Origin: Nitratireductor aquimarinus
GTDB taxonomy: Bacteria > Pseudomonadota > Alphaproteobacteria > Rhizobiales > Rhizobiaceae
Assembly (NCBI RefSeq): GCF_017255295.1
Contig: NZ_JAFKDE010000005.1
Span: 186,001 to 250,000, forward strand
Direction: 5' to 3'
Length of the DNA stretch: 64,000 nucleotides
In this document: in pieces, positions 1 through 64,000 of the stretch
How the letters are laid out: the number at the start of each line of letters is the position of its first letter
Position numbering within the stretch: position 1 is the first letter of the stretch
Translations under genes and position numbers: made by a program
The notes under the pieces: model-generated
The model's input: only the letters and a program-made list of their open reading frames with translations
The model's database searches: none
Told to the model about the DNA's origin: nothing

Positions 1-452
1 AAACGCTCATGGGCGAGATCGAACGGATTGATGCGCGCCATGAGATTGATGCCGATGCCCGGATGCGCCTTTTCGAATTCCGGCAGGCGCGGGATCAGCC
101 AGCGGCTGGCGAAGGTGGGCAGGCTGGCGACATTGAGCGTTGCGCCCGCCATGCCGGCGGCGATGGCGCGATGCAGGGTCTGCGTGATGCGGTGCAGATC
201 GTCTTCCAGCGCATCGGCAAGGTTCTTGCCGGCCGGGGTGAGCACGACGCGCCGGCCCACACGCCGGAACAGGCTGAAGCCGAGTGCCGATTCCATGTCG
301 CGGATGTGGCGGCTGACGGCGCTCTGCGTGAGGTTGAGCTCTTCGGCGGCCAGCGTGAAACTCTGGTGCCGCGCGGCAGACGCGAAGCTGCGCAAAACGG
401 AGAAGGAAGGCAGAAAACGCCGCGCGAACCTGTCCACCATCGTCGAAAGCAT
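1..452 (-). CDS. LysR family transcriptional regulator (partial, 3' end outside window)
   Basis: DNA-binding regulator of the LysR family; only the first 150 codons are in the window. Translating the minus strand from the ATG at 452 gives an N-terminal winged HTH (about residues 15-75: SFTLAAEELNLTQSAVSRHI, then LFRRVGRRVVLTPAGKNL) followed by the start of the substrate-binding domain (LPTFASRWLIPRLPEFEKAHPGI), a pattern typical of the GcvA-like subgroup. A strong purine-rich ribosome site lies directly upstream; because it is very close to the first ATG, the ATG four codons further in (440) could be the true start. The regulated genes are not visible. Confidence 0.9.
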   Translation of the reverse strand, partial: MLSTMVDRFARRFLPSFSVLRSFASAARHQSFTLAAEELNLTQSAVSRHIRDMESALGFSLFRRVGRRVVLTPAGKNLADALEDDLHRITQTLHRAIAAGMAGATLNVASLPTFASRWLIPRLPEFEKAHPGIGINLMARINPFDLAHER

Positions 453-621
453 GCCTCCCCTTTGCGCCCTGCACGCGACCCTGTGGTCACAAGGCCCGCA
501 CTTGCCGGTGCGTGGCCATTCTGCTCCGGTTCCCCGGAACACGTCAGCTTCTTATAGACGCCTGCCGGGCGAAATCACATAGACGATGCGCATTTCGCAC
601 ATGCCGGCTAAAGGAGCCGGT

Positions 622-725
622 GACGAGAGCGTTCCCGCTTATCGTGGAATTGCGAAAACGCTCCAATTCATTGTTTTCTACGCAATTCCGGACGGAAAAC
701 CGGTTCCCACTTTTCCTGGAATTGC
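622..725. repeat. RIME-like two-part intergenic palindrome
   Basis: Two adjacent imperfect palindromes: an AGCGTTCCCGCTT...GAAAACGCTC module (about 622-662) and a GCAATTCCGGACGG...CCTGGAATTGC module (about 682-725). Near-identical modules recur at 2637-2742, 30055-30098 and 57128-57172. The element ends a few bases before the stop codon of the SorC-type regulator. It resembles the rhizobial intergenic mosaic elements; mobility is not shown. Confidence 0.75.
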
Positions 726-726
726 T

Positions 727-1686
727 TCAGGCCATGGCCAGGATGCTGCGCGCACTCTCTTCATCGGTGATGAAGACCGTTGGCTCAACCAGCTTCATTG
801 CGCCGATCAGCGCGTCGATCTTGTCTTCACCGCCGGAGGTTAAGATGCGCATGGGCGCGCGGCGCAGGCGATCGACATCGACGGACATGACCCGGTCATT
901 GATCGGGTGGTCAACCAGTTGACCGTCGAGATCGTAGAAGTGGTAGAGAATGTCGCCCACCGCGCCCTTTGCTTCGAGGTCAGAGCGCACCTCTTCGGTA
1001 AGATAGCCGCCGCGATAGAAGGTGGTGGCGGAAGCGAGCCCGCCGACGGACACGATGACCGCATCGAGCGTATCTGCGAGCGCCAGAATTTCATTCAGGC
1101 CGCAGCGCTCGATCAGCGCCGTCTTGGTTTCGACGCTGTCGACAACGGCGGGTGCGGGAATGAGATAGCCATCGCCCTGGAAGGCGCGCGCAAAGCGCCA
1201 GGCGAATTCAGCCGGGTTGAAGCGGCGGGCAACGCCGACACCGCCGAGAAGCGAGATCACTTTGAAGTCGGCCAGCGGCCGGGCGCGAATGAACGGGAGC
1301 GAGCCGAACAGCGTGCGCCCCCAGCCGACGCCCACCGACATGCCAGCGGCCATGACGTCGGACACATAGCTGCCGGTCGCGGCGCTGACGGCGGGAATGG
1401 GATCCGCCTCGGGATCGGAGAGCGGCGCGACCACGGCGCGCTCGAGGCCGAAGCGCTGCTCCAGCGCACGTTCGACCCGGGTGATCTCGGCCAGATCGCC
1501 CTCAATGGTGATTTTCACCTCATTGCGGGCGCGCGCATCGGCCAGCATGCGCACGACGCTGACACGCCCGATGCCGAGAATCTCGGCGATCTCGTTCTGC
1601 GTCTTCTGCTCGACGAAATACATCCAGGCGGCGCGGACACGCAGCCGGTCGGTTTTGCTGGTTACGCCTCCCTTGCGGGAAGTCAT
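727..1686 (-). CDS. SorC/DeoR-type sugar-binding transcriptional regulator
   Basis: Predicted repressor or activator of the SorC family, which sense phosphorylated sugars or polyols. The protein (319 aa from this start) has an N-terminal HTH at about residues 21-55 (WMYFVEQKTQNEIAEILGIG, RVSVVRML) and a C-terminal effector domain of the SorC sugar-binding fold (about 65-316; GVGWGRTLFGS, VISLLGGVG, ILTSGGEDKIDALIGAM). The start at 1686 is preceded by TGGAG at normal distance; an upstream ATG at 1746 also has a ribosome site and would add 20 residues. It is separated from the PTS operon only by a divergent unknown gene, so I infer it controls the polyol PTS and the DRL operon. Confidence 0.88.
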   Translation of the reverse strand: MTSRKGGVTSKTDRLRVRAAWMYFVEQKTQNEIAEILGIGRVSVVRMLADARARNEVKITIEGDLAEITRVERALEQRFGLERAVVAPLSDPEADPIPAVSAATGSYVSDVMAAGMSVGVGWGRTLFGSLPFIRARPLADFKVISLLGGVGVARRFNPAEFAWRFARAFQGDGYLIPAPAVVDSVETKTALIERCGLNEILALADTLDAVIVSVGGLASATTFYRGGYLTEEVRSDLEAKGAVGDILYHFYDLDGQLVDHPINDRVMSVDVDRLRRAPMRILTSGGEDKIDALIGAMKLVEPTVFITDEESARSILAMA

Positions 1687-1877
1687 TGCAATTTCTCCAG
1701 AACTGGTCGTACCGGCGGGCTGATTGTGTACCTTCGCCTTGCTCATATGGCCTTCCTGCGTATTTCCCCGGGGCGGTCACAAGCATGTCGCTTGATTTCC
1801 AGAGAGACCAAAACAATGATGTCGCCATCCGGTCAATGGCCGGCGGCAGAAAACTAATTACTTGAGGATAGCATTTT

Positions 1878-2639
1878 ATGCTTCGTGATGCCTCGGAAGA
1901 CATGGCGATTCATCTTAAGGACCGCCTGCGTGATATCCGCGATTTCCTGCGTGCGCATCGCCACGAAAAGCAGGGCGCGGCTTCGGAAAAGCGCGGTTTT
2001 ACAGACATCGAGAAGCTTCTGGGGCGGGCCGTCAGCATGGTCGACGACACGCTGACACTGGCCGAAACCGCCTCCCGCACAGTGCTGCCCGGCGGGCAAC
2101 AGCCCGAACTGGTCATAAGACCGCTGGTCGATTATTTCGGCGCCGACCCGATGGAAGGCGAGCGCGCGTTCCGGCGCCACATGTATCGCGCGGCAAAGGC
2201 GCTGACGGCCACGCTGGAAGACCGCGAGCCCCCGGCGATGCGCGAGACGGCCTTCACCGGAGCGCATGAGACGCTCCGCCAACGGCTGGGCCATGTGCTG
2301 CTGGCGCTGAAGAATGCGAAGACGCCCGAAGCCATAAGGCCGCTTCTGGCGGGCCTGCTCGCGCATCTGCTTCAGGAAATCTGCCGTAATGCGCTGAGCG
2401 ACCCGGCAATGCCTGCCGCAGCACAGAACGCCGAGACCTGCATCATCGTGTTTGCGCCGGGGCTTCTCGCCTCGGGACTGGCGCTGTTCGACGAAAGCCT
2501 TTCCGCATCCGACCTGCTGGACATCGCCACGCTGGCGGTTGCCGCACGCCGGGAGCGGATGGCGCGCAGCCTTGAGGCCGATCAGCCGATTGCCGACCTG
2601 ACGGCAATTTTCGAAAGCCTGCTCACGCATCTGCCCTAG
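1878..2639 (+). CDS. Conserved hypothetical protein, 253 aa
   Basis: I do not recognise this protein. It is soluble and mostly helical by composition, without signal peptide, membrane segment or obvious catalytic motif. The N-terminal third is charged (KDRLRDIRDFLRAHRHEKQ) and the C-terminal half is rich in Leu/Ala helices (IRPLLAGLLAHLLQEICRNAL). It is divergent from the SorC-type regulator (191 bp between start codons) and convergent with the HPr-EI gene. The TAG stop forms the first bases of a RIME-like palindrome. A role in the neighbouring polyol pathway is possible but there is no direct evidence. Confidence 0.7.
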   Translation: MLRDASEDMAIHLKDRLRDIRDFLRAHRHEKQGAASEKRGFTDIEKLLGRAVSMVDDTLTLAETASRTVLPGGQQPELVIRPLVDYFGADPMEGERAFRRHMYRAAKALTATLEDREPPAMRETAFTGAHETLRQRLGHVLLALKNAKTPEAIRPLLAGLLAHLLQEICRNALSDPAMPAAAQNAETCIIVFAPGLLASGLALFDESLSASDLLDIATLAVAARRERMARSLEADQPIADLTAIFESLLTHLP

Positions 2640-2742
2640 AGCGCTTCCGCTTTTCGTTGAAGCGCGAAAGCGCTCTCATTCATTGTTCTTACGCAATTTC
2701 GGACGGAAAACCGGTTCCCACTTTTCCTGGAGTTGCTCCAAG
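2637..2742. repeat. RIME-like two-part intergenic palindrome
   Basis: Same architecture as the element at 622-725: an AGAGCGCTTCCGCTTTTC...GAAAGCGCTCT palindrome (about 2638-2678) followed by the GCAATTTCGGACGG...CCTGGAGTTGC palindrome (about 2693-2738). It starts on the TAG stop codon of the upstream gene. Confidence 0.75.
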
Positions 2743-2747
2743 ATGGC

Positions 2748-2784
2748 AAAAGACCGGCCAACCGCATCTGCGACAGCCGGTCTT
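2748..2784 (-). terminator. Rho-independent terminator of the PTS operon
   Basis: Inverted repeat AAGACCGGC...GCCGGTCTTTT read on the minus strand, with a 17-nt loop and a short T run, 45 bp past the stop codon of the HPr-EI gene, the last gene of the operon. Confidence 0.65.
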
Positions 2785-2828
2785 CAAGTCTTCGATGGTC
2801 AGGGGAAGCGCACCTGACCGGAGCGCTG

Positions 2829-4811
2829 CTAGCCCGCCTTTTCGAACAGCTCGGAAAGCTGTTTCTTGGTGGCCTGCACCGAAGCCGGGCTCATGCTGAG
2901 CTCGGTCAGTCCCATGCGAATGAACTCGGGGATCAGATCGGTGCGCGCGGCGGCCTCGCCACACATGCCGATCTCGATGCCCGCCGCGACCGCTGCCCTG
3001 GCGGCCTGCTCGACCGCAGCCATGACGGCTGGATGGGCGGCGTCGTTCAGATTGGCAACTGACGGGTTCAGGCGGTCCGCCGCCATCACATACTGCGTCA
3101 GATCGTTGGTGCCGATGGAGAAGAAGGCGACCTCCTTCGCCAGCGCTTCCGCGCCGAAGACGGCAGCCGGCGTCTCGATCATCACGCCCAGCGGGAACGC
3201 GCCATGAGCAACGCCCTCGGCCTTCAGCTCGGCTGCGCATTCATCGATCAGCACGCGGGTGCGGCGCACCTCTTCAACGGTCGAGACCATGGGCAGCATC
3301 ACGCGCAGATTGCCATGAACGGCAGCGCGCAGCAGCGCCCGGAGCTGAACCTTGAAGATGTCGGTGCGGTCGAGGCACATGCGGATGCCGCGCCAGCCGA
3401 GGAAGGGGTTTTCCTCTTCCGGGAATTCAACGCCGGAGATCGGCTTGTCGCCGCCGATGTCGAGCGTGCGCACGATGACCGGGTGGTCCGGGAAAGCGCG
3501 GGCGAGCTCGGCATAGGTCTCCGCCTGCATGTCCTCGGACGGCAGGTGCATGTGCCGCATGAAAAGAAGCTCGGTGCGGAACAGGCCAACGCCCATTGCG
3601 CCGGCTTCCTGAGCGGCCTCGACCTCTTCGAGCGAGCCGAGATTGGCCGCCACCTGAATGACCGTGCCATCGGCGCGGCGCGGCACCACATCCTTGTAGA
3701 CCCTGAGCGCTTCCCGCTCGCGGGCGGCAGCGCCGATCATCTCTTCAAAGCGCGCACGGGTGGCCGCATCGGGTTCGACAACGACCTGTCCCGTGTGGCC
3801 GTCAATGGCGGCTTCCTTCGCGTCGCGCAGTTCGTTGACGGCCTCGCCGAGGCCGAGCACTGCGGGAATGCCATGGGTGCGGGCGATGATGGCCACATGC
3901 GATGTCGCGCCGCCATGACCACAGACCACGCCGCCAAGACGCTTGAGCGGCGCACGCGCCAGATCCCATGCGCCAATGTCCTCGGCGACGAGAATGGCCC
4001 CTTCGGGAATGTCGTCGAGGCGCGCATCTTCCTGACCGAGAAGCGTGAGGCAGATCTGGCGGGCAATGGCCTCCATATCCTCGGCGCGGGCAGCCATATA
4101 GGCGTCGTCCAGCTTGCGGAAATCATCGGCCAGGCGGGAGGATGCGGCGATGACGGCGGATACGGCGTCGAGACCGCCATCGATGGCGGCAAGCGTTTCG
4201 TCGCGCAGCGCATCATCGGAGGCGATGTCGCGCAGCGCCGCGACGATGCCGCGATCGCTTTCCTGCATGCCATCGGATGCAAGCGAACGGTCGAGTTTTT
4301 CCTGAAGACGCTGGATCGCTTCCGCGAAGCGCTGCTTTTCCGGCTCGATTTCGCCGGCGGAAAGCGTCGTGTTGTTGGGAACGATCTGCTGCGGGAAATG
4401 CGCGAAGACAGGACCGAGGCCAAGTCCGGCGCTGGCGGCAACACCATGAAGGCCGCCATCGGCGACCAGAGGCGCAGCCGGTGCGGCAGGCGCTGCGGGC
4501 GCAGGCGTCTCGGCGGCGGGCGCCTTTGCGGGCTCGCCCACGCCTTCCTCGACACCCGACATGGGGTTTTCAAGATAGGCGATGAGGGCATCGACGGCCT
4601 CAATGGCGTCGGCGCCATCGGCGCGAATGGAAACTTCGTCGTTTTCCTTCACACCAAGCAGCATCAGCTTCACCGAGCTCTTGGCGCTGACAGCCTTTTC
4701 GCCCTTGATAATTTCCACATCGCTTTCGAACCCCTTGGCGAGGCGCACGAAGCGTGTGGCGGGACGGGCATGCAGGCCATCCTGCACTCTGACGATGGTC
4801 GAGCGTTCCAT
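2829..4811 (-). CDS. ptsI: PTS HPr-enzyme I fusion protein (phosphoenolpyruvate-protein phosphotransferase)
   Basis: Carries out the first two steps of sugar PTS phosphorylation: PEP to enzyme I to HPr. The 660-aa protein starts with an HPr domain (1-88) with catalytic His14 in GLHARPATRF and Ser46 in KSSVKL, then an Ala/Pro linker (about 90-117) and a full enzyme I: N-terminal phosphohistidine domain with His305 in GGATSHVAIIAR, PEP-binding barrel (RTLDIGGDKP, SIGTNDLTQY) and Cys617 in MCGEAAA. It is the last gene of the operon behind the IIA gene (36 bp gap), so it is dedicated to this transporter. It differs from the nitrogen-PTS enzyme I (PtsP) of rhizobia, which has a GAF domain and no HPr. 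Confidence 0.95.
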   Translation of the reverse strand: MERSTIVRVQDGLHARPATRFVRLAKGFESDVEIIKGEKAVSAKSSVKLMLLGVKENDEVSIRADGADAIEAVDALIAYLENPMSGVEEGVGEPAKAPAAETPAPAAPAAPAAPLVADGGLHGVAASAGLGLGPVFAHFPQQIVPNNTTLSAGEIEPEKQRFAEAIQRLQEKLDRSLASDGMQESDRGIVAALRDIASDDALRDETLAAIDGGLDAVSAVIAASSRLADDFRKLDDAYMAARAEDMEAIARQICLTLLGQEDARLDDIPEGAILVAEDIGAWDLARAPLKRLGGVVCGHGGATSHVAIIARTHGIPAVLGLGEAVNELRDAKEAAIDGHTGQVVVEPDAATRARFEEMIGAAAREREALRVYKDVVPRRADGTVIQVAANLGSLEEVEAAQEAGAMGVGLFRTELLFMRHMHLPSEDMQAETYAELARAFPDHPVIVRTLDIGGDKPISGVEFPEEENPFLGWRGIRMCLDRTDIFKVQLRALLRAAVHGNLRVMLPMVSTVEEVRRTRVLIDECAAELKAEGVAHGAFPLGVMIETPAAVFGAEALAKEVAFFSIGTNDLTQYVMAADRLNPSVANLNDAAHPAVMAAVEQAARAAVAAGIEIGMCGEAAARTDLIPEFIRMGLTELSMSPASVQATKKQLSELFEKAG

Positions 4812-4847
4812 AACGGTCTCGTATCTGTTGTTCAGTTCGTTACGGCG

Positions 4848-5228
4848 TTATGCGCCGATGGTGATGACTGCATCCGTCTTCAGGGCCGCAACAAGCGTTG
4901 CCGGCTCGACGACGGAGGCGCAGATCTCGCCCGGACGCTCCACGGCGTTCGCGCCATTGAAGTTCACAACCACATGGCCGATCTCACGCACCTTGTTCCA
5001 GGCGGCTTCGCCCATGGCGGTGATTTCGGCGGTCACATCGCCCACGGTAACGCGGGCGCCAGCGGCCGGCGCGGCATCGGACGGACCTTCCTGCACCGCA
5101 TGCAGAACGGAAACCTCGGCAAGTTCCTCCGGCGCGCCGTCAGCGAAAAGAATCAGGACACCGCCTTCCGCCAGATCCGCGACTTCGGGACCGACTGCAG
5201 TAATACGCGTTTTGAGAAACACCGACAT
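4848..5228 (-). CDS. srlB: PTS glucitol/sorbitol-type transporter subunit IIA
   Basis: Cytoplasmic phosphocarrier that takes phosphate from HPr and passes it to IIB. It is 126 aa, close to the 123 aa of E. coli SrlB, with the same layout (TRITAVGPEVADL at the N-terminus, NKVREIGHVVVNFNG in the C-terminal half). His43 (SVLHAV) falls at the position of the phosphorylated histidine of E. coli SrlB as I recall it. It lies between the IIBC gene (71 bp) and the HPr-EI gene (36 bp). Confidence 0.92.
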   Translation of the reverse strand: MSVFLKTRITAVGPEVADLAEGGVLILFADGAPEELAEVSVLHAVQEGPSDAAPAAGARVTVGDVTAEITAMGEAAWNKVREIGHVVVNFNGANAVERPGEICASVVEPATLVAALKTDAVITIGA

Positions 5229-5299
5229 TCAAATAACTCCATGCAAACATTCGTTTCGGGAAGGGCGGCCGCCCAAACGACGACCGCCACCCCGTTGTT

Positions 5300-6298
5300 T
5301 TAAAGAACCAGCAGGCTGACGCCCCAGGCAATGGCCACGGAAACCGGGCCCATAACCTGACGGCTCAGAAGCACCGCAGGGACACCGATCTCAATGGTCT
5401 TGGGTTTCGCTTCGCCGAGGGCCAGGCCCACCGGAACGAAGTCACAGCCTACCTGCGTGTTGTAAGCGAACAGCGCAGGCAATGCCATGGCGGGTGAGAT
5501 CGTGCCATTGGCAATCTGCGGTCCGATGATCGCCACGCCGATCACCTGCGCGATGACCGCGCCTGGCCCGAGAATGGGCGACAGGAACGGCAGGCCGCAG
5601 ATGGCCGAGATGATGAGCAGGCCGATAATGTTGTTGGCCAGCGGTCCCATCGGCTCGGCGAGAATGTCACCGATGCCCGTGTAGAGGATCAGACCGATCA
5701 GCATGGTCACGAAGGCCATGAAGGGCAGCACGTTGCGCACCACCTGATCGATGGTGCGGCGACCGGCGTTGAAGAACACGCCAACCACATTGCCCATCAC
5801 GCGGCCGACGCTGCTGATGAGGCCGACGAGGCCGCCTTCCTCGGTGGCCGGCGCCGCAGCCGGAGCACTCTCCGGCTCTGAAGACGCGGCCGCGCCGCCA
5901 GCGACTGCGGCTGCTTCCGTGCCATCGGCCATCTCGATGTTCTCCGGCGAAACGCCCGAGACATAGATGTCCTCGGTGATGAACTGGGCAAGCGGGCCTG
6001 CCTGGCCGACCGGGGTCAGGTTGACGGTGGGAATGCGCTTGCGCGGGTAGACGCCGCAGCGGGCGGTGCCGCCGCAATCGACGACCACGACAGCCATCTC
6101 GCCTTCAACGGGCGGGCTCTTGAAACCGTCAACGGCTTCACCGCCCGTCATCTCTGCGATGCGCTTTGCGACGGGGTGGATGCCGCCGCCGGTGACCGAC
6201 ACGATCTTGTTGCGCTGGTCCGTCGGTTCGATCACGAGCGGACCGCCCCAACCAGACGAGCCCCTGGAGATCTTTACTGCTTTGTATGTTTTAGCCAT
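5300..6298 (-). CDS. srlE: PTS glucitol/sorbitol-type transporter subunit IIBC
   Basis: Membrane subunit with the IIB phosphotransfer domain and part of IIC. The N-terminal 120 residues match SrlE IIB (GSSGWGGPLVIEP, FITEDIYVSGVSPENIEM) with Cys75 in VVVDCGGTARCGVYPRKR, the expected phosphocysteine. An Ala/Glu-rich linker (about 128-155) leads to a C-terminal membrane domain with about four to five hydrophobic segments (VLPFMAFVTMLIGLILYTG, ILGPGAVIAQVIGVAIIG). Length 332 aa against about 319 for E. coli SrlE. It follows the IIC gene by 14 bp. Confidence 0.93.
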   Translation of the reverse strand: MAKTYKAVKISRGSSGWGGPLVIEPTDQRNKIVSVTGGGIHPVAKRIAEMTGGEAVDGFKSPPVEGEMAVVVVDCGGTARCGVYPRKRIPTVNLTPVGQAGPLAQFITEDIYVSGVSPENIEMADGTEAAAVAGGAAASSEPESAPAAAPATEEGGLVGLISSVGRVMGNVVGVFFNAGRRTIDQVVRNVLPFMAFVTMLIGLILYTGIGDILAEPMGPLANNIIGLLIISAICGLPFLSPILGPGAVIAQVIGVAIIGPQIANGTISPAMALPALFAYNTQVGCDFVPVGLALGEAKPKTIEIGVPAVLLSRQVMGPVSVAIAWGVSLLVL

Positions 6299-6312
6299 GT
6301 CCTGCGCCTCCC

Positions 6313-7071
6313 CTAGAGCTCAACGCCCTGGCGGCGCGCCAGGATGGCCGTGATCCGCTCGGTCAGCATGCCCTTGAGCAGGATGACGAGGAGACCGACC
6401 AGCGCGTACCAGATGGCCACGGTGATGTGATAGCCGATGGGAACGACGCCCTGGCTCTCAAGCTCGAGCAGAGCGACGAGAATGCCGCCCCAGACGAAGT
6501 ACTCACCCGGGTTGATATGCGGGAACAGGCCGAGCGGCGGGTGCACATAGGACACGGCGGCGTCGTAGAATGCCGGCTTGTGCTTTTCCTCAAGGAACGA
6601 GCCGAAGGTGTAGGCCATCGGGTTCGTGAGGAAGAAGACGGCGAGAACCGGAAGCACCGTGTAGCGCGTGAGCGCGATGCGGCCGGCGCTCTGGGCAAGG
6701 CCGTGAACGCGCTTCTCGCCCACCAGTTCGGTGATGGCGTAGAAGGCGGTCATCAGCACGACCAGCGTCGGGATGATGCCGGTGACGAAGCCAGCAAAGA
6801 CCTCGCCGCCCTTCTGGAAGATGCCGATGAAGTACTTGCCGGCGGCGGTGAGCCAGCCGAGCTGCTCTTCCTGGGCAACCGAGTCCAGCTTCTGCCGGAA
6901 CTCTTCGACCGAAAGGTCGGTGCCTGCCTGAGCAAGCACGACCAGATCGTTTGTCGCCGCCTTGGCGGCGAGTTTGCCGTGCAGTGCGGCATCACCCGCC
7001 ACCGCGCCGGCCATATGCAGCCCCTGCATCGCCGTATCGGCGTGCTGGGCCATCATGGAAATGACAGACAT
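6313..7071 (-). CDS. srlA: PTS glucitol/sorbitol-type transporter subunit IIC with N-terminal extension
   Basis: Integral membrane subunit (IIC2) that forms the translocation path. The region from about residue 75 matches E. coli SrlA (YFIGIFQKGGEVFAGFVTGI, FLTNPMAYTFGSFLEEKHKP, GLFPHINPGEYFVWGG). At 252 aa it is about 65-70 residues longer than the 187-aa enterobacterial SrlA: an extra N-terminal segment (HADTAMQGLHMAGAVAGDAA, AAKAATNDLVVLAQAG) has no counterpart I know of. An ATG inside the gene near the classical start could be an alternative, but the upstream ATG at 7071 has a purine-rich ribosome site. First EII gene after gutM. Confidence 0.92.
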   Translation of the reverse strand: MSVISMMAQHADTAMQGLHMAGAVAGDAALHGKLAAKAATNDLVVLAQAGTDLSVEEFRQKLDSVAQEEQLGWLTAAGKYFIGIFQKGGEVFAGFVTGIIPTLVVLMTAFYAITELVGEKRVHGLAQSAGRIALTRYTVLPVLAVFFLTNPMAYTFGSFLEEKHKPAFYDAAVSYVHPPLGLFPHINPGEYFVWGGILVALLELESQGVVPIGYHITVAIWYALVGLLVILLKGMLTERITAILARRQGVEL

Positions 7072-7135
7072 AGTCCTCCCTCTCTATTCTGCTCACCCCG
7101 GTAATTGAGCCCCGGTGAGCGCGCAGTCCCGTATG

Positions 7136-7573
7136 TCATGCTTTTGAAGCGGCCAGAGATTCCCGAAGCGGCGGCTCCTCGCCTGCCCGCGTACGGTCTA
7201 TCTGAGCAACCGCCTGCGTAATTGCCGCGGTCAGCCCCGGCTGCTTTTCTCCGAAAAGCGCCGGTTCGGCCCGCAACTGATCAAGGGTCATGCCCTCGAA
7301 CTGCTCATGTCGCTTGAATTTTGCGAAGACGGAGCGGCCACTCATGGTCAGGATCCGGCGCACGACGAGATCCGGCGAAACCACGACGATGGCAATTGCA
7401 CCGCGTTTCAGGAAACGGCCGTGAAATGCGCCCGTGCCGACGAAACCATCCGCATATTTCTGCGTGATGCCTTTAAAGACGTCGGAATAGTGACGCATCT
7501 GCAGCCACACGCCGTAGGACTGTAGCGCCCATACGACTGCGAGGAGCAAAAGCCCCCATTGCCATAGTGCCAT
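7136..7573 (-). CDS. gutM: GutM-type glucitol operon activator
   Basis: First gene of the PTS operon. The 145-aa protein starts with a hydrophobic segment (LWQWGLLLLAVVWALQSYGV) followed by the GutM core (YSDVFKGITQKYADGFVGTG, GAIAIVVVSPDLVVRRILTMSGRSVFAKF). In E. coli GutM is an activator of the glucitol operon whose mechanism is poorly understood. Membrane association and linkage to srlAEB support the assignment. The C-terminal 30 residues are charged and variable. Confidence 0.9.
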   Translation of the reverse strand: MALWQWGLLLLAVVWALQSYGVWLQMRHYSDVFKGITQKYADGFVGTGAFHGRFLKRGAIAIVVVSPDLVVRRILTMSGRSVFAKFKRHEQFEGMTLDQLRAEPALFGEKQPGLTAAITQAVAQIDRTRAGEEPPLRESLAASKA

Positions 7574-7643
7574 CAGGCATTACCTCCCGAAACGCTCTTC
7601 CCAAGCGTACGCACGTCAACACACTTAATAATCCTGAAATTAA

Positions 7644-7666
7644 GAACATTTGTTTTTTGAAATGTC
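7644..7666 (-). promoter_or_regulatory. Candidate operator upstream of the PTS operon
   Basis: Inverted repeat with arms ACATTT and AAATGT (7646-7651 and 7660-7665), 71-93 bp upstream of gutM, in an AT-rich stretch unlike the surrounding sequence. On the minus strand it contains AAACAAATGTTC, which matches 11 of 12 bases of an element upstream of the DRL operon (14258-14269). A SorC-type regulator is the likely binder; this is inference. Confidence 0.4.
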
Positions 7667-7758
7667 AAATTGTATATTCCTTCAAATACGTGGATCGCGG
7701 CTTATTTGATTGGAACCGACATGCCGCATGTTATGGTTCCGGCTAAGGAGTTCACCCG

Positions 7759-8406
7759 TTGGATCTGGATTTCAAGAACGAACTTGCAGTCATGCCCGAT
7801 TTACGCCACCGGCTGCGCCAGTTGCGCTGGTTTCGCACGACCTTTCGCGGCAATGCGAAGGCTGTGACGCAGCATTACGGTGTCGTGTTCGAGGTGGATG
7901 AGGAGAAGCTCACCCGCGTCTTTCTCGACTGGGTGGAGATGGTCGATGCGCAGAAGGCCTATGCCCGGCTCGACCGTGGCGATTTCATCATCTATGCCGC
8001 CGGCCTCGCGCTGAAGGAGATGATCCGCCATGCGCCGGTCACGGTGACGCCGGAAAGCACGGTGACGGGCGACGCAGAGAATGCGGAGATCGTCAAATTC
8101 TGGCCAGAGGGCTTTCTCTACACGAACTACTGCGTGTGCGCGATTGCCGCCATCTTCGAGCAGGAATTCGGCGAAGCGCCGCGTCTGGCCCGCTGTGCGG
8201 ACGATCTGCGGACCTGGTGGTCCTACCGCGAGAACACGCGCGAGATGCCGGCCTCGGCCGTCGCCTTCCTCGACCGTTTCCTTGGTGCGGAGCCCAACTG
8301 GGTTGCGCCCGATCTCGTGGAAGGGCGGATCGCCATGCGCAACGCCATCGAAGCCGGGCGCAAGAGCATCGAAGCGCCCTCGATCTTCCCTGACCCGGCG
8401 AGCTAG
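7759..8406 (+). CDS. Conserved hypothetical protein, 215 aa (TTG start)
   Basis: Unrecognised soluble protein. The TTG at 7759 is chosen because AAGGAG lies 8 bases upstream; an internal ATG at 7792 has no ribosome site. Visible features are a basic N-terminal segment (LRHRLRQLRWFRTTFRG) and a central aromatic, cysteine-containing stretch (WPEGFLYTNYCVCAIAAIFE); no known catalytic motif stands out. It is divergent from gutM (185 bp between starts) and is followed by a HAD phosphatase on the same strand, so it may be expressed together with the polyol genes. Confidence 0.8.
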   Translation: MDLDFKNELAVMPDLRHRLRQLRWFRTTFRGNAKAVTQHYGVVFEVDEEKLTRVFLDWVEMVDAQKAYARLDRGDFIIYAAGLALKEMIRHAPVTVTPESTVTGDAENAEIVKFWPEGFLYTNYCVCAIAAIFEQEFGEAPRLARCADDLRTWWSYRENTREMPASAVAFLDRFLGAEPNWVAPDLVEGRIAMRNAIEAGRKSIEAPSIFPDPAS

Positions 8407-8509
8407 GTCGCCGGGTGTTTTCAACTGACGAAAAAATGCCCTAAAGGGCGGCATTCATTCGCCACGTTGAAACGCAGCCTCCCCCTCAGCCCGAAAGTCC
8501 GGAGTTTTC

Positions 8510-9196
8510 ATGACTACCCCCCTGATCATATTCGATTGCGACGGTGTTCTCGTCGACAGTGAACCGCTTGCCGCAATCGCCTATGAGCGCGTTTACAACA
8601 AGCATGGTCTGGCGCTGAAGCGCGAGATCGTCGGCCAGTGCATCGGCATGAAGCAGGCCGACATCATTACCCGCATCGAAGAGCTGACCGGCTTTGCCTT
8701 CCCCGCCCATGCGGATGGCGACATCTGGCTGGAGACGAAGGCGCTGCTGGAAGAAGAACTTCAGCCGACGCGCGGCATCGTGCCTTTCCTGAGCAATCTG
8801 AAGACGCCGCGCTGCGTCGCTTCCTCATCCTCCATGGAGCGGATTGAGCTCAGCCTCGGGGTCTCCGGCATTGCCGATTTCTTCGGCGACGACGTGTTCA
8901 GCACCTCGATGGTGAAGAACGGCAAGCCTGCCCCGGACATCTTCCTGTTCGCTGCGGAGAAGCTCGGCGGCGCTCCGGCCTCCTCCGTGGTGATCGAGGA
9001 CTCGCCCTTCGGCGTGCAGGGGGCCGTGGCGGCCGGCATGACCGCCATCGGCTTCACCGGCGGCAGCCACACATTCGACGGCCATGGCGAGAAGCTCAGC
9101 GGCGCGGGCGCACACGCGGTCTGCGCAAGCTGGGATGAGATCGAAGCGGAACTCCGGCAACGCGGCTTCATCGGCGAAGCGGTGGCGGGCGCTTAA
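8510..9196 (+). CDS. HAD-superfamily phosphatase (phosphoglycolate/sugar-phosphate phosphatase-like)
   Basis: Haloacid dehalogenase hydrolase, probably acting on a small phosphorylated sugar or polyol. The 228-aa protein has motif I IFDCDGVLVDSE (nucleophile Asp9, acid/base Asp11), a helical cap (about 16-80), motif II CVASSSSMERI, Lys in KNGKPAPDIF and motif IV VVIEDSPFGVQGAVAAG. It sits between the two polyol operons in the opposite orientation, which suggests a side function such as removing a dead-end phosphate ester; the substrate cannot be read from sequence. Starts with ATG 103 bp after the preceding gene. Confidence 0.88.
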   Translation: MTTPLIIFDCDGVLVDSEPLAAIAYERVYNKHGLALKREIVGQCIGMKQADIITRIEELTGFAFPAHADGDIWLETKALLEEELQPTRGIVPFLSNLKTPRCVASSSSMERIELSLGVSGIADFFGDDVFSTSMVKNGKPAPDIFLFAAEKLGGAPASSVVIEDSPFGVQGAVAAGMTAIGFTGGSHTFDGHGEKLSGAGAHAVCASWDEIEAELRQRGFIGEAVAGA

Positions 9197-9242
9197 GGCC
9201 ACTCCGCTTTTCCGGAGCTGCCTGCTTCCGGGCAAAAGAAAA

Positions 9243-9273
9243 GGCGCTGCCTGTGATGATGGCAGGCAGCGCC
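9243..9273. terminator. Bidirectional hairpin between convergent genes
   Basis: Perfect 11-bp stem GGCGCTGCCTG/CAGGCAGCGCC with a 9-nt loop, located between the HAD gene and the E2 gene, which converge. No long T run on either strand, so termination strength is uncertain. Confidence 0.55.
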
Positions 9274-9411
9274 AGACGCGGTCAAAGTCGTTTTCGGTAT
9301 TCTTCAGGCGGTGCGCCGTTTCATGAGAACGGCGGTCCGCCTTTCTTTTTGGTGGGCTTCCCCGGTGGCGAGCCCCCAAGCCGACCGGGAAAGCCTGTCC
9401 GGAAATTCCGG

Positions 9412-10737
9412 TCAGACGAGCATCGCCATCGGGTTTTCGATGACCTGCTTGAAGGCGGCGAGGAGTTCTGCGCCAAGCGCGCCATCGACAGCACGGTGGT
9501 CGGTCGAAAGCGTGACCGACATCACGGTCGCCACCTTCACTTCGCCATCCTTCACCACGGCCCGCTGTTCACCTGCGCCGACCGCAAGGATCGTCGCATG
9601 CGGCGGGTTGATGACGGCGGCGAAGTCCTTGATGCCGAACATGCCCAGATTGGACACGGCCGTGTTGCCGCCCTGGAACTCTTCCGTCTTCAGCTTGCGC
9701 GAACGCGCCCGCGCGGCCAGATCCTTCATCTCGTTGGAGATGGCCGACAGCGTCTTCTCGTCGGCGCGGCGCACGATCGGCGTGATCAGACCGCCGGGGA
9801 TCGACACGGCAACGCCCACATCGGCGTTTTTGTGCTTCACCATGGCGTTCTCGGTCCACGACACATTTGCGTCCGGCACCATGGCCAGCGCCTTCGCGTG
9901 GGCCTTGATGACCATGTCGTTGACCGACAGCTTGTAAGCCGGCTTCTCGCCATCCCCGGCCTTCACCTTCGGCGCGGCATCATTGAGCTGCTTGCGCAGC
10001 GCCAGAAGCGCGTCGATCTCGCAATCGAGCGTCAGGTAGAAATGCGGGATGGTGGACTTGGCCTCGACCAGACGACGGGCGATGGTCTTGCGCATGCTGT
10101 CGTGCGGGATGAGCTCGTAGGAGCCTTCCTCGAACAGTTTCAGCACCTGATCGTCGGACATGGCCTGCGGCGCGGACGCAGCGGCGGAAGCTGCTTCAGC
10201 CGGCGCGGCTGCTACGGCTGCCTTCGCACCGCCATCCTTGCCGGCGGCTTCCACATCGGCCTTGACGATCCGGCCCTTCGGCCCCGAACCGGCGATGGCG
10301 GACAGGTCGAGACCCGCTTCCTTCGCCAGACGGCGGGCGAGCGGAGAAGCGCGGACGCCGGAGGATGCTTCCGCAGTCGCTGCCGGAGCAGCGGCGACGG
10401 GTGCGGCGGCCTCGACAGGGGCCGGCGCTTCCGCCTTTGCAGGCGCTTCGGCTGCGGTTTCGGCGGGCGCAGAAGCCGGCGCATCGGCCACGGCCTCGCC
10501 TTCTTCATAGATCCACGCCACAACCTGACCGACCGGAATGTCGATGCCTTCCTTGCCGGTGATGTTGCGCACGATGCCGGCGGCAGGAGAATCGATCTCC
10601 ATGGCCGCCTTGTCGGTCTCGATCTCGAACAGAAGATCGCCCTTCTTCACGGTCGCGCCTTCCTCGACAAGCCAGGAAGAAATGCGGCCGGTCGACATGT
10701 CCATGTCGACCTTGGGCAGGATGACTTCAACAGCCAT
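9412..10737 (-). CDS. Dihydrolipoamide acyltransferase (E2) of acetoin/2-oxoacid dehydrogenase-like complex
   Basis: Transfers the acyl group from the E1-bound intermediate to CoA. The 441-aa protein has one lipoyl domain (1-78; lipoyl-lysine Lys43 in EIETDKAAMEI), an Ala/Pro/Glu linker (about 80-128), a peripheral subunit-binding domain (about 130-168; ASPLARRLAKEAGLDLSAI) and a catalytic domain ending in DHRAVDGALGAELL (His414, Asp418). It begins one base after the E1-beta stop, so the two are co-transcribed. No E3 (dihydrolipoamide dehydrogenase) gene follows; E3 must come from elsewhere. Confidence 0.93.
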   Translation of the reverse strand: MAVEVILPKVDMDMSTGRISSWLVEEGATVKKGDLLFEIETDKAAMEIDSPAAGIVRNITGKEGIDIPVGQVVAWIYEEGEAVADAPASAPAETAAEAPAKAEAPAPVEAAAPVAAAPAATAEASSGVRASPLARRLAKEAGLDLSAIAGSGPKGRIVKADVEAAGKDGGAKAAVAAAPAEAASAAASAPQAMSDDQVLKLFEEGSYELIPHDSMRKTIARRLVEAKSTIPHFYLTLDCEIDALLALRKQLNDAAPKVKAGDGEKPAYKLSVNDMVIKAHAKALAMVPDANVSWTENAMVKHKNADVGVAVSIPGGLITPIVRRADEKTLSAISNEMKDLAARARSRKLKTEEFQGGNTAVSNLGMFGIKDFAAVINPPHATILAVGAGEQRAVVKDGEVKVATVMSVTLSTDHRAVDGALGAELLAAFKQVIENPMAMLV

Positions 10738-10738
10738 G

Positions 10739-11749
10739 TCAGCGCGCTCCCGTAACCAGATCGCGGGCCGCCTTGACGATGCCGTCGACCTGCGGAACCG
10801 TCGCCTTTTCCAGCTCCGGATTGTAGGGGATCGGCGTTTCCGCGCCGCCCAGACGGACGACCGGTGCGTCGAGATAATCGAAGGCCTCGCTCTCGGCGAT
10901 CATCGCCGAAATCTCTGCGCCGACGCCGAGCGTCTTAACGCCCTCATAGACGCACATCAGGCGGGACGTCTTGCACACGCTGTCGATGATCGTCTGGCGA
11001 TCCATCGGGCGGATGCTGCGCAGGTCGATGACCTCGACGTCGATGCCTTCTTCGGCAAGCTGCTTTGCAGCGTCCAGCGACTTGTGCACCATGATCGACG
11101 TGGCGACGATGGTGAGATCAGCGCCCTCGCGACGAACGGCAGCCTTGCCAATCGGCACGGTGTAATAGCCTTCCGGCACTTCGCCCTTCATCTTGTAGAG
11201 GAGCTTGTGCTCGTAGATCATCACCGGATCGGGATCCTCGATGGCCGCAAGCAGCATGCCCTTCACATCGTGCGGGGTGGACGGCTGGATGACCTTCAGG
11301 CCGGGCACATGGCCGAGCCACGCTTCGAGGCTCTGGCTATGCTGCGCGGCAGCGCCCGTGCCGGAACCGGCCGGGAAACGCATGACGACCGGCACCGAAA
11401 CGGCGCCGCCCAGCATGTAGCGCATCTTGGCGGCCTGGTTGACGATCTGCTCCATGGCGAGCGTCGCGAAATCGGAGAACTGGAACTCGAAGATCGGACG
11501 CATGCCGGTCACGGCTGCACCGACTGCGACGCCAGCGCCGCCCAGCTCCGAGATCGGCGTGTCCATCACGCGCTCGGGGCCGAAGCGTTCCACCAGATCG
11601 CCGGTGACCTGGAATGCGCCACCATAGACGCCGATGTCCTCGCCCATGAGGAACACGCGCTCATCGCGCTCCATGGCAATGGCCATGGCTTCCTGGATGG
11701 CCTGCGCGTAGCTCAGTTCACGCGTGGCTGTCTCGACTTGCGCGTCCAT
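10739..11749 (-). CDS. TPP-dependent dehydrogenase E1 component, beta subunit
   Basis: Beta subunit of an E1 of the pyruvate/acetoin dehydrogenase type (336 aa). Motifs: [70 protein letters not shown] and a C-terminal transketolase domain ([31 protein letters not shown]). It lacks the N-terminal lipoyl domain carried by the housekeeping pyruvate dehydrogenase E1-beta of rhizobia, which argues for an acetoin-dehydrogenase-like complex. It overlaps the alpha-subunit gene by one base. Confidence 0.93.
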
Positions 11750-12783
11750 CAGGCCTGCTCCGTGTAGACGTATTTCTCAAGATTGGCGACTTCGGGCATC
11801 GGGCTTTCCTTGGCGAACTCGATGCCTGCTTCGATTTCCTTGCGGACCCCTTCGCGGATCGCTTCGATCCCGGCGGCGTCGATGACGCCGAACTCGACGA
11901 GTTCTGCCTCGAACGCCTCAATGGGATCACGCTCGGTCATCCACTCCTCGATCTCTTCCTTGGTGCGGTAGCGATTGCGGTCGCTCTTGGAGTGGCCGCG
12001 ATAGCGATAGGTCTTGCACTCGATGAGCGTCGGTCCCTCGCCATTGCGTGCGCGCTCGGTCGCCTCGTGCATGGCCTCGGCCACATCCGACACGACATTG
12101 CCATTCACGATCACGCCCGGCATCGCATAGGCGGCGGCGCGGTCGGCAATGTTAGGCACCGCCGTCGCGCGGGCAACGGAGGTGGACATGCCGTAGCCAT
12201 TGTTCTCGCAGACGAAGACGACCGGGAGCTTCCAGATGGCGGCCATGTTGAGCGCCTCGTGGAACGCGCCCTCATTGTTTGCGCCGTCGCCGAAGAAGCA
12301 GACAACGACATTGCCGGTCTTCATCTTCTTGGCGGTCAGGGCAGCGCCAACGGCAATCGGGAGACCGCCGCCGACAATGCCGTTTGCGCCGAGGTTGCCC
12401 GTCGACACATCGGCGATGTGCATGGAGCCGCCACGGCCACGGCAATAGCCGGTGGTCTTGCCGAAGAACTCGGCGAACATGCGCGAGACGTCCGCACCCT
12501 TGGCGATGCAGTGGCCGTGGCCACGGTGGGTGGAGGTGATCTGGTCTTCATCAGAAAGGCCGAGGCAGATGCCGACAGCGCTTGCTTCCTGTCCGATGGA
12601 CAGATGCATCGTGCCGTGGATCAGGCCACGCATGTAGCTTTCTTCTGCGCCTTCCTCGAACTGGCGGATCAGATACATCTTGCGCAGCGCATCGCGCAGC
12701 TTTTCCTGATCGAACTGCCTGTAGATGAAAGGCTGGTTGGCGCCATCGGTTTTCGAGGCGCTCTTTTTGGCCGTGGCCGACAT
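11749..12783 (-). CDS. TPP-dependent dehydrogenase E1 component, alpha subunit
   Basis: Alpha subunit (344 aa) that binds thiamine pyrophosphate. The TPP/Mg motif is visible as [18 protein letters not shown] followed by FVCENN about 30 residues on; other family signatures are [41 protein letters not shown] and the phosphorylation-loop-like [15 protein letters not shown]. It sits between the DRL-type oxidoreductase gene and the E1-beta gene; the 111-bp gap upstream holds a RIME-like palindrome. Acetoin-dehydrogenase-like function, cleaving an alpha-hydroxyketone, is inferred from context; a 2-oxoacid substrate is the alternative. Confidence 0.93.
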
Positions 12784-12800
12784 TTTTACGCTCCTGTCTA

Positions 12801-12896
12801 GAGCATCGGACCGAAAAGCGGGAACCGGCTTCCGGTCCGATGTTCCATCAATAAATCAGATCGTCCGTGTGCGCCCGGACGGGCGCATGGCGATCT
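12801..12896. repeat. RIME-like two-part intergenic palindrome
   Basis: First palindrome GAGCATCGGACCGAAAAG...GGTCCGATGTTCC (12801-12846), second AGATCGTCCGTGTGCGCC...GGGCGCATGGCGATCT (about 12858-12896). It separates the DRL-type oxidoreductase gene from the E1-alpha gene and its right end contains part of the TAG stop codon of the former. Close copies occur at 21113-21213 and 17489-17584. Confidence 0.8.
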
Positions 12897-14211
12897 AGCC
12901 GTAAACGAGCTTGTCCTGACGCGCGCGCAGCTCGGCGATCTTGGAACCGGCCGGCGGGGCAGCGTTGTCGGACGTGATCAGTTCACCCTTCTTGATGGGC
13001 TTGGTGACCGTGCCGCCCTGAAGCAGACCGCAGGGGATGGCCCTGGAGGCGCGGGCCTCGGGCACCGTCATGATCCATGCGCGGTAGCAATATTCACCAA
13101 TCGCATCGAGCGTCTCGCCCGGCTGCATGTCCTTCTTGGCGACGGCGCAGACTTCCGCAACCGGCTTGTCCAGCGGCACCATGTCCGGCTTGCCGTAGAG
13201 AACGACGCGGGCGCAGGTGAGCGGCACTTCAAGCGAGGTGAGGTGATAGGGACGGTGGAAGGTGAAGTAAGGGCCCTTGCCCATCTTCAGGTCTTCCATG
13301 CGCTCCGAAATGCGCGGATGCGACATGTCGGCGACAACGAAGACGCCGGGCGCCACGCCCTTGCCGATGGAGTAATCCACCACGCCAACGCGCGACAGCA
13401 CACCGCCATCCTTTTCCGGCACCAGTACGGAGGACAGCTCGTCCAGCGTCGCCTTGGGGCCATGCATGCCCGGCTTGTCCGGCACGAGACCGGTGGCGTT
13501 GGCGATGGCCGCCATCTCGACCATGGTCTTGGAACCATCGACGAACTCGACCAGCATGCGCACATTCATGTTTCGGCGCGCTGCTTCCTCGGCGTAGTCG
13601 TCCGGGATCGCATCGATGTTGAGCGGGTTGTTCTTGCCCTTGCCGGCGGCGACGATGGGATGCCCCATGGCCGAAACGAACTCGATCAGCTCCATGCAGG
13701 AGGACGGCTCGTCGCCAGCGCCCAGCGAATAGGTAACGCCCAGGCGGTCGGCTTCGCTCTTCAGATAAGCGCCGATGGTGACATCAGCCTCGACATTCAT
13801 CATGACGAGGTGCTTGCCGTGCTCCATGGCCCGGAGGCCGATTTCAGCACCGACAGCGGGAACACCGGTCGCGTCGATCACGACGTCGATGAGATCGTTC
13901 TCGAGAAGCAGATCGGCATTGTTGGTGACGGCAACTTTGCCGGCTTCCATCGCCGCGGTCATTGCGGATTGCGTGTCCGCTTCCTTGGCGTGCCCTTCTT
14001 CCTGATAGGCGATATCCACGGCACGGCTTGCCGCAGGCAGGTTCAGCTCCGAAATGGCGCCGATTTCAATGCCGGGCATATGTGCGACGCGGGTGACGAT
14101 ATCGGTACCCATTTCGCCCGACCCCACAAGGCCGATGCGGATCGGCTTGCCGGATTTGGCCCGATCCTCGAGATCCCGGGCAAGGCCGGTAAGCGCAACG
14201 TTGGCAGACAT
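12895..14211 (-). CDS. DRL-family NAD(P)-dependent oxidoreductase (DXP reductoisomerase-like, COG4091) with C-terminal SAF domain
   Basis: Member of COG4091, long called 'homoserine dehydrogenase-like'. The family includes Brucella DRL, which interconverts 1-deoxy-D-xylulose 5-phosphate and 2-C-methyl-D-erythritol 4-phosphate. The 438-aa protein has a Rossmann motif (IRIGLVGSGEMGTDIVTRV, residues 23-41), a catalytic core (LGAGDEPSSCMELIEFVSAM, AAGKGKNNPLNIDAIPDDY) and a C-terminal SAF domain (about 360-430; GGTVTKPIKKGELITSDN). It is the first gene of an operon with E1-alpha, E1-beta and E2. Other COG4091 members may use different substrates, so the reaction is not fixed by sequence alone; the operon favours a catabolic role. 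Confidence 0.85.
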   Translation of the reverse strand: MSANVALTGLARDLEDRAKSGKPIRIGLVGSGEMGTDIVTRVAHMPGIEIGAISELNLPAASRAVDIAYQEEGHAKEADTQSAMTAAMEAGKVAVTNNADLLLENDLIDVVIDATGVPAVGAEIGLRAMEHGKHLVMMNVEADVTIGAYLKSEADRLGVTYSLGAGDEPSSCMELIEFVSAMGHPIVAAGKGKNNPLNIDAIPDDYAEEAARRNMNVRMLVEFVDGSKTMVEMAAIANATGLVPDKPGMHGPKATLDELSSVLVPEKDGGVLSRVGVVDYSIGKGVAPGVFVVADMSHPRISERMEDLKMGKGPYFTFHRPYHLTSLEVPLTCARVVLYGKPDMVPLDKPVAEVCAVAKKDMQPGETLDAIGEYCYRAWIMTVPEARASRAIPCGLLQGGTVTKPIKKGELITSDNAAPPAGSKIAELRARQDKLVYG

Positions 14212-14550
14212 TTCTGACCACTCTCCCAGATGGCGTTTCCTCAGATTGAGGCTTATTGAACATATGTTTAGGTGTCAATACGAATGTCCATTGACGCGAC
14301 AACAACGCCCTGCTCTCCCCAGAACCGTCAGCAGCAAAAGCCCGCACAGCAGACATGACGCTAGGGAAAGAGAAAATCGTAACATTCCAGCTTTTGTGAA
14401 CGCTCTGTTTCAGTTTTCCGATCTGAACGAACGCAAATGGGCTCCCTAAATGAAGAGCCAGCCAGGGAAGACGCCTCGGCTTCGAAGTAATAACACACTT
14501 CCCTGACGGAAATGTGAAACGCTTGTTGATAGCTAACTGGAGTAATGAAA
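14212..14550. promoter_or_regulatory. Divergent intergenic region with candidate operators
   Basis: 339 bp without a gene between the DRL operon and the small secreted protein gene. Near the DRL start it is AT-rich and holds two candidate sites: 14258-14269, whose minus strand reads AAACATATGTTC and matches 11/12 bases of the site upstream of gutM, and an inverted repeat GTCAAT-10 nt-ATTGAC at 14274-14295. The remainder (14300-14530) shows nothing I can name. Confidence 0.4.
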
Positions 14551-14796
14551 ATGAAAACTGCTCTCTCCGCTCTCGTTATTTCCACCTTTATTGCAGCTCC
14601 GGCATTTGCCATTGAGCCGATCAAGGGAAGCATCACCTATGACGGTCCTTCTCAGTCGACGCTGAGCAAAACGCCGGTCGGTTCTGTTCTTCAGCACCAG
14701 TTCAACGCGAACGGCAATGAATATCGCGAGATCTATGTTGTCGGTGACGACGGCCGCCCGGTCCTCGTAAATCGTACGATCGTAGACAACAGCTAA
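14551..14796 (+). CDS. Small secreted hypothetical protein, 81 aa
   Basis: Short exported protein with a clear signal peptide (MKTALSALVISTFIAAPAFA, cleavage after AFA) and a mature part of about 60 residues with no cysteine (GSITYDGPSQSTLSKTPVGS, REIYVVGDDGRPVLVNRTI). The ATG at 14551 is chosen because GGAG lies 8 bases upstream; the ATG two codons earlier is too close. It is followed by a good terminator, so it is a single-gene unit. Function unknown; no family recognised. Confidence 0.75.
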   Translation: MKTALSALVISTFIAAPAFAIEPIKGSITYDGPSQSTLSKTPVGSVLQHQFNANGNEYREIYVVGDDGRPVLVNRTIVDNS

Positions 14797-14818
14797 TGTT
14801 CAAATGAACATTGCAAGA

Positions 14819-14844
14819 AAGGCCCGGACATCGATCCGGGCCTT
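14819..14844 (+). terminator. Rho-independent terminator
   Basis: Stem AAGGCCCGGA/TCCGGGCCTT with a 6-nt loop containing CATCGA, 22 bp after the small secreted protein gene; the following TTCTCT gives a weak U tract. Confidence 0.65.
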
Positions 14845-14879
14845 CTCTGCATGAGGGGGGACTCTACTTCGAAACGCAA

Positions 14880-15764
14880 TTACCTGTTTCGCAATACAAC
14901 ACAGGGCAGCCCGCCACTGCGAAAACGGCGACAGACACGCACCGCATCCGGCCGGCTGTCAGCGCCGATGCGGACCGCATAGATGCCGCGCCATCCGCGC
15001 GGCGAGCGCACCCGGGTTATGACCGGCTCGTAATCCTTCAGAAGCGCTGCATGCCGGCGCAGAACCATCTGCCAAAGCCTTATCGCCACATCGCGGCGAA
15101 AATGCCCCGCCACCTGCACGCCCCAGGGCTGGGTGTGAACACTGGCCATCGCCATGACGGCGCGGGCGGAGACAGGCAAGGCAAGACAGGCCTCATCGAA
15201 CGGCTTGTCGGGATGCAATGGCTGAACCTTTGCAGCGCGCGTGCGCTCGGAGAACGTATCGACCGGCTCCCCCAGGATCGCCATGACGTAATTCTCGGTT
15301 TCGAGCGGCAGGAAACCGCCCTTCGAGAGCCAGCGTGAGACACGCCCCTCTCCCGCATTGTAAGCGGCGGCGGCCAAACCGAGATTGCCGTACTTCTCTT
15401 TCAGCTCCGCCAGATAGGCAGCCGAGGCCGGTATCGCCTTTTCAATATCAAATGCATCGTCGAGGCCGCGCATCGCCGCTGTGCCCGGCATGAACTGCGC
15501 CACGCCCTCCGCCCCCTTGGGACTGACGGCATTGGGATTGAAGCGACTTTCCTTCCAGAGGAGTCGGGCAAGGAAAGCGGGCTCCATGCGGTTGTCCCGC
15601 GCCTCAGCCTCCACGATCCGGCAGATGGAGGCGATGAGCGTCGCCTTCTCCGTTTCATCCTTCTTCTGGTCGCCCTGCTCCGCGCGAACGGAAGAAAGGC
15701 CGGGCAGAAGCATGACGAGCATGGCAATATGCAAGATCAGCCAGCGGGAACGGACATGCTGCAT
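14880..15764 (-). CDS. Lytic transglycosylase (SLT domain), periplasmic
   Basis: Cleaves the glycan strand of peptidoglycan, forming 1,6-anhydro-MurNAc ends. The 294-aa protein has a hydrophobic signal segment (about 8-28), then an SLT domain (about 42-165) with catalytic Glu72 in [10 protein letters not shown], and the family motifs [35 protein letters not shown] and ENYVMAILG. The C-terminal 100 residues ([18 protein letters not shown] to PCVVLRNR) form a separate domain that resembles a SPOR-like peptidoglycan-binding fold (gene ends right after it). Single gene; stands next to tRNA-Ala. Confidence 0.88.
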
Positions 15765-15892
15765 CGGGCACCCTTTCGCTCTGGCCGAAGCGTAGGGCCA
15801 GCCCCGACGACAGGCAAGCCGCAGGAAAGAAGCCGCAATGGCAAAGAGCCGTTTGCCGCATCAAAAAGCCGTCGATCATTCCGAAGGAGGCA

Positions 15893-15968
<76 letters not shown>

Positions 15969-16184
15969 GTTCCACCGATTGCACGCATTTAGGTATGCGG
16001 AAGCGGGCCTGTCAAGAAGTGCGCGCGCAAGAAGAGAGCGCATGGAAACTGCACCCTGCGCCGTGCAAAAATTCCCTCCAGACTTGCCGCATCCACCGCC
16101 AATGGCTACATGTCGCAAAATTGCCGGCATGCAATGCAGGAACCGCCTGTGCGTGCCGCGCTTAACACGGCCCAGGAGACCGGC

Positions 16185-16475
16185 ATGCTCGCGCTTATCC
16201 AGACCATCATCATGGCGCTCGACATCTATTGGTGGCTGATCATCGCCTCCGCCATCTTTTCCTGGCTGTATGCCTTCAATGTGGTCAACCCGCGCAACCA
16301 GTTCGTCGGGTCCATCGGCAACTTTCTCTACCGCGTGACGGAGCCGGCGCTGCGCCCCATTCGCAAGGTCCTTCCGGACCTCGGCGGCATCGACATTTCG
16401 CCGATCATCCTGCTTCTGGCGCTGTTCTTCATTCGCCAGTTCATCCTGACCACCGTCGCCCCGGCGCTTCTCTGA
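16185..16475 (+). CDS. YggT family membrane protein
   Basis: Small integral membrane protein (96 aa) of the YggT family, associated in other bacteria with membrane integrity and cell division/osmotic stress. Two hydrophobic halves ([21 protein letters not shown] and [20 protein letters not shown]) flank the conserved loop [30 protein letters not shown]. The ATG at 16185 is chosen since GGAG stands 6 bases upstream; upstream in-frame ATGs give a poor soluble N-terminus. It is followed after 3 bp by the DUF167 gene, the usual yggT-yggU pairing. Confidence 0.93.
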
Positions 16476-16478
16476 TCC

Positions 16479-16805
16479 ATGTCGGAACTGCCCGCCTTCT
16501 GCCGACAGGCCGATGACGGGCTGGTGCTGTTTGTGCGCCTGACGCCGAAATCGTCGCGCGACGCCATTGAAGGCCCGGCGGAAACGGCGGATGGTCGCTG
16601 CCATCTGAAAGCGCGGGTGCGCGCCGTGCCGGAAAACGGCAAGGCCAATGCCGCGCTTGAAAAACTGCTCGCCAAGCAGCTTCGCGTGCCCGCAGGCAGC
16701 GTTTCGGTGACCGGCGGAAGCACCTCGCGCCTCAAGACCGTGACAGTGGCGAACACCGACAAGGATGTGCTCGACCGGCTCTCAGGCTTCGCTGCAGAAA
16801 AATAA
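16479..16805 (+). CDS. DUF167 (YggU) family protein
   Basis: 108-aa soluble protein of the YggU/DUF167 family, biochemical role unknown. Family signatures: LFVRLTPKSSRDAIEG near the N-terminus and VRAVPENGKANAALEKLLAK in the middle, then SVSVTGGSTSRLKTV. Directly behind the YggT gene in the same operon (3-bp gap), as in many proteobacteria. Confidence 0.92.
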   Translation: MSELPAFCRQADDGLVLFVRLTPKSSRDAIEGPAETADGRCHLKARVRAVPENGKANAALEKLLAKQLRVPAGSVSVTGGSTSRLKTVTVANTDKDVLDRLSGFAAEK

Positions 16806-16874
16806 GGTTCCCCTGTCGAAACAGGCTATGCTCCGCCCCCAAGGGGGATGAGGGTGATGAAGAGGAGCCTGCCC

Positions 16875-17489
16875 ATGAGAATGGCACTGACCAGACTTGC
16901 GATAGCGGGACTTGCGATGGCGGCGATGGCCGGCACGGCGCGAGCGGTCGACATTGAAAGCGCATATACAGAGCTGAACACCGAAGAGAACTGCGCGCCC
17001 TTTGCCGCGCCGGGCGGCGACGAACCGGGCGACTGGGTCAATCTCGTATGCTCGGGCTGGAAGGGCTATCCCGTTCTTGTCTACTACAGCGATGCACGGG
17101 AATCGCTGTTCTACGGCTTCCCGCCGGCCGGCGATCTGGCGCCTGAGTGGGAAAGCTTCTCCGCGTTCAATTCCACCGGCCCCACCATCGAATGGCGCAT
17201 CATGAAGGATGGCGACCGCGAATGGCCCGTCGCGACGATCCATCGCTGGTTCGTGGATGACGATTTCGGCGACAAGATCGAAGTGCTTGTGGTGGAGAAG
17301 GTCGGGCAGCTTCTGGAACGGCAGGGCTGCGTCGTTGGCTATGTGGTTGCGACAGGCAACGAAAACGCCAATGAAAAAGCCCGCCGCATTGCTGATCGGC
17401 AGGCCTATGACTTTGCTTGCGGGGCCGACCAGCCGGTCGTTGACGCGGGTGAGGTGCCAGCCCCGATGAGCGCGGGTGGCGGCGGCTAG
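16875..17489 (+). CDS. Secreted hypothetical protein, 204 aa
   Basis: Periplasmic protein without recognised family. A clean signal peptide (MRMALTRLAIAGLAMAAMAG, cleavage near ARA) precedes a mature part with four cysteines (EENCAPFAAPG, NLVCSGWKGYPVLVYYSDA, RQGCVVGYVVATGN, YDFACGAD) that could form two disulfides. The C-terminus is Gly-rich. The ATG at 16875 has AGGAG 7 bases upstream; an in-frame ATG at 16848 would add nine residues. The conserved pattern of cysteines and the phrase WFVDDDFGDKIEVLVVEKVG suggest a ligand-binding or enzyme-inhibitor type domain, not proven. Its TAG stop is part of the following palindrome. Confidence 0.75.
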   Translation: MRMALTRLAIAGLAMAAMAGTARAVDIESAYTELNTEENCAPFAAPGGDEPGDWVNLVCSGWKGYPVLVYYSDARESLFYGFPPAGDLAPEWESFSAFNSTGPTIEWRIMKDGDREWPVATIHRWFVDDDFGDKIEVLVVEKVGQLLERQGCVVGYVVATGNENANEKARRIADRQAYDFACGADQPVVDAGEVPAPMSAGGGG

Positions 17490-17584
17490 AACACGGGACC
17501 GAAAACTGGAATCGGCTTTCGGTCCGATGTTCAGGTGAAGGCCTGGATCGCCCGTGGTGCGCCCTGATGAACGCAGGCCGATCC
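17489..17584. repeat. RIME-like two-part intergenic palindrome
   Basis: Two modules: GAACACGGGACCGAAAACTGG...GGTCCGATGTTC (17489-17532) and GGATCGCCCGTGGTGCGCC...GCAGGCCGATCC (17545-17584). It begins at the TAG stop of the secreted protein gene and ends near the 3' end of ppa, between convergent genes. Confidence 0.75.
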
Positions 17585-17604
17585 AGACGCCGCCAGCGCC
17601 ATGC

Positions 17605-18138
17605 TTACTTGCTGGTCTTGGCCCGCTCGATGGCCTCGACGATCAGCCTGCGCGCTTCGCCAGCGTCCAGCCAGTCGCCGATCTTGACCCACTTGCCGGG
17701 CTCGAGATCCTTGTAGTGCTCGAAGAAGTGCTGGATCTGCTGGAGGGTGATCTCGGGCAGGTCCTTGTAGTTGTGCACGTTCTCGTAGCGGCGCGTCAGG
17801 TGAGCCGACGGCACGGCGATGATCTTCTCGTCCTGTCCGGAATTGTCTTCCATGACCAGAACGCCGATCGGGCGCACATTGATGACGCAGCCGGGAATGA
17901 GCTGGCGCGTGTTGCAGACCAGAACGTCGATGGGGTCGCCGTCATCCGACAGGGTGTGCGGCACGAAGCCGTAATTGCCCGGATAGGTCATCGGCGTGTA
18001 GAGGAAGCGGTCGACGACCAGCGTTCCCGAATTCTTGTCCATCTCGTATTTGATCGGCTGACCGCCGACCGGGACCTCGATGATGACGTTCACGTCTTCC
18101 GGCGGATTATCACCGGTGGAGATGGCGTCTATGCGCAT
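17605..18138 (-). CDS. ppa: Inorganic pyrophosphatase
   Basis: Hydrolyses pyrophosphate to phosphate in the cytoplasm. The 177-aa length and motifs are those of family I enzymes: [43 protein letters not shown] (metal-binding acidic residues), [20 protein letters not shown] and [17 protein letters not shown]. Single gene, convergent with the secreted hypothetical gene. Confidence 0.97.
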
Positions 18139-18342
18139 GGAGAAGCAACCTTTGTTCTGGCAGGTGATGGCTGCCGGAGACCGGCGCGGCGACCGATAAG
18201 GTCCGCCGGACGAGGCAACCCGGAAATGGATGGCTGCCGCTTTATCGCGTCACAGGCCGCATGGCAATGCAGCGAATGGTGCAGTGCGAAATTTTGATGG
18301 TGCGCGCGCAAGCCGGAAAGACATGCGCAGCAGGGTCGAAGA

Positions 18343-18849
18343 TCAATCCCAGACGAAGGCCAGCTTGCGCAGCGCCCGGCTGTGAAACACCTCGACGCCC
18401 TCGGCAATGTCGCGCCCGCCAGCACCGGCATAGAACGCCAGCGCTGCCTCATTGTCTTCCAGCGCCCACACGACAAGACCGTTCAGGCCATGGGCCGACA
18501 GCATGTCGCGCGCGGCCTGGAAGAGCCGCGTGCCAAGACCGACGCCCTGATATTCAGGCCGCAGGTAGAGCTCGTAAATCTCGCCTTCCTGCGTCAGCTC
18601 ACGGGCACGGTTGCGCCCGAGCGTTGCGTAGCCGGCAATCTCTCCGCCGATCTCGATGACGAGAACGGTGGCGGACCGACGAATCGCATTGGCCCACCAG
18701 CGCGGACCACGACGACCGATCATGCGCCCCAGCGCCTGATAGGGGATGATGCCGGTATAGGCCCCGCGCCACGCGCTATCGTGGACTGCGGCCACCGCCT
18801 CGGCGTCTTCCGGCTCTGCTCGTCTGATGTCGATCGTCAGCGTGTTCAT
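18343..18849 (-). CDS. GNAT family N-acetyltransferase
   Basis: Acetyl-CoA-dependent N-acetyltransferase of unknown acceptor (168 aa). The GNAT fold is visible from the N-terminal IRRAEPEDAEAVAAVHDSAWRGAYTGIIP, the central strand GEIYELYLRPEYQGVGLGTRLFQAA (acetyl-CoA pyrophosphate loop Q-G-V-G-L-G) and the C-terminal NEAALAFYAGAGGRDI. Single gene with 200 bp of non-coding sequence to ppa. Confidence 0.9.
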   Translation of the reverse strand: MNTLTIDIRRAEPEDAEAVAAVHDSAWRGAYTGIIPYQALGRMIGRRGPRWWANAIRRSATVLVIEIGGEIAGYATLGRNRARELTQEGEIYELYLRPEYQGVGLGTRLFQAARDMLSAHGLNGLVVWALEDNEAALAFYAGAGGRDIAEGVEVFHSRALRKLAFVWD

Positions 18850-18936
18850 AGTTTCTTAACCATAGCTGCGTCGGGTCGACATGCGCAAGCATTAGAGCGC
18901 TCATCTTTGCGGTCGCGCACAGGCAGCCGAAAGCGC

Positions 18937-19581
18937 TCAGATTTCCGTCAAACGGTCTTCGATTTCATTGGGATTAAGCCGGCCGGCGGGGAAATGCTGT
19001 GCAAGCACCTCTCCGGCGTAGCCAACGGTTTCGACAAACCCGTCGGCCAGCGTGCCGCGGCGCGCATGCTCCAGCATCATGGCGACGCCCTCGTTCCAGA
19101 CACGCTGTTCGACACAGGCGTCGATCTCGCGGTCAGCCACGATTTCCACGTAGCGTTCCGCCAGCGAAACGAAAATGAGAACGCCGGTCCGGCCCTCGGT
19201 CACATGGATGTTGTGGGCGAAAAACTGGTTCTGCGCTTTCTCGTGGGCGCGCCGGTATTTCAGCGCCCTGGGCACAAGCGCAACGCGCAGCCCCCGGAAA
19301 GCGATCAGAAGAGCGCCGGCCGCGGCAAATGCCGCGAGCTGCGCAGCGGCGAAAACCACGGGATCGACGGAAATCCACCAATGCCTGAGCGCCAGCGCCA
19401 GAAACGGCCCGAGAATGAGGATTGCCAGCGCGACGATGAGGCCGGCGGGATAGAGATAAGGATCGCTGGACCGCGTGAGCACGCAGTAGATTTCGCCCGC
19501 AGTGCTGCGCTCGGCATCACGGATCGCCTTTGCGATGCGGGCATGTTCTTCGTCCGTCAGTGTCCTGATCTTTCGCAACAT
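18937..19581 (-). CDS. TPM domain membrane protein
   Basis: 214-aa membrane protein whose N-terminal part (LTDEEHARIAKAIRDAERSTAGEIYCVLT) and C-terminal part (TGVLIFVSLAERYVEIVADREID) form a split TPM (TPM_phosphatase) domain around two hydrophobic segments (about 38-60 and 72-96). The family is often linked with LemA. It starts one base after the stop of the YgcG-like gene, third in a lemA operon. The start at 19581 is favoured over an upstream in-frame one that would lie inside the neighbour. Function unknown. Confidence 0.85.
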   Translation of the reverse strand: MLRKIRTLTDEEHARIAKAIRDAERSTAGEIYCVLTRSSDPYLYPAGLIVALAILILGPFLALALRHWWISVDPVVFAAAQLAAFAAAGALLIAFRGLRVALVPRALKYRRAHEKAQNQFFAHNIHVTEGRTGVLIFVSLAERYVEIVADREIDACVEQRVWNEGVAMMLEHARRGTLADGFVETVGYAGEVLAQHFPAGRLNPNEIEDRLTEI

Positions 19582-19582
19582 C

Positions 19583-20422
19583 CTACCAGCTCCCCGAAGC
19601 ACCGCCGCCGCCGGACGAACCGCCGCCGCCGGAAAAGCCCCCGCCACTGCTGCCGCCGGAAGACCATCCGCCGGAGGAGCTGCGTCCGGAGCGCCCGCTG
19701 GACTTCTTGTAATTCACCTTCATGCCGAGCCACTCATACTGGCCCGGCCCGATCTTGCGCCCAAAGATGGGCGGCAGAAGCGCCATGGCGAAACCGCCGA
19801 AGAAGAAGGTGCCCCAGACGATGAAGAACAGGATCGTCGGCCAGGGAATGCTGTCATCTTGCTGCTGGCTGCGCCGGGCGCGGGCCTCGAGCTCCGCCGC
19901 ATTGCCCTCCAGCACCATGATGATGTCATCCACCGCGCCATCAATGCCGGCGTCGTAATCGCCAGCGCGGAAGGCCGGCACCATGGTGTTTTCGATGATG
20001 AGTTTGGAGTGCAGGTCGGTCAGCGTGCCTTCGAGACCATAGCCGACCTCGATCCGCATCTTGCGGTCATCGAGCGCGACCAGAAGCAGGACGCCATTGT
20101 CCTCACCCGCCTGCCCCAGCCCCCATGCGCGGAAGAGACGGTTGGCGAATGGCTCCAGCGCCTCGCCATCGAGGCTGCGAATGGTGGCGACGACAATCTG
20201 GTCGGAGGATTTCTGCTCGAAAGCTTCGAGTTTTCCGGTCAGGCGTGCCGTGGTTTCCGCATTGAGGATGCCGGCGTCATCGACCACCCGCCCGGTGAGC
20301 CGGGGCAGTTCCGCAGCGGCCAGCGCCGATGCCAGAAACAGAGCGACAAGGCCAGCCGCAAGGGCAAGCCAAAGGCGCTGGCGATCACGTGCGGCGGGAC
20401 ACCGCCGGACTGCCTCCCCCAT
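19583..20422 (-). CDS. TPM domain protein, YgcG-like, with Ser/Gly-rich tail
   Basis: 279-aa exported and membrane-anchored protein. A signal/anchor segment (about 16-37), a TPM domain (about 42-165; GRVVDDAGILNAETTARLTGKLE, DNGVLLLVALDDRKMRIEVGYGLEG), a transmembrane segment (PTILFFIVWGTFFFGGFAMAL) and a low-complexity Ser/Gly tail (about 240-279). This architecture is common for YgcG proteins paired with LemA. Lies 13 bp behind lemA and 1 bp ahead of a second TPM gene. Function unknown, perhaps envelope maintenance. Confidence 0.88.
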   Translation of the reverse strand: MGEAVRRCPAARDRQRLWLALAAGLVALFLASALAAAELPRLTGRVVDDAGILNAETTARLTGKLEAFEQKSSDQIVVATIRSLDGEALEPFANRLFRAWGLGQAGEDNGVLLLVALDDRKMRIEVGYGLEGTLTDLHSKLIIENTMVPAFRAGDYDAGIDGAVDDIIMVLEGNAAELEARARRSQQQDDSIPWPTILFFIVWGTFFFGGFAMALLPPIFGRKIGPGQYEWLGMKVNYKKSSGRSGRSSSGGWSSGGSSGGGFSGGGGSSGGGGASGSW

Positions 20423-20435
20423 CGATCAGTCTCCG

Positions 20436-21074
20436 TCAGCCGCCGCTGTTCGTGCCGAAATTGACCGACGGCGCATCCATCTGCTCCTGCGAGATGGTGA
20501 AGGTCTCATAAGGCTCGTTGCCCGTGAACCAGAACATCGCCCACAGCATGGAGGGCAGTGTCTTCAGCGACGTGTTGTAGAGGCGAACCGCCTCGATATA
20601 GTCGCGCCGGGCGACGGCGATGCGGTTTTCCGTGCCCTCAAGCTGGGCCTGCAGCGCCAGGAAGTTCTGGCTCGCCTTCAGATCCGGATAGTTCTCGACG
20701 ACGGCCAGAAGGCGCGACAGCGCGCCGGTCAGGCCGGCCTGGCTCTCCTGAAACGCCTTGAAGGCTTCGGGATCGGTGAGCATGTCCGTCGACACCTGAA
20801 CCTGGGTGGCCTTTGCGCGCGCCTCGACGAGGCCTTCCAGAACCTCGCGCTCGTGGGAGGCATAGCCCTTCACCGTTTCGACCAGGTTCGGGATGAGGTC
20901 GGCGCGGCGCTGATACTGGTTCAGCACTTCGCTCCAGGCGGCCTTGGCCTGTTCCTCACGGGTGGGGATGGTGTTGAACCCGCAGGCAGAAAGCAGCGGC
21001 AACATCACGAAGAGCGCCAGAAGAGAAAGAAGGCCGCGCTGAGAGACAGCGGCGAGCGGCTTGGCAATCGGCAT
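20436..21074 (-). CDS. lemA: LemA family lipoprotein
   Basis: 212-aa LemA family protein with a lipoprotein signal (LFVMLPLLSACGFNTIP; lipobox Cys about residue 30) and the LemA core (YQRRADLIPNLVETVKGYASHEREVLEGLVEARAKA, VENYPDLKASQNFLALQAQLEGTENRIAVARRDYIEAVRLYNT). Start 21074 is chosen because it places the signal peptide at the N-terminus. First gene of a three-gene operon with two TPM proteins, a conserved association of unknown function. Confidence 0.93.
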   Translation of the reverse strand: MPIAKPLAAVSQRGLLSLLALFVMLPLLSACGFNTIPTREEQAKAAWSEVLNQYQRRADLIPNLVETVKGYASHEREVLEGLVEARAKATQVQVSTDMLTDPEAFKAFQESQAGLTGALSRLLAVVENYPDLKASQNFLALQAQLEGTENRIAVARRDYIEAVRLYNTSLKTLPSMLWAMFWFTGNEPYETFTISQEQMDAPSVNFGTNSGG

Positions 21075-21112
21075 GAAGGAGCGCCTCCGAAACATTGGTT
21101 CTGGGAACATTA

Positions 21113-21213
21113 GAGCATCGGACCGAAAAGTGGAAACCGGTTTTCGGTTATTCCGATGCTCCATCAATCGCTTAGATCGTCCTTTGTGCGCCGGAATGGG
21201 CGCACGGCGATCT
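21113..21213. repeat. RIME-like two-part intergenic palindrome
   Basis: First module GAGCATCGGACCGAAAAGTGG...ATTCCGATGCTCC (21113-21162), second AGATCGTCCTTTGTGCGCC...GGCGCACGGCGATCT (21174-21213). It lies between the divergent lemA and the 97-aa membrane protein gene and is the best-preserved copy in the window. Confidence 0.8.
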
Positions 21214-21258
21214 AGAACATGGGCCACTGACAGGAAACCAATTCCGATCAGGCTGCCC

Positions 21259-21552
21259 ATGCTGTACGGTTATCGCAAATCCACTGCAACGGGTTTTCAG
21301 ATGGGGTCGGGAAACAAACAGGATCAGGAAGCCGAAGCGGAGTCGCGCCGGATTCTCGACCGGGTTGGCCGCGAGAGCGAAGGCAGCTCCATGATGACGC
21401 GCGTGCGCGATCACGTGGCAGCTACCGATGCAGAGCAGAACGACCCGATTGAACTCTGGGGCACCCGCATCGGCAGGGCCATCGCCGTGACCACGCTGAC
21501 GGCCCTGATCCTCTGGCTCCTACTCTACGTCTTCGGCATAATCGGCGGATAA
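21259..21552 (+). CDS. Small membrane protein, 97 aa
   Basis: Unrecognised protein with a charged N-terminal part (NKQDQEAEAESRRILDRVGRESEG) and a single C-terminal transmembrane segment (IAVTTLTALILWLLLYVFGII), so it is probably tail-anchored with the N-terminus in the cytoplasm. The ATG at 21259 is the best placed; the ATG at 21301 is an alternative. It ends 8 bp before pdxY, so the two are likely co-transcribed. Confidence 0.7.
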   Translation: MLYGYRKSTATGFQMGSGNKQDQEAEAESRRILDRVGRESEGSSMMTRVRDHVAATDAEQNDPIELWGTRIGRAIAVTTLTALILWLLLYVFGIIGG

Positions 21553-21560
21553 CGGACAGC

Positions 21561-22439
21561 ATGACCAATCAGGACAACCGGGGCGAGGCGCGCGCCGTTA
21601 TCGTCATTTCAAGCCATGTGGCGCGCGGCAGCGTTGGCAACAGGGCGGCCGTTTTTACCCTTGAGGCACTGGGCTTTCCGGTCTGGGCGGTGCCGACGGT
21701 CATTCTGCCCTGGCACCCCGGCCATGGGCCGGCGACGCGCATCGTGCCGGAAGCAGATCAGTTCGCGCGCTTCATTCACGATCTGGAAAACGCCCCCTGG
21801 CTGGGTGAAGTGTCGGCCGTGCTGACAGGCTATCTGGGCGGGCCGGAACAGGCGACGGCGATTGCCGGGCTGGTGAAAACCCTGAAGGCACATAACCCGC
21901 AGGCGCGCTATGTCTGCGACCCCGTTCTGGGCGACAAGGGCGGGCTTTACGTGCCGGAGGCGACGGCAACGGCGATCCGTGATCAGCTGCTGCCACTGGC
22001 CGACATCACCACGCCGAACCGCTATGAGCTGGCGTGGCTGACGGGGATGGAGATTTCCGGCACGGAAAGCGCCATTCGCGCGGCGCGGCAGGCCCCGCCG
22101 GCGGATGTAATGGTGACGTCAGCGCCGGCCAGCAGCCCCGACCGGCTCGCCAATCTTCTGGTGAGCGAGACGGACGTTCTGCGCGCCGTGCATGACAGCA
22201 TTCCAAGCGCGCCGAACGGGACGGGCGATCTGACGGCAGCGCTCTATCTCGCCCGGCTGCTCGCAGGCGAGACGCGGGAAGAAGCGCTTGCAAAGACGAC
22301 GGGCTCGGTTGTGGCGATCCTCAACAAGGCGGCAGAACGCGGCTCGAACGAACTGATGCTCGAAACCGACCGGCAGATCCTGACGCGCCCGGAAATGAGC
22401 ATCGAGATCGAGCATGTGGCGGAAACCGCGGAGGCATGA
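21561..22439 (+). CDS. pdxY: Pyridoxal kinase
   Basis: Phosphorylates pyridoxal for B6 salvage. The 292-aa protein belongs to the ribokinase-like PdxK/PdxY family: SSHVARGSVGNRAAVFTLEALGFPVWAVPTV (substrate loop), YVCDPVLGDKGGLYV, ITTPNRYELAWLTG and the anion-hole signature NGTGDLTAALYLARLL (catalytic Asp in GTGD). It lies 8 bp downstream of a small membrane protein gene. Confidence 0.93.
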   Translation: MTNQDNRGEARAVIVISSHVARGSVGNRAAVFTLEALGFPVWAVPTVILPWHPGHGPATRIVPEADQFARFIHDLENAPWLGEVSAVLTGYLGGPEQATAIAGLVKTLKAHNPQARYVCDPVLGDKGGLYVPEATATAIRDQLLPLADITTPNRYELAWLTGMEISGTESAIRAARQAPPADVMVTSAPASSPDRLANLLVSETDVLRAVHDSIPSAPNGTGDLTAALYLARLLAGETREEALAKTTGSVVAILNKAAERGSNELMLETDRQILTRPEMSIEIEHVAETAEA

Positions 22440-22512
22440 CGGCGGTCTGAGCCTGCGGGCAAACGCATAAACCGGATTGCCCGAAGAACGGTTTACCGTT
22501 ATTCGGAATTCC

Positions 22513-23157
22513 ATGACCCATCTGCCAGACCGTCTTATCGCCGGCTACCGCAACTTCATGGCGGGCCGTTACAGCTCCGAGAGCGATCGCTATCGCGCAT
22601 TGGCCAAGGATGGCCAATCCCCGAAAACCATGGTCATCGCCTGCTGTGATTCACGCGCGGCGCCGGAAACGATTTTCGACTGCGGCCCCGGCGAGCTTTT
22701 CGTCGTGCGCAACGTGGCCAACCTCGTGCCGCCCTATGCGCCGGACGGGCAGCATCACGGCACGTCCGCAGCCCTGGAATTCGCGGTGCAGAGCCTCAAG
22801 GTGAAGCACATCGTCGTGATGGGGCATGGACGCTGCGGCGGCATTGGCGCGGCGCTGAACCGCTCGGCCGAGCCGCTTTCACCCGGCGACTTCATCGGCA
22901 AATGGATGGGGCTGGTCAAGCCGGCCGCAGAAGCCCTGGCCGAGAACGAGATGATGACAAAGGCCGAGCGCCAGACAGCGCTTGAGCGCATCTCGATCCG
23001 CTACCAGGTGGAAAACCTGCGCAGCTTTCCCTGCGTGAAAATCCTCGAAGACAAGGGCAGGCTCACCCTGCACGGCGCGTGGTTCGACATTTCGAGCGGC
23101 GAGCTGTGGGTGATGGACCCCAAGACCGGCGATTTCGAACGGCCGGACTTCGAGTAG
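22513..23157 (+). CDS. Beta-class carbonic anhydrase
   Basis: Zinc enzyme that interconverts CO2 and bicarbonate. From the ATG at 22513 it is 214 aa with zinc ligands Cys45 (ACCDSRAAPE), His105 and Cys108 (VVMGHGRCGGI), plus the Asp46-Arg48 dyad. VRNVANLVPPY and ALEFAVQSLKVKHIVV are further family motifs. Start 22513 is preferred because the protein begins with the usual LIAGYRNFMAGRY; an upstream ATG at 22477 is possible. Convergent with the MFS efflux gene. Confidence 0.95.
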   Translation: MTHLPDRLIAGYRNFMAGRYSSESDRYRALAKDGQSPKTMVIACCDSRAAPETIFDCGPGELFVVRNVANLVPPYAPDGQHHGTSAALEFAVQSLKVKHIVVMGHGRCGGIGAALNRSAEPLSPGDFIGKWMGLVKPAAEALAENEMMTKAERQTALERISIRYQVENLRSFPCVKILEDKGRLTLHGAWFDISSGELWVMDPKTGDFERPDFE

Positions 23158-23167
23158 ACCCGATACT

Positions 23168-23190
23168 GTCAGGCGGGATCGCCTGACTTT
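23168..23190 (+). terminator. Rho-independent terminator after carbonic anhydrase
   Basis: Stem GTCAGGC/GCCTGAC with a 6-nt loop followed by TTTTC, 10 bp past the stop codon. A second hairpin GGCCCCGT/ACGGGGCC (about 23213-23232) overlaps the end of the convergent MFS gene. Confidence 0.65.
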
Positions 23191-23220
23191 TCACCAAAAG
23201 CGAAGCGCGATGGCCCCGTA

Positions 23221-24486
23221 TCAGACGGGGCCTGTCGGACCATGCCGCAAAGCCGTTGCCAGCGTTGGCTCCGGCAGCCTGTTCCAGATGATCCATGAAA
23301 CGATTGCCACCGTTCCAAGCGTCGGGATGATGAGCACCATGGCCAGAACGGGATCGCCGATGAGTGCGGCGATGGTTCCGCCGGCGAGCCCTGTGGTCAT
23401 CTGAAGAAAGCCCGTCAGCGACGATGCGGAGCCCGCAATGCGGGGGAATGGGGCAAGGCCCGCCGTCATCATGGCCGGCATCACGAAAGCGATGCCGAAG
23501 GCATAAACGCCGACCGGCCCCATCACGCCGATGAAGCTGGGCTCGAACAGGGTGAGCGCAAACACCAGAAGCAGGCTGCCCACACCGATGGCCGTGAGGC
23601 CGATGGGCACGAGCCTGTAAGCGCCGAGCGACTTCATCAACTGCCGCGCGGCGACAGCGCCGACGAAATACATGCCCGATTGCGCCAGCATGCCGAGGCC
23701 AAACTCGGCGGGTGTCATGCCGACATTGTCCATCAGAATGAAAGGCAGAACGGTTGCCTGCGTATAGAGCGCGCCGACCGCACCGGCGATGACGAAGCTC
23801 GACAGCATGAAGTAGCCATTGCTCAGAAGCAGGCCATAGGAGTGGACCAGCGCCTTCGGGCTGATGCGCGAGAGATCGCGCTCGACGGTCTCGCGCATAC
23901 AGAAATGGATGATGAGCGCGATCACCAGTCCCGCCACCAGCATGAGAATGAAGATGGCGTGCCAGCCGGCTATCTGCATCGTCAGACCGCCGAGCGTCGG
24001 CGCGAAGGCCGGCCCCACGGCAAGAATGATGCCGACCAGGTTCATGATCCGGGCGGAACTTTCATTCGTGAAAAGATCGCGCACGATGGCGCGTGAAACG
24101 GCCACGCCGACGGCCGCGCCAAAGCCCTGTAGAAAGCGGGCGGCGATCAGCGTTTCGATATTGGGTGAGATCAGCGCGATGAAGCTCGCCACCACATAGA
24201 TCGCGATGAAGGCGAAGGTGACGGGCTTGCGCCCGAGGCCATCCGACAGGGGGCCGCAGAACAGCTGCGCCACTGCAAAGCCGGCAAAGTATAGCGATAT
24301 GGTCATCTTGACCGCCGCTTCCGTGGTGCCGAAAGCCTCGACGATCTCCGGCAGCGCAGGCGTGAATAGCGCCATCGAAACGGGCCCGAGCGCCACCAGC
24401 AGCGCACCGATGATGCTGACCCGCCGTTCGCTCATCAGCGGCGGTGGCGGGGTTTCGGCATCCGGTGCTTCTGCGCGCATGTTCAT
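23221..24486 (-). CDS. Multidrug efflux MFS transporter (Bcr/CflA family)
   Basis: Twelve-segment major facilitator exporter, 421 aa. Family motifs: ALGPVSMALFTPALPEIVEAFG in TM1, FAVAQLFCGPLSDGLGRKPV (motif A, loop 2-3), ARFLQGFGAAVGVAVSRAIVRDLF (motif C region of drug:H+ antiporters). The start at 24486 has GGGGAG upstream and overlaps the MarR stop codon by four bases (ATGA), so it is translationally coupled and likely under control of that repressor. Substrate not predictable. Confidence 0.92.
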   Translation of the reverse strand: MNMRAEAPDAETPPPPLMSERRVSIIGALLVALGPVSMALFTPALPEIVEAFGTTEAAVKMTISLYFAGFAVAQLFCGPLSDGLGRKPVTFAFIAIYVVASFIALISPNIETLIAARFLQGFGAAVGVAVSRAIVRDLFTNESSARIMNLVGIILAVGPAFAPTLGGLTMQIAGWHAIFILMLVAGLVIALIIHFCMRETVERDLSRISPKALVHSYGLLLSNGYFMLSSFVIAGAVGALYTQATVLPFILMDNVGMTPAEFGLGMLAQSGMYFVGAVAARQLMKSLGAYRLVPIGLTAIGVGSLLLVFALTLFEPSFIGVMGPVGVYAFGIAFVMPAMMTAGLAPFPRIAGSASSLTGFLQMTTGLAGGTIAALIGDPVLAMVLIIPTLGTVAIVSWIIWNRLPEPTLATALRHGPTGPV

Positions 24487-24965
24487 AAGGGCTCCCCCTG
24501 CCGTGGCGCGGCAGGCTTTTGCGACAGGCCCGCCAGATTGGCCCGCACCACTTTCAGTTTCTCGAGCATTTCGTCCCACTCGGCTTCGCTGAGCGTGCCG
24601 GCAGCGCTGCGCCGCATCTCGGTGCCCACCCGGCCAATGGCCTCAAGCACCGCATCGGCCTTGTCCGTCAACTCGACGAGCTTTGCCCGACGGTCGGACG
24701 GGTCGTTCGCACGGCGCACGAGATCGCGCGCCTCAAGCCGGTCGAGATAGCCGCTCAGCGTCATCGCCTCGACGCCCATGCGCTCTGCGAGAACATTCTG
24801 GCGAACTGCGCCGGCGCGCGCTGCATGAACCAGCGTGCGCGCCTCACCGGGCGTCACGCCGATACCGGCATTGGAAATTGCCCGATCCATCGTGTTTCTG
24901 ATCAGACGATAAACGTCTGCGATGAGGAAACCGAAGGACTCCGGATTCACGTGCTGCGTCATCAA
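24483..24965 (-). CDS. MarR family transcriptional regulator
   Basis: 160-aa winged-helix repressor of the MarR family, probably releasing the promoter of its own operon with the downstream efflux pump on binding a toxic ligand. The HTH is ALAERMGVEAMTLSGYLDRLEARDLVRRANDPSDRRAKLVELT (read as about residues 59-101), flanked by dimerisation helices. Gene overlaps the MFS gene by four bases. Two palindromic boxes lie just upstream. Confidence 0.92.
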   Translation of the reverse strand: MMTQHVNPESFGFLIADVYRLIRNTMDRAISNAGIGVTPGEARTLVHAARAGAVRQNVLAERMGVEAMTLSGYLDRLEARDLVRRANDPSDRRAKLVELTDKADAVLEAIGRVGTEMRRSAAGTLSEAEWDEMLEKLKVVRANLAGLSQKPAAPRQGEPL

Positions 24966-24972
24966 AAAGACC

Positions 24973-24999
24973 CTTATTATAAGGCAAACTTAATATAAG
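24973..24999 (-). promoter_or_regulatory. Candidate MarR operator pair
   Basis: Two near-identical palindromes, CTTATTATAAG (24973-24983) and CTTAATATAAG (24989-24999), centres 16 bp apart, 8-34 bp upstream of the marR start codon, in a notably AT-rich stretch. Position and symmetry fit autoregulation by the MarR protein. Confidence 0.55.
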
Positions 25000-25105
25000 C
25001 CATACATATAGTCAGCCCCTATCATCGTCAACTCCGGCCATTGCGCCGTCAGCCGCCAGCGCTTACATCGCAAGGGCTCTGTTCCTCCAACGAACCGGAA
25101 ACGCC

Positions 25106-27160
25106 ATGCAGAAATCCGCTCCCATCGATCTTGCAACGCACCCGCTGACGAACTGGACCGGGCCGCACGGCCTGCCGGATTTCACCGCATTCGACGATGC
25201 CGCGTTTGCGCCCGCTTTCGAGGTAGCCATCGCTGCCCATGAGGCGGAGATCGAGCAGATCGCCAACAATCCAGACGCGCCGGACATCGAGAACACGCTG
25301 GCGGCGATGGAACTCGCCGGTGAAGCGCTCTCGCGGGTCTCGGCCATCTTCTGGTGCCGCGCAGGCGCACACACCAATGAGACGATCCAGGCGCTGGAAC
25401 GGGAGATCTCGCCGCGCATGGCCCGGCACATCTCGTCCGTTCTCATGAACGCGGCGCTGTTTGAGCGCATCGACCGGCTTTATCAGGCGCGCAACACGCT
25501 CGACCTTGATGCAGAGACCGACCGCGTTCTTGAAAAAGTCTGGAAGCGCTTTGTGCGCGGTGGCGCGCAGCTCGACGCAGACGACAAGGCGCGGCTTGCC
25601 GTGATCAATGAGGAACTGGCCGGGCTTGGCGCGAAATTTGGCCAGAACGTGCTTGCAGACGAAAGCGGCTGGTCACTGTTTCTGGAGGAAAACGACCTGG
25701 CCGGGCTCTCCGACGCGCTGAAGAGCGCCATGGCGGAAGCCGCCGAAGCGCGCGGCGAGAAGGGGCGCTATGCAGCAACGCTCTCACGCTCCATCGTGGA
25801 ACCGTTCCTTGCCTCCTCCGAACGGCGCGACCTGCGCGAGAAGGTGTTCAACGCATTCGCCAAACGCGGCGAGAATGGCGGCGACACGGACAACGCCGAC
25901 ATTATTGCGAGCACGCTGAAGCTTCGCGCAGAAAAGGCGCGATTGCTCGGCTATGAAACCTATGCCGCGCTGAAGCTGGACGACACGATGGCGAAAACGC
26001 CGGAGGCCGTGCAGGAGCTTTTGCAGCCGGTCTGGCGAAAGGCGCGCGAGAAAGCCGCCGAAGACGAAAAGGAACTGGCGAGACTGGCAGCCGAAGACGG
26101 CCAGAACCACGCCATCGCCCCCTGGGACTGGCGCTATTATGCGGAGAAGCGGCGCGCCGAGCGCTTTGCCTTCGATGAAAGCGCGCTGAAACCCTATCTC
26201 GCACTCGAAAACGTGATCGCCGCCTCCTTCGACGTCGCCAACCGGCTGTTCGGCCTGACCTTCGAGGAGCAGAAGGGCGTTCCGGCCTGGCATGAAGACG
26301 TGCGCACCTTCATCGTGCGCAATGCCGACGGCTCGCAACGCGGCCTTTTCCTGGCCGACTATTTCAATCGCCCGTCCAAGCGCTCCGGCGCATGGATGAG
26401 CGGGTTGCAGTCGGGCTATCGGCTGGGCGCCGGCAAGACGCCGATCATCTACAATGTGATGAACTTCGCAAAGCCGCCCAAGGGCACCCCTGCCCTTCTC
26501 TCGGTCGATGAAGCACGCACATTGTTTCACGAATTCGGCCATGCGCTGCACGGGCTTCTGAGCGACGTGACCTGGCCGTCGATTTCCGGCACCTCGGTCT
26601 CCCGCGACTTCGTGGAGCTGCCCTCGCAGCTCTATGAGCACTGGTTCACCGTGCCGGAGGTGCTGCAGAAATTCGCCCTGCATCACGAAACCGGCCAGCC
26701 CATGCCGCAGGAACTGCTTGAGAAGATGCGCGCGGCGCGCACCTTCGACGCCGGCTTTGCAACGGTGGAGTTCACCGCCTCGGCGCTGATGGACATGGCG
26801 TTCCACAGCCAGGCCGAAGCACCCGAAGCGCCGCTGGACTTCGAGGCGGAAACGCTGAAGCAGATGGAAATGCCGGACGCCATCGTGATGCGCCACCGAA
26901 CGCCGCATTTCCTGCATGTGTTTGCGGGCGATGGTTATTCAGCCGGCTATTATTCCTATATGTGGTCGGAAGTGCTCGACGCAGACGCCTTCCGCGCCTT
27001 CGAGGAAACGGGCGATCCGTTCGATCCGGAAACCGCGAAGAAACTGCTCCGGCACATCTATGCGGCCGGCGGGTCGGCTGATCCCGAAGAGCTTTACAAG
27101 GCGTTCCGCGGGCGCATGCCAACGCCGGAAGCCATGATGGAAAAGAAGGGGCTCGCCTAG
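25106..27160 (+). CDS. M3 family metallopeptidase (oligopeptidase A / dipeptidyl carboxypeptidase type)
   Basis: Cytoplasmic zinc peptidase that degrades short peptides. The 684-aa length and motifs fit the Dcp/PrlC group: zinc motif HEFGHALH (His475, Glu476, His479), ESQFVE-type third-ligand region SRDFVELPSQLYEHW, substrate loop DGYSAGYYSYMWSEVLDADAF. N-terminal helical domain starts PLTNWTGPHGLPDFTAFDDAAFAPAFEVAI. No signal peptide. Single gene with a terminator behind it. Confidence 0.95.
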   Translation: MQKSAPIDLATHPLTNWTGPHGLPDFTAFDDAAFAPAFEVAIAAHEAEIEQIANNPDAPDIENTLAAMELAGEALSRVSAIFWCRAGAHTNETIQALEREISPRMARHISSVLMNAALFERIDRLYQARNTLDLDAETDRVLEKVWKRFVRGGAQLDADDKARLAVINEELAGLGAKFGQNVLADESGWSLFLEENDLAGLSDALKSAMAEAAEARGEKGRYAATLSRSIVEPFLASSERRDLREKVFNAFAKRGENGGDTDNADIIASTLKLRAEKARLLGYETYAALKLDDTMAKTPEAVQELLQPVWRKAREKAAEDEKELARLAAEDGQNHAIAPWDWRYYAEKRRAERFAFDESALKPYLALENVIAASFDVANRLFGLTFEEQKGVPAWHEDVRTFIVRNADGSQRGLFLADYFNRPSKRSGAWMSGLQSGYRLGAGKTPIIYNVMNFAKPPKGTPALLSVDEARTLFHEFGHALHGLLSDVTWPSISGTSVSRDFVELPSQLYEHWFTVPEVLQKFALHHETGQPMPQELLEKMRAARTFDAGFATVEFTASALMDMAFHSQAEAPEAPLDFEAETLKQMEMPDAIVMRHRTPHFLHVFAGDGYSAGYYSYMWSEVLDADAFRAFEETGDPFDPETAKKLLRHIYAAGGSADPEELYKAFRGRMPTPEAMMEKKGLA

Positions 27161-27176
27161 GCCCGAGAACCTGACG

Positions 27177-27203
27177 ATGACGGCCTGCCTGCGGGCCGTC
27201 ATT
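27177..27203 (+). terminator. Hairpin terminator after M3 peptidase
   Basis: Stem ATGACGGCC/GGCCGTCAT with a short GC-rich loop, 16 bp downstream of the stop codon; T run weak. Confidence 0.55.
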
Positions 27204-27298
27204 CAATGGTCAGATAGATGTCACGCCGCCGATAACCGGTTGCCACACTAAACGGTGAAATTGCCTCCCACGACCCAACCAGATCGAGGGAGACTGTC

Positions 27299-28867
27299 AT
27301 GAAGTCCTTTGGAGTGAGCACCCGCCGCAAATTCCTGATCGGAAGCGGCGCAACCGCACTTGCCACCACGCTTGGCGGGCTGGCCATGCCCGCCATTTCG
27401 CGCGCCTCGTCGCGCCCCGTCTTCACCCATGGCGTCCAGTCCGGCGACGTGGACACCACGACCGGCATGATCTGGACCCGCACGGATCGCCCGGCGCGGG
27501 TGGAGTTTGAAGTCTCGACCACCGAGAGCTTCGCCAACCCGACGCGGCTGCCGAGCCTCGACGCCCTGCCCGACAGCGATCTCGCCGTGAAAAGGCTGCT
27601 GGAGAACCTGACGCCCGATCAGGATATTTTCTACCGCATGACCGCCGTGGATCTCTCCGACGTTTCGGCGCGCTCGGAGCCGATTGTCGGACGCTTCCGC
27701 ACCGCGCCCTCCGCACGCCGCGACATCCGTTTCGCCTGGTCGGGCGACACCGCCGGCCAGGGCTGGGGCATCGATGAGACCGGCATGAAGACCTATGCCA
27801 CCATGTCGAAGCACGAGCCCGACTTCTTCCTGCATTCCGGCGACACGATCTATGCCGATGGCCCGATCCAGGACGAGGTGGAGCTGAAGGACGGCTCCAA
27901 ATGGGTCAACAAGGTGGTGATCGACGAGAAGCGCAAGGTCGCTGAAACGCTGGACGAGTTCCGCGGCCAGTGGAAGTACAACATGATGGACGATCATGTG
28001 CGCGCGCTGAACGCCGTGTGCCCGACCTTCTTCCAGTGGGATGACCATGAAGTGGTCAACAACTGGTCGGCCTCCAAGGACCTCACCGAAGACGACCGCT
28101 ACACCGAGAAGTCGGTGGCGCTTCTGCAGGCGCGCGCTGCCCGCGCGTTCCACGAGATGTCGCCGATCCGCTTCACCCCGGCAGAGCCCGGCCGCGTCTA
28201 CCGCAAGATCGCCTACGGGCCGATGCTGGACGTGTTCTTCCTCGACCTGCGCTCCTATCGCGGCCCCAACACCGCTTCCATGCAGGATGAGCTGAGCGAT
28301 GAGGCCCGCATTCTGGGCGATGCGCAGATGCAGTGGCTGAAGCGCGAACTCTCGAACTCGCGCGCCACCTGGAAGGTGATCGCCTGCGACATGCCGATCG
28401 GCCTTGTGGTGCGTGACGGCGAGAAGATCGAGGCGATTGCAAATGGCGACGATGGCGCTGCCAAGGGCCGCGAGCTGGAAATCGCCGAGCTGCTGCGTTT
28501 CATCAAGAATGCGGGCATCGAGAACACGGTGTGGCTGACTGCCGACGTGCACTACACGGCTGCCCACTACTACAATCCCGACAAGGCGCAGTTCCAGGAC
28601 TTCAACCCGTTCTGGGAATTCGTGTCCGGCCCGCTGCACGCCGGCACGTTCGGCCCCAACGATCTGGACCAGACCTTCGGCCCGGAACTGAAATATGTGA
28701 AGGCCCCGAGCAAGGAGCAGGGCGTGAACCTGCCGCCTTCCGACGGCTTCCAGTTCTTCGGCCTGGTCGACATCGATGCCGACACACAGCAGATGACGGT
28801 GCGCCTGATGGATCGCGATGACAACGAGCTCTACACAATGACGCTCGATCCCGTGCGCTCGGCCTGA
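27299..28867 (+). CDS. phoD: Alkaline phosphatase D family protein (PhoD-like), Tat-exported
   Basis: Phosphodiesterase/alkaline phosphatase of the PhoD family that scavenges phosphate outside the cytoplasm. The 522-aa protein begins with a twin-arginine signal (STRRKFLIGSGATALATTLG). An N-terminal Ig-like domain (FTHGVQSGDVDTTTGMIWTR) precedes the metallophosphatase core: FAWSGDTAGQGWG, DFFLHSGDTIYADGP, FFQWDDHEVVNNW and VWLTADVHYTAAHYYNPD. Calcium/iron-binding Asp and His residues of these motifs are present. Single gene. Confidence 0.93.
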   Translation: MKSFGVSTRRKFLIGSGATALATTLGGLAMPAISRASSRPVFTHGVQSGDVDTTTGMIWTRTDRPARVEFEVSTTESFANPTRLPSLDALPDSDLAVKRLLENLTPDQDIFYRMTAVDLSDVSARSEPIVGRFRTAPSARRDIRFAWSGDTAGQGWGIDETGMKTYATMSKHEPDFFLHSGDTIYADGPIQDEVELKDGSKWVNKVVIDEKRKVAETLDEFRGQWKYNMMDDHVRALNAVCPTFFQWDDHEVVNNWSASKDLTEDDRYTEKSVALLQARAARAFHEMSPIRFTPAEPGRVYRKIAYGPMLDVFFLDLRSYRGPNTASMQDELSDEARILGDAQMQWLKRELSNSRATWKVIACDMPIGLVVRDGEKIEAIANGDDGAAKGRELEIAELLRFIKNAGIENTVWLTADVHYTAAHYYNPDKAQFQDFNPFWEFVSGPLHAGTFGPNDLDQTFGPELKYVKAPSKEQGVNLPPSDGFQFFGLVDIDADTQQMTVRLMDRDDNELYTMTLDPVRSA

Positions 28868-28886
28868 CACTGAGCGCATGCACTCG

Positions 28887-28914
28887 AACCGGGGCCTTTG
28901 CGCCCCGGTTTTTT
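28887..28914 (+). terminator. Rho-independent terminator after phoD
   Basis: Strong stem AACCGGGGC/GCCCCGGTT with a 5-nt loop followed by TTTTTG, 20 bp after the stop codon. Confidence 0.8.
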
Positions 28915-29067
28915 GTTTCGCGCGAGGCATGTGTCACGCAAATGACTGGAGGCAATCCGGTTACTCTTAGAAAATCATGCCCAATTGGTCGCAGTCTGCG
29001 AAATTGCATCTTTCCGCAACGCACACTAACTAAACCCGGAAAGCTGTCGAAAACCGTGGAGAGCAAG

Positions 29068-29997
29068 ATGCATCAGACAGGCGCGCCCCAGGGAGCCGAA
29101 ATGACCGCAGACGCAGGTCCTGCCCGGCCAGACGTGACCGTCTTCTTCGACAGGCGCACCTTCTCGGCACAGTATGTCGTCGCAGATCCGGCGACCGGCA
29201 AATGCGCAATCATCGATCCCGTTCTCGATTTCGACGAGAAATCCGGCGCAACCTCCACGGAAAACGCCGACCGGCTCCTCGCCTTCATCGAGGAGAAGGG
29301 GCTCGAGCTCGAGTGGATTCTCGACACCCATCCCCATGCCGATCATTTTTCAGCCGCGAGCTATCTGAAAACCAGAACCGGAAAGCCGATCGCCATCGGC
29401 GAGAAGGTGGTCGAGGTGCAGAAGCTCTGGAAAGGCATCTACAACTGGCCGGAGTTCCAGGCAGACGGATCGCAGTGGGACAGGCTTTTCGCTGACGGCG
29501 AGACTTTCACCATCGGATCTTTGCCGGCAAAGGTCATGTTCTCGCCCGGTCACACGCTGGCCTCGATCACCTATGTGATCGGCGATGCGGCCTTCGTGCA
29601 CGACACGCTGTTCATGCCCGATTCCGGCACGGCGCGCTGCGACTTTCCCGGCGGCAGCGCGGAGCGGCTCTGGAAGTCCATTCAGGACATTCTCAGCCTG
29701 CCGGACGAAACGCGCATCTTCGTCGGCCATGACTATCAGCCGGGCGGACGCGAGCCGCGCTTCGAAAGCACGGTTGCCGAGCAGAAGGCCACCAACAGCC
29801 ACATGTCGAAATGCGCGACAGAGGCGGAATTCGTTGCCGTGCGCGAGGCGCGCGACAGGACGCTGCCCATGCCGAAGCTCATTCTGCACGCGCTTCAGGT
29901 GAACATGAATGCGGGCCAGCTTCCCGCGCCGGAAGCCAATGGCGAGCGCTATCTGAAGTTTCCGCTCAACGCGCTTGAAGGCGCTTCCTGGGGCTAG
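29068..29997 (+). CDS. MBL-fold metallo-hydrolase, ETHE1-like (persulfide dioxygenase family)
   Basis: Metallo-beta-lactamase fold protein of the ETHE1/Blh group, which oxidises glutathione persulfide in sulfide detoxification, or a close glyoxalase II relative. The 309-aa protein has THPHADHFSAA (HxHxDH motif), SPGHTLASITYVIGDAAFVHDTLF and FVGHDYQPGGREPRFESTVAEQK, which is typical of the ETHE1-like branch. The ATG at 29068 is preceded by GGAG; the ATG at 29101 also has a ribosome site. Its TAG stop is the first part of a RIME-like repeat. No rhodanese or BigR regulator is adjacent. Confidence 0.88.
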   Translation: MHQTGAPQGAEMTADAGPARPDVTVFFDRRTFSAQYVVADPATGKCAIIDPVLDFDEKSGATSTENADRLLAFIEEKGLELEWILDTHPHADHFSAASYLKTRTGKPIAIGEKVVEVQKLWKGIYNWPEFQADGSQWDRLFADGETFTIGSLPAKVMFSPGHTLASITYVIGDAAFVHDTLFMPDSGTARCDFPGGSAERLWKSIQDILSLPDETRIFVGHDYQPGGREPRFESTVAEQKATNSHMSKCATEAEFVAVREARDRTLPMPKLILHALQVNMNAGQLPAPEANGERYLKFPLNALEGASWG

Positions 29998-30098
29998 AGC
30001 GCCGTGCATCGTGCTTTCCGAAAATCGATCCCGATTTTCGGGCCGATGCGCTAGACAATTCCAGGAAAAGCGGGAACCGGTTTTCCGTCCGGAATTGC
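29995..30098. repeat. RIME-like two-part intergenic palindrome
   Basis: First module TAGAGCGCCGTGCATCGTGC...GGCCGATGCGCTA (29995-30053), second CAATTCCAGGAAAAGCGGG...CCGTCCGGAATTG (about 30055-30098), which is the inverted version of the modules at 682-725 and 2693-2738. It fills most of the space between the MBL gene and typA. Confidence 0.8.
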
Positions 30099-30240
30099 GC
30101 AAAAACAATGATTTGAGCGGTCCCGGGGTCGACAACGGGCACTGCGGACTTTCGCAATTGCGAAAAAACCTGTAAGAGCGCGGCAACGCAACAGGGCCGC
30201 GCCTTGCCTTTCGCGCGCCTACCGACCCCAAAGAGCACAT

Positions 30241-32064
30241 ATGAAACTGCGCAACATTGCGATTATCGCCCACGTTGACCATGGGAAAACGACACTCGTC
30301 GACGAGCTTATGAAGCAGTCCGGCGCGTTCCGCGAGAACCAGCGCGTCGCCGAACGCGTCATGGACTCCAACGAGATCGAAAAAGAACGCGGCATCACCA
30401 TTCTTGCCAAGGCCACCTCGGTGGAATGGAACGACACCCGCATCAACATCGTCGATACGCCCGGACACGCCGACTTTGGTGGTGAGGTGGAGCGCATCCT
30501 CTCCATGGTGGATGGCGCAGTTCTTCTGGTGGACGCGGCCGAAGGCCCGATGCCGCAGACCAAGTTCGTTGTCGGCAAGGCGCTGAAGGTTGGCCTGAAG
30601 CCGATCGTCGCCATCAACAAGATCGACCGCCCGGACGCACGCGCCGACGAGGTGATCAACGAGGTGTTCGACCTGTTCGCAGCGCTCGACGCCACCGACG
30701 AGCAGCTCGACTTCCCGATCCTTTACGGCTCGGGCCGCGACGGCTGGATGAACTACAGCCCGGAAGGTCCGAAGGATGAGGGCCTCACCCCGCTCTTCGA
30801 TCTGGTGCTGAAGCATGTGCCGGAGCCCAGCACGGAGCCCGGTCCGTTCCGCATGATCGGCACGATCCTGGAAGCCAACCCGTTCCTCGGCCGCATCATC
30901 ACCGGCCGCGTGGCAGCCGGCTCCATCAAGCCGAACCAGGCGGTGAAGGTGCTGCATCACGACGGCACGCTGCTTGAGACCGGCCGTATTTCCAAGATCC
31001 TCGCCTTCCGCGGGCTCGAGCGCCAGCCCATCGAGGAAGCGCAGGCAGGCGATATCGTCGCCATTGCCGGCCTCTCCAAGGGCACGGTGGCCGACACGTT
31101 CTGCGATCCCTCCGTCAACCAGCCGATGGAGGCACAGCCCATCGATCCGCCGACGGTGACCATGAGCTTCATCGTCAACGACTCGCCGCTGGCCGGCACC
31201 GAGGGCGACAAGGTGACGAGCCGCGTGATCCGCGACCGCCTCCTGAAGGAAGCCGAGGGCAATGTCGCGCTGAAGATCGAGGAAGCCGACGACAAGGATT
31301 CCTTCTACGTCTCCGGCCGTGGCGAGCTTCAGCTTGCCGTTCTGATCGAGACCATGCGCCGCGAGGGCTTCGAGCTTGCCGTTTCGCGTCCGCGCGTGGT
31401 GATGCAGAAGGACGAGAATGGCAATCTTCTCGAGCCAATCGAAGAAGTCGTGATCGACGTGGACGAGGAGCATTCCGGCATCGTCGTGCAGAAGATGTCG
31501 GAGCGCAAAGCCGAGATGATCGAGCTGCGCCCCTCCGGCGGCGACCGCCAGCGCCTTGTCTTCCACGCGCCGACGCGCGGCCTGATCGGCTACCAGTCGG
31601 AGCTCCTGACCGACACGCGCGGCACGGCCATCATGAACCGGCTGTTCCACGATTATCAGCCCTACAAGGGCGAGATCGGCGGCCGCATCAACGGCGTGCT
31701 CATCTCCAACGATGACGGCGAGGCGGCAGCCTACGCGCTGTTCAACCTGGAAGACCGCGGCCCGATGGTGATCGACGCTGGCGTGAAGGTCTATCAGGGC
31801 ATGATCATCGGCATTCACTCCCGCGACAACGATCTGGAAGTGAACGTGCTGAAGGGCAAGAAGCTCACCAACGTCCGCGCCTCCGGCAAGGACGAAGCCG
31901 TGAAGCTGACCCCGCCGATCCGCATGACGCTGGAGCGCGCGCTTTCCTGGATTCAGGACGATGAGCTGGTGGAAGTGACGCCGAAGTCGATCCGCCTGCG
32001 CAAGCTCTACCTGGACCCGCACGAGCGCAAGCGCTTCGAGAAAAGCCGCGCCGGCGCGGCTTGA
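30241..32064 (+). CDS. typA: Ribosome-associated translational GTPase TypA/BipA
   Basis: Ribosome-binding GTPase active in 50S assembly and stress adaptation. The 607-aa length is the family norm. GTPase motifs: AHVDHGKTTLVDEL (G1), EKERGITILAK (G2), DTPGHADFGGEVERIL (G3), INKIDRPDAR (G4); then EF-Tu domain II, the EF-G III/V-like domains and the TypA-specific C-terminal domain (TNVRASGKDEAVKLTPPIRMTLERAL). Single gene. Confidence 0.98.
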   Translation: MKLRNIAIIAHVDHGKTTLVDELMKQSGAFRENQRVAERVMDSNEIEKERGITILAKATSVEWNDTRINIVDTPGHADFGGEVERILSMVDGAVLLVDAAEGPMPQTKFVVGKALKVGLKPIVAINKIDRPDARADEVINEVFDLFAALDATDEQLDFPILYGSGRDGWMNYSPEGPKDEGLTPLFDLVLKHVPEPSTEPGPFRMIGTILEANPFLGRIITGRVAAGSIKPNQAVKVLHHDGTLLETGRISKILAFRGLERQPIEEAQAGDIVAIAGLSKGTVADTFCDPSVNQPMEAQPIDPPTVTMSFIVNDSPLAGTEGDKVTSRVIRDRLLKEAEGNVALKIEEADDKDSFYVSGRGELQLAVLIETMRREGFELAVSRPRVVMQKDENGNLLEPIEEVVIDVDEEHSGIVVQKMSERKAEMIELRPSGGDRQRLVFHAPTRGLIGYQSELLTDTRGTAIMNRLFHDYQPYKGEIGGRINGVLISNDDGEAAAYALFNLEDRGPMVIDAGVKVYQGMIIGIHSRDNDLEVNVLKGKKLTNVRASGKDEAVKLTPPIRMTLERALSWIQDDELVEVTPKSIRLRKLYLDPHERKRFEKSRAGAA

Positions 32065-32095
32065 GGTCTGACTGCTTTCCGGCCAGGTTGTTCAC

Positions 32096-32848
32096 ATGAG
32101 CAACCTGGCCGAAACACTTTATGCCGACCCTGATGTCGCGCAGTTCTATGATTATCGCGGGGCAGCGCGCCCCGACCTCGCATTCTGCAGGAAACTCGCC
32201 AGCGATGCCCACTCGGTTCTCGATCTTGGCTGCGGAACAGGCGAGCTGGCCACTCAGCTGGCCGACAACCATCGTTTTGTAGGAATTGATCCCGCAGGGG
32301 CAATGCTCGACATTGCACGCGGTCGCCGTAATGATCCGTTGGTGGAGTGGATCGAGGGCGATGCCCGCACAATCCGGCTGGCCGAACGTTTCGATCTGAT
32401 TGTCCTGACCGGCCATACGTTTCAGGTTTTCCTTACCGAGGCCGATCAGCGAGCGGTCATTGAGACCATCGCCAAACACCTGAAACCCGGTGGCCGCTTT
32501 ATCTTCGACAGTCGCAATCCGGACTTCCCGGGTGGGAAAACCCGCACGAAGGAAGAGACACTGCGCCGTTTCACACATCCCAAGCATGGTGAGGTCGAGG
32601 CGTGGAACGAGTCCGTTTTCGATGATGAGACACAGATACTCAGCTATCGAAACAGCTACCGGGTGCTGAAGAGTGGCGAGGTCCACACGGCAACGGCGCG
32701 CATTCGCTATACGCCAATGCACGTTATTGCGGCTCTGCTGGATGACTGCGGGCTAACGGTCGACCGCTGGCTTGGGGACTGGACCGGCAGGCAGCTCGAG
32801 CCAGCGTCGAGAGAGATCATCCCGCTTGGGCGCAACACGGCATCGTAG
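32096..32848 (+). CDS. Class I SAM-dependent methyltransferase
   Basis: 250-aa methyltransferase of unknown acceptor. The SAM-binding motif I is VLDLGCGTGELATQLADN (about residues 41-58), motif II VEWIEGDARTIRL, motif III LKPGGRFIFDSRNP. C-terminal part (IRYTPMHVIAALLDDCGLTVDRWLGDWTG) matches the small-molecule methyltransferases of the Methyltransf_25 type. It starts 31 bp after typA on the same strand. Confidence 0.88.
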   Translation: MSNLAETLYADPDVAQFYDYRGAARPDLAFCRKLASDAHSVLDLGCGTGELATQLADNHRFVGIDPAGAMLDIARGRRNDPLVEWIEGDARTIRLAERFDLIVLTGHTFQVFLTEADQRAVIETIAKHLKPGGRFIFDSRNPDFPGGKTRTKEETLRRFTHPKHGEVEAWNESVFDDETQILSYRNSYRVLKSGEVHTATARIRYTPMHVIAALLDDCGLTVDRWLGDWTGRQLEPASREIIPLGRNTAS

Positions 32849-32897
32849 CCCGTTGAGGGCCGCTACAGGATGGAGCCGGCTTCAACGCCGCGCCGGG

Positions 32898-33036
32898 CAC
32901 CCTCGCCCTTCGACAGGCTCAGGATGAGGGTTACTGCGGTGTCGGGTGCCAATCCAGCGGCTGATGCATCCGGCGGATCAGTGTTTGGCAGACGTCCCAA
33001 CAACCCTCATCCTGAGCCTGTCGAAGGGCGAGGGTG
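32898..33036. repeat. 35-bp perfect inverted repeat
   Basis: Arms at 32898-32932 and 33002-33036, perfectly complementary over 35 bp and extendable to about 43 bp with one mismatch; 69-nt spacer. Core of the arm is CGCCCTTCGACAGGCTCAGG. I recall this core as a frequent intergenic repeat in Alphaproteobacteria. It occupies the 314-bp gap between the methyltransferase and the LysE genes; the rest of that gap shows nothing else. Confidence 0.85.
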
Positions 33037-33162
33037 CCTGGCGCGGACTGAGACGCCGCCTATCCTTCACACCACCTCCCATGGCAGCAGCCTGACGCAG
33101 CCGGGTTGACAGCACCCGAACATCCCGCGCTAATCGCCACAAGGTTGTGGAGGAGATCTCAG

Positions 33163-33774
33163 ATGGATCCGGCATTTCTGCTCACGGCGCTTGTCGTTGT
33201 GCTGATTCCCGGCACCGGCGTGATTTACACGCTGGCGATTGCGCTTGGTCGCGGGGGGCTTGCTTCGGTTTCGGCGGCATTCGGGTGCACGCTCGGCATC
33301 CTGCCGCACATCGCAGCCGCAATTCTCGGCATCGCCGCGCTGCTGCATGCCAGCGCCATGCTTTTCCAGATCGTCAAATTCGCCGGCGTGCTCTACCTGC
33401 TCTGGATGGCATGGGGCGCGCTGAAGGAAAACGGCATGCTTGATGCAGAGCCAGACCGCACGGCGATTGCACATCGCGCCATCATCCGGCGCGGTTTTCT
33501 CATCAACATTCTGAACCCGAAACTGTCGATCTTCTTTCTGGCGTTCCTGCCCCAGTTCATCCCTGCTGAAAGCGCCCTGCCCGCGCTCGACATGGCGTGG
33601 CTCGGCTTCGTCTTCATGGTCATGACGTTCGTGGTCTTCGTGCTCTATGGGCAGATGGCGTCGCTGGTGCGCGGCAGGGTTCTGTCGAGCCCGACGATCA
33701 TGAAATGGCTGCGCCGCTCCTTCGCGGCAGCCTTTGCGGCGCTGGGACTGCGCCTCGCCCTTTCGACAAGGTAG
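33163..33774 (+). CDS. LysE family exporter (1 of tandem pair)
   Basis: 203-aa membrane exporter of the LysE/RhtB superfamily, which moves amino acids or related solutes out of the cell. About six hydrophobic segments; N-terminal signature PGTGVIYTLAIALGRG, second GFLINILNPKLSIFFLAFLPQF (conserved N-P-K motif). The ATG at 33163 follows GGAG and gives the usual N-terminus. A second gene of the same family and length follows after 4 bp. Confidence 0.9.
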   Translation: MDPAFLLTALVVVLIPGTGVIYTLAIALGRGGLASVSAAFGCTLGILPHIAAAILGIAALLHASAMLFQIVKFAGVLYLLWMAWGALKENGMLDAEPDRTAIAHRAIIRRGFLINILNPKLSIFFLAFLPQFIPAESALPALDMAWLGFVFMVMTFVVFVLYGQMASLVRGRVLSSPTIMKWLRRSFAAAFAALGLRLALSTR

Positions 33775-33778
33775 ACAG

Positions 33779-34390
33779 ATGGAACTCTCCGCTCTCGTCA
33801 TCTTCGCCGGCGCGCTTCTGGTTGCTGCCGGCACGCCCGGCCCCAGCATCGCCGCCCTCGTGGCCCGTGTGATCACGCGCGGCTGGGGCGATGTCCTGCC
33901 CTTCATGGTGGCGATGTGGATCGGCGAAGCGGTGTGGCTTTCCTTCGCGATTTTCGGCCTCGCGGTTCTCGCCGAAAGCTTCCATCTGGTGTTCTCGGTC
34001 ATCAAATATGCGGGCGTGGCCTATCTGCTTTATCTCGCATGGAAAATGTGGACCGCGCCGGTGACGAACCCGGACGACGCCGTGCCCGACGCGCAATCGG
34101 GCGGGCGGCTGTTCTTCGCCGGTCTGGCAGTCACGCTTGGCAACCCCAAGATCATGATGTTCTACGTCTCGCTGCTGCCCACGATCATTGATCTGGCTTC
34201 GGTGACCCTGATGGGCTGGGCAGAGCTGACACTGACCATGCTGCTCGTGCTGCTGGTGGTGGACGCGGGCTGGATCGTCGCGGCGGCGCAGGCCCGAAAG
34301 CTGCTCAGAAGCCCGCGCGCCATGCGCATCGCCAACCGTACAAGCGCATCGCTGATGGCAAGTGCAGCAGCAGCCATCGCGGCGCGGTAG
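33779..34390 (+). CDS. LysE family exporter (2 of tandem pair)
   Basis: 203-aa LysE/RhtB family exporter with PGPSIAALVARVITRGW and AGLAVTLGNPKIMMFYVSLLP. It has the same length and topology as the gene 4 bp upstream, but the two differ clearly in sequence, so the pair is an old duplication or a two-component exporter. Ends convergent with the DUF2332 gene. Confidence 0.9.
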   Translation: MELSALVIFAGALLVAAGTPGPSIAALVARVITRGWGDVLPFMVAMWIGEAVWLSFAIFGLAVLAESFHLVFSVIKYAGVAYLLYLAWKMWTAPVTNPDDAVPDAQSGGRLFFAGLAVTLGNPKIMMFYVSLLPTIIDLASVTLMGWAELTLTMLLVLLVVDAGWIVAAAQARKLLRSPRAMRIANRTSASLMASAAAAIAAR

Positions 34391-34458
34391 GGCGTTCGGC
34401 GCTCAGACATTCAGGGCCGCGTTTCCCTGCAACGGTGAACCGTTCTAGGGTCAGGACC

Positions 34459-35502
34459 CTAGACGTCAGCGCCAATCCACTCGATCCAGCGGCCATGGAA
34501 GTCGCAGCGCGCCAGATCGCGGCGCGTGCCTTCCGGCCACAGGGTGAGCGAAACGCGCGCGAAGGGCTCCTTCATGTCGGAAGGCTCCATGCGCAGCCAG
34601 GCGATGGGCGCCCCGCCGGCGCACCCCGCTTTTTCCAGCGCGCCCTCGATGCGGGACTGCGTTTCGAACGGCAGATATTGCCACATGATCGAGTGAAACA
34701 GCACCAGCACCCGGTCGGGTTCGCGCATGGCAAGCGCCGCCTCGACAAAATCGGCCGCATCCGCCTTTTCCAGCGAGAGAGAAGCGCCATCCGCAAGGCT
34801 GATCGCCGCGACAAGACGTTCGAGCCGCGCCGCCTGATCGGCCCAGACATAGGAGGTGAGACGCAGGCGCTCGCTCTCCAGCGCAACATCGATGGGGGCG
34901 ATGTCACTGCCCTCGCGCGAGGCGATTTCAAGCCTGCCGGAAAGGTCGGGCGCAGCGCCCCGCACTTCTGGCGCGAGCTTTACCGGTGAGGCGGCATCGC
35001 CCCAGATGCTCTCGCCGTAACAATAGTGGAACCGGTCGAACAGAAGGTTCAGCCCCGCGCTCGATCCGATCTCACGAAGGTCAAGCGGAAGGCCGGTTTC
35101 GCGGGCAATCGTGAGAAAACCCGGCAGGAGCATGGCCGAGCGGGCGATCTCATTGGTCTGCGGCGCGCTGTCCAGAGTGGTGCAGAGCCGTGCATCATGG
35201 CGCGCAATGGTGCCGGCGACAGCCGCGCCAACGGCATCACGCGAGGCCGTTCCGGGTGGATAGACGCCGGCTAACTCCGCCTCCTCTCCCGCCAGAACCA
35301 GCGCATGAAGCCCGCCGCAAAGCCGCAGCGCCAGCGCATCTTCGCCGGGCGCTCCGGACCAGTCGAGCACGCGCGCGCCGGTTCTCGTGTTGCGATCCAG
35401 AATTTCAGGCAGAAGCCGGCACAGCTGGGCGGTGAAGGGGGAGCCCATACGGTCGCAGGCCTCGGCCTGCTTTTCGAAATGTGCGCTGATCCGGCTTTCC
35501 AT
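34459..35502 (-). CDS. DUF2332 family protein
   Basis: 347-aa soluble protein of family DUF2332, unknown function. Recognised by FEKQAEACDRMGSPFTAQLCRLLPEIL near the N-terminus, EIGSSAGLNLLFDRFHYCYG in the centre and VLVLFHSIMWQYLPFETQSRI near the C-terminus. The arrangement has the look of a Rossmann-like methyltransferase fold. ATG at 35502 is preferred because AAGGAG stands 6 bases upstream. The end of the gene lies within a perfect palindrome TCTAGGGTC/GACCCTAGA (34445-34464). Confidence 0.85.
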   Translation of the reverse strand: MESRISAHFEKQAEACDRMGSPFTAQLCRLLPEILDRNTRTGARVLDWSGAPGEDALALRLCGGLHALVLAGEEAELAGVYPPGTASRDAVGAAVAGTIARHDARLCTTLDSAPQTNEIARSAMLLPGFLTIARETGLPLDLREIGSSAGLNLLFDRFHYCYGESIWGDAASPVKLAPEVRGAAPDLSGRLEIASREGSDIAPIDVALESERLRLTSYVWADQAARLERLVAAISLADGASLSLEKADAADFVEAALAMREPDRVLVLFHSIMWQYLPFETQSRIEGALEKAGCAGGAPIAWLRMEPSDMKEPFARVSLTLWPEGTRRDLARCDFHGRWIEWIGADV

Positions 35503-35604
35503 GCAGTTCTCCTTCAAAGTTTGAAGGAGAGGCTAGCATGCGTCGTCCAAGAGATTTGTTGCAGCGCAGCATTTTTTCTGGACCAGCCGACTGGCACAGA
35601 AAAA

Positions 35605-36189
35605 TCAGCCTGCCGGGCGCTCTGCCAAAAGCTTTTCGATCTCGGGCATCAGGTCGTTCTGCACGCTTTCGGGCGTGAAAGGGCCGACATGCTTGTAGCG
35701 GATCCTGCCTTCCGGCCCGACGAGAAAGGTTTCCGGAACGCCGTAGACACCCCAGTCGATGGCCGCGCGGCCATTCTGGTCCACGCCGATTGCATCATAG
35801 GGATTGCCGAGATCGCCGAGAAAGCGGCGGGCGTTTTCCGGCTTGTCCTTGTAGTTCAAACCGGCAATGACGAAACGCCCGTCTCTGGCCAGCTCCATCA
35901 ACAGCGGATGCTCCTGCCGGCAGGGCAGGCACCAGGAGCCCCAGACATTCACCAGCGTGATCTTGCCTGCAAAGGCGTTAGAGGAAAGTCCCGGCAGGGA
36001 CATGCCCTCAAGCGGCGGCAGGTCCGTCTGCGGCGCATCGCGCCCGATCAGCGCCGAAGGCACGAGCGAGGTGTCCCGCCCGGAAAAAAGCTGCATGAGG
36101 AAAACGGCGGCCAGCGCCAGGAAGACCAGAAGCGGCAGCAGAAACAGCAACCTCCGCGAACGGTTGGACTTTTCGCCGGTAACGCTCAT
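35605..36189 (-). CDS. ccmG: Cytochrome c biogenesis thiol:disulfide oxidoreductase CcmG/DsbE
   Basis: Membrane-anchored periplasmic thioredoxin that keeps apocytochrome c haem-binding cysteines reduced. The 194-aa protein has an N-terminal anchor (LLFLLPLLVFLALAAVFLM) and a thioredoxin domain with Cys87 and Cys90 in WGSWCLPCRQEHP and the cis-Pro loop GVYGVPETFLVGPEGRI. Last gene of ccmABCDG; overlaps ccmD by four bases. Confidence 0.95.
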   Translation of the reverse strand: MSVTGEKSNRSRRLLFLLPLLVFLALAAVFLMQLFSGRDTSLVPSALIGRDAPQTDLPPLEGMSLPGLSSNAFAGKITLVNVWGSWCLPCRQEHPLLMELARDGRFVIAGLNYKDKPENARRFLGDLGNPYDAIGVDQNGRAAIDWGVYGVPETFLVGPEGRIRYKHVGPFTPESVQNDLMPEIEKLLAERPAG

Positions 36190-36353
36190 TTCTTCTCTGC
36201 CTTGCGCTCGGAACGGCGGCGAACGCCGCGCTCTTCGAGTTCCTTGAGTTCGCGCTTGCGGCCTGCCTGATCGATCAGGATCCAGAGGCAGAGCCCCGCA
36301 ATCACCAGTGCCGAAATACCATAAGCGGCGAACACATAACCTGCGTGGGTCAT
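36186..36353 (-). CDS. ccmD: Haem exporter protein CcmD
   Basis: 55-aa single-pass protein that helps release holo-CcmE from the CcmABC complex. N-terminal MTHAGYVFAAYGISALVIAG, one membrane segment to LCLWILID, then a basic tail (GRKRELKELEERGVRRRSER). The start codon overlaps the ccmC stop (ATGA) and the stop codon overlaps the ccmG start, so it is translationally coupled on both sides. Confidence 0.92.
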   Translation of the reverse strand: MTHAGYVFAAYGISALVIAGLCLWILIDQAGRKRELKELEERGVRRRSERKAEKK

Positions 36354-37126
36354 CGCGCTGCCCTTTCTGCCGCGCGCGCCGAAAGCCTGCGCATGGCGAT
36401 CACACGCCGACGCCAGATCTCCGCACGCATGGCCATCAGGTGAAGCGTGAGAAGCACGAGCGTGAAACCAAGCGCGCAGACGAGCAGCGGCCAAAGAAGC
36501 GATGTGTGGATGGTGGGACCATCGAGACGGAACACGGATGCCGGCTGATGCAGCGTGTTCCACCAGTCCACCGAGAACTTGATGATCGGGATGTTGACGA
36601 AACCGACAAGCGTGAGGATCGCGGCGGCCCGCGCCGAACGGCCGGGATCGTCCATCGCCCGCGTCAGGGCGATGATGCCGAGATACATCAGGAACAGGAT
36701 GAAAACGGAGGTCAGCCGCGCGTCCCAGACCCACCACGTGCCCCACATGGGCTTGCCCCAGACGGAGCCGGTGAACAGCGCCAGCGCGGTGAAGGCCGCG
36801 CCGATGGGAGCGGCGGACTTGAGCGCCACATCCGCGAGCGGATGCTTCCACACAAGCGTGCCAAGCGCGGACGCCGCCATGAGCGAGTAGCAGAACATGG
36901 CGAGCCAGGCGAACGGCACATGGATGTACATGATCCGCACCGTGATGCCCTGCTGATAATCCTCGGGCGCGGTGAAGGCCATGTAGAAGCCTGCCGCAAG
37001 CACCGCCAGCGCCGTGCCGCCAAGCCAGGGCACGAGCGTGTCTGCCAGCGCGAGAAAGCGCGTGGGATTGGCGAGCGCCGTCAGGCGACCGGAGAGCGTG
37101 GAGGCTTGCGGGGTGGCGTTTGTCAT
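36350..37126 (-). CDS. ccmC: Haem exporter permease CcmC
   Basis: Six-segment membrane protein that presents haem to CcmE. 258 aa from the ATG at 37126 with the tryptophan-rich periplasmic motif WGTWWVWDARLTSVFILF and the flanking histidines (YIHVPFAW; TIHTSLLWPLL). Third gene of the ccm operon, 55 bp after ccmB. Two earlier in-frame starts exist but lack a ribosome site. Confidence 0.96.
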   Translation of the reverse strand: MTNATPQASTLSGRLTALANPTRFLALADTLVPWLGGTALAVLAAGFYMAFTAPEDYQQGITVRIMYIHVPFAWLAMFCYSLMAASALGTLVWKHPLADVALKSAAPIGAAFTALALFTGSVWGKPMWGTWWVWDARLTSVFILFLMYLGIIALTRAMDDPGRSARAAAILTLVGFVNIPIIKFSVDWWNTLHQPASVFRLDGPTIHTSLLWPLLVCALGFTLVLLTLHLMAMRAEIWRRRVIAMRRLSARAAERAAR

Positions 37127-37181
37127 GCCTGAACCCATAGCGTCGAGTGTCCTGTTCCGCAATCGAATCGATTGCCGCACA

Positions 37182-37847
37182 TCAATCGCCGCCCCACCGC
37201 AGTGCGAGCGAGGCGGCCAGCGGCCCGATCACCGCAAAAAACAGCATCAGCGCGGCAAGAATGAGGAAGGGCGGCAAAAACGGGTCCGGATCGGCAACCG
37301 CGCCGCGCGCCGCCGCCACGCCGAAGATCAGAACCGGGATGGTGAGCGGCAGAACCAGAACCGAGACCAGAAGCCCGCCCCGTGGCAGCGCCACGGCAAG
37401 GGCCGCGCCCACCGCGCCGATGAAGGTGATGGCGGGCGTGCCGACGGCCAGCGTCGCGGTCGCAGCCAGAATGCCCACCGGTTCGACATTCATGAAGAGG
37501 CCGAGCAGCGGCGTCACCACCACCAGCGGCAGGACGTTCACCGTCCAGTGCGCGAGGCACTTCACGAACACGGTCAGCGCCGTCATGTGGCGGTTGTCGG
37601 CGAGAAGCATGAGATCAAGCGAGCCGTCTTCGCGATCAGCCTGGAACAGGCGCTCAAGCCCGAGCAGGCCCGCAAGCAGCGCGCCGATCCAAAGGATGGC
37701 CGGGCCGATCCGCGCCAGAAGGTTGAGGTCCGGTCCCACGCCGAAGGGGATGACGGCCACCACGGCGAGGAAGAACAGGACACCGGTGAGCGCCCCGTTT
37801 CCGGTGCGCACGCCGATCTGCAGCTCGCGGCGGAAAAGCGCTAGCAT
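37182..37847 (-). CDS. ccmB: Haem exporter permease CcmB
   Basis: 221-aa membrane subunit of the CcmAB transporter. Six hydrophobic segments; signature LFRRELQIGVRTGNGALTGVLFF at the N-terminus and LERLFQADREDGSLDLMLL in the first cytoplasmic loop. Follows ccmA by 67 bp. Confidence 0.96.
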   Translation of the reverse strand: MLALFRRELQIGVRTGNGALTGVLFFLAVVAVIPFGVGPDLNLLARIGPAILWIGALLAGLLGLERLFQADREDGSLDLMLLADNRHMTALTVFVKCLAHWTVNVLPLVVVTPLLGLFMNVEPVGILAATATLAVGTPAITFIGAVGAALAVALPRGGLLVSVLVLPLTIPVLIFGVAAARGAVADPDPFLPPFLILAALMLFFAVIGPLAASLALRWGGD

Positions 37848-37914
37848 GACTGGAAAAGCTCCTGACCGGGTGTGGGGCCGAGAGCGCCTGACAGCCGCGC
37901 GGCGTCAAACGTCC

Positions 37915-38529
37915 TCATGCCTGAACCTGCCCCATGCGCAATTCGCGCGCGCCGGTCAAGCCGAGCGGCAGATGGGTGGCGGCCACGATCAGCCCGCCAT
38001 CTTCCAGATGCACGCCCATCAGTTCGGCAAATTGGGCTTCAGACGCCTTGTCGAGGCCGGAAGTGGGTTCATCCAGAAGCCAGACCGGCCGGTAGCTGAC
38101 GAGAAGCCGGGCAATGGAGGCGCGCCGGCGCTGGCCGGTGGAGAGATAGCCGAAGGGCAGATGGCCGATATCACCGAGGCCGACCATTTCCAGCGCTTCG
38201 AAGGGCGAAAGATGCGGATGCCCCAGAAAATCCTGCCAGAAGCGCAGATTCTCTTCGACGCCAAGTTCCGCCTTCATGGCATTGCGGTGGCCGAGATAGT
38301 GGCAGGCCGCACCGGCATCGGGAAATTCGTCGCCACCGCCGGAAAACGACACCACGCCCTCCGCCATGGGCAAAAGGCCGCAGAGCACCCGGAGCAATGT
38401 CGACTTTCCCGCGCCGTTCGGCCCGGTCACCGTCAGCGCCTCGCCGGCTTCGAGCACGAAGGATATGCCGGAGAACACGGTTTCACCGCCCCGCTCGCCA
38501 CTCACGTTTTCGGCGGCGAGCCGCATCAT
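37915..38529 (-). CDS. ccmA: Haem exporter ATP-binding protein CcmA
   Basis: ATPase of the CcmABCD haem-handling complex. 204 aa with Walker A TGPNGAGKSTLL, signature LSTGQRRRASIARLL and Walker B VWLLDEPTSGLD. The start at 38529 (ATG, AAGGA 7 bases upstream) is preferred to the TTG at 38547. First gene of the ccm operon, divergent from acnA across 280 bp; that gap shows no further gene. Confidence 0.95.
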   Translation of the reverse strand: MMRLAAENVSGERGGETVFSGISFVLEAGEALTVTGPNGAGKSTLLRVLCGLLPMAEGVVSFSGGGDEFPDAGAACHYLGHRNAMKAELGVEENLRFWQDFLGHPHLSPFEALEMVGLGDIGHLPFGYLSTGQRRRASIARLLVSYRPVWLLDEPTSGLDKASEAQFAELMGVHLEDGGLIVAATHLPLGLTGARELRMGQVQA

Positions 38530-38809
38530 GTCTTCATCCTTCGGCAAGGGTGTATTCCTGATTTTTTCACGACGCGGCAGATTTGCCGTTTCCCACTCTA
38601 GAACTCTTCTACAAAATTCTCTATATCCGCCTCAACCACGCCAGCGGTCGGCGTGTAACTCTTTGTGCCGATACCCCGCGCGCGCGCCGCCTTGAACGGC
38701 CGGGACGCTTGGGGGCGGACAGCGGAAATGACCGTACCCGCACCTTTTGCGCGTGATGCCTCGAGGAGTCCGTTCCCGTTTCGGATAGCAGAACAGGATA
38801 GGATCGCCC

Positions 38810-41503
<2,694 letters not shown>

Positions 41504-41528
41504 TCCAGGTCTGCCACCTGCCTGAGAC

Positions 41529-41561
41529 AGACCGTCGGCGGAAACGCCGGCGGTCTTTTTT
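41529..41561 (+). terminator. Rho-independent terminator after acnA
   Basis: 12-bp stem AGACCGTCGGCG/CGCCGGCGGTCT (one G-T pair) with a GAAA tetraloop, followed by TTTTT; 25 bp past the acnA stop. Confidence 0.85.
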
Positions 41562-41666
41562 GTTTCCGGCTGCATTTCCTCACCGGAACGTGACTTCTTG
41601 TTGAGCCCGCCCGCCACCTATAGTGCCTGAAAACAGGATCGGGTTCAGTTTCCGAACGGAGTACAG

Positions 41667-42431
41667 ATGACTTGGCTCACCACGCGCCGCCAGCTGCTGG
41701 CGGCGGTTGCAGGCTTCTACGCCCTTACCGGCATTGCCGGCGCCCAGGAGATGGCGCGCCCGGTCGGTGTGGTCGAGCTGTTCACCAGTCAGGGCTGCAG
41801 CTCCTGCCCGCCAGCGGATGCGCTGCTCAGCGAACTGGCGGAAAGGGATGACGTCATCTCCCTCGCCTATCACGTCGATTACTGGGACTATCTGGGCTGG
41901 CGCGATGCGCTTGGCAGCGCCGCGAACACTGCGCGGCAGAAGAACTACGCGCGCGCTCTCCAGAAAGCCTCCGTCTACACGCCACAGATGATCGTGAATG
42001 GCCGCACCGACATGAACGGTGCGGACAGGAGCAGGGTCACCGCATCGCTCGACAGCATGGCCGGCACGCCGGACGGGCTGCAGGTGGATCTGTCGCTTCA
42101 AGACAGGGGCGACACCATTCTCGTCGAAGTCGGCGCATTTCGCGGCGACGCGGGCAACGAGCTGCTCGACGCGCATCTGGTCTTTGTCGACTTTGCGCCA
42201 CGCGCGACGGTGGAGATCCGCGCCGGAGAGAACCGGGGCCGCACCATCGAATATCGCAACGCGGTGAACCAGATCCAGACAATCGGCATGTGGGACGGAA
42301 CGGCCAAGAGCTTCGAAATGCCCAAGAGCGAGCTGGTGAAGAAAGGCAATGGCTGCGCGCTGCTTCTCCAGCGCGTCGACAGGGAAGGAAGGCCGGGCGC
42401 CATCCTCGGCGCTGTCGCAATCACCCCATGA
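41667..42431 (+). CDS. DUF1223 family secreted protein
   Basis: 254-aa exported protein of family DUF1223, which has a thioredoxin-like fold and unknown role. Signal segment (RRQLLAAVAGFYALTGIAGA), then VVELFTSQGCSSCPPADALL with a C-S-S-C redox-like motif (about residues 45-48), HVDYWDYLGWRD, YTPQMIVNGRTDMNGADR. Single gene; the following hairpin is its likely terminator. Confidence 0.92.
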   Translation: MTWLTTRRQLLAAVAGFYALTGIAGAQEMARPVGVVELFTSQGCSSCPPADALLSELAERDDVISLAYHVDYWDYLGWRDALGSAANTARQKNYARALQKASVYTPQMIVNGRTDMNGADRSRVTASLDSMAGTPDGLQVDLSLQDRGDTILVEVGAFRGDAGNELLDAHLVFVDFAPRATVEIRAGENRGRTIEYRNAVNQIQTIGMWDGTAKSFEMPKSELVKKGNGCALLLQRVDREGRPGAILGAVAITP

Positions 42432-42506
42432 ACCAAAAGCATGGGCACCCCGTGAACCAACCATGGGCACCCCGTGAGCCACACCCCGTAAGTCAAAAAA
42501 CCCGGT

Positions 42507-42565
42507 GGTCCCAAAAGAAAAACCGGTGCTGAATCATTCAGCACCGGTTTTGATCTTTTGGGACC
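42507..42565 (+). terminator. Long interrupted hairpin, likely terminator of the DUF1223 gene
   Basis: Arms GGTCCCAAAAG...CTTTTGGGACC outside and AAAACCGGTGCTGAA/TTCAGCACCGGTTTT inside around a 3-nt loop, 59 nt overall. The inner stem followed by TTTTG is a good intrinsic terminator; the outer stem is unusual. Confidence 0.65.
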
Positions 42566-42906
42566 GTTGCCCGGCTCGGAGATCCGAGTTGGTTCGATCC
42601 GGTCATGACCCCGAGGGCGGGGGGGCTTGGGGTTTTCGGGATCCGTGTCCGGACCGAACCGTCTCAGGCAACGGTCGGATCGTCGCGGCACAATGGGGCG
42701 TGAGCTTGGACAAAATGTGTCGAGAAAAAGGCACGTCATCACCAATTCCGACAAACGGTCCCGATTTGTGACTACCGGCTAACGATAGTGGCTTGCAGGT
42801 TCACAAAACATGCGTCGGCAAAATGTCGGGGATGGTCTAACCACTCCGAATATAGCACGGCATCAAGAAAGGTTAACAGGCTTTTCCAACCTATCCCGCG
42901 CGGCCT

Positions 42907-42956
42907 GAGCATCGGACCGAGACAGTGGAGACCGGTTTTTCGGATGCCCCGATGCC
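42907..42956. repeat. RIME-like palindrome (first module)
   Basis: GAGCATCGGACCGAGACAGTGG...CGGATGCCCCGATGCC, a diverged copy of the 21113-21162 module; only a remnant of the second module (GGATCG) follows at about 42970. Confidence 0.6.
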
Positions 42957-43059
42957 TCTGGTCAGTCTGGATCGTAAGCCGGGAAGGAATGCAGGGCTTG
43001 CATTTCCGGCTATGGCGGGCGAACCTTTCGTGTCACCAAATCGTCATGAGGTTTAGCCA

Positions 43060-43443
43060 ATGAGCGATTACGGCAGCGCCGGGGAGGATAGGGACAGCTC
43101 CGGGATACTGATCCCGCTGCATGAAGAGCGCCGTGCGCGCTCCAGCCTTCCCGTAACCTTCGACCGGCGCGAACTGGACCAGATTCTTCGCATCTACGGG
43201 CGCATGGTCGCCGCCGGGGAGTGGCGCGATTATGCAATCGACCACCTGAAGGACCGGGCCATCTTCTCCGTTTTCCGGCGCACCAGCGAAGTGCCCCTTT
43301 TCCAGATCGTGAAAGACCCCAAGCTCACGCGCAAGCAGGGCGCATACAGTGTGGTTGCGGCCACCGGCGCGATCCTGAAGCGCGGGCACGAACTGACGCG
43401 GGTGCTCGCCGTGTTCGACAAGAAGCTCAAGCTGGTCACCTGA
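43060..43443 (+). CDS. DUF2794 family protein
   Basis: 127-aa soluble protein of DUF2794, a family found almost only in Alphaproteobacteria; function unknown. Recognised by PVTFDRRELDQILRIYGRMVAAGEWRDYAID and FSVFRRTSEVPLFQIVKDPKL, KQGAYSVVAATGAILKRGHEL. Single gene, preceded by the long non-coding stretch. Confidence 0.92.
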   Translation: MSDYGSAGEDRDSSGILIPLHEERRARSSLPVTFDRRELDQILRIYGRMVAAGEWRDYAIDHLKDRAIFSVFRRTSEVPLFQIVKDPKLTRKQGAYSVVAATGAILKRGHELTRVLAVFDKKLKLVT

Positions 43444-43457
43444 GGAAAGCCGGCTGG

Positions 43458-43510
43458 AGCATCGCTGGTCTGGATCGCCTTTGTGCGTCCGCCCGGACGC
43501 ATGGCGGTCT
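43458..43510. repeat. RIME-like palindrome, truncated copy
   Basis: GAGCATCG remnant of the first module (43458-43465) followed by the second module GGATCGCCTTTGTGCGTCC...GGACGCATGGCGGTC (about 43472-43510). Located between convergent genes. Confidence 0.6.
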
Positions 43511-43586
43511 GCCCCCCTCGGTCTGCCACCCCTTGGTCAGCCCCCCTTGGGTCAGCCCCCCCTTGGGTCAGCCCCCCCTTGGGTCA
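43511..43586. repeat. Short tandem repeat, 15-16 bp unit
   Basis: Five head-to-tail units of the form GCCCCCCTTGGGTCA: three nearly perfect (43540-43554, 43555-43570, 43571-43586, differing only in the C-run length) and two degenerate ones to the left. The last unit contributes the stop codon of the convergent acetyltransferase gene. Confidence 0.85.
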
Positions 43587-44156
43587 GCCCACAGCCTCAC
43601 CGCGAAACAGCCGCTCGGGGAGCGATTGAGGATCGGGTGGCGTGTTCGTTCCCCCATTCAGCGTGCGCTGCATGAACACCGTGTCGAGCCAGCGGCCATG
43701 CTTGAACCCGCTGCCGCGCAGCACCCCTGCATCCTCGAACCCCATGGCCCGGTGCAGCTTGACCGAAGCGCTGGTTTCCGAGCCATCGCCAATGACCGCA
43801 ACGATCTGGCGGAACCCGCACTGCATGCAGGCCTCGACCAGCGCTTCGAGCAGAGTGCGGCCGATACCGCGCCCCTGCGCCTGCGGGTCGAGATAGACGG
43901 AATCCTCCACCATGAAGCGATAGGCGCGGCGCGGGCGAAACGGCCCCGCATAGGCATAGCCAAGCAGAACGCCCTCCTCCTCCGCCACCAGATAGGGATA
44001 GCCGCTGCCGAGGAGCGCGCTCATGCGCTCACGCATCTCGGCCTCGCCCGGCGGATCAAGCTCGTAGCTGGCCGTGCCTTTGTTCACGGCATGGGCGTAG
44101 ATGCGGGTGATGGCGGGCGCGTCATCGAGACTGGCGGGGCGGATGGTGAGCGGCAT
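43584..44156 (-). CDS. GNAT family N-acetyltransferase (phosphinothricin acetyltransferase-like)
   Basis: 190-aa acetyltransferase of the PAT/YncA-like group. Motifs: LTIRPASLDDAPAITRIYAHAVNKGTASYEL, GYPYLVAEEEGVLLGYAYAGPFRPRRAYRFMVEDSVYL, the acetyl-CoA loop QAQGRGIGRTLLEALV and GFRQIVAVIGDGSETSASVKLH. The ATG at 44156 gives the family N-terminus. Resistance to phosphinothricin-like compounds or acetylation of amino acids such as methionine sulfoximine is known for relatives; substrate here unknown. Confidence 0.9.
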   Translation of the reverse strand: MPLTIRPASLDDAPAITRIYAHAVNKGTASYELDPPGEAEMRERMSALLGSGYPYLVAEEEGVLLGYAYAGPFRPRRAYRFMVEDSVYLDPQAQGRGIGRTLLEALVEACMQCGFRQIVAVIGDGSETSASVKLHRAMGFEDAGVLRGSGFKHGRWLDTVFMQRTLNGGTNTPPDPQSLPERLFRGEAVG

Positions 44157-44192
44157 GGAGCAAAAACGCCTTTTGGGAAACCGGATCAAAGA

Positions 44193-44218
44193 AAAGGGCG
44201 GCCCGAGAGCCGCCCTTT
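44193..44218 (-). terminator. Rho-independent terminator of the BI-1 gene
   Basis: 10-bp stem AAAGGGCGGC/GCCGCCCTTT with a 6-nt loop; on the minus strand it is followed by TCTTTG. Lies 28 bp after the stop codon. Confidence 0.75.
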
Positions 44219-44246
44219 CGTATCGTCGTTCAAAGTCCTGCGCCCG

Positions 44247-44987
44247 CTACTCGCGATTGCCGAGGAACTGCAGCATGAACATGAACAGGTTGATGAAGTC
44301 GAGGTAGAGACGCAGGGCGCCCATGATTGCCTTGCGGCCGGACACGGTGGCGTCGTCGCCCTCGTAGTACATCTCCTTGATCTGCTGGGTGTCGTAAGCC
44401 GTGAGGCCGGCGAACACCAGCACACCGATCACCGAGATGGCGAACTGCAGCGCGGACGAGCCGAGGAAGATGTTCACGATCGAGGCAATGATGATGCCGA
44501 TCAGACCCATGAACAGGAACGAGCCCATGCCCGAGAGGTCACGCTTGGTCGTGTAACCCCAGAGCGACAGCGCGCCGAACGATGCGGCGGTGATGAAGAA
44601 GGTGCGGACGATGCTCTCACCCGTGTAGACGAGGAAGATCGTCGACAGGGAAAGACCCACGAGGCCCGAATAGACCCAGAATGTCGTCTGCGCAGCCGCG
44701 ACACTCATGTTCTGAATGCGGAAGCTGAGAAAGAACACCAGCGCGAGCGGTGCGAGGATGACAACCCAGCGGAAGGCGCTGGCGTAGATGAGCTGGCCGA
44801 ATGCGGTCAGCTGGCCATCCGCGATGGCGAGATTGAATGCACCAAAGGCTGCAAGACCGGTGATGGCCAGGCCAAGCGCCATAAGGTTGTAGACGCGAAT
44901 CATGTAGGCGCGCAGGCCCTCGTCGATGGCCGCGTCCGCGCGTACGCCGGGCGTTGCGCGGGCCTGATAGTTACGAAGGTCAGCCAT
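44247..44987 (-). CDS. Bax inhibitor-1/YccA family membrane protein
   Basis: 246-aa inner-membrane protein with seven hydrophobic segments, BI-1/YccA family; in bacteria these interact with FtsH or conduct Ca2+/H+. Signatures: LRAYMIRVYNLMALGLAITG, IYASAFRWVVILAPLALVF, TAYDTQQIKEMYY and the C-terminal LYLDFINLFMFMLQFLGNR. Single gene with its own terminator. Confidence 0.94.
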   Translation of the reverse strand: MADLRNYQARATPGVRADAAIDEGLRAYMIRVYNLMALGLAITGLAAFGAFNLAIADGQLTAFGQLIYASAFRWVVILAPLALVFFLSFRIQNMSVAAAQTTFWVYSGLVGLSLSTIFLVYTGESIVRTFFITAASFGALSLWGYTTKRDLSGMGSFLFMGLIGIIIASIVNIFLGSSALQFAISVIGVLVFAGLTAYDTQQIKEMYYEGDDATVSGRKAIMGALRLYLDFINLFMFMLQFLGNRE

Positions 44988-45145
44988 AATTATCCCTTTC
45001 TGGCTTTAATCCCGTCGGGTGACGGCCATACGACCGTGCGCCGCTGGCGGGATACCAGCATGCGTAATGCAAATATGATGTCAGTTTAAGCTGACGACAA
45101 GACCTGAAACGCCCAGAAATGCAGATGCGGCAACACTTCGCGGGC

Positions 45146-45185
45146 AAAAAAAGCGCTTCCCCGGCGGCACGGTTAACGCTTTTTC
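45146..45185 (-). terminator. Rho-independent terminator of the ABC permease operon
   Basis: On the minus strand, stem AAAAAGCG/CGCTTTTT with a 24-nt loop and a seven-T run, 60 bp after the stop of the FtsX-like permease. Confidence 0.6.
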
Positions 45186-45244
45186 ATGCCTGAGGCTGCC
45201 GGAAGCGGCCCAAAGGCCGCCCCGCTGTTTCAGAGTCTCTCGCT

Positions 45245-47809
45245 TTAGAGATTGCGCAGAACCGGAGCCGCCTTGTGCCCGAGCACCCGCCAGGTGCCGA
45301 CCAGGCCGAAGCCGACGGTCAGGACGAGCGCCACCGCAATGGTGGTCAAAGCCACCTCCGGCAGGAAGCTCGATGGCAGGCCCATGACCTGCGCAACAAC
45401 GAACCATGCCGCGACACCGCCGGCAAGCAGCGCGAACACCGCTGTCGCCAGACCGATCAGCAGATATTCGAGCGAGAAGGCCGCGATCAGCGTGCGCCGT
45501 GTCGCACCCAGCGTCTTCAGCACCACCGCGTCATGCACACGCGCCCGGTTTCCGGCCGCCAGCGCGCCCGAAAGCACCAGAACCGAGGTGATCAGCGCCA
45601 CAGCGGCGGCGGCGCGAATGGCGGTCGCCAGTTGCTCGACCAGCCGGTTCACCACATCAAGCGCATCCTTGACCCGCACCGTGGTCACGGTCGGGAAGCT
45701 GCGCGTGACAGCGTTGAGGATCTGTGATTCGTCAGCCTGCGTTGCCTCGGCATCCGTCAGCGTGGCGAGCCATGCATGCGGCGCACCGGCAAACGTGTTG
45801 GGCGAGAACACCATCACGAAATTGATGGCGAGCGATTCCCACTCGACCGCGCGGAAATTGGCGATCCGCGCCGTGACATCGCGACCCAGCACGTTGACGG
45901 TGATCGTATCGCCGATCTTGAGCCCGAGCTCGCCGCCCTCCTCCGCCGTGAAGGAAACCAGCGGCTCGCCTTCATAATCGGCCGGCCACCATTCGCCCTG
46001 GGTCAGGGTGGAATTTTCCGGTGCGTTGCGGGCATAGGTGATGCCGCGATCGCCGCGCAGCACCCAGCCGCCCTCCGGCGGGATTTCCATGTCGCGCACA
46101 TTGACACCGTTGAGCGCCGTGATGCGGCCACGCAGCATGGGCACCTGGATCAGCTTGCCGTCGGGCGCCTGCTCGCTCACCAGATCAGCGAAGGCTTCCA
46201 CTTCACCACTCTGGATGTCGACAAAGAAGAAGTTCGGCGCGACCTCCGGCAGATTACCGGTAATTTGCCGACGCAGATTGCCGTCGATCAGCGCCAGCGT
46301 GGCGAGCAGCGTCAGGCCAAGCCCCAGCGAGAGAACGACCGAGGGCGTGAGCGCGCCGGGGCGATGGATATTGCCAAGCGCCAGACGCAAGGGGGTGGAC
46401 GCAACACGCGGACTGCGGCGCGCCAGCCACTCGATGCCGAGCGCCACCACGCGCAGCACGATGAAGGCAAACACCGTCGCACCGACGAACACCGCCGCCA
46501 TGCGCCGGTCGTCGGAGAACCAGATGGCGAAACCGGCGAGCGAGGCAGCGATGGCCATGGACAGGAGGATGTAGACGGGGCGCGGCCAGCCACGACCATC
46601 GACACCCATTTCGCGGAACAGCGCCGTGGCAGGCACATCGCGCGCACGACCAAGCGGCATCAGCGCGAAGACCAGCGTGATCATGACGCCGAACAGCGCC
46701 GCCACGGCCAGTGCTGCCGGATAGAACCCGCCCGTGGCCGGCACCGGCAACACGCTGGAAAGCACGGCCGATGCGCCGAACGGCATCAGCGCGCCGATCA
46801 CCAGACCGGCAAGAATGCCGATCCCGGCGATCATCAGGATCTGCACCAGATAAACGGTGAAGACGAACGCGCCCGATGCGCCGAGGCTCTTGAAGGTGGC
46901 GATGACGGCGCGCTTGCTGTCGAGATAGGCGCGCACGGCATTGGCCACGCCAACACCACCGACCACCAGCGCCGTCAGGCCCACAAGGGTGAGGAACTGC
47001 GAGAACCGCTCAATGTTGCGGGAAAGCGAGGGCGCGGCATTGCTGCGCGTGCGGATGCTCCAGCCGGCCTCGGGGAACTCTGCGCCGGCCTGCGCCTGCG
47101 CGGCCTCCAGCGCACCGGCATCGGTGTCGCCGACAAGCCGCACCTTGTAGACATGCTCGACCAGACTGCCCGGCTGGATGAGGCCCGTCGCTTCCAGCGC
47201 ATCAAGCGAGATCATCAGCCGTGGCGCGAAACCGAAACCGTCCGAGACAGCATCGGGCTCGGTGGTCAAAACGGCCCGCAGCTCGATCGGCTGGCCGCCG
47301 AGCATAATGCGGTCGCCGGGCGCAATGCCGAGACGTTCAAACAGCAATGCCGGAGCGGCAGCGCCGAATGCACCATCCACCGCGGCAAAGAGATCGTCAT
47401 GCGAAAGCTGCGGCTCGGTCACGCGCTCGCCATAGAGCGGGTAGAGGCCGTCCACCGCCTTGACCTCGACCAGCGTTTGATCGGAACCGTCGGGCAGACG
47501 GGCCATGGAGCGCATGTTTGCGCTTTCGGAAACATCGCCGAGACCGGTGAGGAACGCGCGCTCATCTTCACCCGCACGGCGCTGGTTCAGCTCGAAGCGC
47601 AGATCGGCAGCGAGCAGAGACTGCCCCTCCGTCTCCACCGCCCCGGTGATCGCGCGGGCGACCGAATTGACGCCGCCAATCGCGCCGACACCCAGCGCGA
47701 TACAGGCAAGGAAGATGAAGAAGCCGGACAGGCCGCCGCGCATTTCACGGAGGGAAAAACGGAAGGCAAGGCGCAGGGTTCGGCCAAAACTCATGTCGCC
47801 GGCCCTCAT
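45245..47809 (-). CDS. ybbP: FtsX-like ABC transporter permease (YbbP type)
   Basis: 854-aa permease with one N-terminal and nine further membrane segments, two MacB-type periplasmic domains and two FtsX domains (about 260-380 and 720-845; LTLVGLTALVVGGVGVANAVRAYLDS and LITSVLVLSGALAAGNRARV). Belongs to the YbbP family of putative lipid or lipoprotein-handling transporters. Overlaps the ATPase gene by four bases, and tesA lies beyond it in opposite orientation, the conserved ybbP-ybbA-tesA neighbourhood. Confidence 0.92.
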   Translation of the reverse strand: MRAGDMSFGRTLRLAFRFSLREMRGGLSGFFIFLACIALGVGAIGGVNSVARAITGAVETEGQSLLAADLRFELNQRRAGEDERAFLTGLGDVSESANMRSMARLPDGSDQTLVEVKAVDGLYPLYGERVTEPQLSHDDLFAAVDGAFGAAAPALLFERLGIAPGDRIMLGGQPIELRAVLTTEPDAVSDGFGFAPRLMISLDALEATGLIQPGSLVEHVYKVRLVGDTDAGALEAAQAQAGAEFPEAGWSIRTRSNAAPSLSRNIERFSQFLTLVGLTALVVGGVGVANAVRAYLDSKRAVIATFKSLGASGAFVFTVYLVQILMIAGIGILAGLVIGALMPFGASAVLSSVLPVPATGGFYPAALAVAALFGVMITLVFALMPLGRARDVPATALFREMGVDGRGWPRPVYILLSMAIAASLAGFAIWFSDDRRMAAVFVGATVFAFIVLRVVALGIEWLARRSPRVASTPLRLALGNIHRPGALTPSVVLSLGLGLTLLATLALIDGNLRRQITGNLPEVAPNFFFVDIQSGEVEAFADLVSEQAPDGKLIQVPMLRGRITALNGVNVRDMEIPPEGGWVLRGDRGITYARNAPENSTLTQGEWWPADYEGEPLVSFTAEEGGELGLKIGDTITVNVLGRDVTARIANFRAVEWESLAINFVMVFSPNTFAGAPHAWLATLTDAEATQADESQILNAVTRSFPTVTTVRVKDALDVVNRLVEQLATAIRAAAAVALITSVLVLSGALAAGNRARVHDAVVLKTLGATRRTLIAAFSLEYLLIGLATAVFALLAGGVAAWFVVAQVMGLPSSFLPEVALTTIAVALVLTVGFGLVGTWRVLGHKAAPVLRNL

Positions 47810-48507
47810 GCCATTGCAGCCTTTTCGGCCTCGGCTGCAGGCTCGATGCGGCCCGAGCGCATCGCCACCTGACGTTCGCAGCGGGCGGCAAGGGCCGGGT
47901 CATGCGTGACGAGCACCAGCGATGTGCCGCGTTCGCTCGCCTTGGCAAACAGCATGTCGGCAATCTGCCGGCCCGTCGCCTGGTCAAGGTTACCGGTGGG
48001 TTCGTCGGCAATGAGGATGGCAGGCCCGGGAGCCAGCGCACGCGCAATCGCCACGCGCTGCTGCTCGCCGCCGGAGAGCTCGCCGGGATAATGCGTAAGG
48101 CGCTGCGAGAGACCGACAGCGGCCAGCTCTTCCTCCGCTGCGCCGAACGGGTCGGGATGGCCCGCCAGTTCCAGCGGCACGGCCACATTCTCCAGCGCCG
48201 TCATGTTGGGGATGAGGTGGAAGGACTGGAAGACGATGCCGATGGAGCGGCCGCGAAAGGCGGCGATGGCGTCTTCACTGAGCCCGTTGATCTGCGTTCC
48301 GCCGACACGCACCGTGCCGCCGTCAATGCGCTCCAGCCCGGCGATGACCATCAGAAGCGTTGATTTTCCGGAGCCGGACGGGCCGACGATGGCGGTCGAG
48401 CGGCCACGCTCCACCGACAGGCTGACCCCTTTGAGAACATGGACCGAGGAAGCGCCCTCACCCAGCGTCAGCGACACATTCTCAAGTTCGATCACGGCTT
48501 CTGTCAC
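47806..48507 (-). CDS. ybbA: ABC transporter ATP-binding protein (YbbA/LolD-like)
   Basis: 233-aa ATPase partner of the permease. Walker A IVGPSGSGKSTLLMVIAGL, Q-loop FQSFHLIPNMTALENV, signature LSGGEQQRVAIARALA, Walker B AILIADEPTGNLD. The stop overlaps the permease start (ATGA). Divergent from the arylesterase gene across 79 bp. Confidence 0.94.
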   Translation of the reverse strand: MTEAVIELENVSLTLGEGASSVHVLKGVSLSVERGRSTAIVGPSGSGKSTLLMVIAGLERIDGGTVRVGGTQINGLSEDAIAAFRGRSIGIVFQSFHLIPNMTALENVAVPLELAGHPDPFGAAEEELAAVGLSQRLTHYPGELSGGEQQRVAIARALAPGPAILIADEPTGNLDQATGRQIADMLFAKASERGTSLVLVTHDPALAARCERQVAMRSGRIEPAAEAEKAAMA

Positions 48508-48586
48508 GGAAAAGATATCCTATATTGGGAAAAATGGCGCTGGGATCGTACAATTGCACGGTTCCGGCAAATATGGGTTATCCCGC

Positions 48587-49258
48587 ATGGCATTCAAATT
48601 TTTTCGATCTTTCGGCCAGTTCACAAAAATTTCATCGGCCGCAGCGGCGGTGACGCTCGCGCTTGTCACGGCTCCCGCAGCGCTTGCAAACCAGGTCGAA
48701 ATCGTCGGTTTCGGCGACAGCCTCATGGCCGGCTACAACCTCGCGCCGGGGGAATCCTTTCCCGAACAGCTCGAGGATGCGCTGAAGGCGGAAGGCTATG
48801 CGGTGAAGGTGGCCAATGCCGGCGTTTCCGGCGACACGAGCAGCGGCGGGCTTTCGCGGCTCGAATGGTCCATCCCCGAGAGCACCGACATCGTGATCCT
48901 GGAACTCGGCGCAAACGACATGCTGCGCGGCATCCCGCCGGCTTCAACGGAAGAGAACCTCGACCGGATGATCGCCAAGCTGGATGAGCGCGGCCAGCGG
49001 GTTGTTCTGGCGGGCATGCTCGCCGCCCCCAATCTGGGCGAGGACTACGCGTCCGCCTTCAACCCGATCTTCAAACGGCTGGCGGAGAAGCATGACGTAA
49101 CGCTTATCCCCTTCTTTCTCGATGGCGTGGCGGCGGAACAGTCGCTGCTTCTGGAAGACGGAATGCACCCGAACCCACAAGGGGTTAAGCGCATGGTCGA
49201 ACGCATGCTGCCAACCATCCGCGGCGTGATCGAAGCGCATCAGGGAGACGACGCCTAA
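48587..49258 (+). CDS. tesA: Arylesterase / lysophospholipase TesA-like (SGNH hydrolase)
   Basis: 223-aa exported esterase. Signal peptide to about residue 34 (SAAAAVTLALVTAPAALA), then block I VGFGDSLMAGYNLAP (nucleophile Ser), block II NAGVSGDTSSGGLSRL (oxyanion Gly), block III ELGANDMLRG (Asn) and block V DGMHPNPQGVKRM (catalytic Asp/His). The same family and position as TesA next to ybbA in other proteobacteria. Upstream in-frame codons are non-coding. Confidence 0.93.
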   Translation: MAFKFFRSFGQFTKISSAAAAVTLALVTAPAALANQVEIVGFGDSLMAGYNLAPGESFPEQLEDALKAEGYAVKVANAGVSGDTSSGGLSRLEWSIPESTDIVILELGANDMLRGIPPASTEENLDRMIAKLDERGQRVVLAGMLAAPNLGEDYASAFNPIFKRLAEKHDVTLIPFFLDGVAAEQSLLLEDGMHPNPQGVKRMVERMLPTIRGVIEAHQGDDA

Positions 49259-49337
49259 AAAGCGCGGCAAAAACCGCTTGCCGAGACTGGCGATCAGTGA
49301 TTCGCTGATGGCGACAGTTCGATTCGAGGAGGTTGCC

Positions 49338-49937
49338 ATGCCGCGACTTTTCACCGCCCTCGAGATCCCGCGTGACGCGGCTTTGTCGTTGTCACTCCTG
49401 CGCGGGGGTCTTCCAGGAGCTCGCTGGATCGACGTCGAAAACTATCACCTGACATTGCGTTTCTTCGGCGATGTGGAAGGCCATACGGCCGACGAGATCG
49501 CCAATGCGCTTGATCGGGTTCGGCGTCCCTCTTTCACCATGAAGCTCTCCGGCGTCGGCGCCTTCGGACAGAAGAAGCCGCACTCCATCTGGGCCGGCGT
49601 TTCCGCCTCGCCGGATCTCTACGCCCTGCAGGGCGAGATAGAGAGCATCTGCCGGCGGCTGCGACTGCCGCCCGATCCCCGCAAATTCACGCCGCATGTG
49701 ACGCTCGCCCGCCTCAAGAACGCCAATCCGCATGAGGTGGCGCACTATCTTTCGGCGCGCGGCAATTTCGCTTCGGTGCCGTTCACCGTGGGGCGTTTCG
49801 TGCTGATGTCGTCACGCGCTTCCGTCGGCGGCGGCCCCTATGTGATCGAAGAGGCCTGGCCGCTGGTCGGCGCGGACTATGACCGTCAGTCGAGCCTGGA
49901 CAACAGCGCTTCCGAGGCTTCGCGGATCGTCTGGTAG
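49338..49937 (+). CDS. thpR: RNA 2',3'-cyclic phosphodiesterase
   Basis: 199-aa 2H phosphoesterase. Two H-x-T-x motifs at YHLTLRFFGDV (about residue 37) and FTPHVTLARLKN (about 117-128) supply the catalytic histidines; RLFTALEIPRDAALSLSLL is the typical N-terminus. ATG at 49338 has GAGGAGG upstream. The last 52 bases overlap the end of the convergent phosphatase gene, so the final 16 residues (SSLDNSASEASRIVW) are read from both strands. Confidence 0.93.
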   Translation: MPRLFTALEIPRDAALSLSLLRGGLPGARWIDVENYHLTLRFFGDVEGHTADEIANALDRVRRPSFTMKLSGVGAFGQKKPHSIWAGVSASPDLYALQGEIESICRRLRLPPDPRKFTPHVTLARLKNANPHEVAHYLSARGNFASVPFTVGRFVLMSSRASVGGGPYVIEEAWPLVGADYDRQSSLDNSASEASRIVW

Positions 49938-50365
49938 ACGGACGCGAAACCGTCATCGCCCCCGTAATAGGGGTCGGGGATGTCGATCATGCGCCCGCCC
50001 GCATAATCGAGAAAGAGATGAACGCGGTCCGCCGCTCCGGCAGGCGCGCGCTCGCGCAGGGTGCGGACATTGCTGCGGTCCATGCCGAGCAGCAGGTCGA
50101 AGCGGTCGAAATCCTCCGCCACCACCTGACGCGCCCGCTGACCGGTGATGTCGACGCCGAAATCACGGGCAATCGCCACCGAGCGCGGATCGGGCGCATT
50201 GCCCGCATGCCAGGCGCCGGTGCCGGCCGAATCGATGAGAAACGCATCCTCCCTGCCCTTTTCCGCAACGACGCTGCGAAACACGCCCTCGGCAAGCGGC
50301 GAACGGCAGATATTGCCGAGACAGACAAAGAGGATCGATGTGCGGGGCTTTGCGTTCATGCTCAT
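49886..50365 (-). CDS. Low-molecular-weight protein-tyrosine-phosphatase
   Basis: 159-aa phosphatase with the active-site loop VCLGNICRSPLAEGV near the N-terminus and the general acid Asp in DIPDPYYGG near the C-terminus, the full LMW-PTP pattern. ATG at 50365 or 50359 both possible. Convergent overlap of 52 bp with thpR. The substrate is unknown; relatives act on tyrosine kinases of polysaccharide export or on arsenate. Confidence 0.93.
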   Translation of the reverse strand: MSMNAKPRTSILFVCLGNICRSPLAEGVFRSVVAEKGREDAFLIDSAGTGAWHAGNAPDPRSVAIARDFGVDITGQRARQVVAEDFDRFDLLLGMDRSNVRTLRERAPAGAADRVHLFLDYAGGRMIDIPDPYYGGDDGFASVYQTIREASEALLSRLD

Positions 50366-50419
50366 GGCGCTATCATCCGGGAGTGACATTCCACACAGGC
50401 GATACCATGGAGAGACGCG

Positions 50420-50716
50420 ATGACAAGACCAAAGCTCGATCCGACGGCACTGGAAGAGGCCCTTGAAAAGCTCGAAGGCTGGGAACTGGCCGAGGATGGC
50501 GCGTCAATTCAGAAGCGGTTCGTCTTTGCGGATTTCTCCGAGGCCTTCGCCTTCATGACCCGCGCGGCGCTGGCGGCGGAGAAGCTCAATCACCATCCCG
50601 ACTGGTCGAACGTGTACAAAACCGTGGACGTGGTGCTCTCCACCCATGACGCCGACGGGCTGACCGAGCTGGACCTGAAGCTTGCCGCCGCCATGAACCG
50701 TTTTGCCCGGACTTGA
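50420..50716 (+). CDS. phhB: 4a-hydroxytetrahydrobiopterin dehydratase
   Basis: 98-aa pterin-4a-carbinolamine dehydratase that regenerates tetrahydrobiopterin-type cofactors; in some bacteria linked with phenylalanine hydroxylase or molybdopterin. Signatures LEGWELAEDGASIQKRFVF and AEKLNHHPDWSNVYKTVDVVLSTHD with the active-site His-His-Pro-Asp-Trp. No phenylalanine hydroxylase gene is near. Confidence 0.95.
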   Translation: MTRPKLDPTALEEALEKLEGWELAEDGASIQKRFVFADFSEAFAFMTRAALAAEKLNHHPDWSNVYKTVDVVLSTHDADGLTELDLKLAAAMNRFART

Positions 50717-50795
50717 GGCGTTTTAGGGCGGCTCAAAACGGGCAAACATTGAATTTCGCCACGCATCTCCCACATTTCGGCAATCAGGAGACGCT

Positions 50796-51176
50796 ATGGA
50801 CGACGTGAAAATCGGTGAAATTCTCGAACCGGTCGAGCCGCGCGAAAACCGCAGGCGCGAAGAGCGTGTGCGCGCGAAATTCTGGCGCACGATGAAGAAG
50901 GCCGCCCGCCAGGTGCCCTTCATGGAAGAGATTGTCGCCGGCTATTACTGCGCGCTCGATCAGGACACGCCACCCCGCGTGCGCGGCATCCTGCTGGCGG
51001 CGCTCGCCTATTTCGTGTTGCCGCTGGACGTGGTGCCGGATTTCCTGCTCGGCTTCGGTTTCACCGATGACGTGGCGGTTCTCGCCGCTGCGCTCAACGC
51101 CGTGCGCCGTCATATTACGCCGGCTCACACTTATGCCGCGCGGAAGGCACTCTCCGAGACCGGGTTCGACGCATAA
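50796..51176 (+). CDS. DUF1232 (YkvA) family membrane protein
   Basis: 126-aa protein with a charged N-terminus (EPRENRRREERVRAKFWRTM) and the DUF1232 core ALAYFVLPLDVVPDFLLGFGFTDDVAVLAAAL, conserved P-L-D-x-x-P-D signature. Function unknown. GGAG ribosome site 6 bases upstream; 79 bp after phhB on the same strand. Confidence 0.93.
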   Translation: MDDVKIGEILEPVEPRENRRREERVRAKFWRTMKKAARQVPFMEEIVAGYYCALDQDTPPRVRGILLAALAYFVLPLDVVPDFLLGFGFTDDVAVLAAALNAVRRHITPAHTYAARKALSETGFDA

Positions 51177-51391
51177 CCAGTCAAAATCTTGCCTCTTTCA
51201 TTCGTTTCAACCGATAACGAAGGGGTGTTCGGCAGTTGTCGCACCAATTGTGTGATGACGGATCGGGGTTTAGCGCATGCAGAATTCGTCAATTCGCTTC
51301 ACGCTTTGGTAACCCAGATTAAGTAAAAATGAAGTGATCTAGAGAGAGGCTACCCGGCCTCGAAACACTGGCAAAAAAGACGGTCAAGACG

Positions 51392-51892
51392 ATGCGCGTA
51401 CTGATTTCGACACTGATGCTCATTTGCGGAATGGCGGCAGCGAGCCCTGCACTGGCCCAGGCTACGGCGGTGGGGCAGCATCGCGATTGGGGCGTTTACA
51501 GCTACCAGTCCGGCAACGGCAAGGTGTGTTACGCCATGAGCGTGCCGAAAGCGAAGCAGCCGGCCAGCCTGGACCATGGCGACATTTTCTTCTTTGTGAG
51601 CCAGAAGCCCGGCCAGAACGTTGCCTCCGAGCCCCAGTTCATTGCCGCCTACAATTTCCAGACGGGCTCCAAGGTAATTGTCACCGTCGGCAACAAGAGC
51701 TTCACCATGTTCACCAAGGGCCAGTCGGCCTGGCTCGAGAATGCAGCGGAAGAGCCGCAGCTCATCGCGGCCATGAAGGGCGGCGCCGACATGAAGGTCG
51801 CAGCCAAGTCCGGTCGCGGCAACGACACCAGCTACACCTTCTCGCTGAGCGGTGTGACGGCTGCGATCAACGCCACGCAGAACTGCAAATAG
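51392..51892 (+). CDS. Invasion-associated locus B (IalB) family protein
   Basis: 166-aa exported protein of the IalB family, named after a Bartonella erythrocyte-invasion gene but widespread in free-living rhizobia where the role is unknown. Signal peptide (LISTLMLICGMAAASPALAQ), then the IalB core HRDWGVYSYQSGNGKVCYAMSVPK, HGDIFFFVSQKPGQN, SWLENAAEEP-like region and a final cysteine (TQNCK) that can pair with Cys in KVCYAM. Single gene; 215 bp of non-coding sequence upstream. Confidence 0.88.
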   Translation: MRVLISTLMLICGMAAASPALAQATAVGQHRDWGVYSYQSGNGKVCYAMSVPKAKQPASLDHGDIFFFVSQKPGQNVASEPQFIAAYNFQTGSKVIVTVGNKSFTMFTKGQSAWLENAAEEPQLIAAMKGGADMKVAAKSGRGNDTSYTFSLSGVTAAINATQNCK

Positions 51893-52018
51893 CATCCTGC
51901 AAAACGAGGCTGCCGACCGCCAGAGGTGACGGCAGCCTTCAGGCGTGCTATGAGCGCGGCAAATGAAGGGCAGCCCCGTCATTCGGAGAGCGCTGCCCGC
52001 AACCGTTTCAAGAACGCC

Positions 52019-53245
52019 ATGGCACTGACACTCGATCTATCGACGCCCGAGGGGCGCGCTGAGCTGCGCCCCGCCGCAACCGCCGAAAAGCAGCCGCTGA
52101 TCGGCCTTTCGCGCGAACAACTCGCTGAAGCGCTTCTCCCGCTCGGCGTGCCGGAAAGGCAGGCGCGCATGCGCGTGCGCCAGCTCTGGCACTGGCTTTA
52201 TGTGCGCGGCGTGTCGGACTTCTCGCAGATGTTCAACATCTCGAAGGACCTGCGCACCAAGCTCGACGAGCATTTCACCATTGCGCGCCCGGAGATCATC
52301 GAAGAGCAGATCTCGCAGGACGGCACCCGCAAGTGGCTGATGCGCTTTCCGCCGCGCGGCGCAGGGCGCCCGGTGGATGTGGAAACGGTCTACATTCCCG
52401 AAGAAGGCCGCGGCACGCTGTGCGTTTCCAGCCAGGTGGGCTGCACCCTGACCTGTTCCTTCTGCCACACCGGCACCCAGAAGCTGGTGCGCAACCTGAC
52501 GCCGGGCGAAATTCTCGACCAGCTTCTGGTGGCGCGCGACAGGCTCGGCGATTTCCCCGAAGCCGATACGCCCGATGGCGCGATCGTGCCGGCCGAAGGC
52601 CGCAAGGTCACCAACATCGTCATGATGGGCATGGGCGAGCCGCTCTACAATTTCGAGAATGTGAAACAGGCCCTGCTGATCGCCTCCGATGGCGAAGGCC
52701 TGTCGCTCTCCAAGCGCCGCATTACGCTTTCCACCTCGGGCGTGGTTCCCGAGATTTACCGCACCGGCGAAGAGATCGGCGTGATGCTCGCAATCTCGCT
52801 GCATGCGATCCGCGACGAGCTGCGCAACGAGCTGGTGCCGATCAACAAGAAGTATCCGCTCAAGGAGCTGCTCGACGCCTGCCGCGCCTATCCCGGCCTG
52901 TCGAACGCACGCCGCATCACCTTCGAATATGTGATGCTGAAGGGCGTCAACGATTCGCTCGATGATGCGCGCGAGCTCGTGCGGCTGTTGAAGGGCATTC
53001 CTGCCAAGATCAACCTGATCCCCTTCAACCCATGGCCGGGCAGCGATTACGAATGTTCCGACTGGGAGCAGATCGAGGAGTTCGCGGATCTGGTCAACAA
53101 GGCCGGCTACGCCTCTCCCATTCGCACCCCGCGCGGTCGTGACATCCTCGCGGCCTGCGGCCAGCTCAAATCCGCTTCCGAGCGCATGAAGAAAGCCGAC
53201 CGGCTGAAGCTTGAAGCGATGATGATCGCCGGCCACGGCGAGTAG
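52019..53245 (+). CDS. rlmN: 23S rRNA (adenine(2503)-C(2))/tRNA(adenine(37)-C(2))-methyltransferase RlmN
   Basis: Radical-SAM methyltransferase that modifies A2503 in 23S rRNA and A37 in tRNA. From 52019 it is 408 aa with the cluster motif Cys142-x3-Cys146-x2-Cys149 ([12 protein letters not shown]), SAM-binding [11 protein letters not shown], and the catalytic C-terminal cysteine in [10 protein letters not shown]. Upstream in-frame starts at 51926 (GTG) and 51950 are possible but the family N-terminus fits 52019. Terminator follows. Confidence 0.97.
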
Positions 53246-53263
53246 GACCAAACACCTTCAAAC

Positions 53264-53300
53264 AAAAACGCCGGCGCGCGATCTGCGAGCCGGCGTTTTT
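53264..53300. terminator. Bidirectional Rho-independent terminator
   Basis: Stem AAAAACGCCGGC/GCCGGCGTTTTT with a 13-nt loop; T runs on both strands. It serves rlmN (plus) and the LysE gene (minus), which converge here. Confidence 0.85.
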
Positions 53301-53319
53301 GTTTGTCTGGTTTCCCCGA

Positions 53320-53961
53320 TCAGCGGGCCTGCGCGGTCAGGATCTTCAGCGCAAAGGCCGAGAAGACGCCGGCAAAGAGATAATCGACCACGCGGGTGAC
53401 GCGCGGGCTCTTTTTCAGGAACTTCGAAAAACTGTCTGCCGCAATCACCATCGGCGCAACGATGGGGAGCGCAAGCGGGATGAACAGCAGCCCCAGAAAG
53501 AACAGCTTGCCCGGCGCATCCGGATCACTGGCCGAAACGAACTGCGGCAGGAAGGTCATGAAGAACAGGATGATCTTCGGGTTCAGGAGATTGATGCCGA
53601 GCCCCGTGGCCCAGTTCTTCAGGAGCGAACGGCCCGAACCGCCCTTGTTGTCCGGCGTGAAGGCCGAGCCCTTGCGGATTGCCTGAACGGCAAGCCAGAT
53701 CAGATAGCCAGCGCCAAACACCTTGAGCGCAAGGAACGCCTCCGGCGAGGCGACGATCAGCGCCGAGAGCCCCAGCGCCACGAGCGCCGTATGGATCATG
53801 ATGCCGGTCATGGCGCCGAACATGCAGGCAAAGCCCGCTGCACGGCCCTGGCTGAGCGCACGACCGACAAAAAGGGTCATGTCCGGCCCCGGCGTGATGG
53901 AGATCACAAAGGTGGCCAGCGCGAACTGAACAATGGTGGCGAAATCCGGGATGAAGGTCAT
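53320..53961 (-). CDS. LysE family exporter
   Basis: 213-aa exporter with six hydrophobic segments and signatures ISITPGPDMTLFVGRALSQGRAAGF and GINLLNPKIILFFMTFLPQF. ATG at 53961 gives the family N-terminus. Upstream, a RIME-like palindrome separates it from the SIS-domain gene. Substrate probably an amino acid or related compound. Confidence 0.9.
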   Translation of the reverse strand: MTFIPDFATIVQFALATFVISITPGPDMTLFVGRALSQGRAAGFACMFGAMTGIMIHTALVALGLSALIVASPEAFLALKVFGAGYLIWLAVQAIRKGSAFTPDNKGGSGRSLLKNWATGLGINLLNPKIILFFMTFLPQFVSASDPDAPGKLFFLGLLFIPLALPIVAPMVIAADSFSKFLKKSPRVTRVVDYLFAGVFSAFALKILTAQAR

Positions 53962-54000
53962 GGGAAGCTTCCGGCACGGGTTGAAGTGCCGGAAGCTAAC

Positions 54001-54046
54001 GCATCGGCCCGAAAATCGGAACCGATTTTCGGAAAGCATGATGCGC
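54001..54046. repeat. RIME-like palindrome
   Basis: GCATCGGCCCGAAAATCGG...GGAAAGCATGATGC, an inverted copy of the first module at 29995-30053. Single module here. Confidence 0.7.
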
Positions 54047-54066
54047 AGATTCAACAGGGTAGAGCG

Positions 54067-55098
54067 TCAGATGGTCTGGGTGACCTTGTTGAGCTTGTCG
54101 GGCGTGTCGGGGTTGAGGCCACGCTCGCGCGCAACGCGCTCGATCAGGCGGTAGTAGCCAACCAGCGAAACCAGCGGGTCGATATGACCGTGGCCGGTGG
54201 TCGGCGTCTTGATGGTGCGCCCACCCACATCGCGCGAGGAGAAGCTCGCAATCTGCGCGCCGAAGCCACGCAGTTTCTCAAGCGACTGCTCGCTGGAGGC
54301 CAGCGCCTCGTCCTCGGGCACGAAGGCGAGGATCGGGAAGCCCTTGTCGACCAGCTGCATCGGCCCGTGCATGAGCTCTGCCAGCGAGAACGCTTCGGCG
54401 TGAAGCTGCGCGGTTTCCTTTGCCTTGAGTGCCGCTTCCAGTGCGATGGCGAAGCCCGGACCACGGCCAGCCGTGTAGACAGAGCCGGCATCGGCGAGAA
54501 GCGGCAGGGCCGGTTCCCAGTTCACGTCGCAGGCAGCAGCCAGCGCCTCGGGCAGCCGGTCGAGCGCCCCCTTGAGCGCGACGCTGCCGGACGCGACCTG
54601 CGCAACACCGGCAAGCGCTGCAGCAGAAGCGATGAAGCTCTTGGTGGCCGCGACGCTGCGCTCCGGTCCGGCATGGATCGGCAGAACGATGTCGGCGGCG
54701 TTTGCGAGCGGGCTGTCGGCAACATTGACCACGGCCAGCGTGACTGCGCCACCCTTCTTGGCCGACGCCTGCGCCGCCACGATATCGGGGCTGCCGCCGG
54801 ACTGGGAAATGGTGATGTGAAGCGCGCGGTCGAGCTTCAGCGATGCATCATAGACCGAGGCAACCGAAGGACCGATGGACGCCACGGGAATGCCCGTGTG
54901 GATCTCGAACAGATATTTGAAGAAGCTCGCCGCATGGTCCGAAGACCCGCGCGCGGACATGCTGACCAACGCGGGCGAGCGCTCGGCGATGACCCTGCCA
55001 AGCTCGGCAAAGGCCTGCGCCTCATTGGCAAAGAGCCGGCCAACAGCCTCGGAAGCTTCGGCGGTTTCCTGAAACATCAGGGAAGGTGTCTCGGTCAT
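54067..55098 (-). CDS. SIS domain aminosugar-phosphate isomerase/deaminase (GlmS/AgaS-like)
   Basis: 343-aa protein with two SIS domains (about 38-170 and 200-330) and no glutaminase domain: ARGSSDHAASFFKYLFEI, ITISQSGGSPDIVAA, GRGPGFAIALEAALKAKET, HAEAFSLAELMHGPM, the layout of NagB-II/AgaS-type deaminases that convert glucosamine or galactosamine 6-phosphate to a ketose phosphate plus ammonia. It follows murQ by 67 bp on the same strand, so it probably acts on GlcN-6-P derived from MurNAc-6-P after deacetylation. NagA is not in the window. Confidence 0.88.
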   Translation of the reverse strand: MTETPSLMFQETAEASEAVGRLFANEAQAFAELGRVIAERSPALVSMSARGSSDHAASFFKYLFEIHTGIPVASIGPSVASVYDASLKLDRALHITISQSGGSPDIVAAQASAKKGGAVTLAVVNVADSPLANAADIVLPIHAGPERSVAATKSFIASAAALAGVAQVASGSVALKGALDRLPEALAAACDVNWEPALPLLADAGSVYTAGRGPGFAIALEAALKAKETAQLHAEAFSLAELMHGPMQLVDKGFPILAFVPEDEALASSEQSLEKLRGFGAQIASFSSRDVGGRTIKTPTTGHGHIDPLVSLVGYYRLIERVARERGLNPDTPDKLNKVTQTI

Positions 55099-55165
55099 TT
55101 CAGTCTTTCCATATGAATCATGCCTGTGGGGCGGTGCGGAGTGGGGTCGGAACGGGACGGGCCGT

Positions 55166-56056
55166 TCAGCCCGGTTCGTCGAGTGCGCGGTGAAGGTCGT
55201 CGCCATGACGCGCCAGCGCCACAGCGGCTTCCTCGGGCGACAGGCCGCGCACCACCAGCACAGCCGGCTTTACGTGGAAGGCGGTCTTCTCCAGCGCGGC
55301 GCGGGCCGATGCCTCATCGCACTCCGCGACCTGCATCAGCATTTCGACGGCGCGCTGCACCAGCTTCTTGTTGGTCGGCTTCATATCGACCATGCGGCCA
55401 CGGTAGACCTTGCCGAGGCGCATCATGACAGCGGTGGAGAAGAGGTTCATCGCAATCTTCTGGCTCGTGCCTGCGGCCATGCGCGTGGACCCGGCAAGGA
55501 CTTCGCCACCGGTCTCGAGAAGCACGTCGCACTCGGCGTTTTCGAGAAGCGGGCTGCCGGGATTGTTGGCAATGCCGATGGTTAGCGCGCCACGCTCCCG
55601 CGCCGCCTCGATGGCCGCGCATGTGTACGGCGTGCTGCCACTGGCAGCCAGGCCGACCACCACGTCACGCGGGCCACAGTCGACACCGGCGATCTCGGCG
55701 CGGGCCGCATCCTCGTCGTCTTCCGCGCTTTCGCGCGCCTCGGCCACACTGATGCTGCCGCCGGCCAGAAGGAAAATGCAGCGCTCCTCCGGCCAGCCGA
55801 ATGTCGGATAAAGCTCGACGGCATCCAGCATGCCCACACGGCCCGATGTACCCGCACCGACATAGATAAGCCGGCTATCAGGATCGACCAGGCGGCTGGC
55901 CGTTGCTTCAATGGCTGTTTCAAGCGCCGGCAGGGCGGCCCTGACCGCCTCCATTGCGGCCTGCTGACCGTCCAGCATGGCGGTGAGCATGTCGGCTGTC
56001 GCGAAGCGTTCAATATCGCGATAGGCCTGGCTGGCGGTTTCCGTCGGTTTTGTCAT
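55166..56056 (-). CDS. murQ: N-acetylmuramic acid 6-phosphate etherase
   Basis: Cleaves the lactyl ether of MurNAc-6-P to give GlcNAc-6-P and D-lactate in peptidoglycan recycling. 296 aa with the SIS fold: RLIYVGAGTSGRVGMLDAVELYPTFG, AAEDDEDAARAEI-type region, GLAASGSTPYTCAAIEAARERGA, NPGSPLLENAECDVLLETGGEVLAGSTRM. ATG at 56056 gives the usual TKPTETASQAYRDIE start. First gene of the operon, divergent from the GntR regulator. Confidence 0.95.
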   Translation of the reverse strand: MTKPTETASQAYRDIERFATADMLTAMLDGQQAAMEAVRAALPALETAIEATASRLVDPDSRLIYVGAGTSGRVGMLDAVELYPTFGWPEERCIFLLAGGSISVAEARESAEDDEDAARAEIAGVDCGPRDVVVGLAASGSTPYTCAAIEAARERGALTIGIANNPGSPLLENAECDVLLETGGEVLAGSTRMAAGTSQKIAMNLFSTAVMMRLGKVYRGRMVDMKPTNKKLVQRAVEMLMQVAECDEASARAALEKTAFHVKPAVLVVRGLSPEEAAVALARHGDDLHRALDEPG

Positions 56057-56286
56057 GGCGAGCTCATCGGTTTCCGGTTTGCATGGCCCATGATAGACCA
56101 ATCTAATACCAAATAGCTTATACAGGCTTTTTCTCTGGAATCCATTCCCTCTCTGCAAATCTCTTCGCAAATTCGGAAATTCGCCCCCAAACCCTGCAAT
56201 CATTATGCTTCAGAAATAAGACAGTGTGGCCAGACGCAATGCCGGACTTGCAAATCGGTATGGCCGGCTTCATAATTGGGCTTATA

Positions 56287-56298
56287 TTGTTAAGACCA
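56287..56298. promoter_or_regulatory. Candidate operator of the amino-sugar GntR regulator
   Basis: TTGTTAAGACCA, which matches 9 of 12 bases of the TGGTCTAGACCA-like consensus known for GlcNAc-responsive GntR/DasR regulators, 31 bp upstream of the GntR start. A second AGACCA half-site lies at 56095-56100, close to the murQ start, and an ACCAA at 56108-56112. The 273-bp divergent gap is otherwise empty and AT-rich. Confidence 0.4.
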
Positions 56299-56329
56299 AT
56301 TTTTCAATCGACAGGGAAACGCCAGACCC

Positions 56330-57127
56330 ATGACCGACACCCGGCAGGACCAGGGAGAACCCATTGGCGCGTTTCTCGCACGCGACATGCAGGCCAGCGA
56401 AGCGGATGCGACCCCGCTTTACATCCGGCTCGCCAATGCAATTCGCCGCCTGATCGATGCGGGGACGCTGGAAGCCGGAACGGCCCTGCCCTCGGAGCGT
56501 ATTCTGGCCGAGGCGACAGCGCTGTCACGCGTGACCGTGCGGCGGGGGATTGAGCTGCTGGTGCGCGAAGGCGTTCTGGAACAGCGCCGGGGGTCGGGCA
56601 CCTATGTGCTGGAGCCGGCAGAGCGTTTCGAGCAGCCGCTGGCGGCGATCACCAGCTTCACCGAAGACATGCTCTCCTATGGCCGCAAGCCGGAAACACG
56701 CTGGCTGGCGCGCGAATACGCCAATCCGTCTGCCCAGGAAGCGATGGTGCTTGGCCTGTCGCCGGGCGACCGCGTGGTGCGGCTGCACCGGCTGCGGCTG
56801 GCCGATGCCCTGCCGCTCGCGGTGGAACTGGCCATCGTGCCAGCCGACCTTCTGCCCGATCTCTCAGCGCTCGGCACATCACTCTATGAAGCGCTGGCGC
56901 AGGCGGGCGCACGGCCGCACAAGGCCCTGCAACGCATGCATGCCTGCGCGCTGCCGGAGTTCGATGCGCGCCTGCTGGAGGCCGACGCCGGAGAGCCCGC
57001 GCTTTTTCTGGAGCGCATATCCCGCACGGCGGAGGGGCGCGTGGTCGAGTTCACGCGCTCCTATTTCAAGGGCGACAGGTTCGATTTCGTTGCCGAACTC
57101 AACCTGCAGCAGGAAACAGGCAGATAA
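56330..57127 (+). CDS. GntR family transcriptional regulator with UTRA domain
   Basis: 265-aa regulator: GntR winged HTH (about 28-96; RLIDAGTLEAGTALPSERIL, SRVTVRRGIELLVREGVLEQRRGSGTYV) and a UTRA effector domain (about 110-262; SPGDRVVRLHRLRLADALPLAVELA, VVEFTRSYFKGDRFDF). Divergent from murQ, so I infer control of the murQ-SIS operon by a hexosamine phosphate, as for NagR/DasR. Confidence 0.92.
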   Translation: MTDTRQDQGEPIGAFLARDMQASEADATPLYIRLANAIRRLIDAGTLEAGTALPSERILAEATALSRVTVRRGIELLVREGVLEQRRGSGTYVLEPAERFEQPLAAITSFTEDMLSYGRKPETRWLAREYANPSAQEAMVLGLSPGDRVVRLHRLRLADALPLAVELAIVPADLLPDLSALGTSLYEALAQAGARPHKALQRMHACALPEFDARLLEADAGEPALFLERISRTAEGRVVEFTRSYFKGDRFDFVAELNLQQETGR

Positions 57128-57172
57128 AGCAATCCCAGGACAAGCGGGAACCGGTTTTCCGTCCGGAATTGC
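57128..57172. repeat. RIME-like palindrome (second module)
   Basis: GCAATCCCAGGACAAGCGGG...CCGTCCGGAATTGC, directly after the stop codon of the GntR gene, same orientation as at 30055-30098. Confidence 0.7.
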
Positions 57173-57206
57173 CAAAGACAATGATGCTTCAGACCTTACA
57201 GGCGCT

Positions 57207-58727
57207 TCAAAGCGACTCGAGAAAGCGGACCAGATTGTCCCGGTCCTGCTTCGCCATTTCGACCACCCGGTCGCGCGCGGCCTGCGCCTCCCCACCATGC
57301 CAGAGCACGGCTTCAAGCAGGGTGCGGGCGCGCCCGTCATGCAGGAAGGCCGCTTCCTCATTCACCGTGCCGGTGAGCCCGATGCCCCAGAGCGGCGGGG
57401 TGCGCCATTCATAGCCATCGGCAAGCCCTTCGGTCCGGTGATCGGCGAGGTCTTCACCCATGTCGTGCAAAAGCATGTCGGTATAGGGCCAGATCAGCTG
57501 GAACCTGAGCGCCGGATCGTCCACATCGCGACGCGTCACATATTTCGCACGATGGCAGGAGGCGCAGCCGCTTTCGTAAAACACCTTCTTGCCGGCGAGC
57601 ACCTGCGGGTCGTCGATATCGCGACGGGCCGGAACGGCGAGATGGCTGGAATAGAAGGTGACGAGATCCAGCAGATCCTCGGGCACCTCTTCCGCGCCCA
57701 GCCGCTCCTGCGCACCGTGCGGCAGAGCCCGGCAGGCAGTCTGGGCTTCAGTGCAATCGCCCCAATGGTCGGGCGCGAGCGGCGATGAGAGCCCCATGTC
57801 GCCGGAGAAAGCGCCTGCGCTCTGCTCGGCAATGGTCGGCGCAATCGCCTTCCAGCCGAAACGACCGAGACGCCACTCTCCCTGTGCATCGCGCACGCGG
57901 GCGGGCCGCCCGGAAATGCCATCGCCATCCTCGTCGTCCGGGTCCGCCCAGGCGAGGATATCAGCTTCGTGAACACTCTCCAGAAGTCCAAGGCCGATCA
58001 TCGGCGGCGCAACGCGCGCCGACAGCATGAGATCATCACGGAACGGGCCGAAACCGGGCTCGGTGATGCCGAGCACCGGCCGGCGCAGGGTGACGGTCTC
58101 GCCGCCCGCGAGCGCCACGGGCACATCCTCATAGGTGATCTGCACGCGGCCTTCGGGGTTGAGGCCGGCCACGGCGTGATCCTGAAGCTGCAGCCCGTAC
58201 ACGGGATCGGGCGCGGCATGCAGCCGCCCGTCGGCAATCGCCTCCTGCTGCTCCTTACTCGGTGGCACCGAAACGCGCACAAGCAGCGACACGGCGGAAT
58301 CTTCAACCCGCGCCGGCGCATGGCCGCGCCCGTCCTTGATGTGGCACGACTGGCAGGCCCGCGCATTGAACAGCGGCCCCAGCCCGTCAGAGGCCTGCGT
58401 GGAAGCGGGCGACGACACCCAGTCCTTGCGGAACAGGCCGTTGCCCAAAAGGAAGCGCTCCAGCGCCTCGAATTCCAGATTGGCCGACGAATGGGAGAAC
58501 GCATCGGCATTGATGCGCTTGGTGGAGGTCGCCGCGCCCGCGGCCATGCGCTCGAAGCGCTCCGCCTTTTCAAACTGCCCGGCGGGCTTCGTGACCTTTT
58601 CAACACGGGCGCGATCCTTCTCCGTCAGGTCGTCGCGCGTGTCGGGCAGCGAACCTCCCGCATGGGCGGTCATGACAAGGGCTGAAAGAAAGACGACAAG
58701 TGTCGTGCTGCGGGCAATCATGTTCAT
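57207..58727 (-). CDS. Di-heme oxidoreductase family protein (COG3488)
   Basis: 506-aa exported c-type cytochrome of the DHOR ('putative thiol oxidoreductase') family. Signal peptide about 1-24 (ARSTTLVVFLSALVMTAHA). Two haem sites: CQSCH (Cys125-His129) and CASCH in the C-terminal half; between them DEDGDGISGRPARV, a calcium-like loop. It follows the imelysin gene by 58 bp on the same strand and needs the ccm system. The pair is usually found in periplasmic iron-related clusters; exact reaction unknown. Confidence 0.9.
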   Translation of the reverse strand: MNMIARSTTLVVFLSALVMTAHAGGSLPDTRDDLTEKDRARVEKVTKPAGQFEKAERFERMAAGAATSTKRINADAFSHSSANLEFEALERFLLGNGLFRKDWVSSPASTQASDGLGPLFNARACQSCHIKDGRGHAPARVEDSAVSLLVRVSVPPSKEQQEAIADGRLHAAPDPVYGLQLQDHAVAGLNPEGRVQITYEDVPVALAGGETVTLRRPVLGITEPGFGPFRDDLMLSARVAPPMIGLGLLESVHEADILAWADPDDEDGDGISGRPARVRDAQGEWRLGRFGWKAIAPTIAEQSAGAFSGDMGLSSPLAPDHWGDCTEAQTACRALPHGAQERLGAEEVPEDLLDLVTFYSSHLAVPARRDIDDPQVLAGKKVFYESGCASCHRAKYVTRRDVDDPALRFQLIWPYTDMLLHDMGEDLADHRTEGLADGYEWRTPPLWGIGLTGTVNEEAAFLHDGRARTLLEAVLWHGGEAQAARDRVVEMAKQDRDNLVRFLESL

Positions 58728-58785
58728 GGCGGAACTTGTTGGCTGTGTCGCCGGGCCGGCATGGCGGCCCGGCGGCAATTGGCTC

Positions 58786-60042
58786 TTACTCGAAAACGGC
58801 TTCCGGATTGTCGAGACTGTCGGAACCCTCAAGCTCGATCCCGGACAGGTCGAGCGCGACGATGACGCGTTCCAGCGAACGGGTCTGATCGACGAGACCG
58901 TCAATCGCCGCCTGAACGACCGCGTTGCCCTCTTCATTGCCCTGACCGATCATCTGGTCATAGGCCTCGCCGCCTTCAGCGCGCGCCTTCATCACGGCCA
59001 TCGCTTCAAGCGTGGTGTCGAGCTTCGCCTTCACTTCATCGGCGAGGGCGGCATCTTTTTCCGACACCAGATCGGCGAGACCTGGCCCCTCGACCGTGGA
59101 ACCGTCGACACGCTCATAGGCGCCGAAATAGACATTCCGGATGCCAACGACATCGTAGTAATGGCTGTTATGCGTGTTGTCGGAGAAGCAGTCATGCTCC
59201 TCTTCCGGGTCGTTCAGGAGCAGGCCGAGCTTCATGCGCTCGCCCGCCAGTTCGCCATAGGAGAGCGAGCCCAGACCGGTCAGCATCGCCGTCAGGCCCG
59301 CCTGCGGGTCCGCCATCACTTCGGCACGGGCTTCCCCTTCGGTTTCCCAGTTGGCGACCATCTCTTCGAGATCCGTGATCAGAAGATCGGCAGCAGCCTG
59401 AAGATACTGCGCGCGGCGCTCGCAATTGCCGCCGGTGCAGTTTTCCGTGTCGAAATCCGTGTAAGCACGTGTTCCCGCACCGGCGTCGGTGCCGTTCAGG
59501 TCCTGCCCCCAGAGAAGAAACTCGATGGCGTGGTAACCGGTGGCGACGTTGGCCTCGATGCCGCCAACCTCGTGCAGCGACGCGATCACCTCGGTGGTGA
59601 TTTCGGTAACGTCGATATCCGTACCGCCAGCGCTTACCTTGTCATTGGCGATCACATTGACCGTGTAGAACTCGTTGGCGTCCGACTCCGTGCCATAGCT
59701 TGCATCGACATAGTCGATGAGGCCCTCGTCCAGAGGCCAGGCATTCACCTTGCCTTCCCACTCATCCACGATGGCGTTGCCAAAACGGAAGGCCTCGGTC
59801 TGCTGGTAGGGAACGCGTGAAGCGAGCCATGCCTCGCGGGCGGCAGCCATGGTCTCTTCCGACGGTGTTTCGACAAGCGCATTGATCGCCGTGCGCAGCT
59901 CTTTCGCCGTCTCGAGACTGTCCTGATAGGTCGCGAGAGCGATATCCGCGTAGGTCTCGACCACTTCCTGCGGTTCAGCGGCAATGGCCGGCGCTGCCAT
60001 GACCGCCATGATTGCAGAGCCGAGCAGTAAACGACGTTTCAT
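58786..60042 (-). CDS. Imelysin family protein (iron-regulated periplasmic protein)
   Basis: 418-aa exported protein with a signal peptide (RRLLLGSAIMAVMAAPAIAA) and a two-half helical imelysin fold. The GxHxxE motif is GYHAIEFLLWGQD (about residues 167-179), expected to bind iron or haem. Other signatures: SRVPYQQTEAFRFGNAIVDEWEG, LTGLGSLSYGELAGERMKLGL, CFSDNTHNSHYYDVVGIRNVYFG. First gene of the imelysin-DHOR operon; the usual second imelysin and DUF1513 genes of such clusters are absent. Confidence 0.92.
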   Translation of the reverse strand: MKRRLLLGSAIMAVMAAPAIAAEPQEVVETYADIALATYQDSLETAKELRTAINALVETPSEETMAAAREAWLASRVPYQQTEAFRFGNAIVDEWEGKVNAWPLDEGLIDYVDASYGTESDANEFYTVNVIANDKVSAGGTDIDVTEITTEVIASLHEVGGIEANVATGYHAIEFLLWGQDLNGTDAGAGTRAYTDFDTENCTGGNCERRAQYLQAAADLLITDLEEMVANWETEGEARAEVMADPQAGLTAMLTGLGSLSYGELAGERMKLGLLLNDPEEEHDCFSDNTHNSHYYDVVGIRNVYFGAYERVDGSTVEGPGLADLVSEKDAALADEVKAKLDTTLEAMAVMKARAEGGEAYDQMIGQGNEEGNAVVQAAIDGLVDQTRSLERVIVALDLSGIELEGSDSLDNPEAVFE

Positions 60043-60189
60043 GAAGACTTCCCCTCTTCCAAACCTGAAAACAGGCGCTGCCATTGCCATCGACAACGGA
60101 CGCGCACGGCCTCGTGGCCGCCACTCAATAATGTGGACTTAAATTATCAGGTTTAGAAAGGCAAGCCCGACGGGCGCATTGCGCGCCCG

Positions 60190-61404
60190 CTATTCCATGG
60201 CTTTCACCGCGATAACGGCATTGGTGCCGCCGAAAGCAAAACCATTGCTGAGGGCGACGCGCACATCGCGCCTGCGCGCTTCATTGGGCGTGACGTCCAG
60301 ATCGCATTCCGGGTCGGCTTCGCGATAGCCCGCCGTCGGCGGGACGATACCCTCCCGGATCGCCATGACGCAGGCGATGAGTTCCAGCGCGCCCGATGCG
60401 CCAAGGCAGTGAGCATGCATCGACTTGGTGGACGACACGGAAAGCTTCGAGGCATGTGCGCCGAACACGCGCTTGATCGCTTCGGTCTCAATGCGGTCAT
60501 TGGCCTTGGTGCCCGTGCCATGCGCGTTGATGTAATCGACATCGGAGGGGGCGAGACCGGCCTCGTTCAGACAGGCCTGAAGCGCGGCGGAAGGCCCCTC
60601 GACCGTGGGGGCCACGATATCGGACGCATCGGCCGACATGCCGCCACCGGCCAGCTCGGCCAGAATGGTCGCGCCACGCGCCTGCGCATGTTCGAGCGTC
60701 TCGAGCACGACCATGCCCGCGCCTTCGCCCAACACCAGACCATTGCGGTCGGCAGAGAACGGGCGGCAGGTTTCCGAAGCCAGAACGCGCAGCGCTTCCC
60801 AGCCCTTCAGAATGCCGTAGATCAGCGGCGCATCGGAGCCACCGGCAAGCATGACATCGGCACGACCGAGACGAAGCTGGTCTGCCGCCGACAGGATCGC
60901 GTGGTTGGAGGACGCGCACGCAGAGGTCGCGCCGAACACCGGGCCGCGCAGCCCGAGCGTCATGCTGACCTGTCCGGCAGCTGCACCGGGCATCACGCGC
61001 GGAACCGTGAAGATGCCCGTTCGCGGCTTCCCTTCCAGAAGGATCGCGCGATAGCTTTCCTCGATGGCTTCCCAGCCGCAGACACCGGTGCCGACCACCG
61101 CGCCAACGCGGTGCGTATTGGCATCGTCCACGGCAAAGCCCGACTGGCTCATGGCCTCCTGCGCCGCAATGGATGCGAGCAGGCTGAAGCGGTCCATGGT
61201 GACGAGCCGCTTGCGGTCCAGACCGTGCTCCGGCAGCTGCTTGATCTCGGCGCCAATGCGAACTTTCAGTTCATGCAGCGGCGCCGTGGTGATGGGACCA
61301 ATCGCCTGACGGCCCGCGCGCATGCCCGACCAGATGGCCGGGGCATCCGTTCCAAGCGCGCAGATGCCACCAATGCCCGTTATGACGATGCGTGGAGCTG
61401 TCAT
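60190..61404 (-). CDS. Beta-ketoacyl-ACP synthase family protein (NodE/FabF-like)
   Basis: 404-aa condensing enzyme that extends an acyl chain on an acyl carrier protein. Catalytic Cys163 ([13 protein letters not shown]), His295 ([15 protein letters not shown]) and His332 ([17 protein letters not shown]) form the KAS II triad. It starts directly after the stop of a NodF-like ACP gene (0 bp), the nodFE arrangement, but no other nod genes are seen. I infer a dedicated lipid or acyl-chain modification rather than housekeeping fatty-acid synthesis. Confidence 0.93.
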
Positions 61405-61680
61405 CTAGTTCTTGGAGTCCACCAGTTCGCGCACGGCGGCAACGATATCCCTGACGGTCTCCATGCTCTCCCAGGCCTCGGCGGTGTTCATCTCCACTTC
61501 GATGTTGAACTCGTCTTCGACATCGAAAATGATCTCGGTGAGTTCGAGGGAGTGAATGCCAAGGTCGGCGAGCGGCGTATCGAGCGTTATCGTCTCGACC
61601 TCGTCCTGCGCATGGGTCTTGATCTTCTCAAGGATCGTCTTGCCGATCTCATCCGTGCTCAAACTGGTCTCAGCATTCAT
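61405..61680 (-). CDS. Acyl carrier protein, NodF-like
   Basis: 91-aa phosphopantetheine-carrying protein. Ser44 in LADLGIHSLELTEIIF is the attachment residue; the normal Asp before it is replaced by His. The C-terminal IEVEMNTAEAWESMETV resembles NodF (EMNTADAWSNL as I recall) rather than AcpP, which is smaller and more acidic. Translationally adjacent to the KAS gene. Confidence 0.88.
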   Translation of the reverse strand: MNAETSLSTDEIGKTILEKIKTHAQDEVETITLDTPLADLGIHSLELTEIIFDVEDEFNIEVEMNTAEAWESMETVRDIVAAVRELVDSKN

Positions 61681-61827
61681 GAAGCGTCTCCTTGGACAAC
61701 TTTTACGCAGGCTAGGATGCCATCGGGCAAGGCGTCCACGCTCAACTCTATAAAATCGCAGACATAAGAAACCAAAGCGTGTCCTGCGGCAAGAGTTTGC
61801 AGTGCAATTCCGCCGCGCATCACTGCG

Positions 61828-62343
61828 TCAGTTTTCGTTCACGCCACCCTTTACGAAAATGGTTACGGTGCCGTCCTCACCATAGTCCAGCGCGACCACA
61901 TCGCGGACCTGGATGGAACGCGAATCCACCGCATGGAAGAACAGCGCACTGCCTTCGATGGCTTCACGCAGAATGGCAATTTCTTTCTCATGCTCGGCAA
62001 TCGCCTTGGCGATGTCCTGCCCCTTCCTGTCCAGATCGGGCAGGAGAACGATATCGAGCTCTTCAAGCGAGAAGGTCTTGCGCACGCGCTCGGCATTCTG
62101 CGTCGTGATGCCGATTGCCGCGATGATGCGCTTGCTCGCCGTCTCCGGTTCGACTTCCTCGGTTTTTACCTCGGAGCCCACAATGGCATCGATTGCCTCT
62201 TCGCTCTTGAGCCCCTGCGCGGAAAGCGGAGACTGCAAGGCGATGACCATCGTCAATGCAAGTGTGGCCGTCAATGCAAGCGCGGTCGGCAATACAAGTG
62301 CGGCTCGTAGCGGCATGGGCCGACATCCGATGTTCAAGGTCAT
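61828..62343 (-). CDS. Secreted hypothetical protein, 171 aa
   Basis: Unrecognised exported protein: N-terminal hydrophobic segment (about 10-36, ending SPLSAQG) followed by a charged soluble part with LKSEEAIDAIVGSEVKTEE, ERVRKTFSLEELDIVLLPDL and a coiled-coil-like stretch (KGQDIAKAIAEHEKEIAILREAIEG). No cysteine in the mature part. It is followed by a 147-bp gap to the ACP gene, so it may or may not share its promoter. Homologues seem to exist in other rhizobia, but I cannot name a function. Confidence 0.75.
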   Translation of the reverse strand: MTLNIGCRPMPLRAALVLPTALALTATLALTMVIALQSPLSAQGLKSEEAIDAIVGSEVKTEEVEPETASKRIIAAIGITTQNAERVRKTFSLEELDIVLLPDLDRKGQDIAKAIAEHEKEIAILREAIEGSALFFHAVDSRSIQVRDVVALDYGEDGTVTIFVKGGVNEN

Positions 62344-62421
62344 GACTCAATCCTGTAGATTCGCCGCGCAGAAAACATGTTCTGCCAGAGAAGGCAACGG
62401 GCGGGGGCCGGGCAGGTTCCC

Positions 62422-63105
62422 TTACAACCGGGTCGCGTAATCCGAAACCAGCAGCCGACAGGGCTCCTCATCTTCCTCGATTTCGGAGAAGCGGGCGATC
62501 GGCTCTGCGAAGATGTTGTCCGTCACGTCATCATTGACGGTCGAGACCTCGCCGATCAGCACGTCCTCCCTCTCGCCCCAGAATGCATGCCAGACGCCCG
62601 GCAGAAGCGTGACGCTCTCGCCCGGCTCCAGACGCAGGACTCCGCCGGCATCCACGCGCCGCATCACGCCATCGGTCGGCACTCGCACGGGCGAGACACG
62701 GTCGATCCCGCCTTCCGGATCAGACCCGAAAAGCTCGATGCACAGCGTGCCGCCGCCGCGGTTGATGATGTCTTCGGCCTTAATCGCGTGGGTGTGCAGC
62801 GGCGCGAGCTGGTCACGCCGGGAGATCATGATCTTCTCGGCATAGAGCATGCCGCGGCCATGCTTCAAATCTTCCTGATTGCCGTTACGCACCGTGAAGA
62901 GAAAGAGGCCGCGCCGGTCGAAATCGCCAGCGCCATAGTCGGTGATGTCCCAGCCGAGCCGCGCATCGACAATGCCGTCGATTGCAGCGCGCCGGTGCTT
63001 CATCTCTTCCGGGGTCCAGTCGGCGAAGGGCGGCAGCACGTAGCCGAAGGAGCGGATGAACTCTTCTCCCTGGCGCAGGATCTCGTTCACTCTCGAGCGC
63101 TTCAC
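62422..63105 (-). CDS. D-lyxose ketol-isomerase family protein (cupin, COG3822)
   Basis: 227-aa cupin of the D-lyxose isomerase family (COG3822/YdaE), which interconverts D-lyxose and D-xylulose. The GTG at 63105 is chosen because AGGGAGG lies 5 bases upstream and the family N-terminus KRSRVNEILRQGEEFIRSFGY follows directly; any longer reading would be non-coding. Metal ligands are expected in APLHTHAIKAEDIINRGGG (His, His, Glu) and LPGVWHAFWGE (His). Single gene; divergent from the permease. Not linked to the polyol cluster. Confidence 0.88.
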   Translation of the reverse strand: MKRSRVNEILRQGEEFIRSFGYVLPPFADWTPEEMKHRRAAIDGIVDARLGWDITDYGAGDFDRRGLFLFTVRNGNQEDLKHGRGMLYAEKIMISRRDQLAPLHTHAIKAEDIINRGGGTLCIELFGSDPEGGIDRVSPVRVPTDGVMRRVDAGGVLRLEPGESVTLLPGVWHAFWGEREDVLIGEVSTVNDDVTDNIFAEPIARFSEIEEDEEPCRLLVSDYATRL

Positions 63106-63300
63106 CGCAACCTCCCTCGTGCGAAACCAACTTGATGTGTGGTCGTAGCGCAAGCCCGGCATTCCGCCAAGGTGTTTTGCCCGGCCGGATCTTGCGTAAC
63201 CCACTTGATCTTGCGCAACGCACCGGCCAGCCTCATCAATAGAATGCCCATCCTCAAACCGGCGTCGCACCGGACATGAAGCACAAACCGGGATCTCTCG

Positions 63301-64000
63301 ATGTATCTGAACGCCGTTATCCTGCTGACCGTCGTCGCGGTGATGCTGGCGCTGTGGTCGCCGCGTCTCCATGGCCGGCCGACATGGAGGGCGATGACCA
63401 CGCCGCTGGCCTCCATCATCGGCAGCGGGTTTCTCGTTCTGGGGCCAATCCTCAATTTCGCCTATGGCGTCAACGCGCCGCTCGTCATGCTGGCGCTGTG
63501 TCTGGGCGCGTATCTGTTCGGCGCGGCGATCCGCTACAATATGAGCATGCTGCAGGCGGAAGCGGGACGACACGGCAGCAGGCTGGAAACGCTTCTGGAA
63601 ACGACAGCCTCAGCGAGCCTCGGCTTCGCCTACATCGTGTCGGTCGCCTATTATCTGAATCTGTTCGGCGCTTTCGGCGTAAGCCTGACCGAAGCGAACC
63701 AGCCAACGGACGCCCGGCTTCTGACATCGGCCGTCTATGTGCTGATCCTGATGGTTGGCTGGACGCGCGGTTTCCGGGCGCTCGAAAAGATGGAGTACGC
63801 GTCCGTCGCGCTCAAGCTCGCCATCATTGCCGGCCTGCTGGTCGGTCTCGGCATCTACTTCATACAGCATGTGTCGGCGCATGACATGATCCTGCGCGCG
63901 CCAAGTGTGAGCGGCTGGCACGCCATCGCCCTTGCCTTCGGACTGATCGTGACGGTTCAGGGGTTTGAGACGTCGCGCTATCTCGGCCGCGACTACGACA
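63301..64000 (+). CDS. Membrane transport protein, permease-like (partial)
   Basis: First 233 codons of a multi-pass membrane protein, cut by the window end. Hydrophobic segments at about 1-22, 38-58, 61-81, 105-128, 142-160, 178-198 and 213 onward, separated by short loops; RFETSRYLG-like ending (VQGFETSRYLGRDYD) and ASIIGSGFLVLGPI in the second segment suggest the amino-acid/polyamine permease superfamily, but I am not sure of the family. Divergent from the D-lyxose isomerase gene, 195 bp between starts. Confidence 0.65.
   Translation, partial: MYLNAVILLTVVAVMLALWSPRLHGRPTWRAMTTPLASIIGSGFLVLGPILNFAYGVNAPLVMLALCLGAYLFGAAIRYNMSMLQAEAGRHGSRLETLLETTASASLGFAYIVSVAYYLNLFGAFGVSLTEANQPTDARLLTSAVYVLILMVGWTRGFRALEKMEYASVALKLAIIAGLLVGLGIYFIQHVSAHDMILRAPSVSGWHAIALAFGLIVTVQGFETSRYLGRDYD

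Follow-up and report, generated by a model that had tools for sequence, protein, structure and literature searches.

The question raised by this locus is what a complete Gut-type phosphotransferase system (PTS) with its own HPr-enzyme I (EI) fusion imports, and which pathway it serves. The analysed stretch, hereafter the window, comprises 64,000 nt of Nitratireductor aquimarinus (NZ_JAFKDE010000005.1, positions 186,001-250,000; assembly GCF_017255295.1). The first-pass annotation had placed such a module at 2829-7573, and all of its genes were found there on the minus strand (Table 1). It had also counted five phosphocarrier and permease parts in one operon; five PTS functions are present, but four genes carry them, and the fifth gene encodes GutM, which is neither phosphocarrier nor permease. 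The fusion consists of an HPr domain followed by the EI N, mobile and PEP-binding domains (PTS-HPr 86.8, PEP-utilisers_N 68.1, PEP-utilizers 67.7, PEP-utilizers_C 345.2 bits). The four residues claimed for it were all recovered, Ser46 as well as His14 in LHARP, His305 in GGATSH and Cys617 in GMCGE.

Table 1. Features of the PTS and DXR-II/E1/E2 gene region (positions in the window)
Feature	Position	Strand	Evidence
SorC/DeoR-type sugar-binding transcriptional regulator	727..1746	-	Pfam Sugar-bind PF04198 181.7 bits
Conserved protein, no assigned family	1878..2639	+	present in 32/38 PTS loci
HPr-enzyme I fusion, 660 aa	2829..4811	-	Pfam domains; His14, Ser46, His305, Cys617
PTS IIA, Gut family	4848..5228	-	PF03829 (PTSIIA_gutA) 92.1 bits
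PTS IIBC, Gut family	5300..6298	-	PF03612 and PF07663; NF049924; CGGTARCG motif from residue 75
PTS IIC, Gut family	6313..7071	-	PF03608 210 bits; NF049923
GutM-like protein	7136..7573	-	PF06923 75.2 bits
Predicted operator AACAAATGTTC, upstream of PTS operon	7644..7654	-	matches AACAWATGTTC
Conserved all-alpha protein, no assigned family	7759..8406	+	present in 35/38 PTS loci
HAD-family hydrolase, perhaps sugar-phosphate phosphatase	8510..9196	+	NF007854 109.2 bits, below cut-off 211
E2 dihydrolipoamide acyltransferase	9412..10737	-	TIGR01349 481.6 over 445
E1-beta, PDH/acetoin-dehydrogenase-type complex	10739..11749	-	NF006667 407.3 over 321; tree
E1-alpha, PDH/acetoin-dehydrogenase-type complex	11749..12783	-	PF00676 307.8 bits; tree
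DXR-II (DRL), deoxyxylulose-phosphate reductoisomerase-like enzyme	12895..14211	-	PF21135 DRL_cat 229.9 bits
Predicted operator AACATATGTTC, upstream of DXR-II/E1/E2 operon	14258..14268	-	matches AACAWATGTTC

The Gut-family domains of IIC, IIBC and IIA all exceed the Pfam gathering scores (PTSIIA_gutA 92.1, EIIBC-GUT_N 241.3, EII-GUT 210 bits; accessory GutM 75.2 bits). Two NCBIfam glucitol models were passed (NF049924 for IIBC, 448.5 over 400; NF049923 for IIC, 187.1 over 150), and four stayed below cut-off (TIGR00849 for IIA, 71.3 vs. 189.55; NF007696, TIGR00825 and TIGR00821). Neither a sorbitol-6-phosphate dehydrogenase nor another polyol-phosphate dehydrogenase was detected with Pfam and NCBIfam among the 13 genes of 727-14211; lacking the former, the locus was rejected as a bona fide sorbitol operon. 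The name 'glucitol/sorbitol' is probably wrong for this PTS. The IIC, IIBC, IIA and GutM families are shared with the glucitol (srl) operon of Escherichia coli, but the window operon has, unlike srl, its own HPr-EI fusion and a SorC-type regulator, and DXR-II and E1/E2 genes stand in place of sorbitol-6-phosphate dehydrogenase.

An ordinary part of a larger PTS was rejected as an explanation. The EIIC search covered the PTS_EIIC family (not, for example, the mannose or galactitol types), and in this family the genome has no protein; it contains two HPr domains, one besides that of the fusion, and one further EI-like protein. PEP-utilizer matches were found in three open frames (909, 672, and 764 aa), and from length and similarity the 909-aa and 764-aa proteins are read as PPDK and PtsP. 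General ptsH/ptsI genes together with several other sugar EIIs, which had been named as the finding that would speak against a self-sufficient module, did not appear in the PTS_EIIC, HPr and EI searches, and self-sufficiency is supported. EI and HPr domains are common to the module and to the nitrogen PTS (PtsP-NPr) of rhizobia and Brucella, but the Brucella system is described without a permease in the excerpts of PMC2937029, whereas the window module is separate and complete. One HPr-kinase-like gene was detected just above cut-off (33.4 vs. 33.3 bits), so the suggested control through Ser46 is possible.

The module is rare in the class, the window's own genome being the only carrier in a class-wide draw (1/385), and a few further carriers, for example Paracoccus, were turned up by DXR-II-anchored searches. 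Among 297 genomes drawn from the family, 42 had EIIBC-GUT_N matches, 40 of them strong; the two weak ones (G110, G181) were excluded. In all 38 stretches fetched from this set (without the window and G170), IIC, IIA, GutM, the HPr-EI fusion and the SorC-type regulator lie beside IIBC, and because of this conservation across family genomes the module is not a chance assembly. The easy horizontal spread proposed for it is plausible, because the same cluster, like the kinase-type cluster described below, is found on plasmids, but the composition gives no sign of recent import; with a GC content of 59-65% per gene in a window of 62.8%, recent transfer was rejected.

Next to the PTS operon stands a second one, for DXR-II, E1-alpha, E1-beta and E2, whose connection with the PTS the first-pass annotation had missed. 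The motif AACAWATGTTC has two matches in the 64-kb window (0.01 expected), one before each operon. The AACAAATGTTC-type site upstream of GutM is exact in 28 of the 38 PTS loci and has at most one mismatch in 36, and the AACATATGTTC-type site was found within two mismatches upstream of all other PTS-linked DXR-II genes (18/18). Where E1-alpha heads an operon without DXR-II (L071, L077), the operator precedes E1-alpha. The PTS module thereby appears to be half of a larger regulon that includes the DXR-II/E1/E2 operon. The SorC/DeoR-type protein (727-1746), which scores under both NCBIfam cut-offs (DeoR 182, LsrR 119.8 bits), probably regulates both operons through predicted binding to this operator. 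Given the shared operator and the co-travel with DXR-II/E1/E2, the PTS most likely supplies a single dedicated pathway and does not serve ordinary polyol use.

The DXR-II protein aligns ungapped over residues 1-435 with the solved Brucella enzyme (PDB 3UPL/3UPY). It has the signature residues G121, K191, K193, T229, H250, R320 and V351, of which G121, T229, H250, R320 and V351 separate DXR-II from DLO1/DLO2 (PMC3847144). With a DRL_cat domain, full-length alignment to 3UPL and the residues distinguishing it from DLO1/DLO2, the product of 12895-14211 is, judged from its sequence, a full DXR-II. It agrees with known DXR-II/DRL proteins (PMC3847144; PDB 3UPL/3UPY) in Pfam family, full-length alignment and the signature residues checked; the known enzymes are biosynthetic, whereas the window has a second copy within a PTS/E1/E2 regulon. 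Besides this gene the genome has one other DRL_cat gene, which stands among unrelated genes; the two are 74% identical, and each has the DXR-II residues. A search that was positive in 10 of 14 control genomes gave no DXR-I match in this genome, and GcpE of the MEP pathway is present. Without DXR-I and with two DXR-II genes, one DXR-II copy would be free for catabolism.

We consider it likely that 2829-14211 forms a single regulon, controlled by the SorC-type regulator, for the catabolism of 2-C-methyl-D-erythritol (ME). ME delivered by the PTS would arrive as MEP, which the operon's DXR-II would oxidise and rearrange to 1-deoxy-D-xylulose 5-phosphate (DXP), perhaps with NAD+, against the direction of the biosynthetic reaction for which the enzyme is known. 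E1-alpha/E1-beta/E2 and a shared E3 would then split DXP into acetyl-CoA and glyceraldehyde 3-phosphate, a cleavage modelled on that of acetoin by acetoin dehydrogenase. ME catabolism appears to be the most economical reading of what is seen in the sequences, namely gene content, families, active-site residues, shared operator, linkage and importer change; from these we infer the substrate, the direction of the reaction, the coenzyme, the cleavage products and the binding of the regulator to the operator.

The E1/E2 genes were rejected as the housekeeping pyruvate dehydrogenase (PDH), which is located on contig 3. Identity to that PDH is 40.1% for E1-alpha, 48.8% for E1-beta and 83.3% for E2 (9412-10737). 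E1-alpha remains below the NCBIfam PDH cut-offs (TIGR03182, 385.4 vs. 393.85; TIGR03181, 256.3 vs. 411.35), and E1-beta passes a subfamily model (NF006667). E1-alpha is 45-50% identical to five aco-type proteins, above its identity to the PDH, whereas E1-beta, with 44-49%, stands no closer to the aco-type proteins than to the PDH, so the term acetoin-dehydrogenase-like derives from E1-alpha. In trees of 19 (E1-alpha) and 20 (E1-beta) hand-picked rows, with the aco-type rows labelled by their neighbours, the DXR-II-linked E1-alpha proteins form one group (99/98), as do the E1-beta proteins including that of Priestia (89/83). Neither falls within the five aco-type rows, which are separate (each group 99/98 for E1-alpha). 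The complex has the E1-alpha, E1-beta and E2 components of acetoin dehydrogenase (acoABC), but its E1 is a separate group in both trees and, unlike acoABC, it is linked to DXR-II; an AcoX-like NAD kinase and a sigma-54 regulator were not found among the 13 genes searched at the locus.

When downstream and inverted arrangements are counted, 30 of the 38 PTS stretches contain any of DXR-II/E1/E2. The other eight have none of the four enzyme genes (DXR-II, E1-alpha, E1-beta, E2): three carry a DRL_cat gene on their contig at a distance of about 13 kb, one is truncated where its contig ends, and four are unexplained. L071 and L077 contain the PTS and E1/E2, with DXR-II absent from the stretch. The DXR-II and E1/E2 core recurs in Rhizobiaceae, Paracoccaceae and one Bacillota plasmid, surrounded by a Gut PTS (also in Terrarubrum), an ABC transporter with a PfkB kinase, or an MFS transporter with an FGGY kinase (Priestia). 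The best DXR-II tree (identical rows merged, 110 to 107) requires at least five PTS/kinase changes, or four without L135, some branches being weak; L135 and L136 hold both modules and were labelled PTS, and the kinase label includes L104 (PfkB match 29%) and L145 (ABC binding protein alone). Replacement of a PTS by a kinase is expected of a phosphorylated intermediate and fits this importer exchange. The Bacillota evidence comprises five loci of four species from a plasmid collection (L081-L084, L089). DXR-II directly adjoins a Gut PTS in Listeria, Enterococcus and Ligilactobacillus; no E1 lies within 9 kb of the Listeria and Enterococcus DXR-II loci, and in L. salivarius fsa and tkt take the place of E1 beside DXR-II and the PTS.

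Since fsa and tkt are common neighbours of ketopentose phosphate use, the L. salivarius locus would fit import of another branched polyol, for example apiitol, a hydroxymethyl analogue of ME, with the DXR-II relative making a ketopentose 5-phosphate for central metabolism. The Gut PTS family would agree, as it indicates merely 'polyol'. We regard this as unlikely: the E1/E2 genes of Alphaproteobacteria and Priestia suit a 1-deoxy-2-ketose as the source of an acetyl group, whereas xylulose 5-phosphate would yield a glycolyl group, and the window enzyme bears the DXR-II residue set. Equally improbable is a DXR-II for isoprenoid synthesis that just happens to adjoin a standard sorbitol PTS together with another PDH or an acetoin complex. 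In favour of this reading, a single DRL_cat gene is the only DXR candidate of ten PTS genomes, which have no DXR-I; in three of them (G018, G067 and G226) this gene lies in the operon and must also serve biosynthesis; the two glucitol models passed by IIBC and IIC point the same way. However, the window's genome has its second DXR-II, and G186 has DXR-I, with the DXR-II of the PTS operon as its sole DRL_cat gene. Moreover, the association recurs in Bacillota, importers vary around the DXR-II/E1/E2 core, both operons share the operator, and the genes searched include no sorbitol-6-phosphate dehydrogenase. Salvage, in which imported 1-deoxy-D-xylulose or ME would be phosphorylated to replenish DXP/MEP for the synthesis of isoprenoids, thiamin or pyridoxal and not for carbon, is very improbable, for although a PTS or kinase would yield DXP or MEP directly and the Listeria and Enterococcus loci lack E1, the linked E1/E2 has no role there, yet occurs in most uncut alphaproteobacterial clusters.

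In favour of ME catabolism, 28 of the 40 strong PTS genomes have at least two DRL_cat genes vs. 48 of 257 others (DLO relatives are counted too, and the genomes are not independent samples). Active DXR-II enzymes described from Finegoldia, in which DXR-II was the only gene of the MEP pathway and no MVA gene was found, and from Chloroflexus, which has MVA only, point the same way (both in excerpts of PMC3847144). In Phyllobacterium, a DXR-II with 88% identity has an ABC importer and an epimerase as neighbours, without kinase or E1. This locus was counted against ME catabolism, as were the eight enzyme-less stretches, L071 and L077, the sole-copy operon DXR-II of G018, G067 and G226, the E1-less Listeria and Enterococcus loci, fsa/tkt of L. 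salivarius and the E1-beta identities.

Residue 55 is Asp or Glu in 80 of 80 operon-linked DXR-II relatives vs. 11 of 24 solo ones, which include the genome's own stand-alone copy and the DLO-type protein L088 (three truncated solo loci, all acidic, were set aside); in the stand-alone Brucella/Ochrobactrum type this residue is Ala, and Arg-Arg comes next. Linkage and residue 55 give only five independent pairs, and with relatedness taken into account the sign test does not reach significance; an NAD preference deduced from this residue was rejected as evidence and kept as a hint.

A tentative extension, which we hold somewhat less probable than its opposite, is that DXR-II was originally a catabolic MEP dehydrogenase/isomerase of bacteria that use methylerythritol, and that Brucella and its relatives recruited it for biosynthesis, which later permitted the loss of DXR-I. 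In a DXR-II tree of 57 rows (from the merged DXR-II set or the same loci), the Bacillota and Terrarubrum-type branches consist of catabolic clusters, and such clusters also surround the solo genes of the Brucella type. However, the root depends on one very long DLO outgroup, and in Nitratireductor and Mesorhizobium the solo genes split off ahead of the main alphaproteobacterial catabolic group.

The genes seem to encode a hitherto unrecognised route of ME use: by title or abstract start, no paper on methylerythritol catabolism was among the matches listed from the open-licence literature, and an exact-phrase search gave none. The scattered distribution of DXR-II is left unexplained in excerpts of a 2013 survey (PMC3847144) and a 2026 review (PMC13001223). 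ME catabolism, if true, would offer a testable reason for this scattered, often redundant distribution, many bacteria keeping DXR-II without obvious need because they use methylerythritol. It would also correct the labels 'glucitol/sorbitol PTS', 'pyruvate dehydrogenase' and 'homoserine dehydrogenase' on such clusters, including the Listeria one. Because both Dxr types are fosmidomycin targets (PMC13001223), it would bear on the interpretation of fosmidomycin sensitivity.

Pfam and NCBIfam profile searches gave no match for the proteins of 1878-2639 and 7759-8406. The AlphaFold model of the latter (pLDDT 90.2) had a best Foldseek E of only 1.3 and aligned with the Doc fold at a VIA-align Z of 8.9 (117 residues, rmsd 2.9 A), a range common among helical models. 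The HAD-family hydrolase (8510-9196) has a counterpart in 25 of the 38 PTS loci, and the 7759-8406 protein occurs in kinase-type clusters as well as in PTS-type ones.

The family membership of the cluster's parts is firm. Gene calls, Pfam and a residue check confirmed the coordinates and conserved residues given for HPr-EI and the PTS genes (2829-7573) in the first-pass annotation, and the PTS is real, complete and, as had been proposed, self-sufficient. Its five functions, which had been placed in one operon, are all present; they are carried by four genes (HPr-EI, IIA, IIBC, and IIC), and the leading gene of the operon is GutM-like. The search of the genome (28 contigs totalling 4.57 Mb, completeness 99.99%) revealed two HPr domains and three PEP-utilizer proteins, the HPr-EI fusion of the PTS operon and two others, which appear to be PtsP and PPDK. 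A PTS_EIIC search of the genome gave no match, and the suggested search for hprK retrieved an HPr-kinase-like gene with a score just above the cut-off. The interest of the PTS lies in a partner operon encoding DXR-II and an E1/E2 complex, which is located upstream on the same strand (Table).

Table. Partner operon, shared operator and additional conserved genes in the window
Feature	Position	Remark
DXR-II	12895-14211	first gene of operon; DRL_cat 229.9 bits
E1-alpha of 2-oxo-acid-dehydrogenase-type complex	11749-12783	after DXR-II
E1-beta of the same complex	10739-11749	after DXR-II
E2 of the same complex	9412-10737	after DXR-II
Operator AACAWATGTTC	14258-14268	before DXR-II
Operator AACAWATGTTC	7644-7654	before GutM
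All-alpha protein	7759-8406	
Second conserved protein	1878-2639	convergent to HPr-EI

Residues 1-435 of the window DXR-II, which is 98% identical to that of Nitratireductor sp. pb3, align ungapped with the solved Brucella enzyme. All of G121, K191, K193, T229, H250, R320, and V351 are present, positions that, according to an earlier study, separate DXR-II from DLO1/DLO2 or anchor the inhibitor fosmidomycin (PMC3847144). The same study reports 53 DXR-II, 11 of them active by complementation, strains that hold both DXR-I and DXR-II, and an active DXR-II of Finegoldia, whose genome is otherwise devoid of genes for the methylerythritol phosphate (MEP) pathway and also lacks MVA genes; the origin and retention of redundant DXR-II are posed as a question, for which dosage and fosmidomycin tolerance are offered (PMC3847144). 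S. fredii NGR234 is listed in its 2013 DXR-II table (PMC3847144), and we found the DXR-II gene of this strain inside an ABC/PfkB/E1/E2/E3 cluster. Literature on a catabolic role of DXR-II was not found among the matches listed.

The gene logic common to the clusters is a PTS or kinase phosphorylating a polyol, DXR-II, and an E1/E2 complex. MEP is the product of DXR-II and 1-deoxy-D-xylulose 5-phosphate (DXP) its substrate; DXP bears a CH3-CO-CHOH group, the group cleaved by acetoin dehydrogenase. Since this chemistry joins the three parts without a gap for 2-C-methyl-D-erythritol, we propose this compound as the substrate. The polyol would be phosphorylated by the PTS or kinase, in the case of 2-C-methyl-D-erythritol to MEP, which DXR-II would oxidise to DXP; the E1/E2 complex would then cleave DXP to acetyl-CoA and glyceraldehyde 3-phosphate and thereby probably pull the oxidation forward. 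The pathway as a whole is strongly suggested and testable. Residue 55 of DXR-II follows the second beta strand, where NAD-type enzymes usually carry an acid, and is acidic in 80/80 cluster-linked enzymes versus 11/24 solo ones, a difference not significant once relatedness is allowed for. Solo enzymes without the acid include three of Brucella/Ochrobactrum with Ser-Ala-Arg-Arg and six of Mesorhizobium with Ser-Thr-Arg-Arg.

DXR-I gave no match in the window's genome, while the same search was positive in 10 of 14 control genomes; GcpE is present. The genome contains two genes with the DRL_cat domain, each with the DXR-II residues. The second copy, 74% identical to that of the operon, stands alone among unrelated genes encoding an AsnC-type regulator, a P5CR-like protein, and an HSP70-like protein. 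This copy can serve isoprenoid synthesis, which would leave the operon copy free. Genome G186 of the family draw, in which DXR-I is present and the sole DRL_cat gene is the DXR-II within the PTS operon, represents a second natural experiment. DXR-I was detected in 1 of the 40 genomes with a strong EIIBC-GUT_N match (strong PTS genomes), and at least two DRL_cat genes in 28 of these 40 versus 48 of the 257 others, the family model also counting DLO relatives. Ten PTS genomes, some fragmented at the PTS/DXR-II operon, possess one DRL_cat gene and no detected DXR-I. In three of these ten (G018, G067, and G226), the single DRL_cat gene is the operon copy, and because DXR-I is missing, the enzyme must do both jobs there. 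Single-copy PTS genomes thus speak against a clean division of labour between DXR-II copies. One further genome (G096) gave no DRL_cat match; its operon DXR-II is cut by the contig start.

The linkage was followed in PTS stretches from 38 of the family's 40 strong genomes, the window's own and G170 being left out; several of these stretches are cut by contig ends. HPr-EI, GutM, IIC, IIA, and the regulator were each found in all 38, DXR-II in 23, E1-alpha in 25, E1-beta in 23, E2 in 28, and at least one of the four in 30. The gene order varies, with DXR-II/E1/E2 downstream in two loci (L045 and L057) and inverted in two (L061 and L080); loci L071 and L077 contain the PTS and E1/E2, and DXR-II was not seen within the stretch. 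In the DXR-II-anchored survey (contexts from the best 80 of 250 confirmed loci), the DXR-II/E1/E2 core is paired with a Gut PTS or a PfkB kinase, the latter mostly with an ABC importer, and two Paracoccus loci (L135 and L136) harbor both modules. Plasmid records include the core with a PTS and HPr-EI (Terrarubrum, Rhizobium sp. L51/94, Paracoccus versutus, N. thuwali), with ABC and PfkB (Agrobacterium pAtCFBP7129b, S. meliloti pRM41A, S. fredii pNGR234b), and with MFS and an FGGY kinase (Priestia). On the best DXR-II tree, which was built quickly and has some weakly supported branches, the minimum number of PTS/kinase changes is five, or four if L135 is left out. DXR-II directly adjoins a Gut PTS in Listeria, Enterococcus raffinosus, and Ligilactobacillus salivarius, and neither HPr-EI nor E1 was seen within 9 kb there; Bacillota possess general PTS proteins. 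The L. salivarius locus also carries fsa and tkt.

Neither PTS nor E1 was in view for 27 of 107 distinct DXR-II rows (3 truncated, 1 DLO-type). On a plasmid of Phyllobacterium sp. T1293 (L173, 3324-10317), a DXR-II 88% identical to the window's has an ABC sugar importer and an aldose epimerase as neighbours, an arrangement without kinase or E1. In Brucella rhizosphaerae and Ochrobactrum (L138, L140, and L144, approximately 9000-11300), a HAD gene is located just upstream of the stand-alone DXR-II on the opposite strand; it may be a remnant of a catabolic cluster, because the window cluster has a HAD gene, too.

The two operator matches are the only ones in the 64 kb (0.01 expected). Upstream of GutM, the site is exact in 28/38 loci and has at most one mismatch in 36/38. 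PTS-linked DXR-II show at most two mismatches in 18/18 cases, a level reached by approximately 3% of simple shuffles, and the window genome's stand-alone copy shows four. The upstream regions of the regulator and HPr-EI are not enriched (at most two mismatches in 1/38 and 0/38). At this threshold, the site was found upstream of E1-alpha in 2/24 loci, namely L071 and L077. In both, E1-alpha is not preceded by DXR-II, and the operator lies directly before E1-alpha with one mismatch, which is where a moved promoter would place it. Among DXR-II loci on genome contigs, scanned on either strand within 250 bases at up to two mismatches, the raw counts were 15/16 for PTS-type, 18/19 for kinase-type, 20/20 for E1-only, and 5/25 for solo loci, one of these five being a linked gene truncated by a contig end. 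The site therefore accompanies the catabolic core whatever the importer. We infer that the SorC-type regulator binds it.

The genome's own PDH is located on contig 3. Its identity to the operon E1 is 40.1% for alpha and 48.8% for beta; the corresponding ranges for five aco-type proteins are 45-50% and 44-49%, so that by identity only E1-alpha leans toward the acetoin side; E1-alpha falls narrowly under the curated PDH cut-off. In trees of 19 (alpha) and 20 (beta) hand-picked rows, the DXR-II-linked E1-alpha form one group (99/98) apart from aco-type and PDH, and the E1-beta group takes in Priestia (89/83, from an unsettled bootstrap). Outside the group, the closest row is a Clostridioides difficile plasmid E1, which lies beside a SorC-type regulator, with no DXR-II in the stretch. 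Upstream of this plasmid cluster (L178, 3043-8963), which comprises the regulator, E1-alpha, E1-beta, E2, and E3, lies an MFS transporter; the cluster perhaps serves another 1-deoxy-ketose. Unlike E1-alpha and E1-beta, the operon E2 is 83.3% identical to the genome's PDH E2 and is apparently a recruited copy of this housekeeping protein, which seems to have replaced an earlier E2. The window operon showed neither lpdA nor lipA; without lpdA, E3 must be shared. Kinase-type clusters can contain their own lpdA and lipA (L085, 19793-22301; L086, 19770-22215), and genes for a glycerol-3-phosphate dehydrogenase/oxidase and a dehydrogenase recur near some ABC/PfkB-type clusters (L085, 23929-25626; L086, 23741-25411).

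Two further proteins are conserved. The one convergent to HPr-EI occurs in 32/38 PTS loci, mostly at low identity, and has no Pfam or NCBIfam hit. The all-alpha protein occurs in 35/38 PTS loci and is likewise found next to clusters of the kinase type; Pfam and NCBIfam searches with it gave no match. Its invariant residues over 28 aligned rows include W58, W115, E117, C125, W153, E158, N159, and W181, and its confident model (pLDDT 90.2) has the Doc fold as best structural neighbour (Z 8.9), a match that Foldseek rates as weak.
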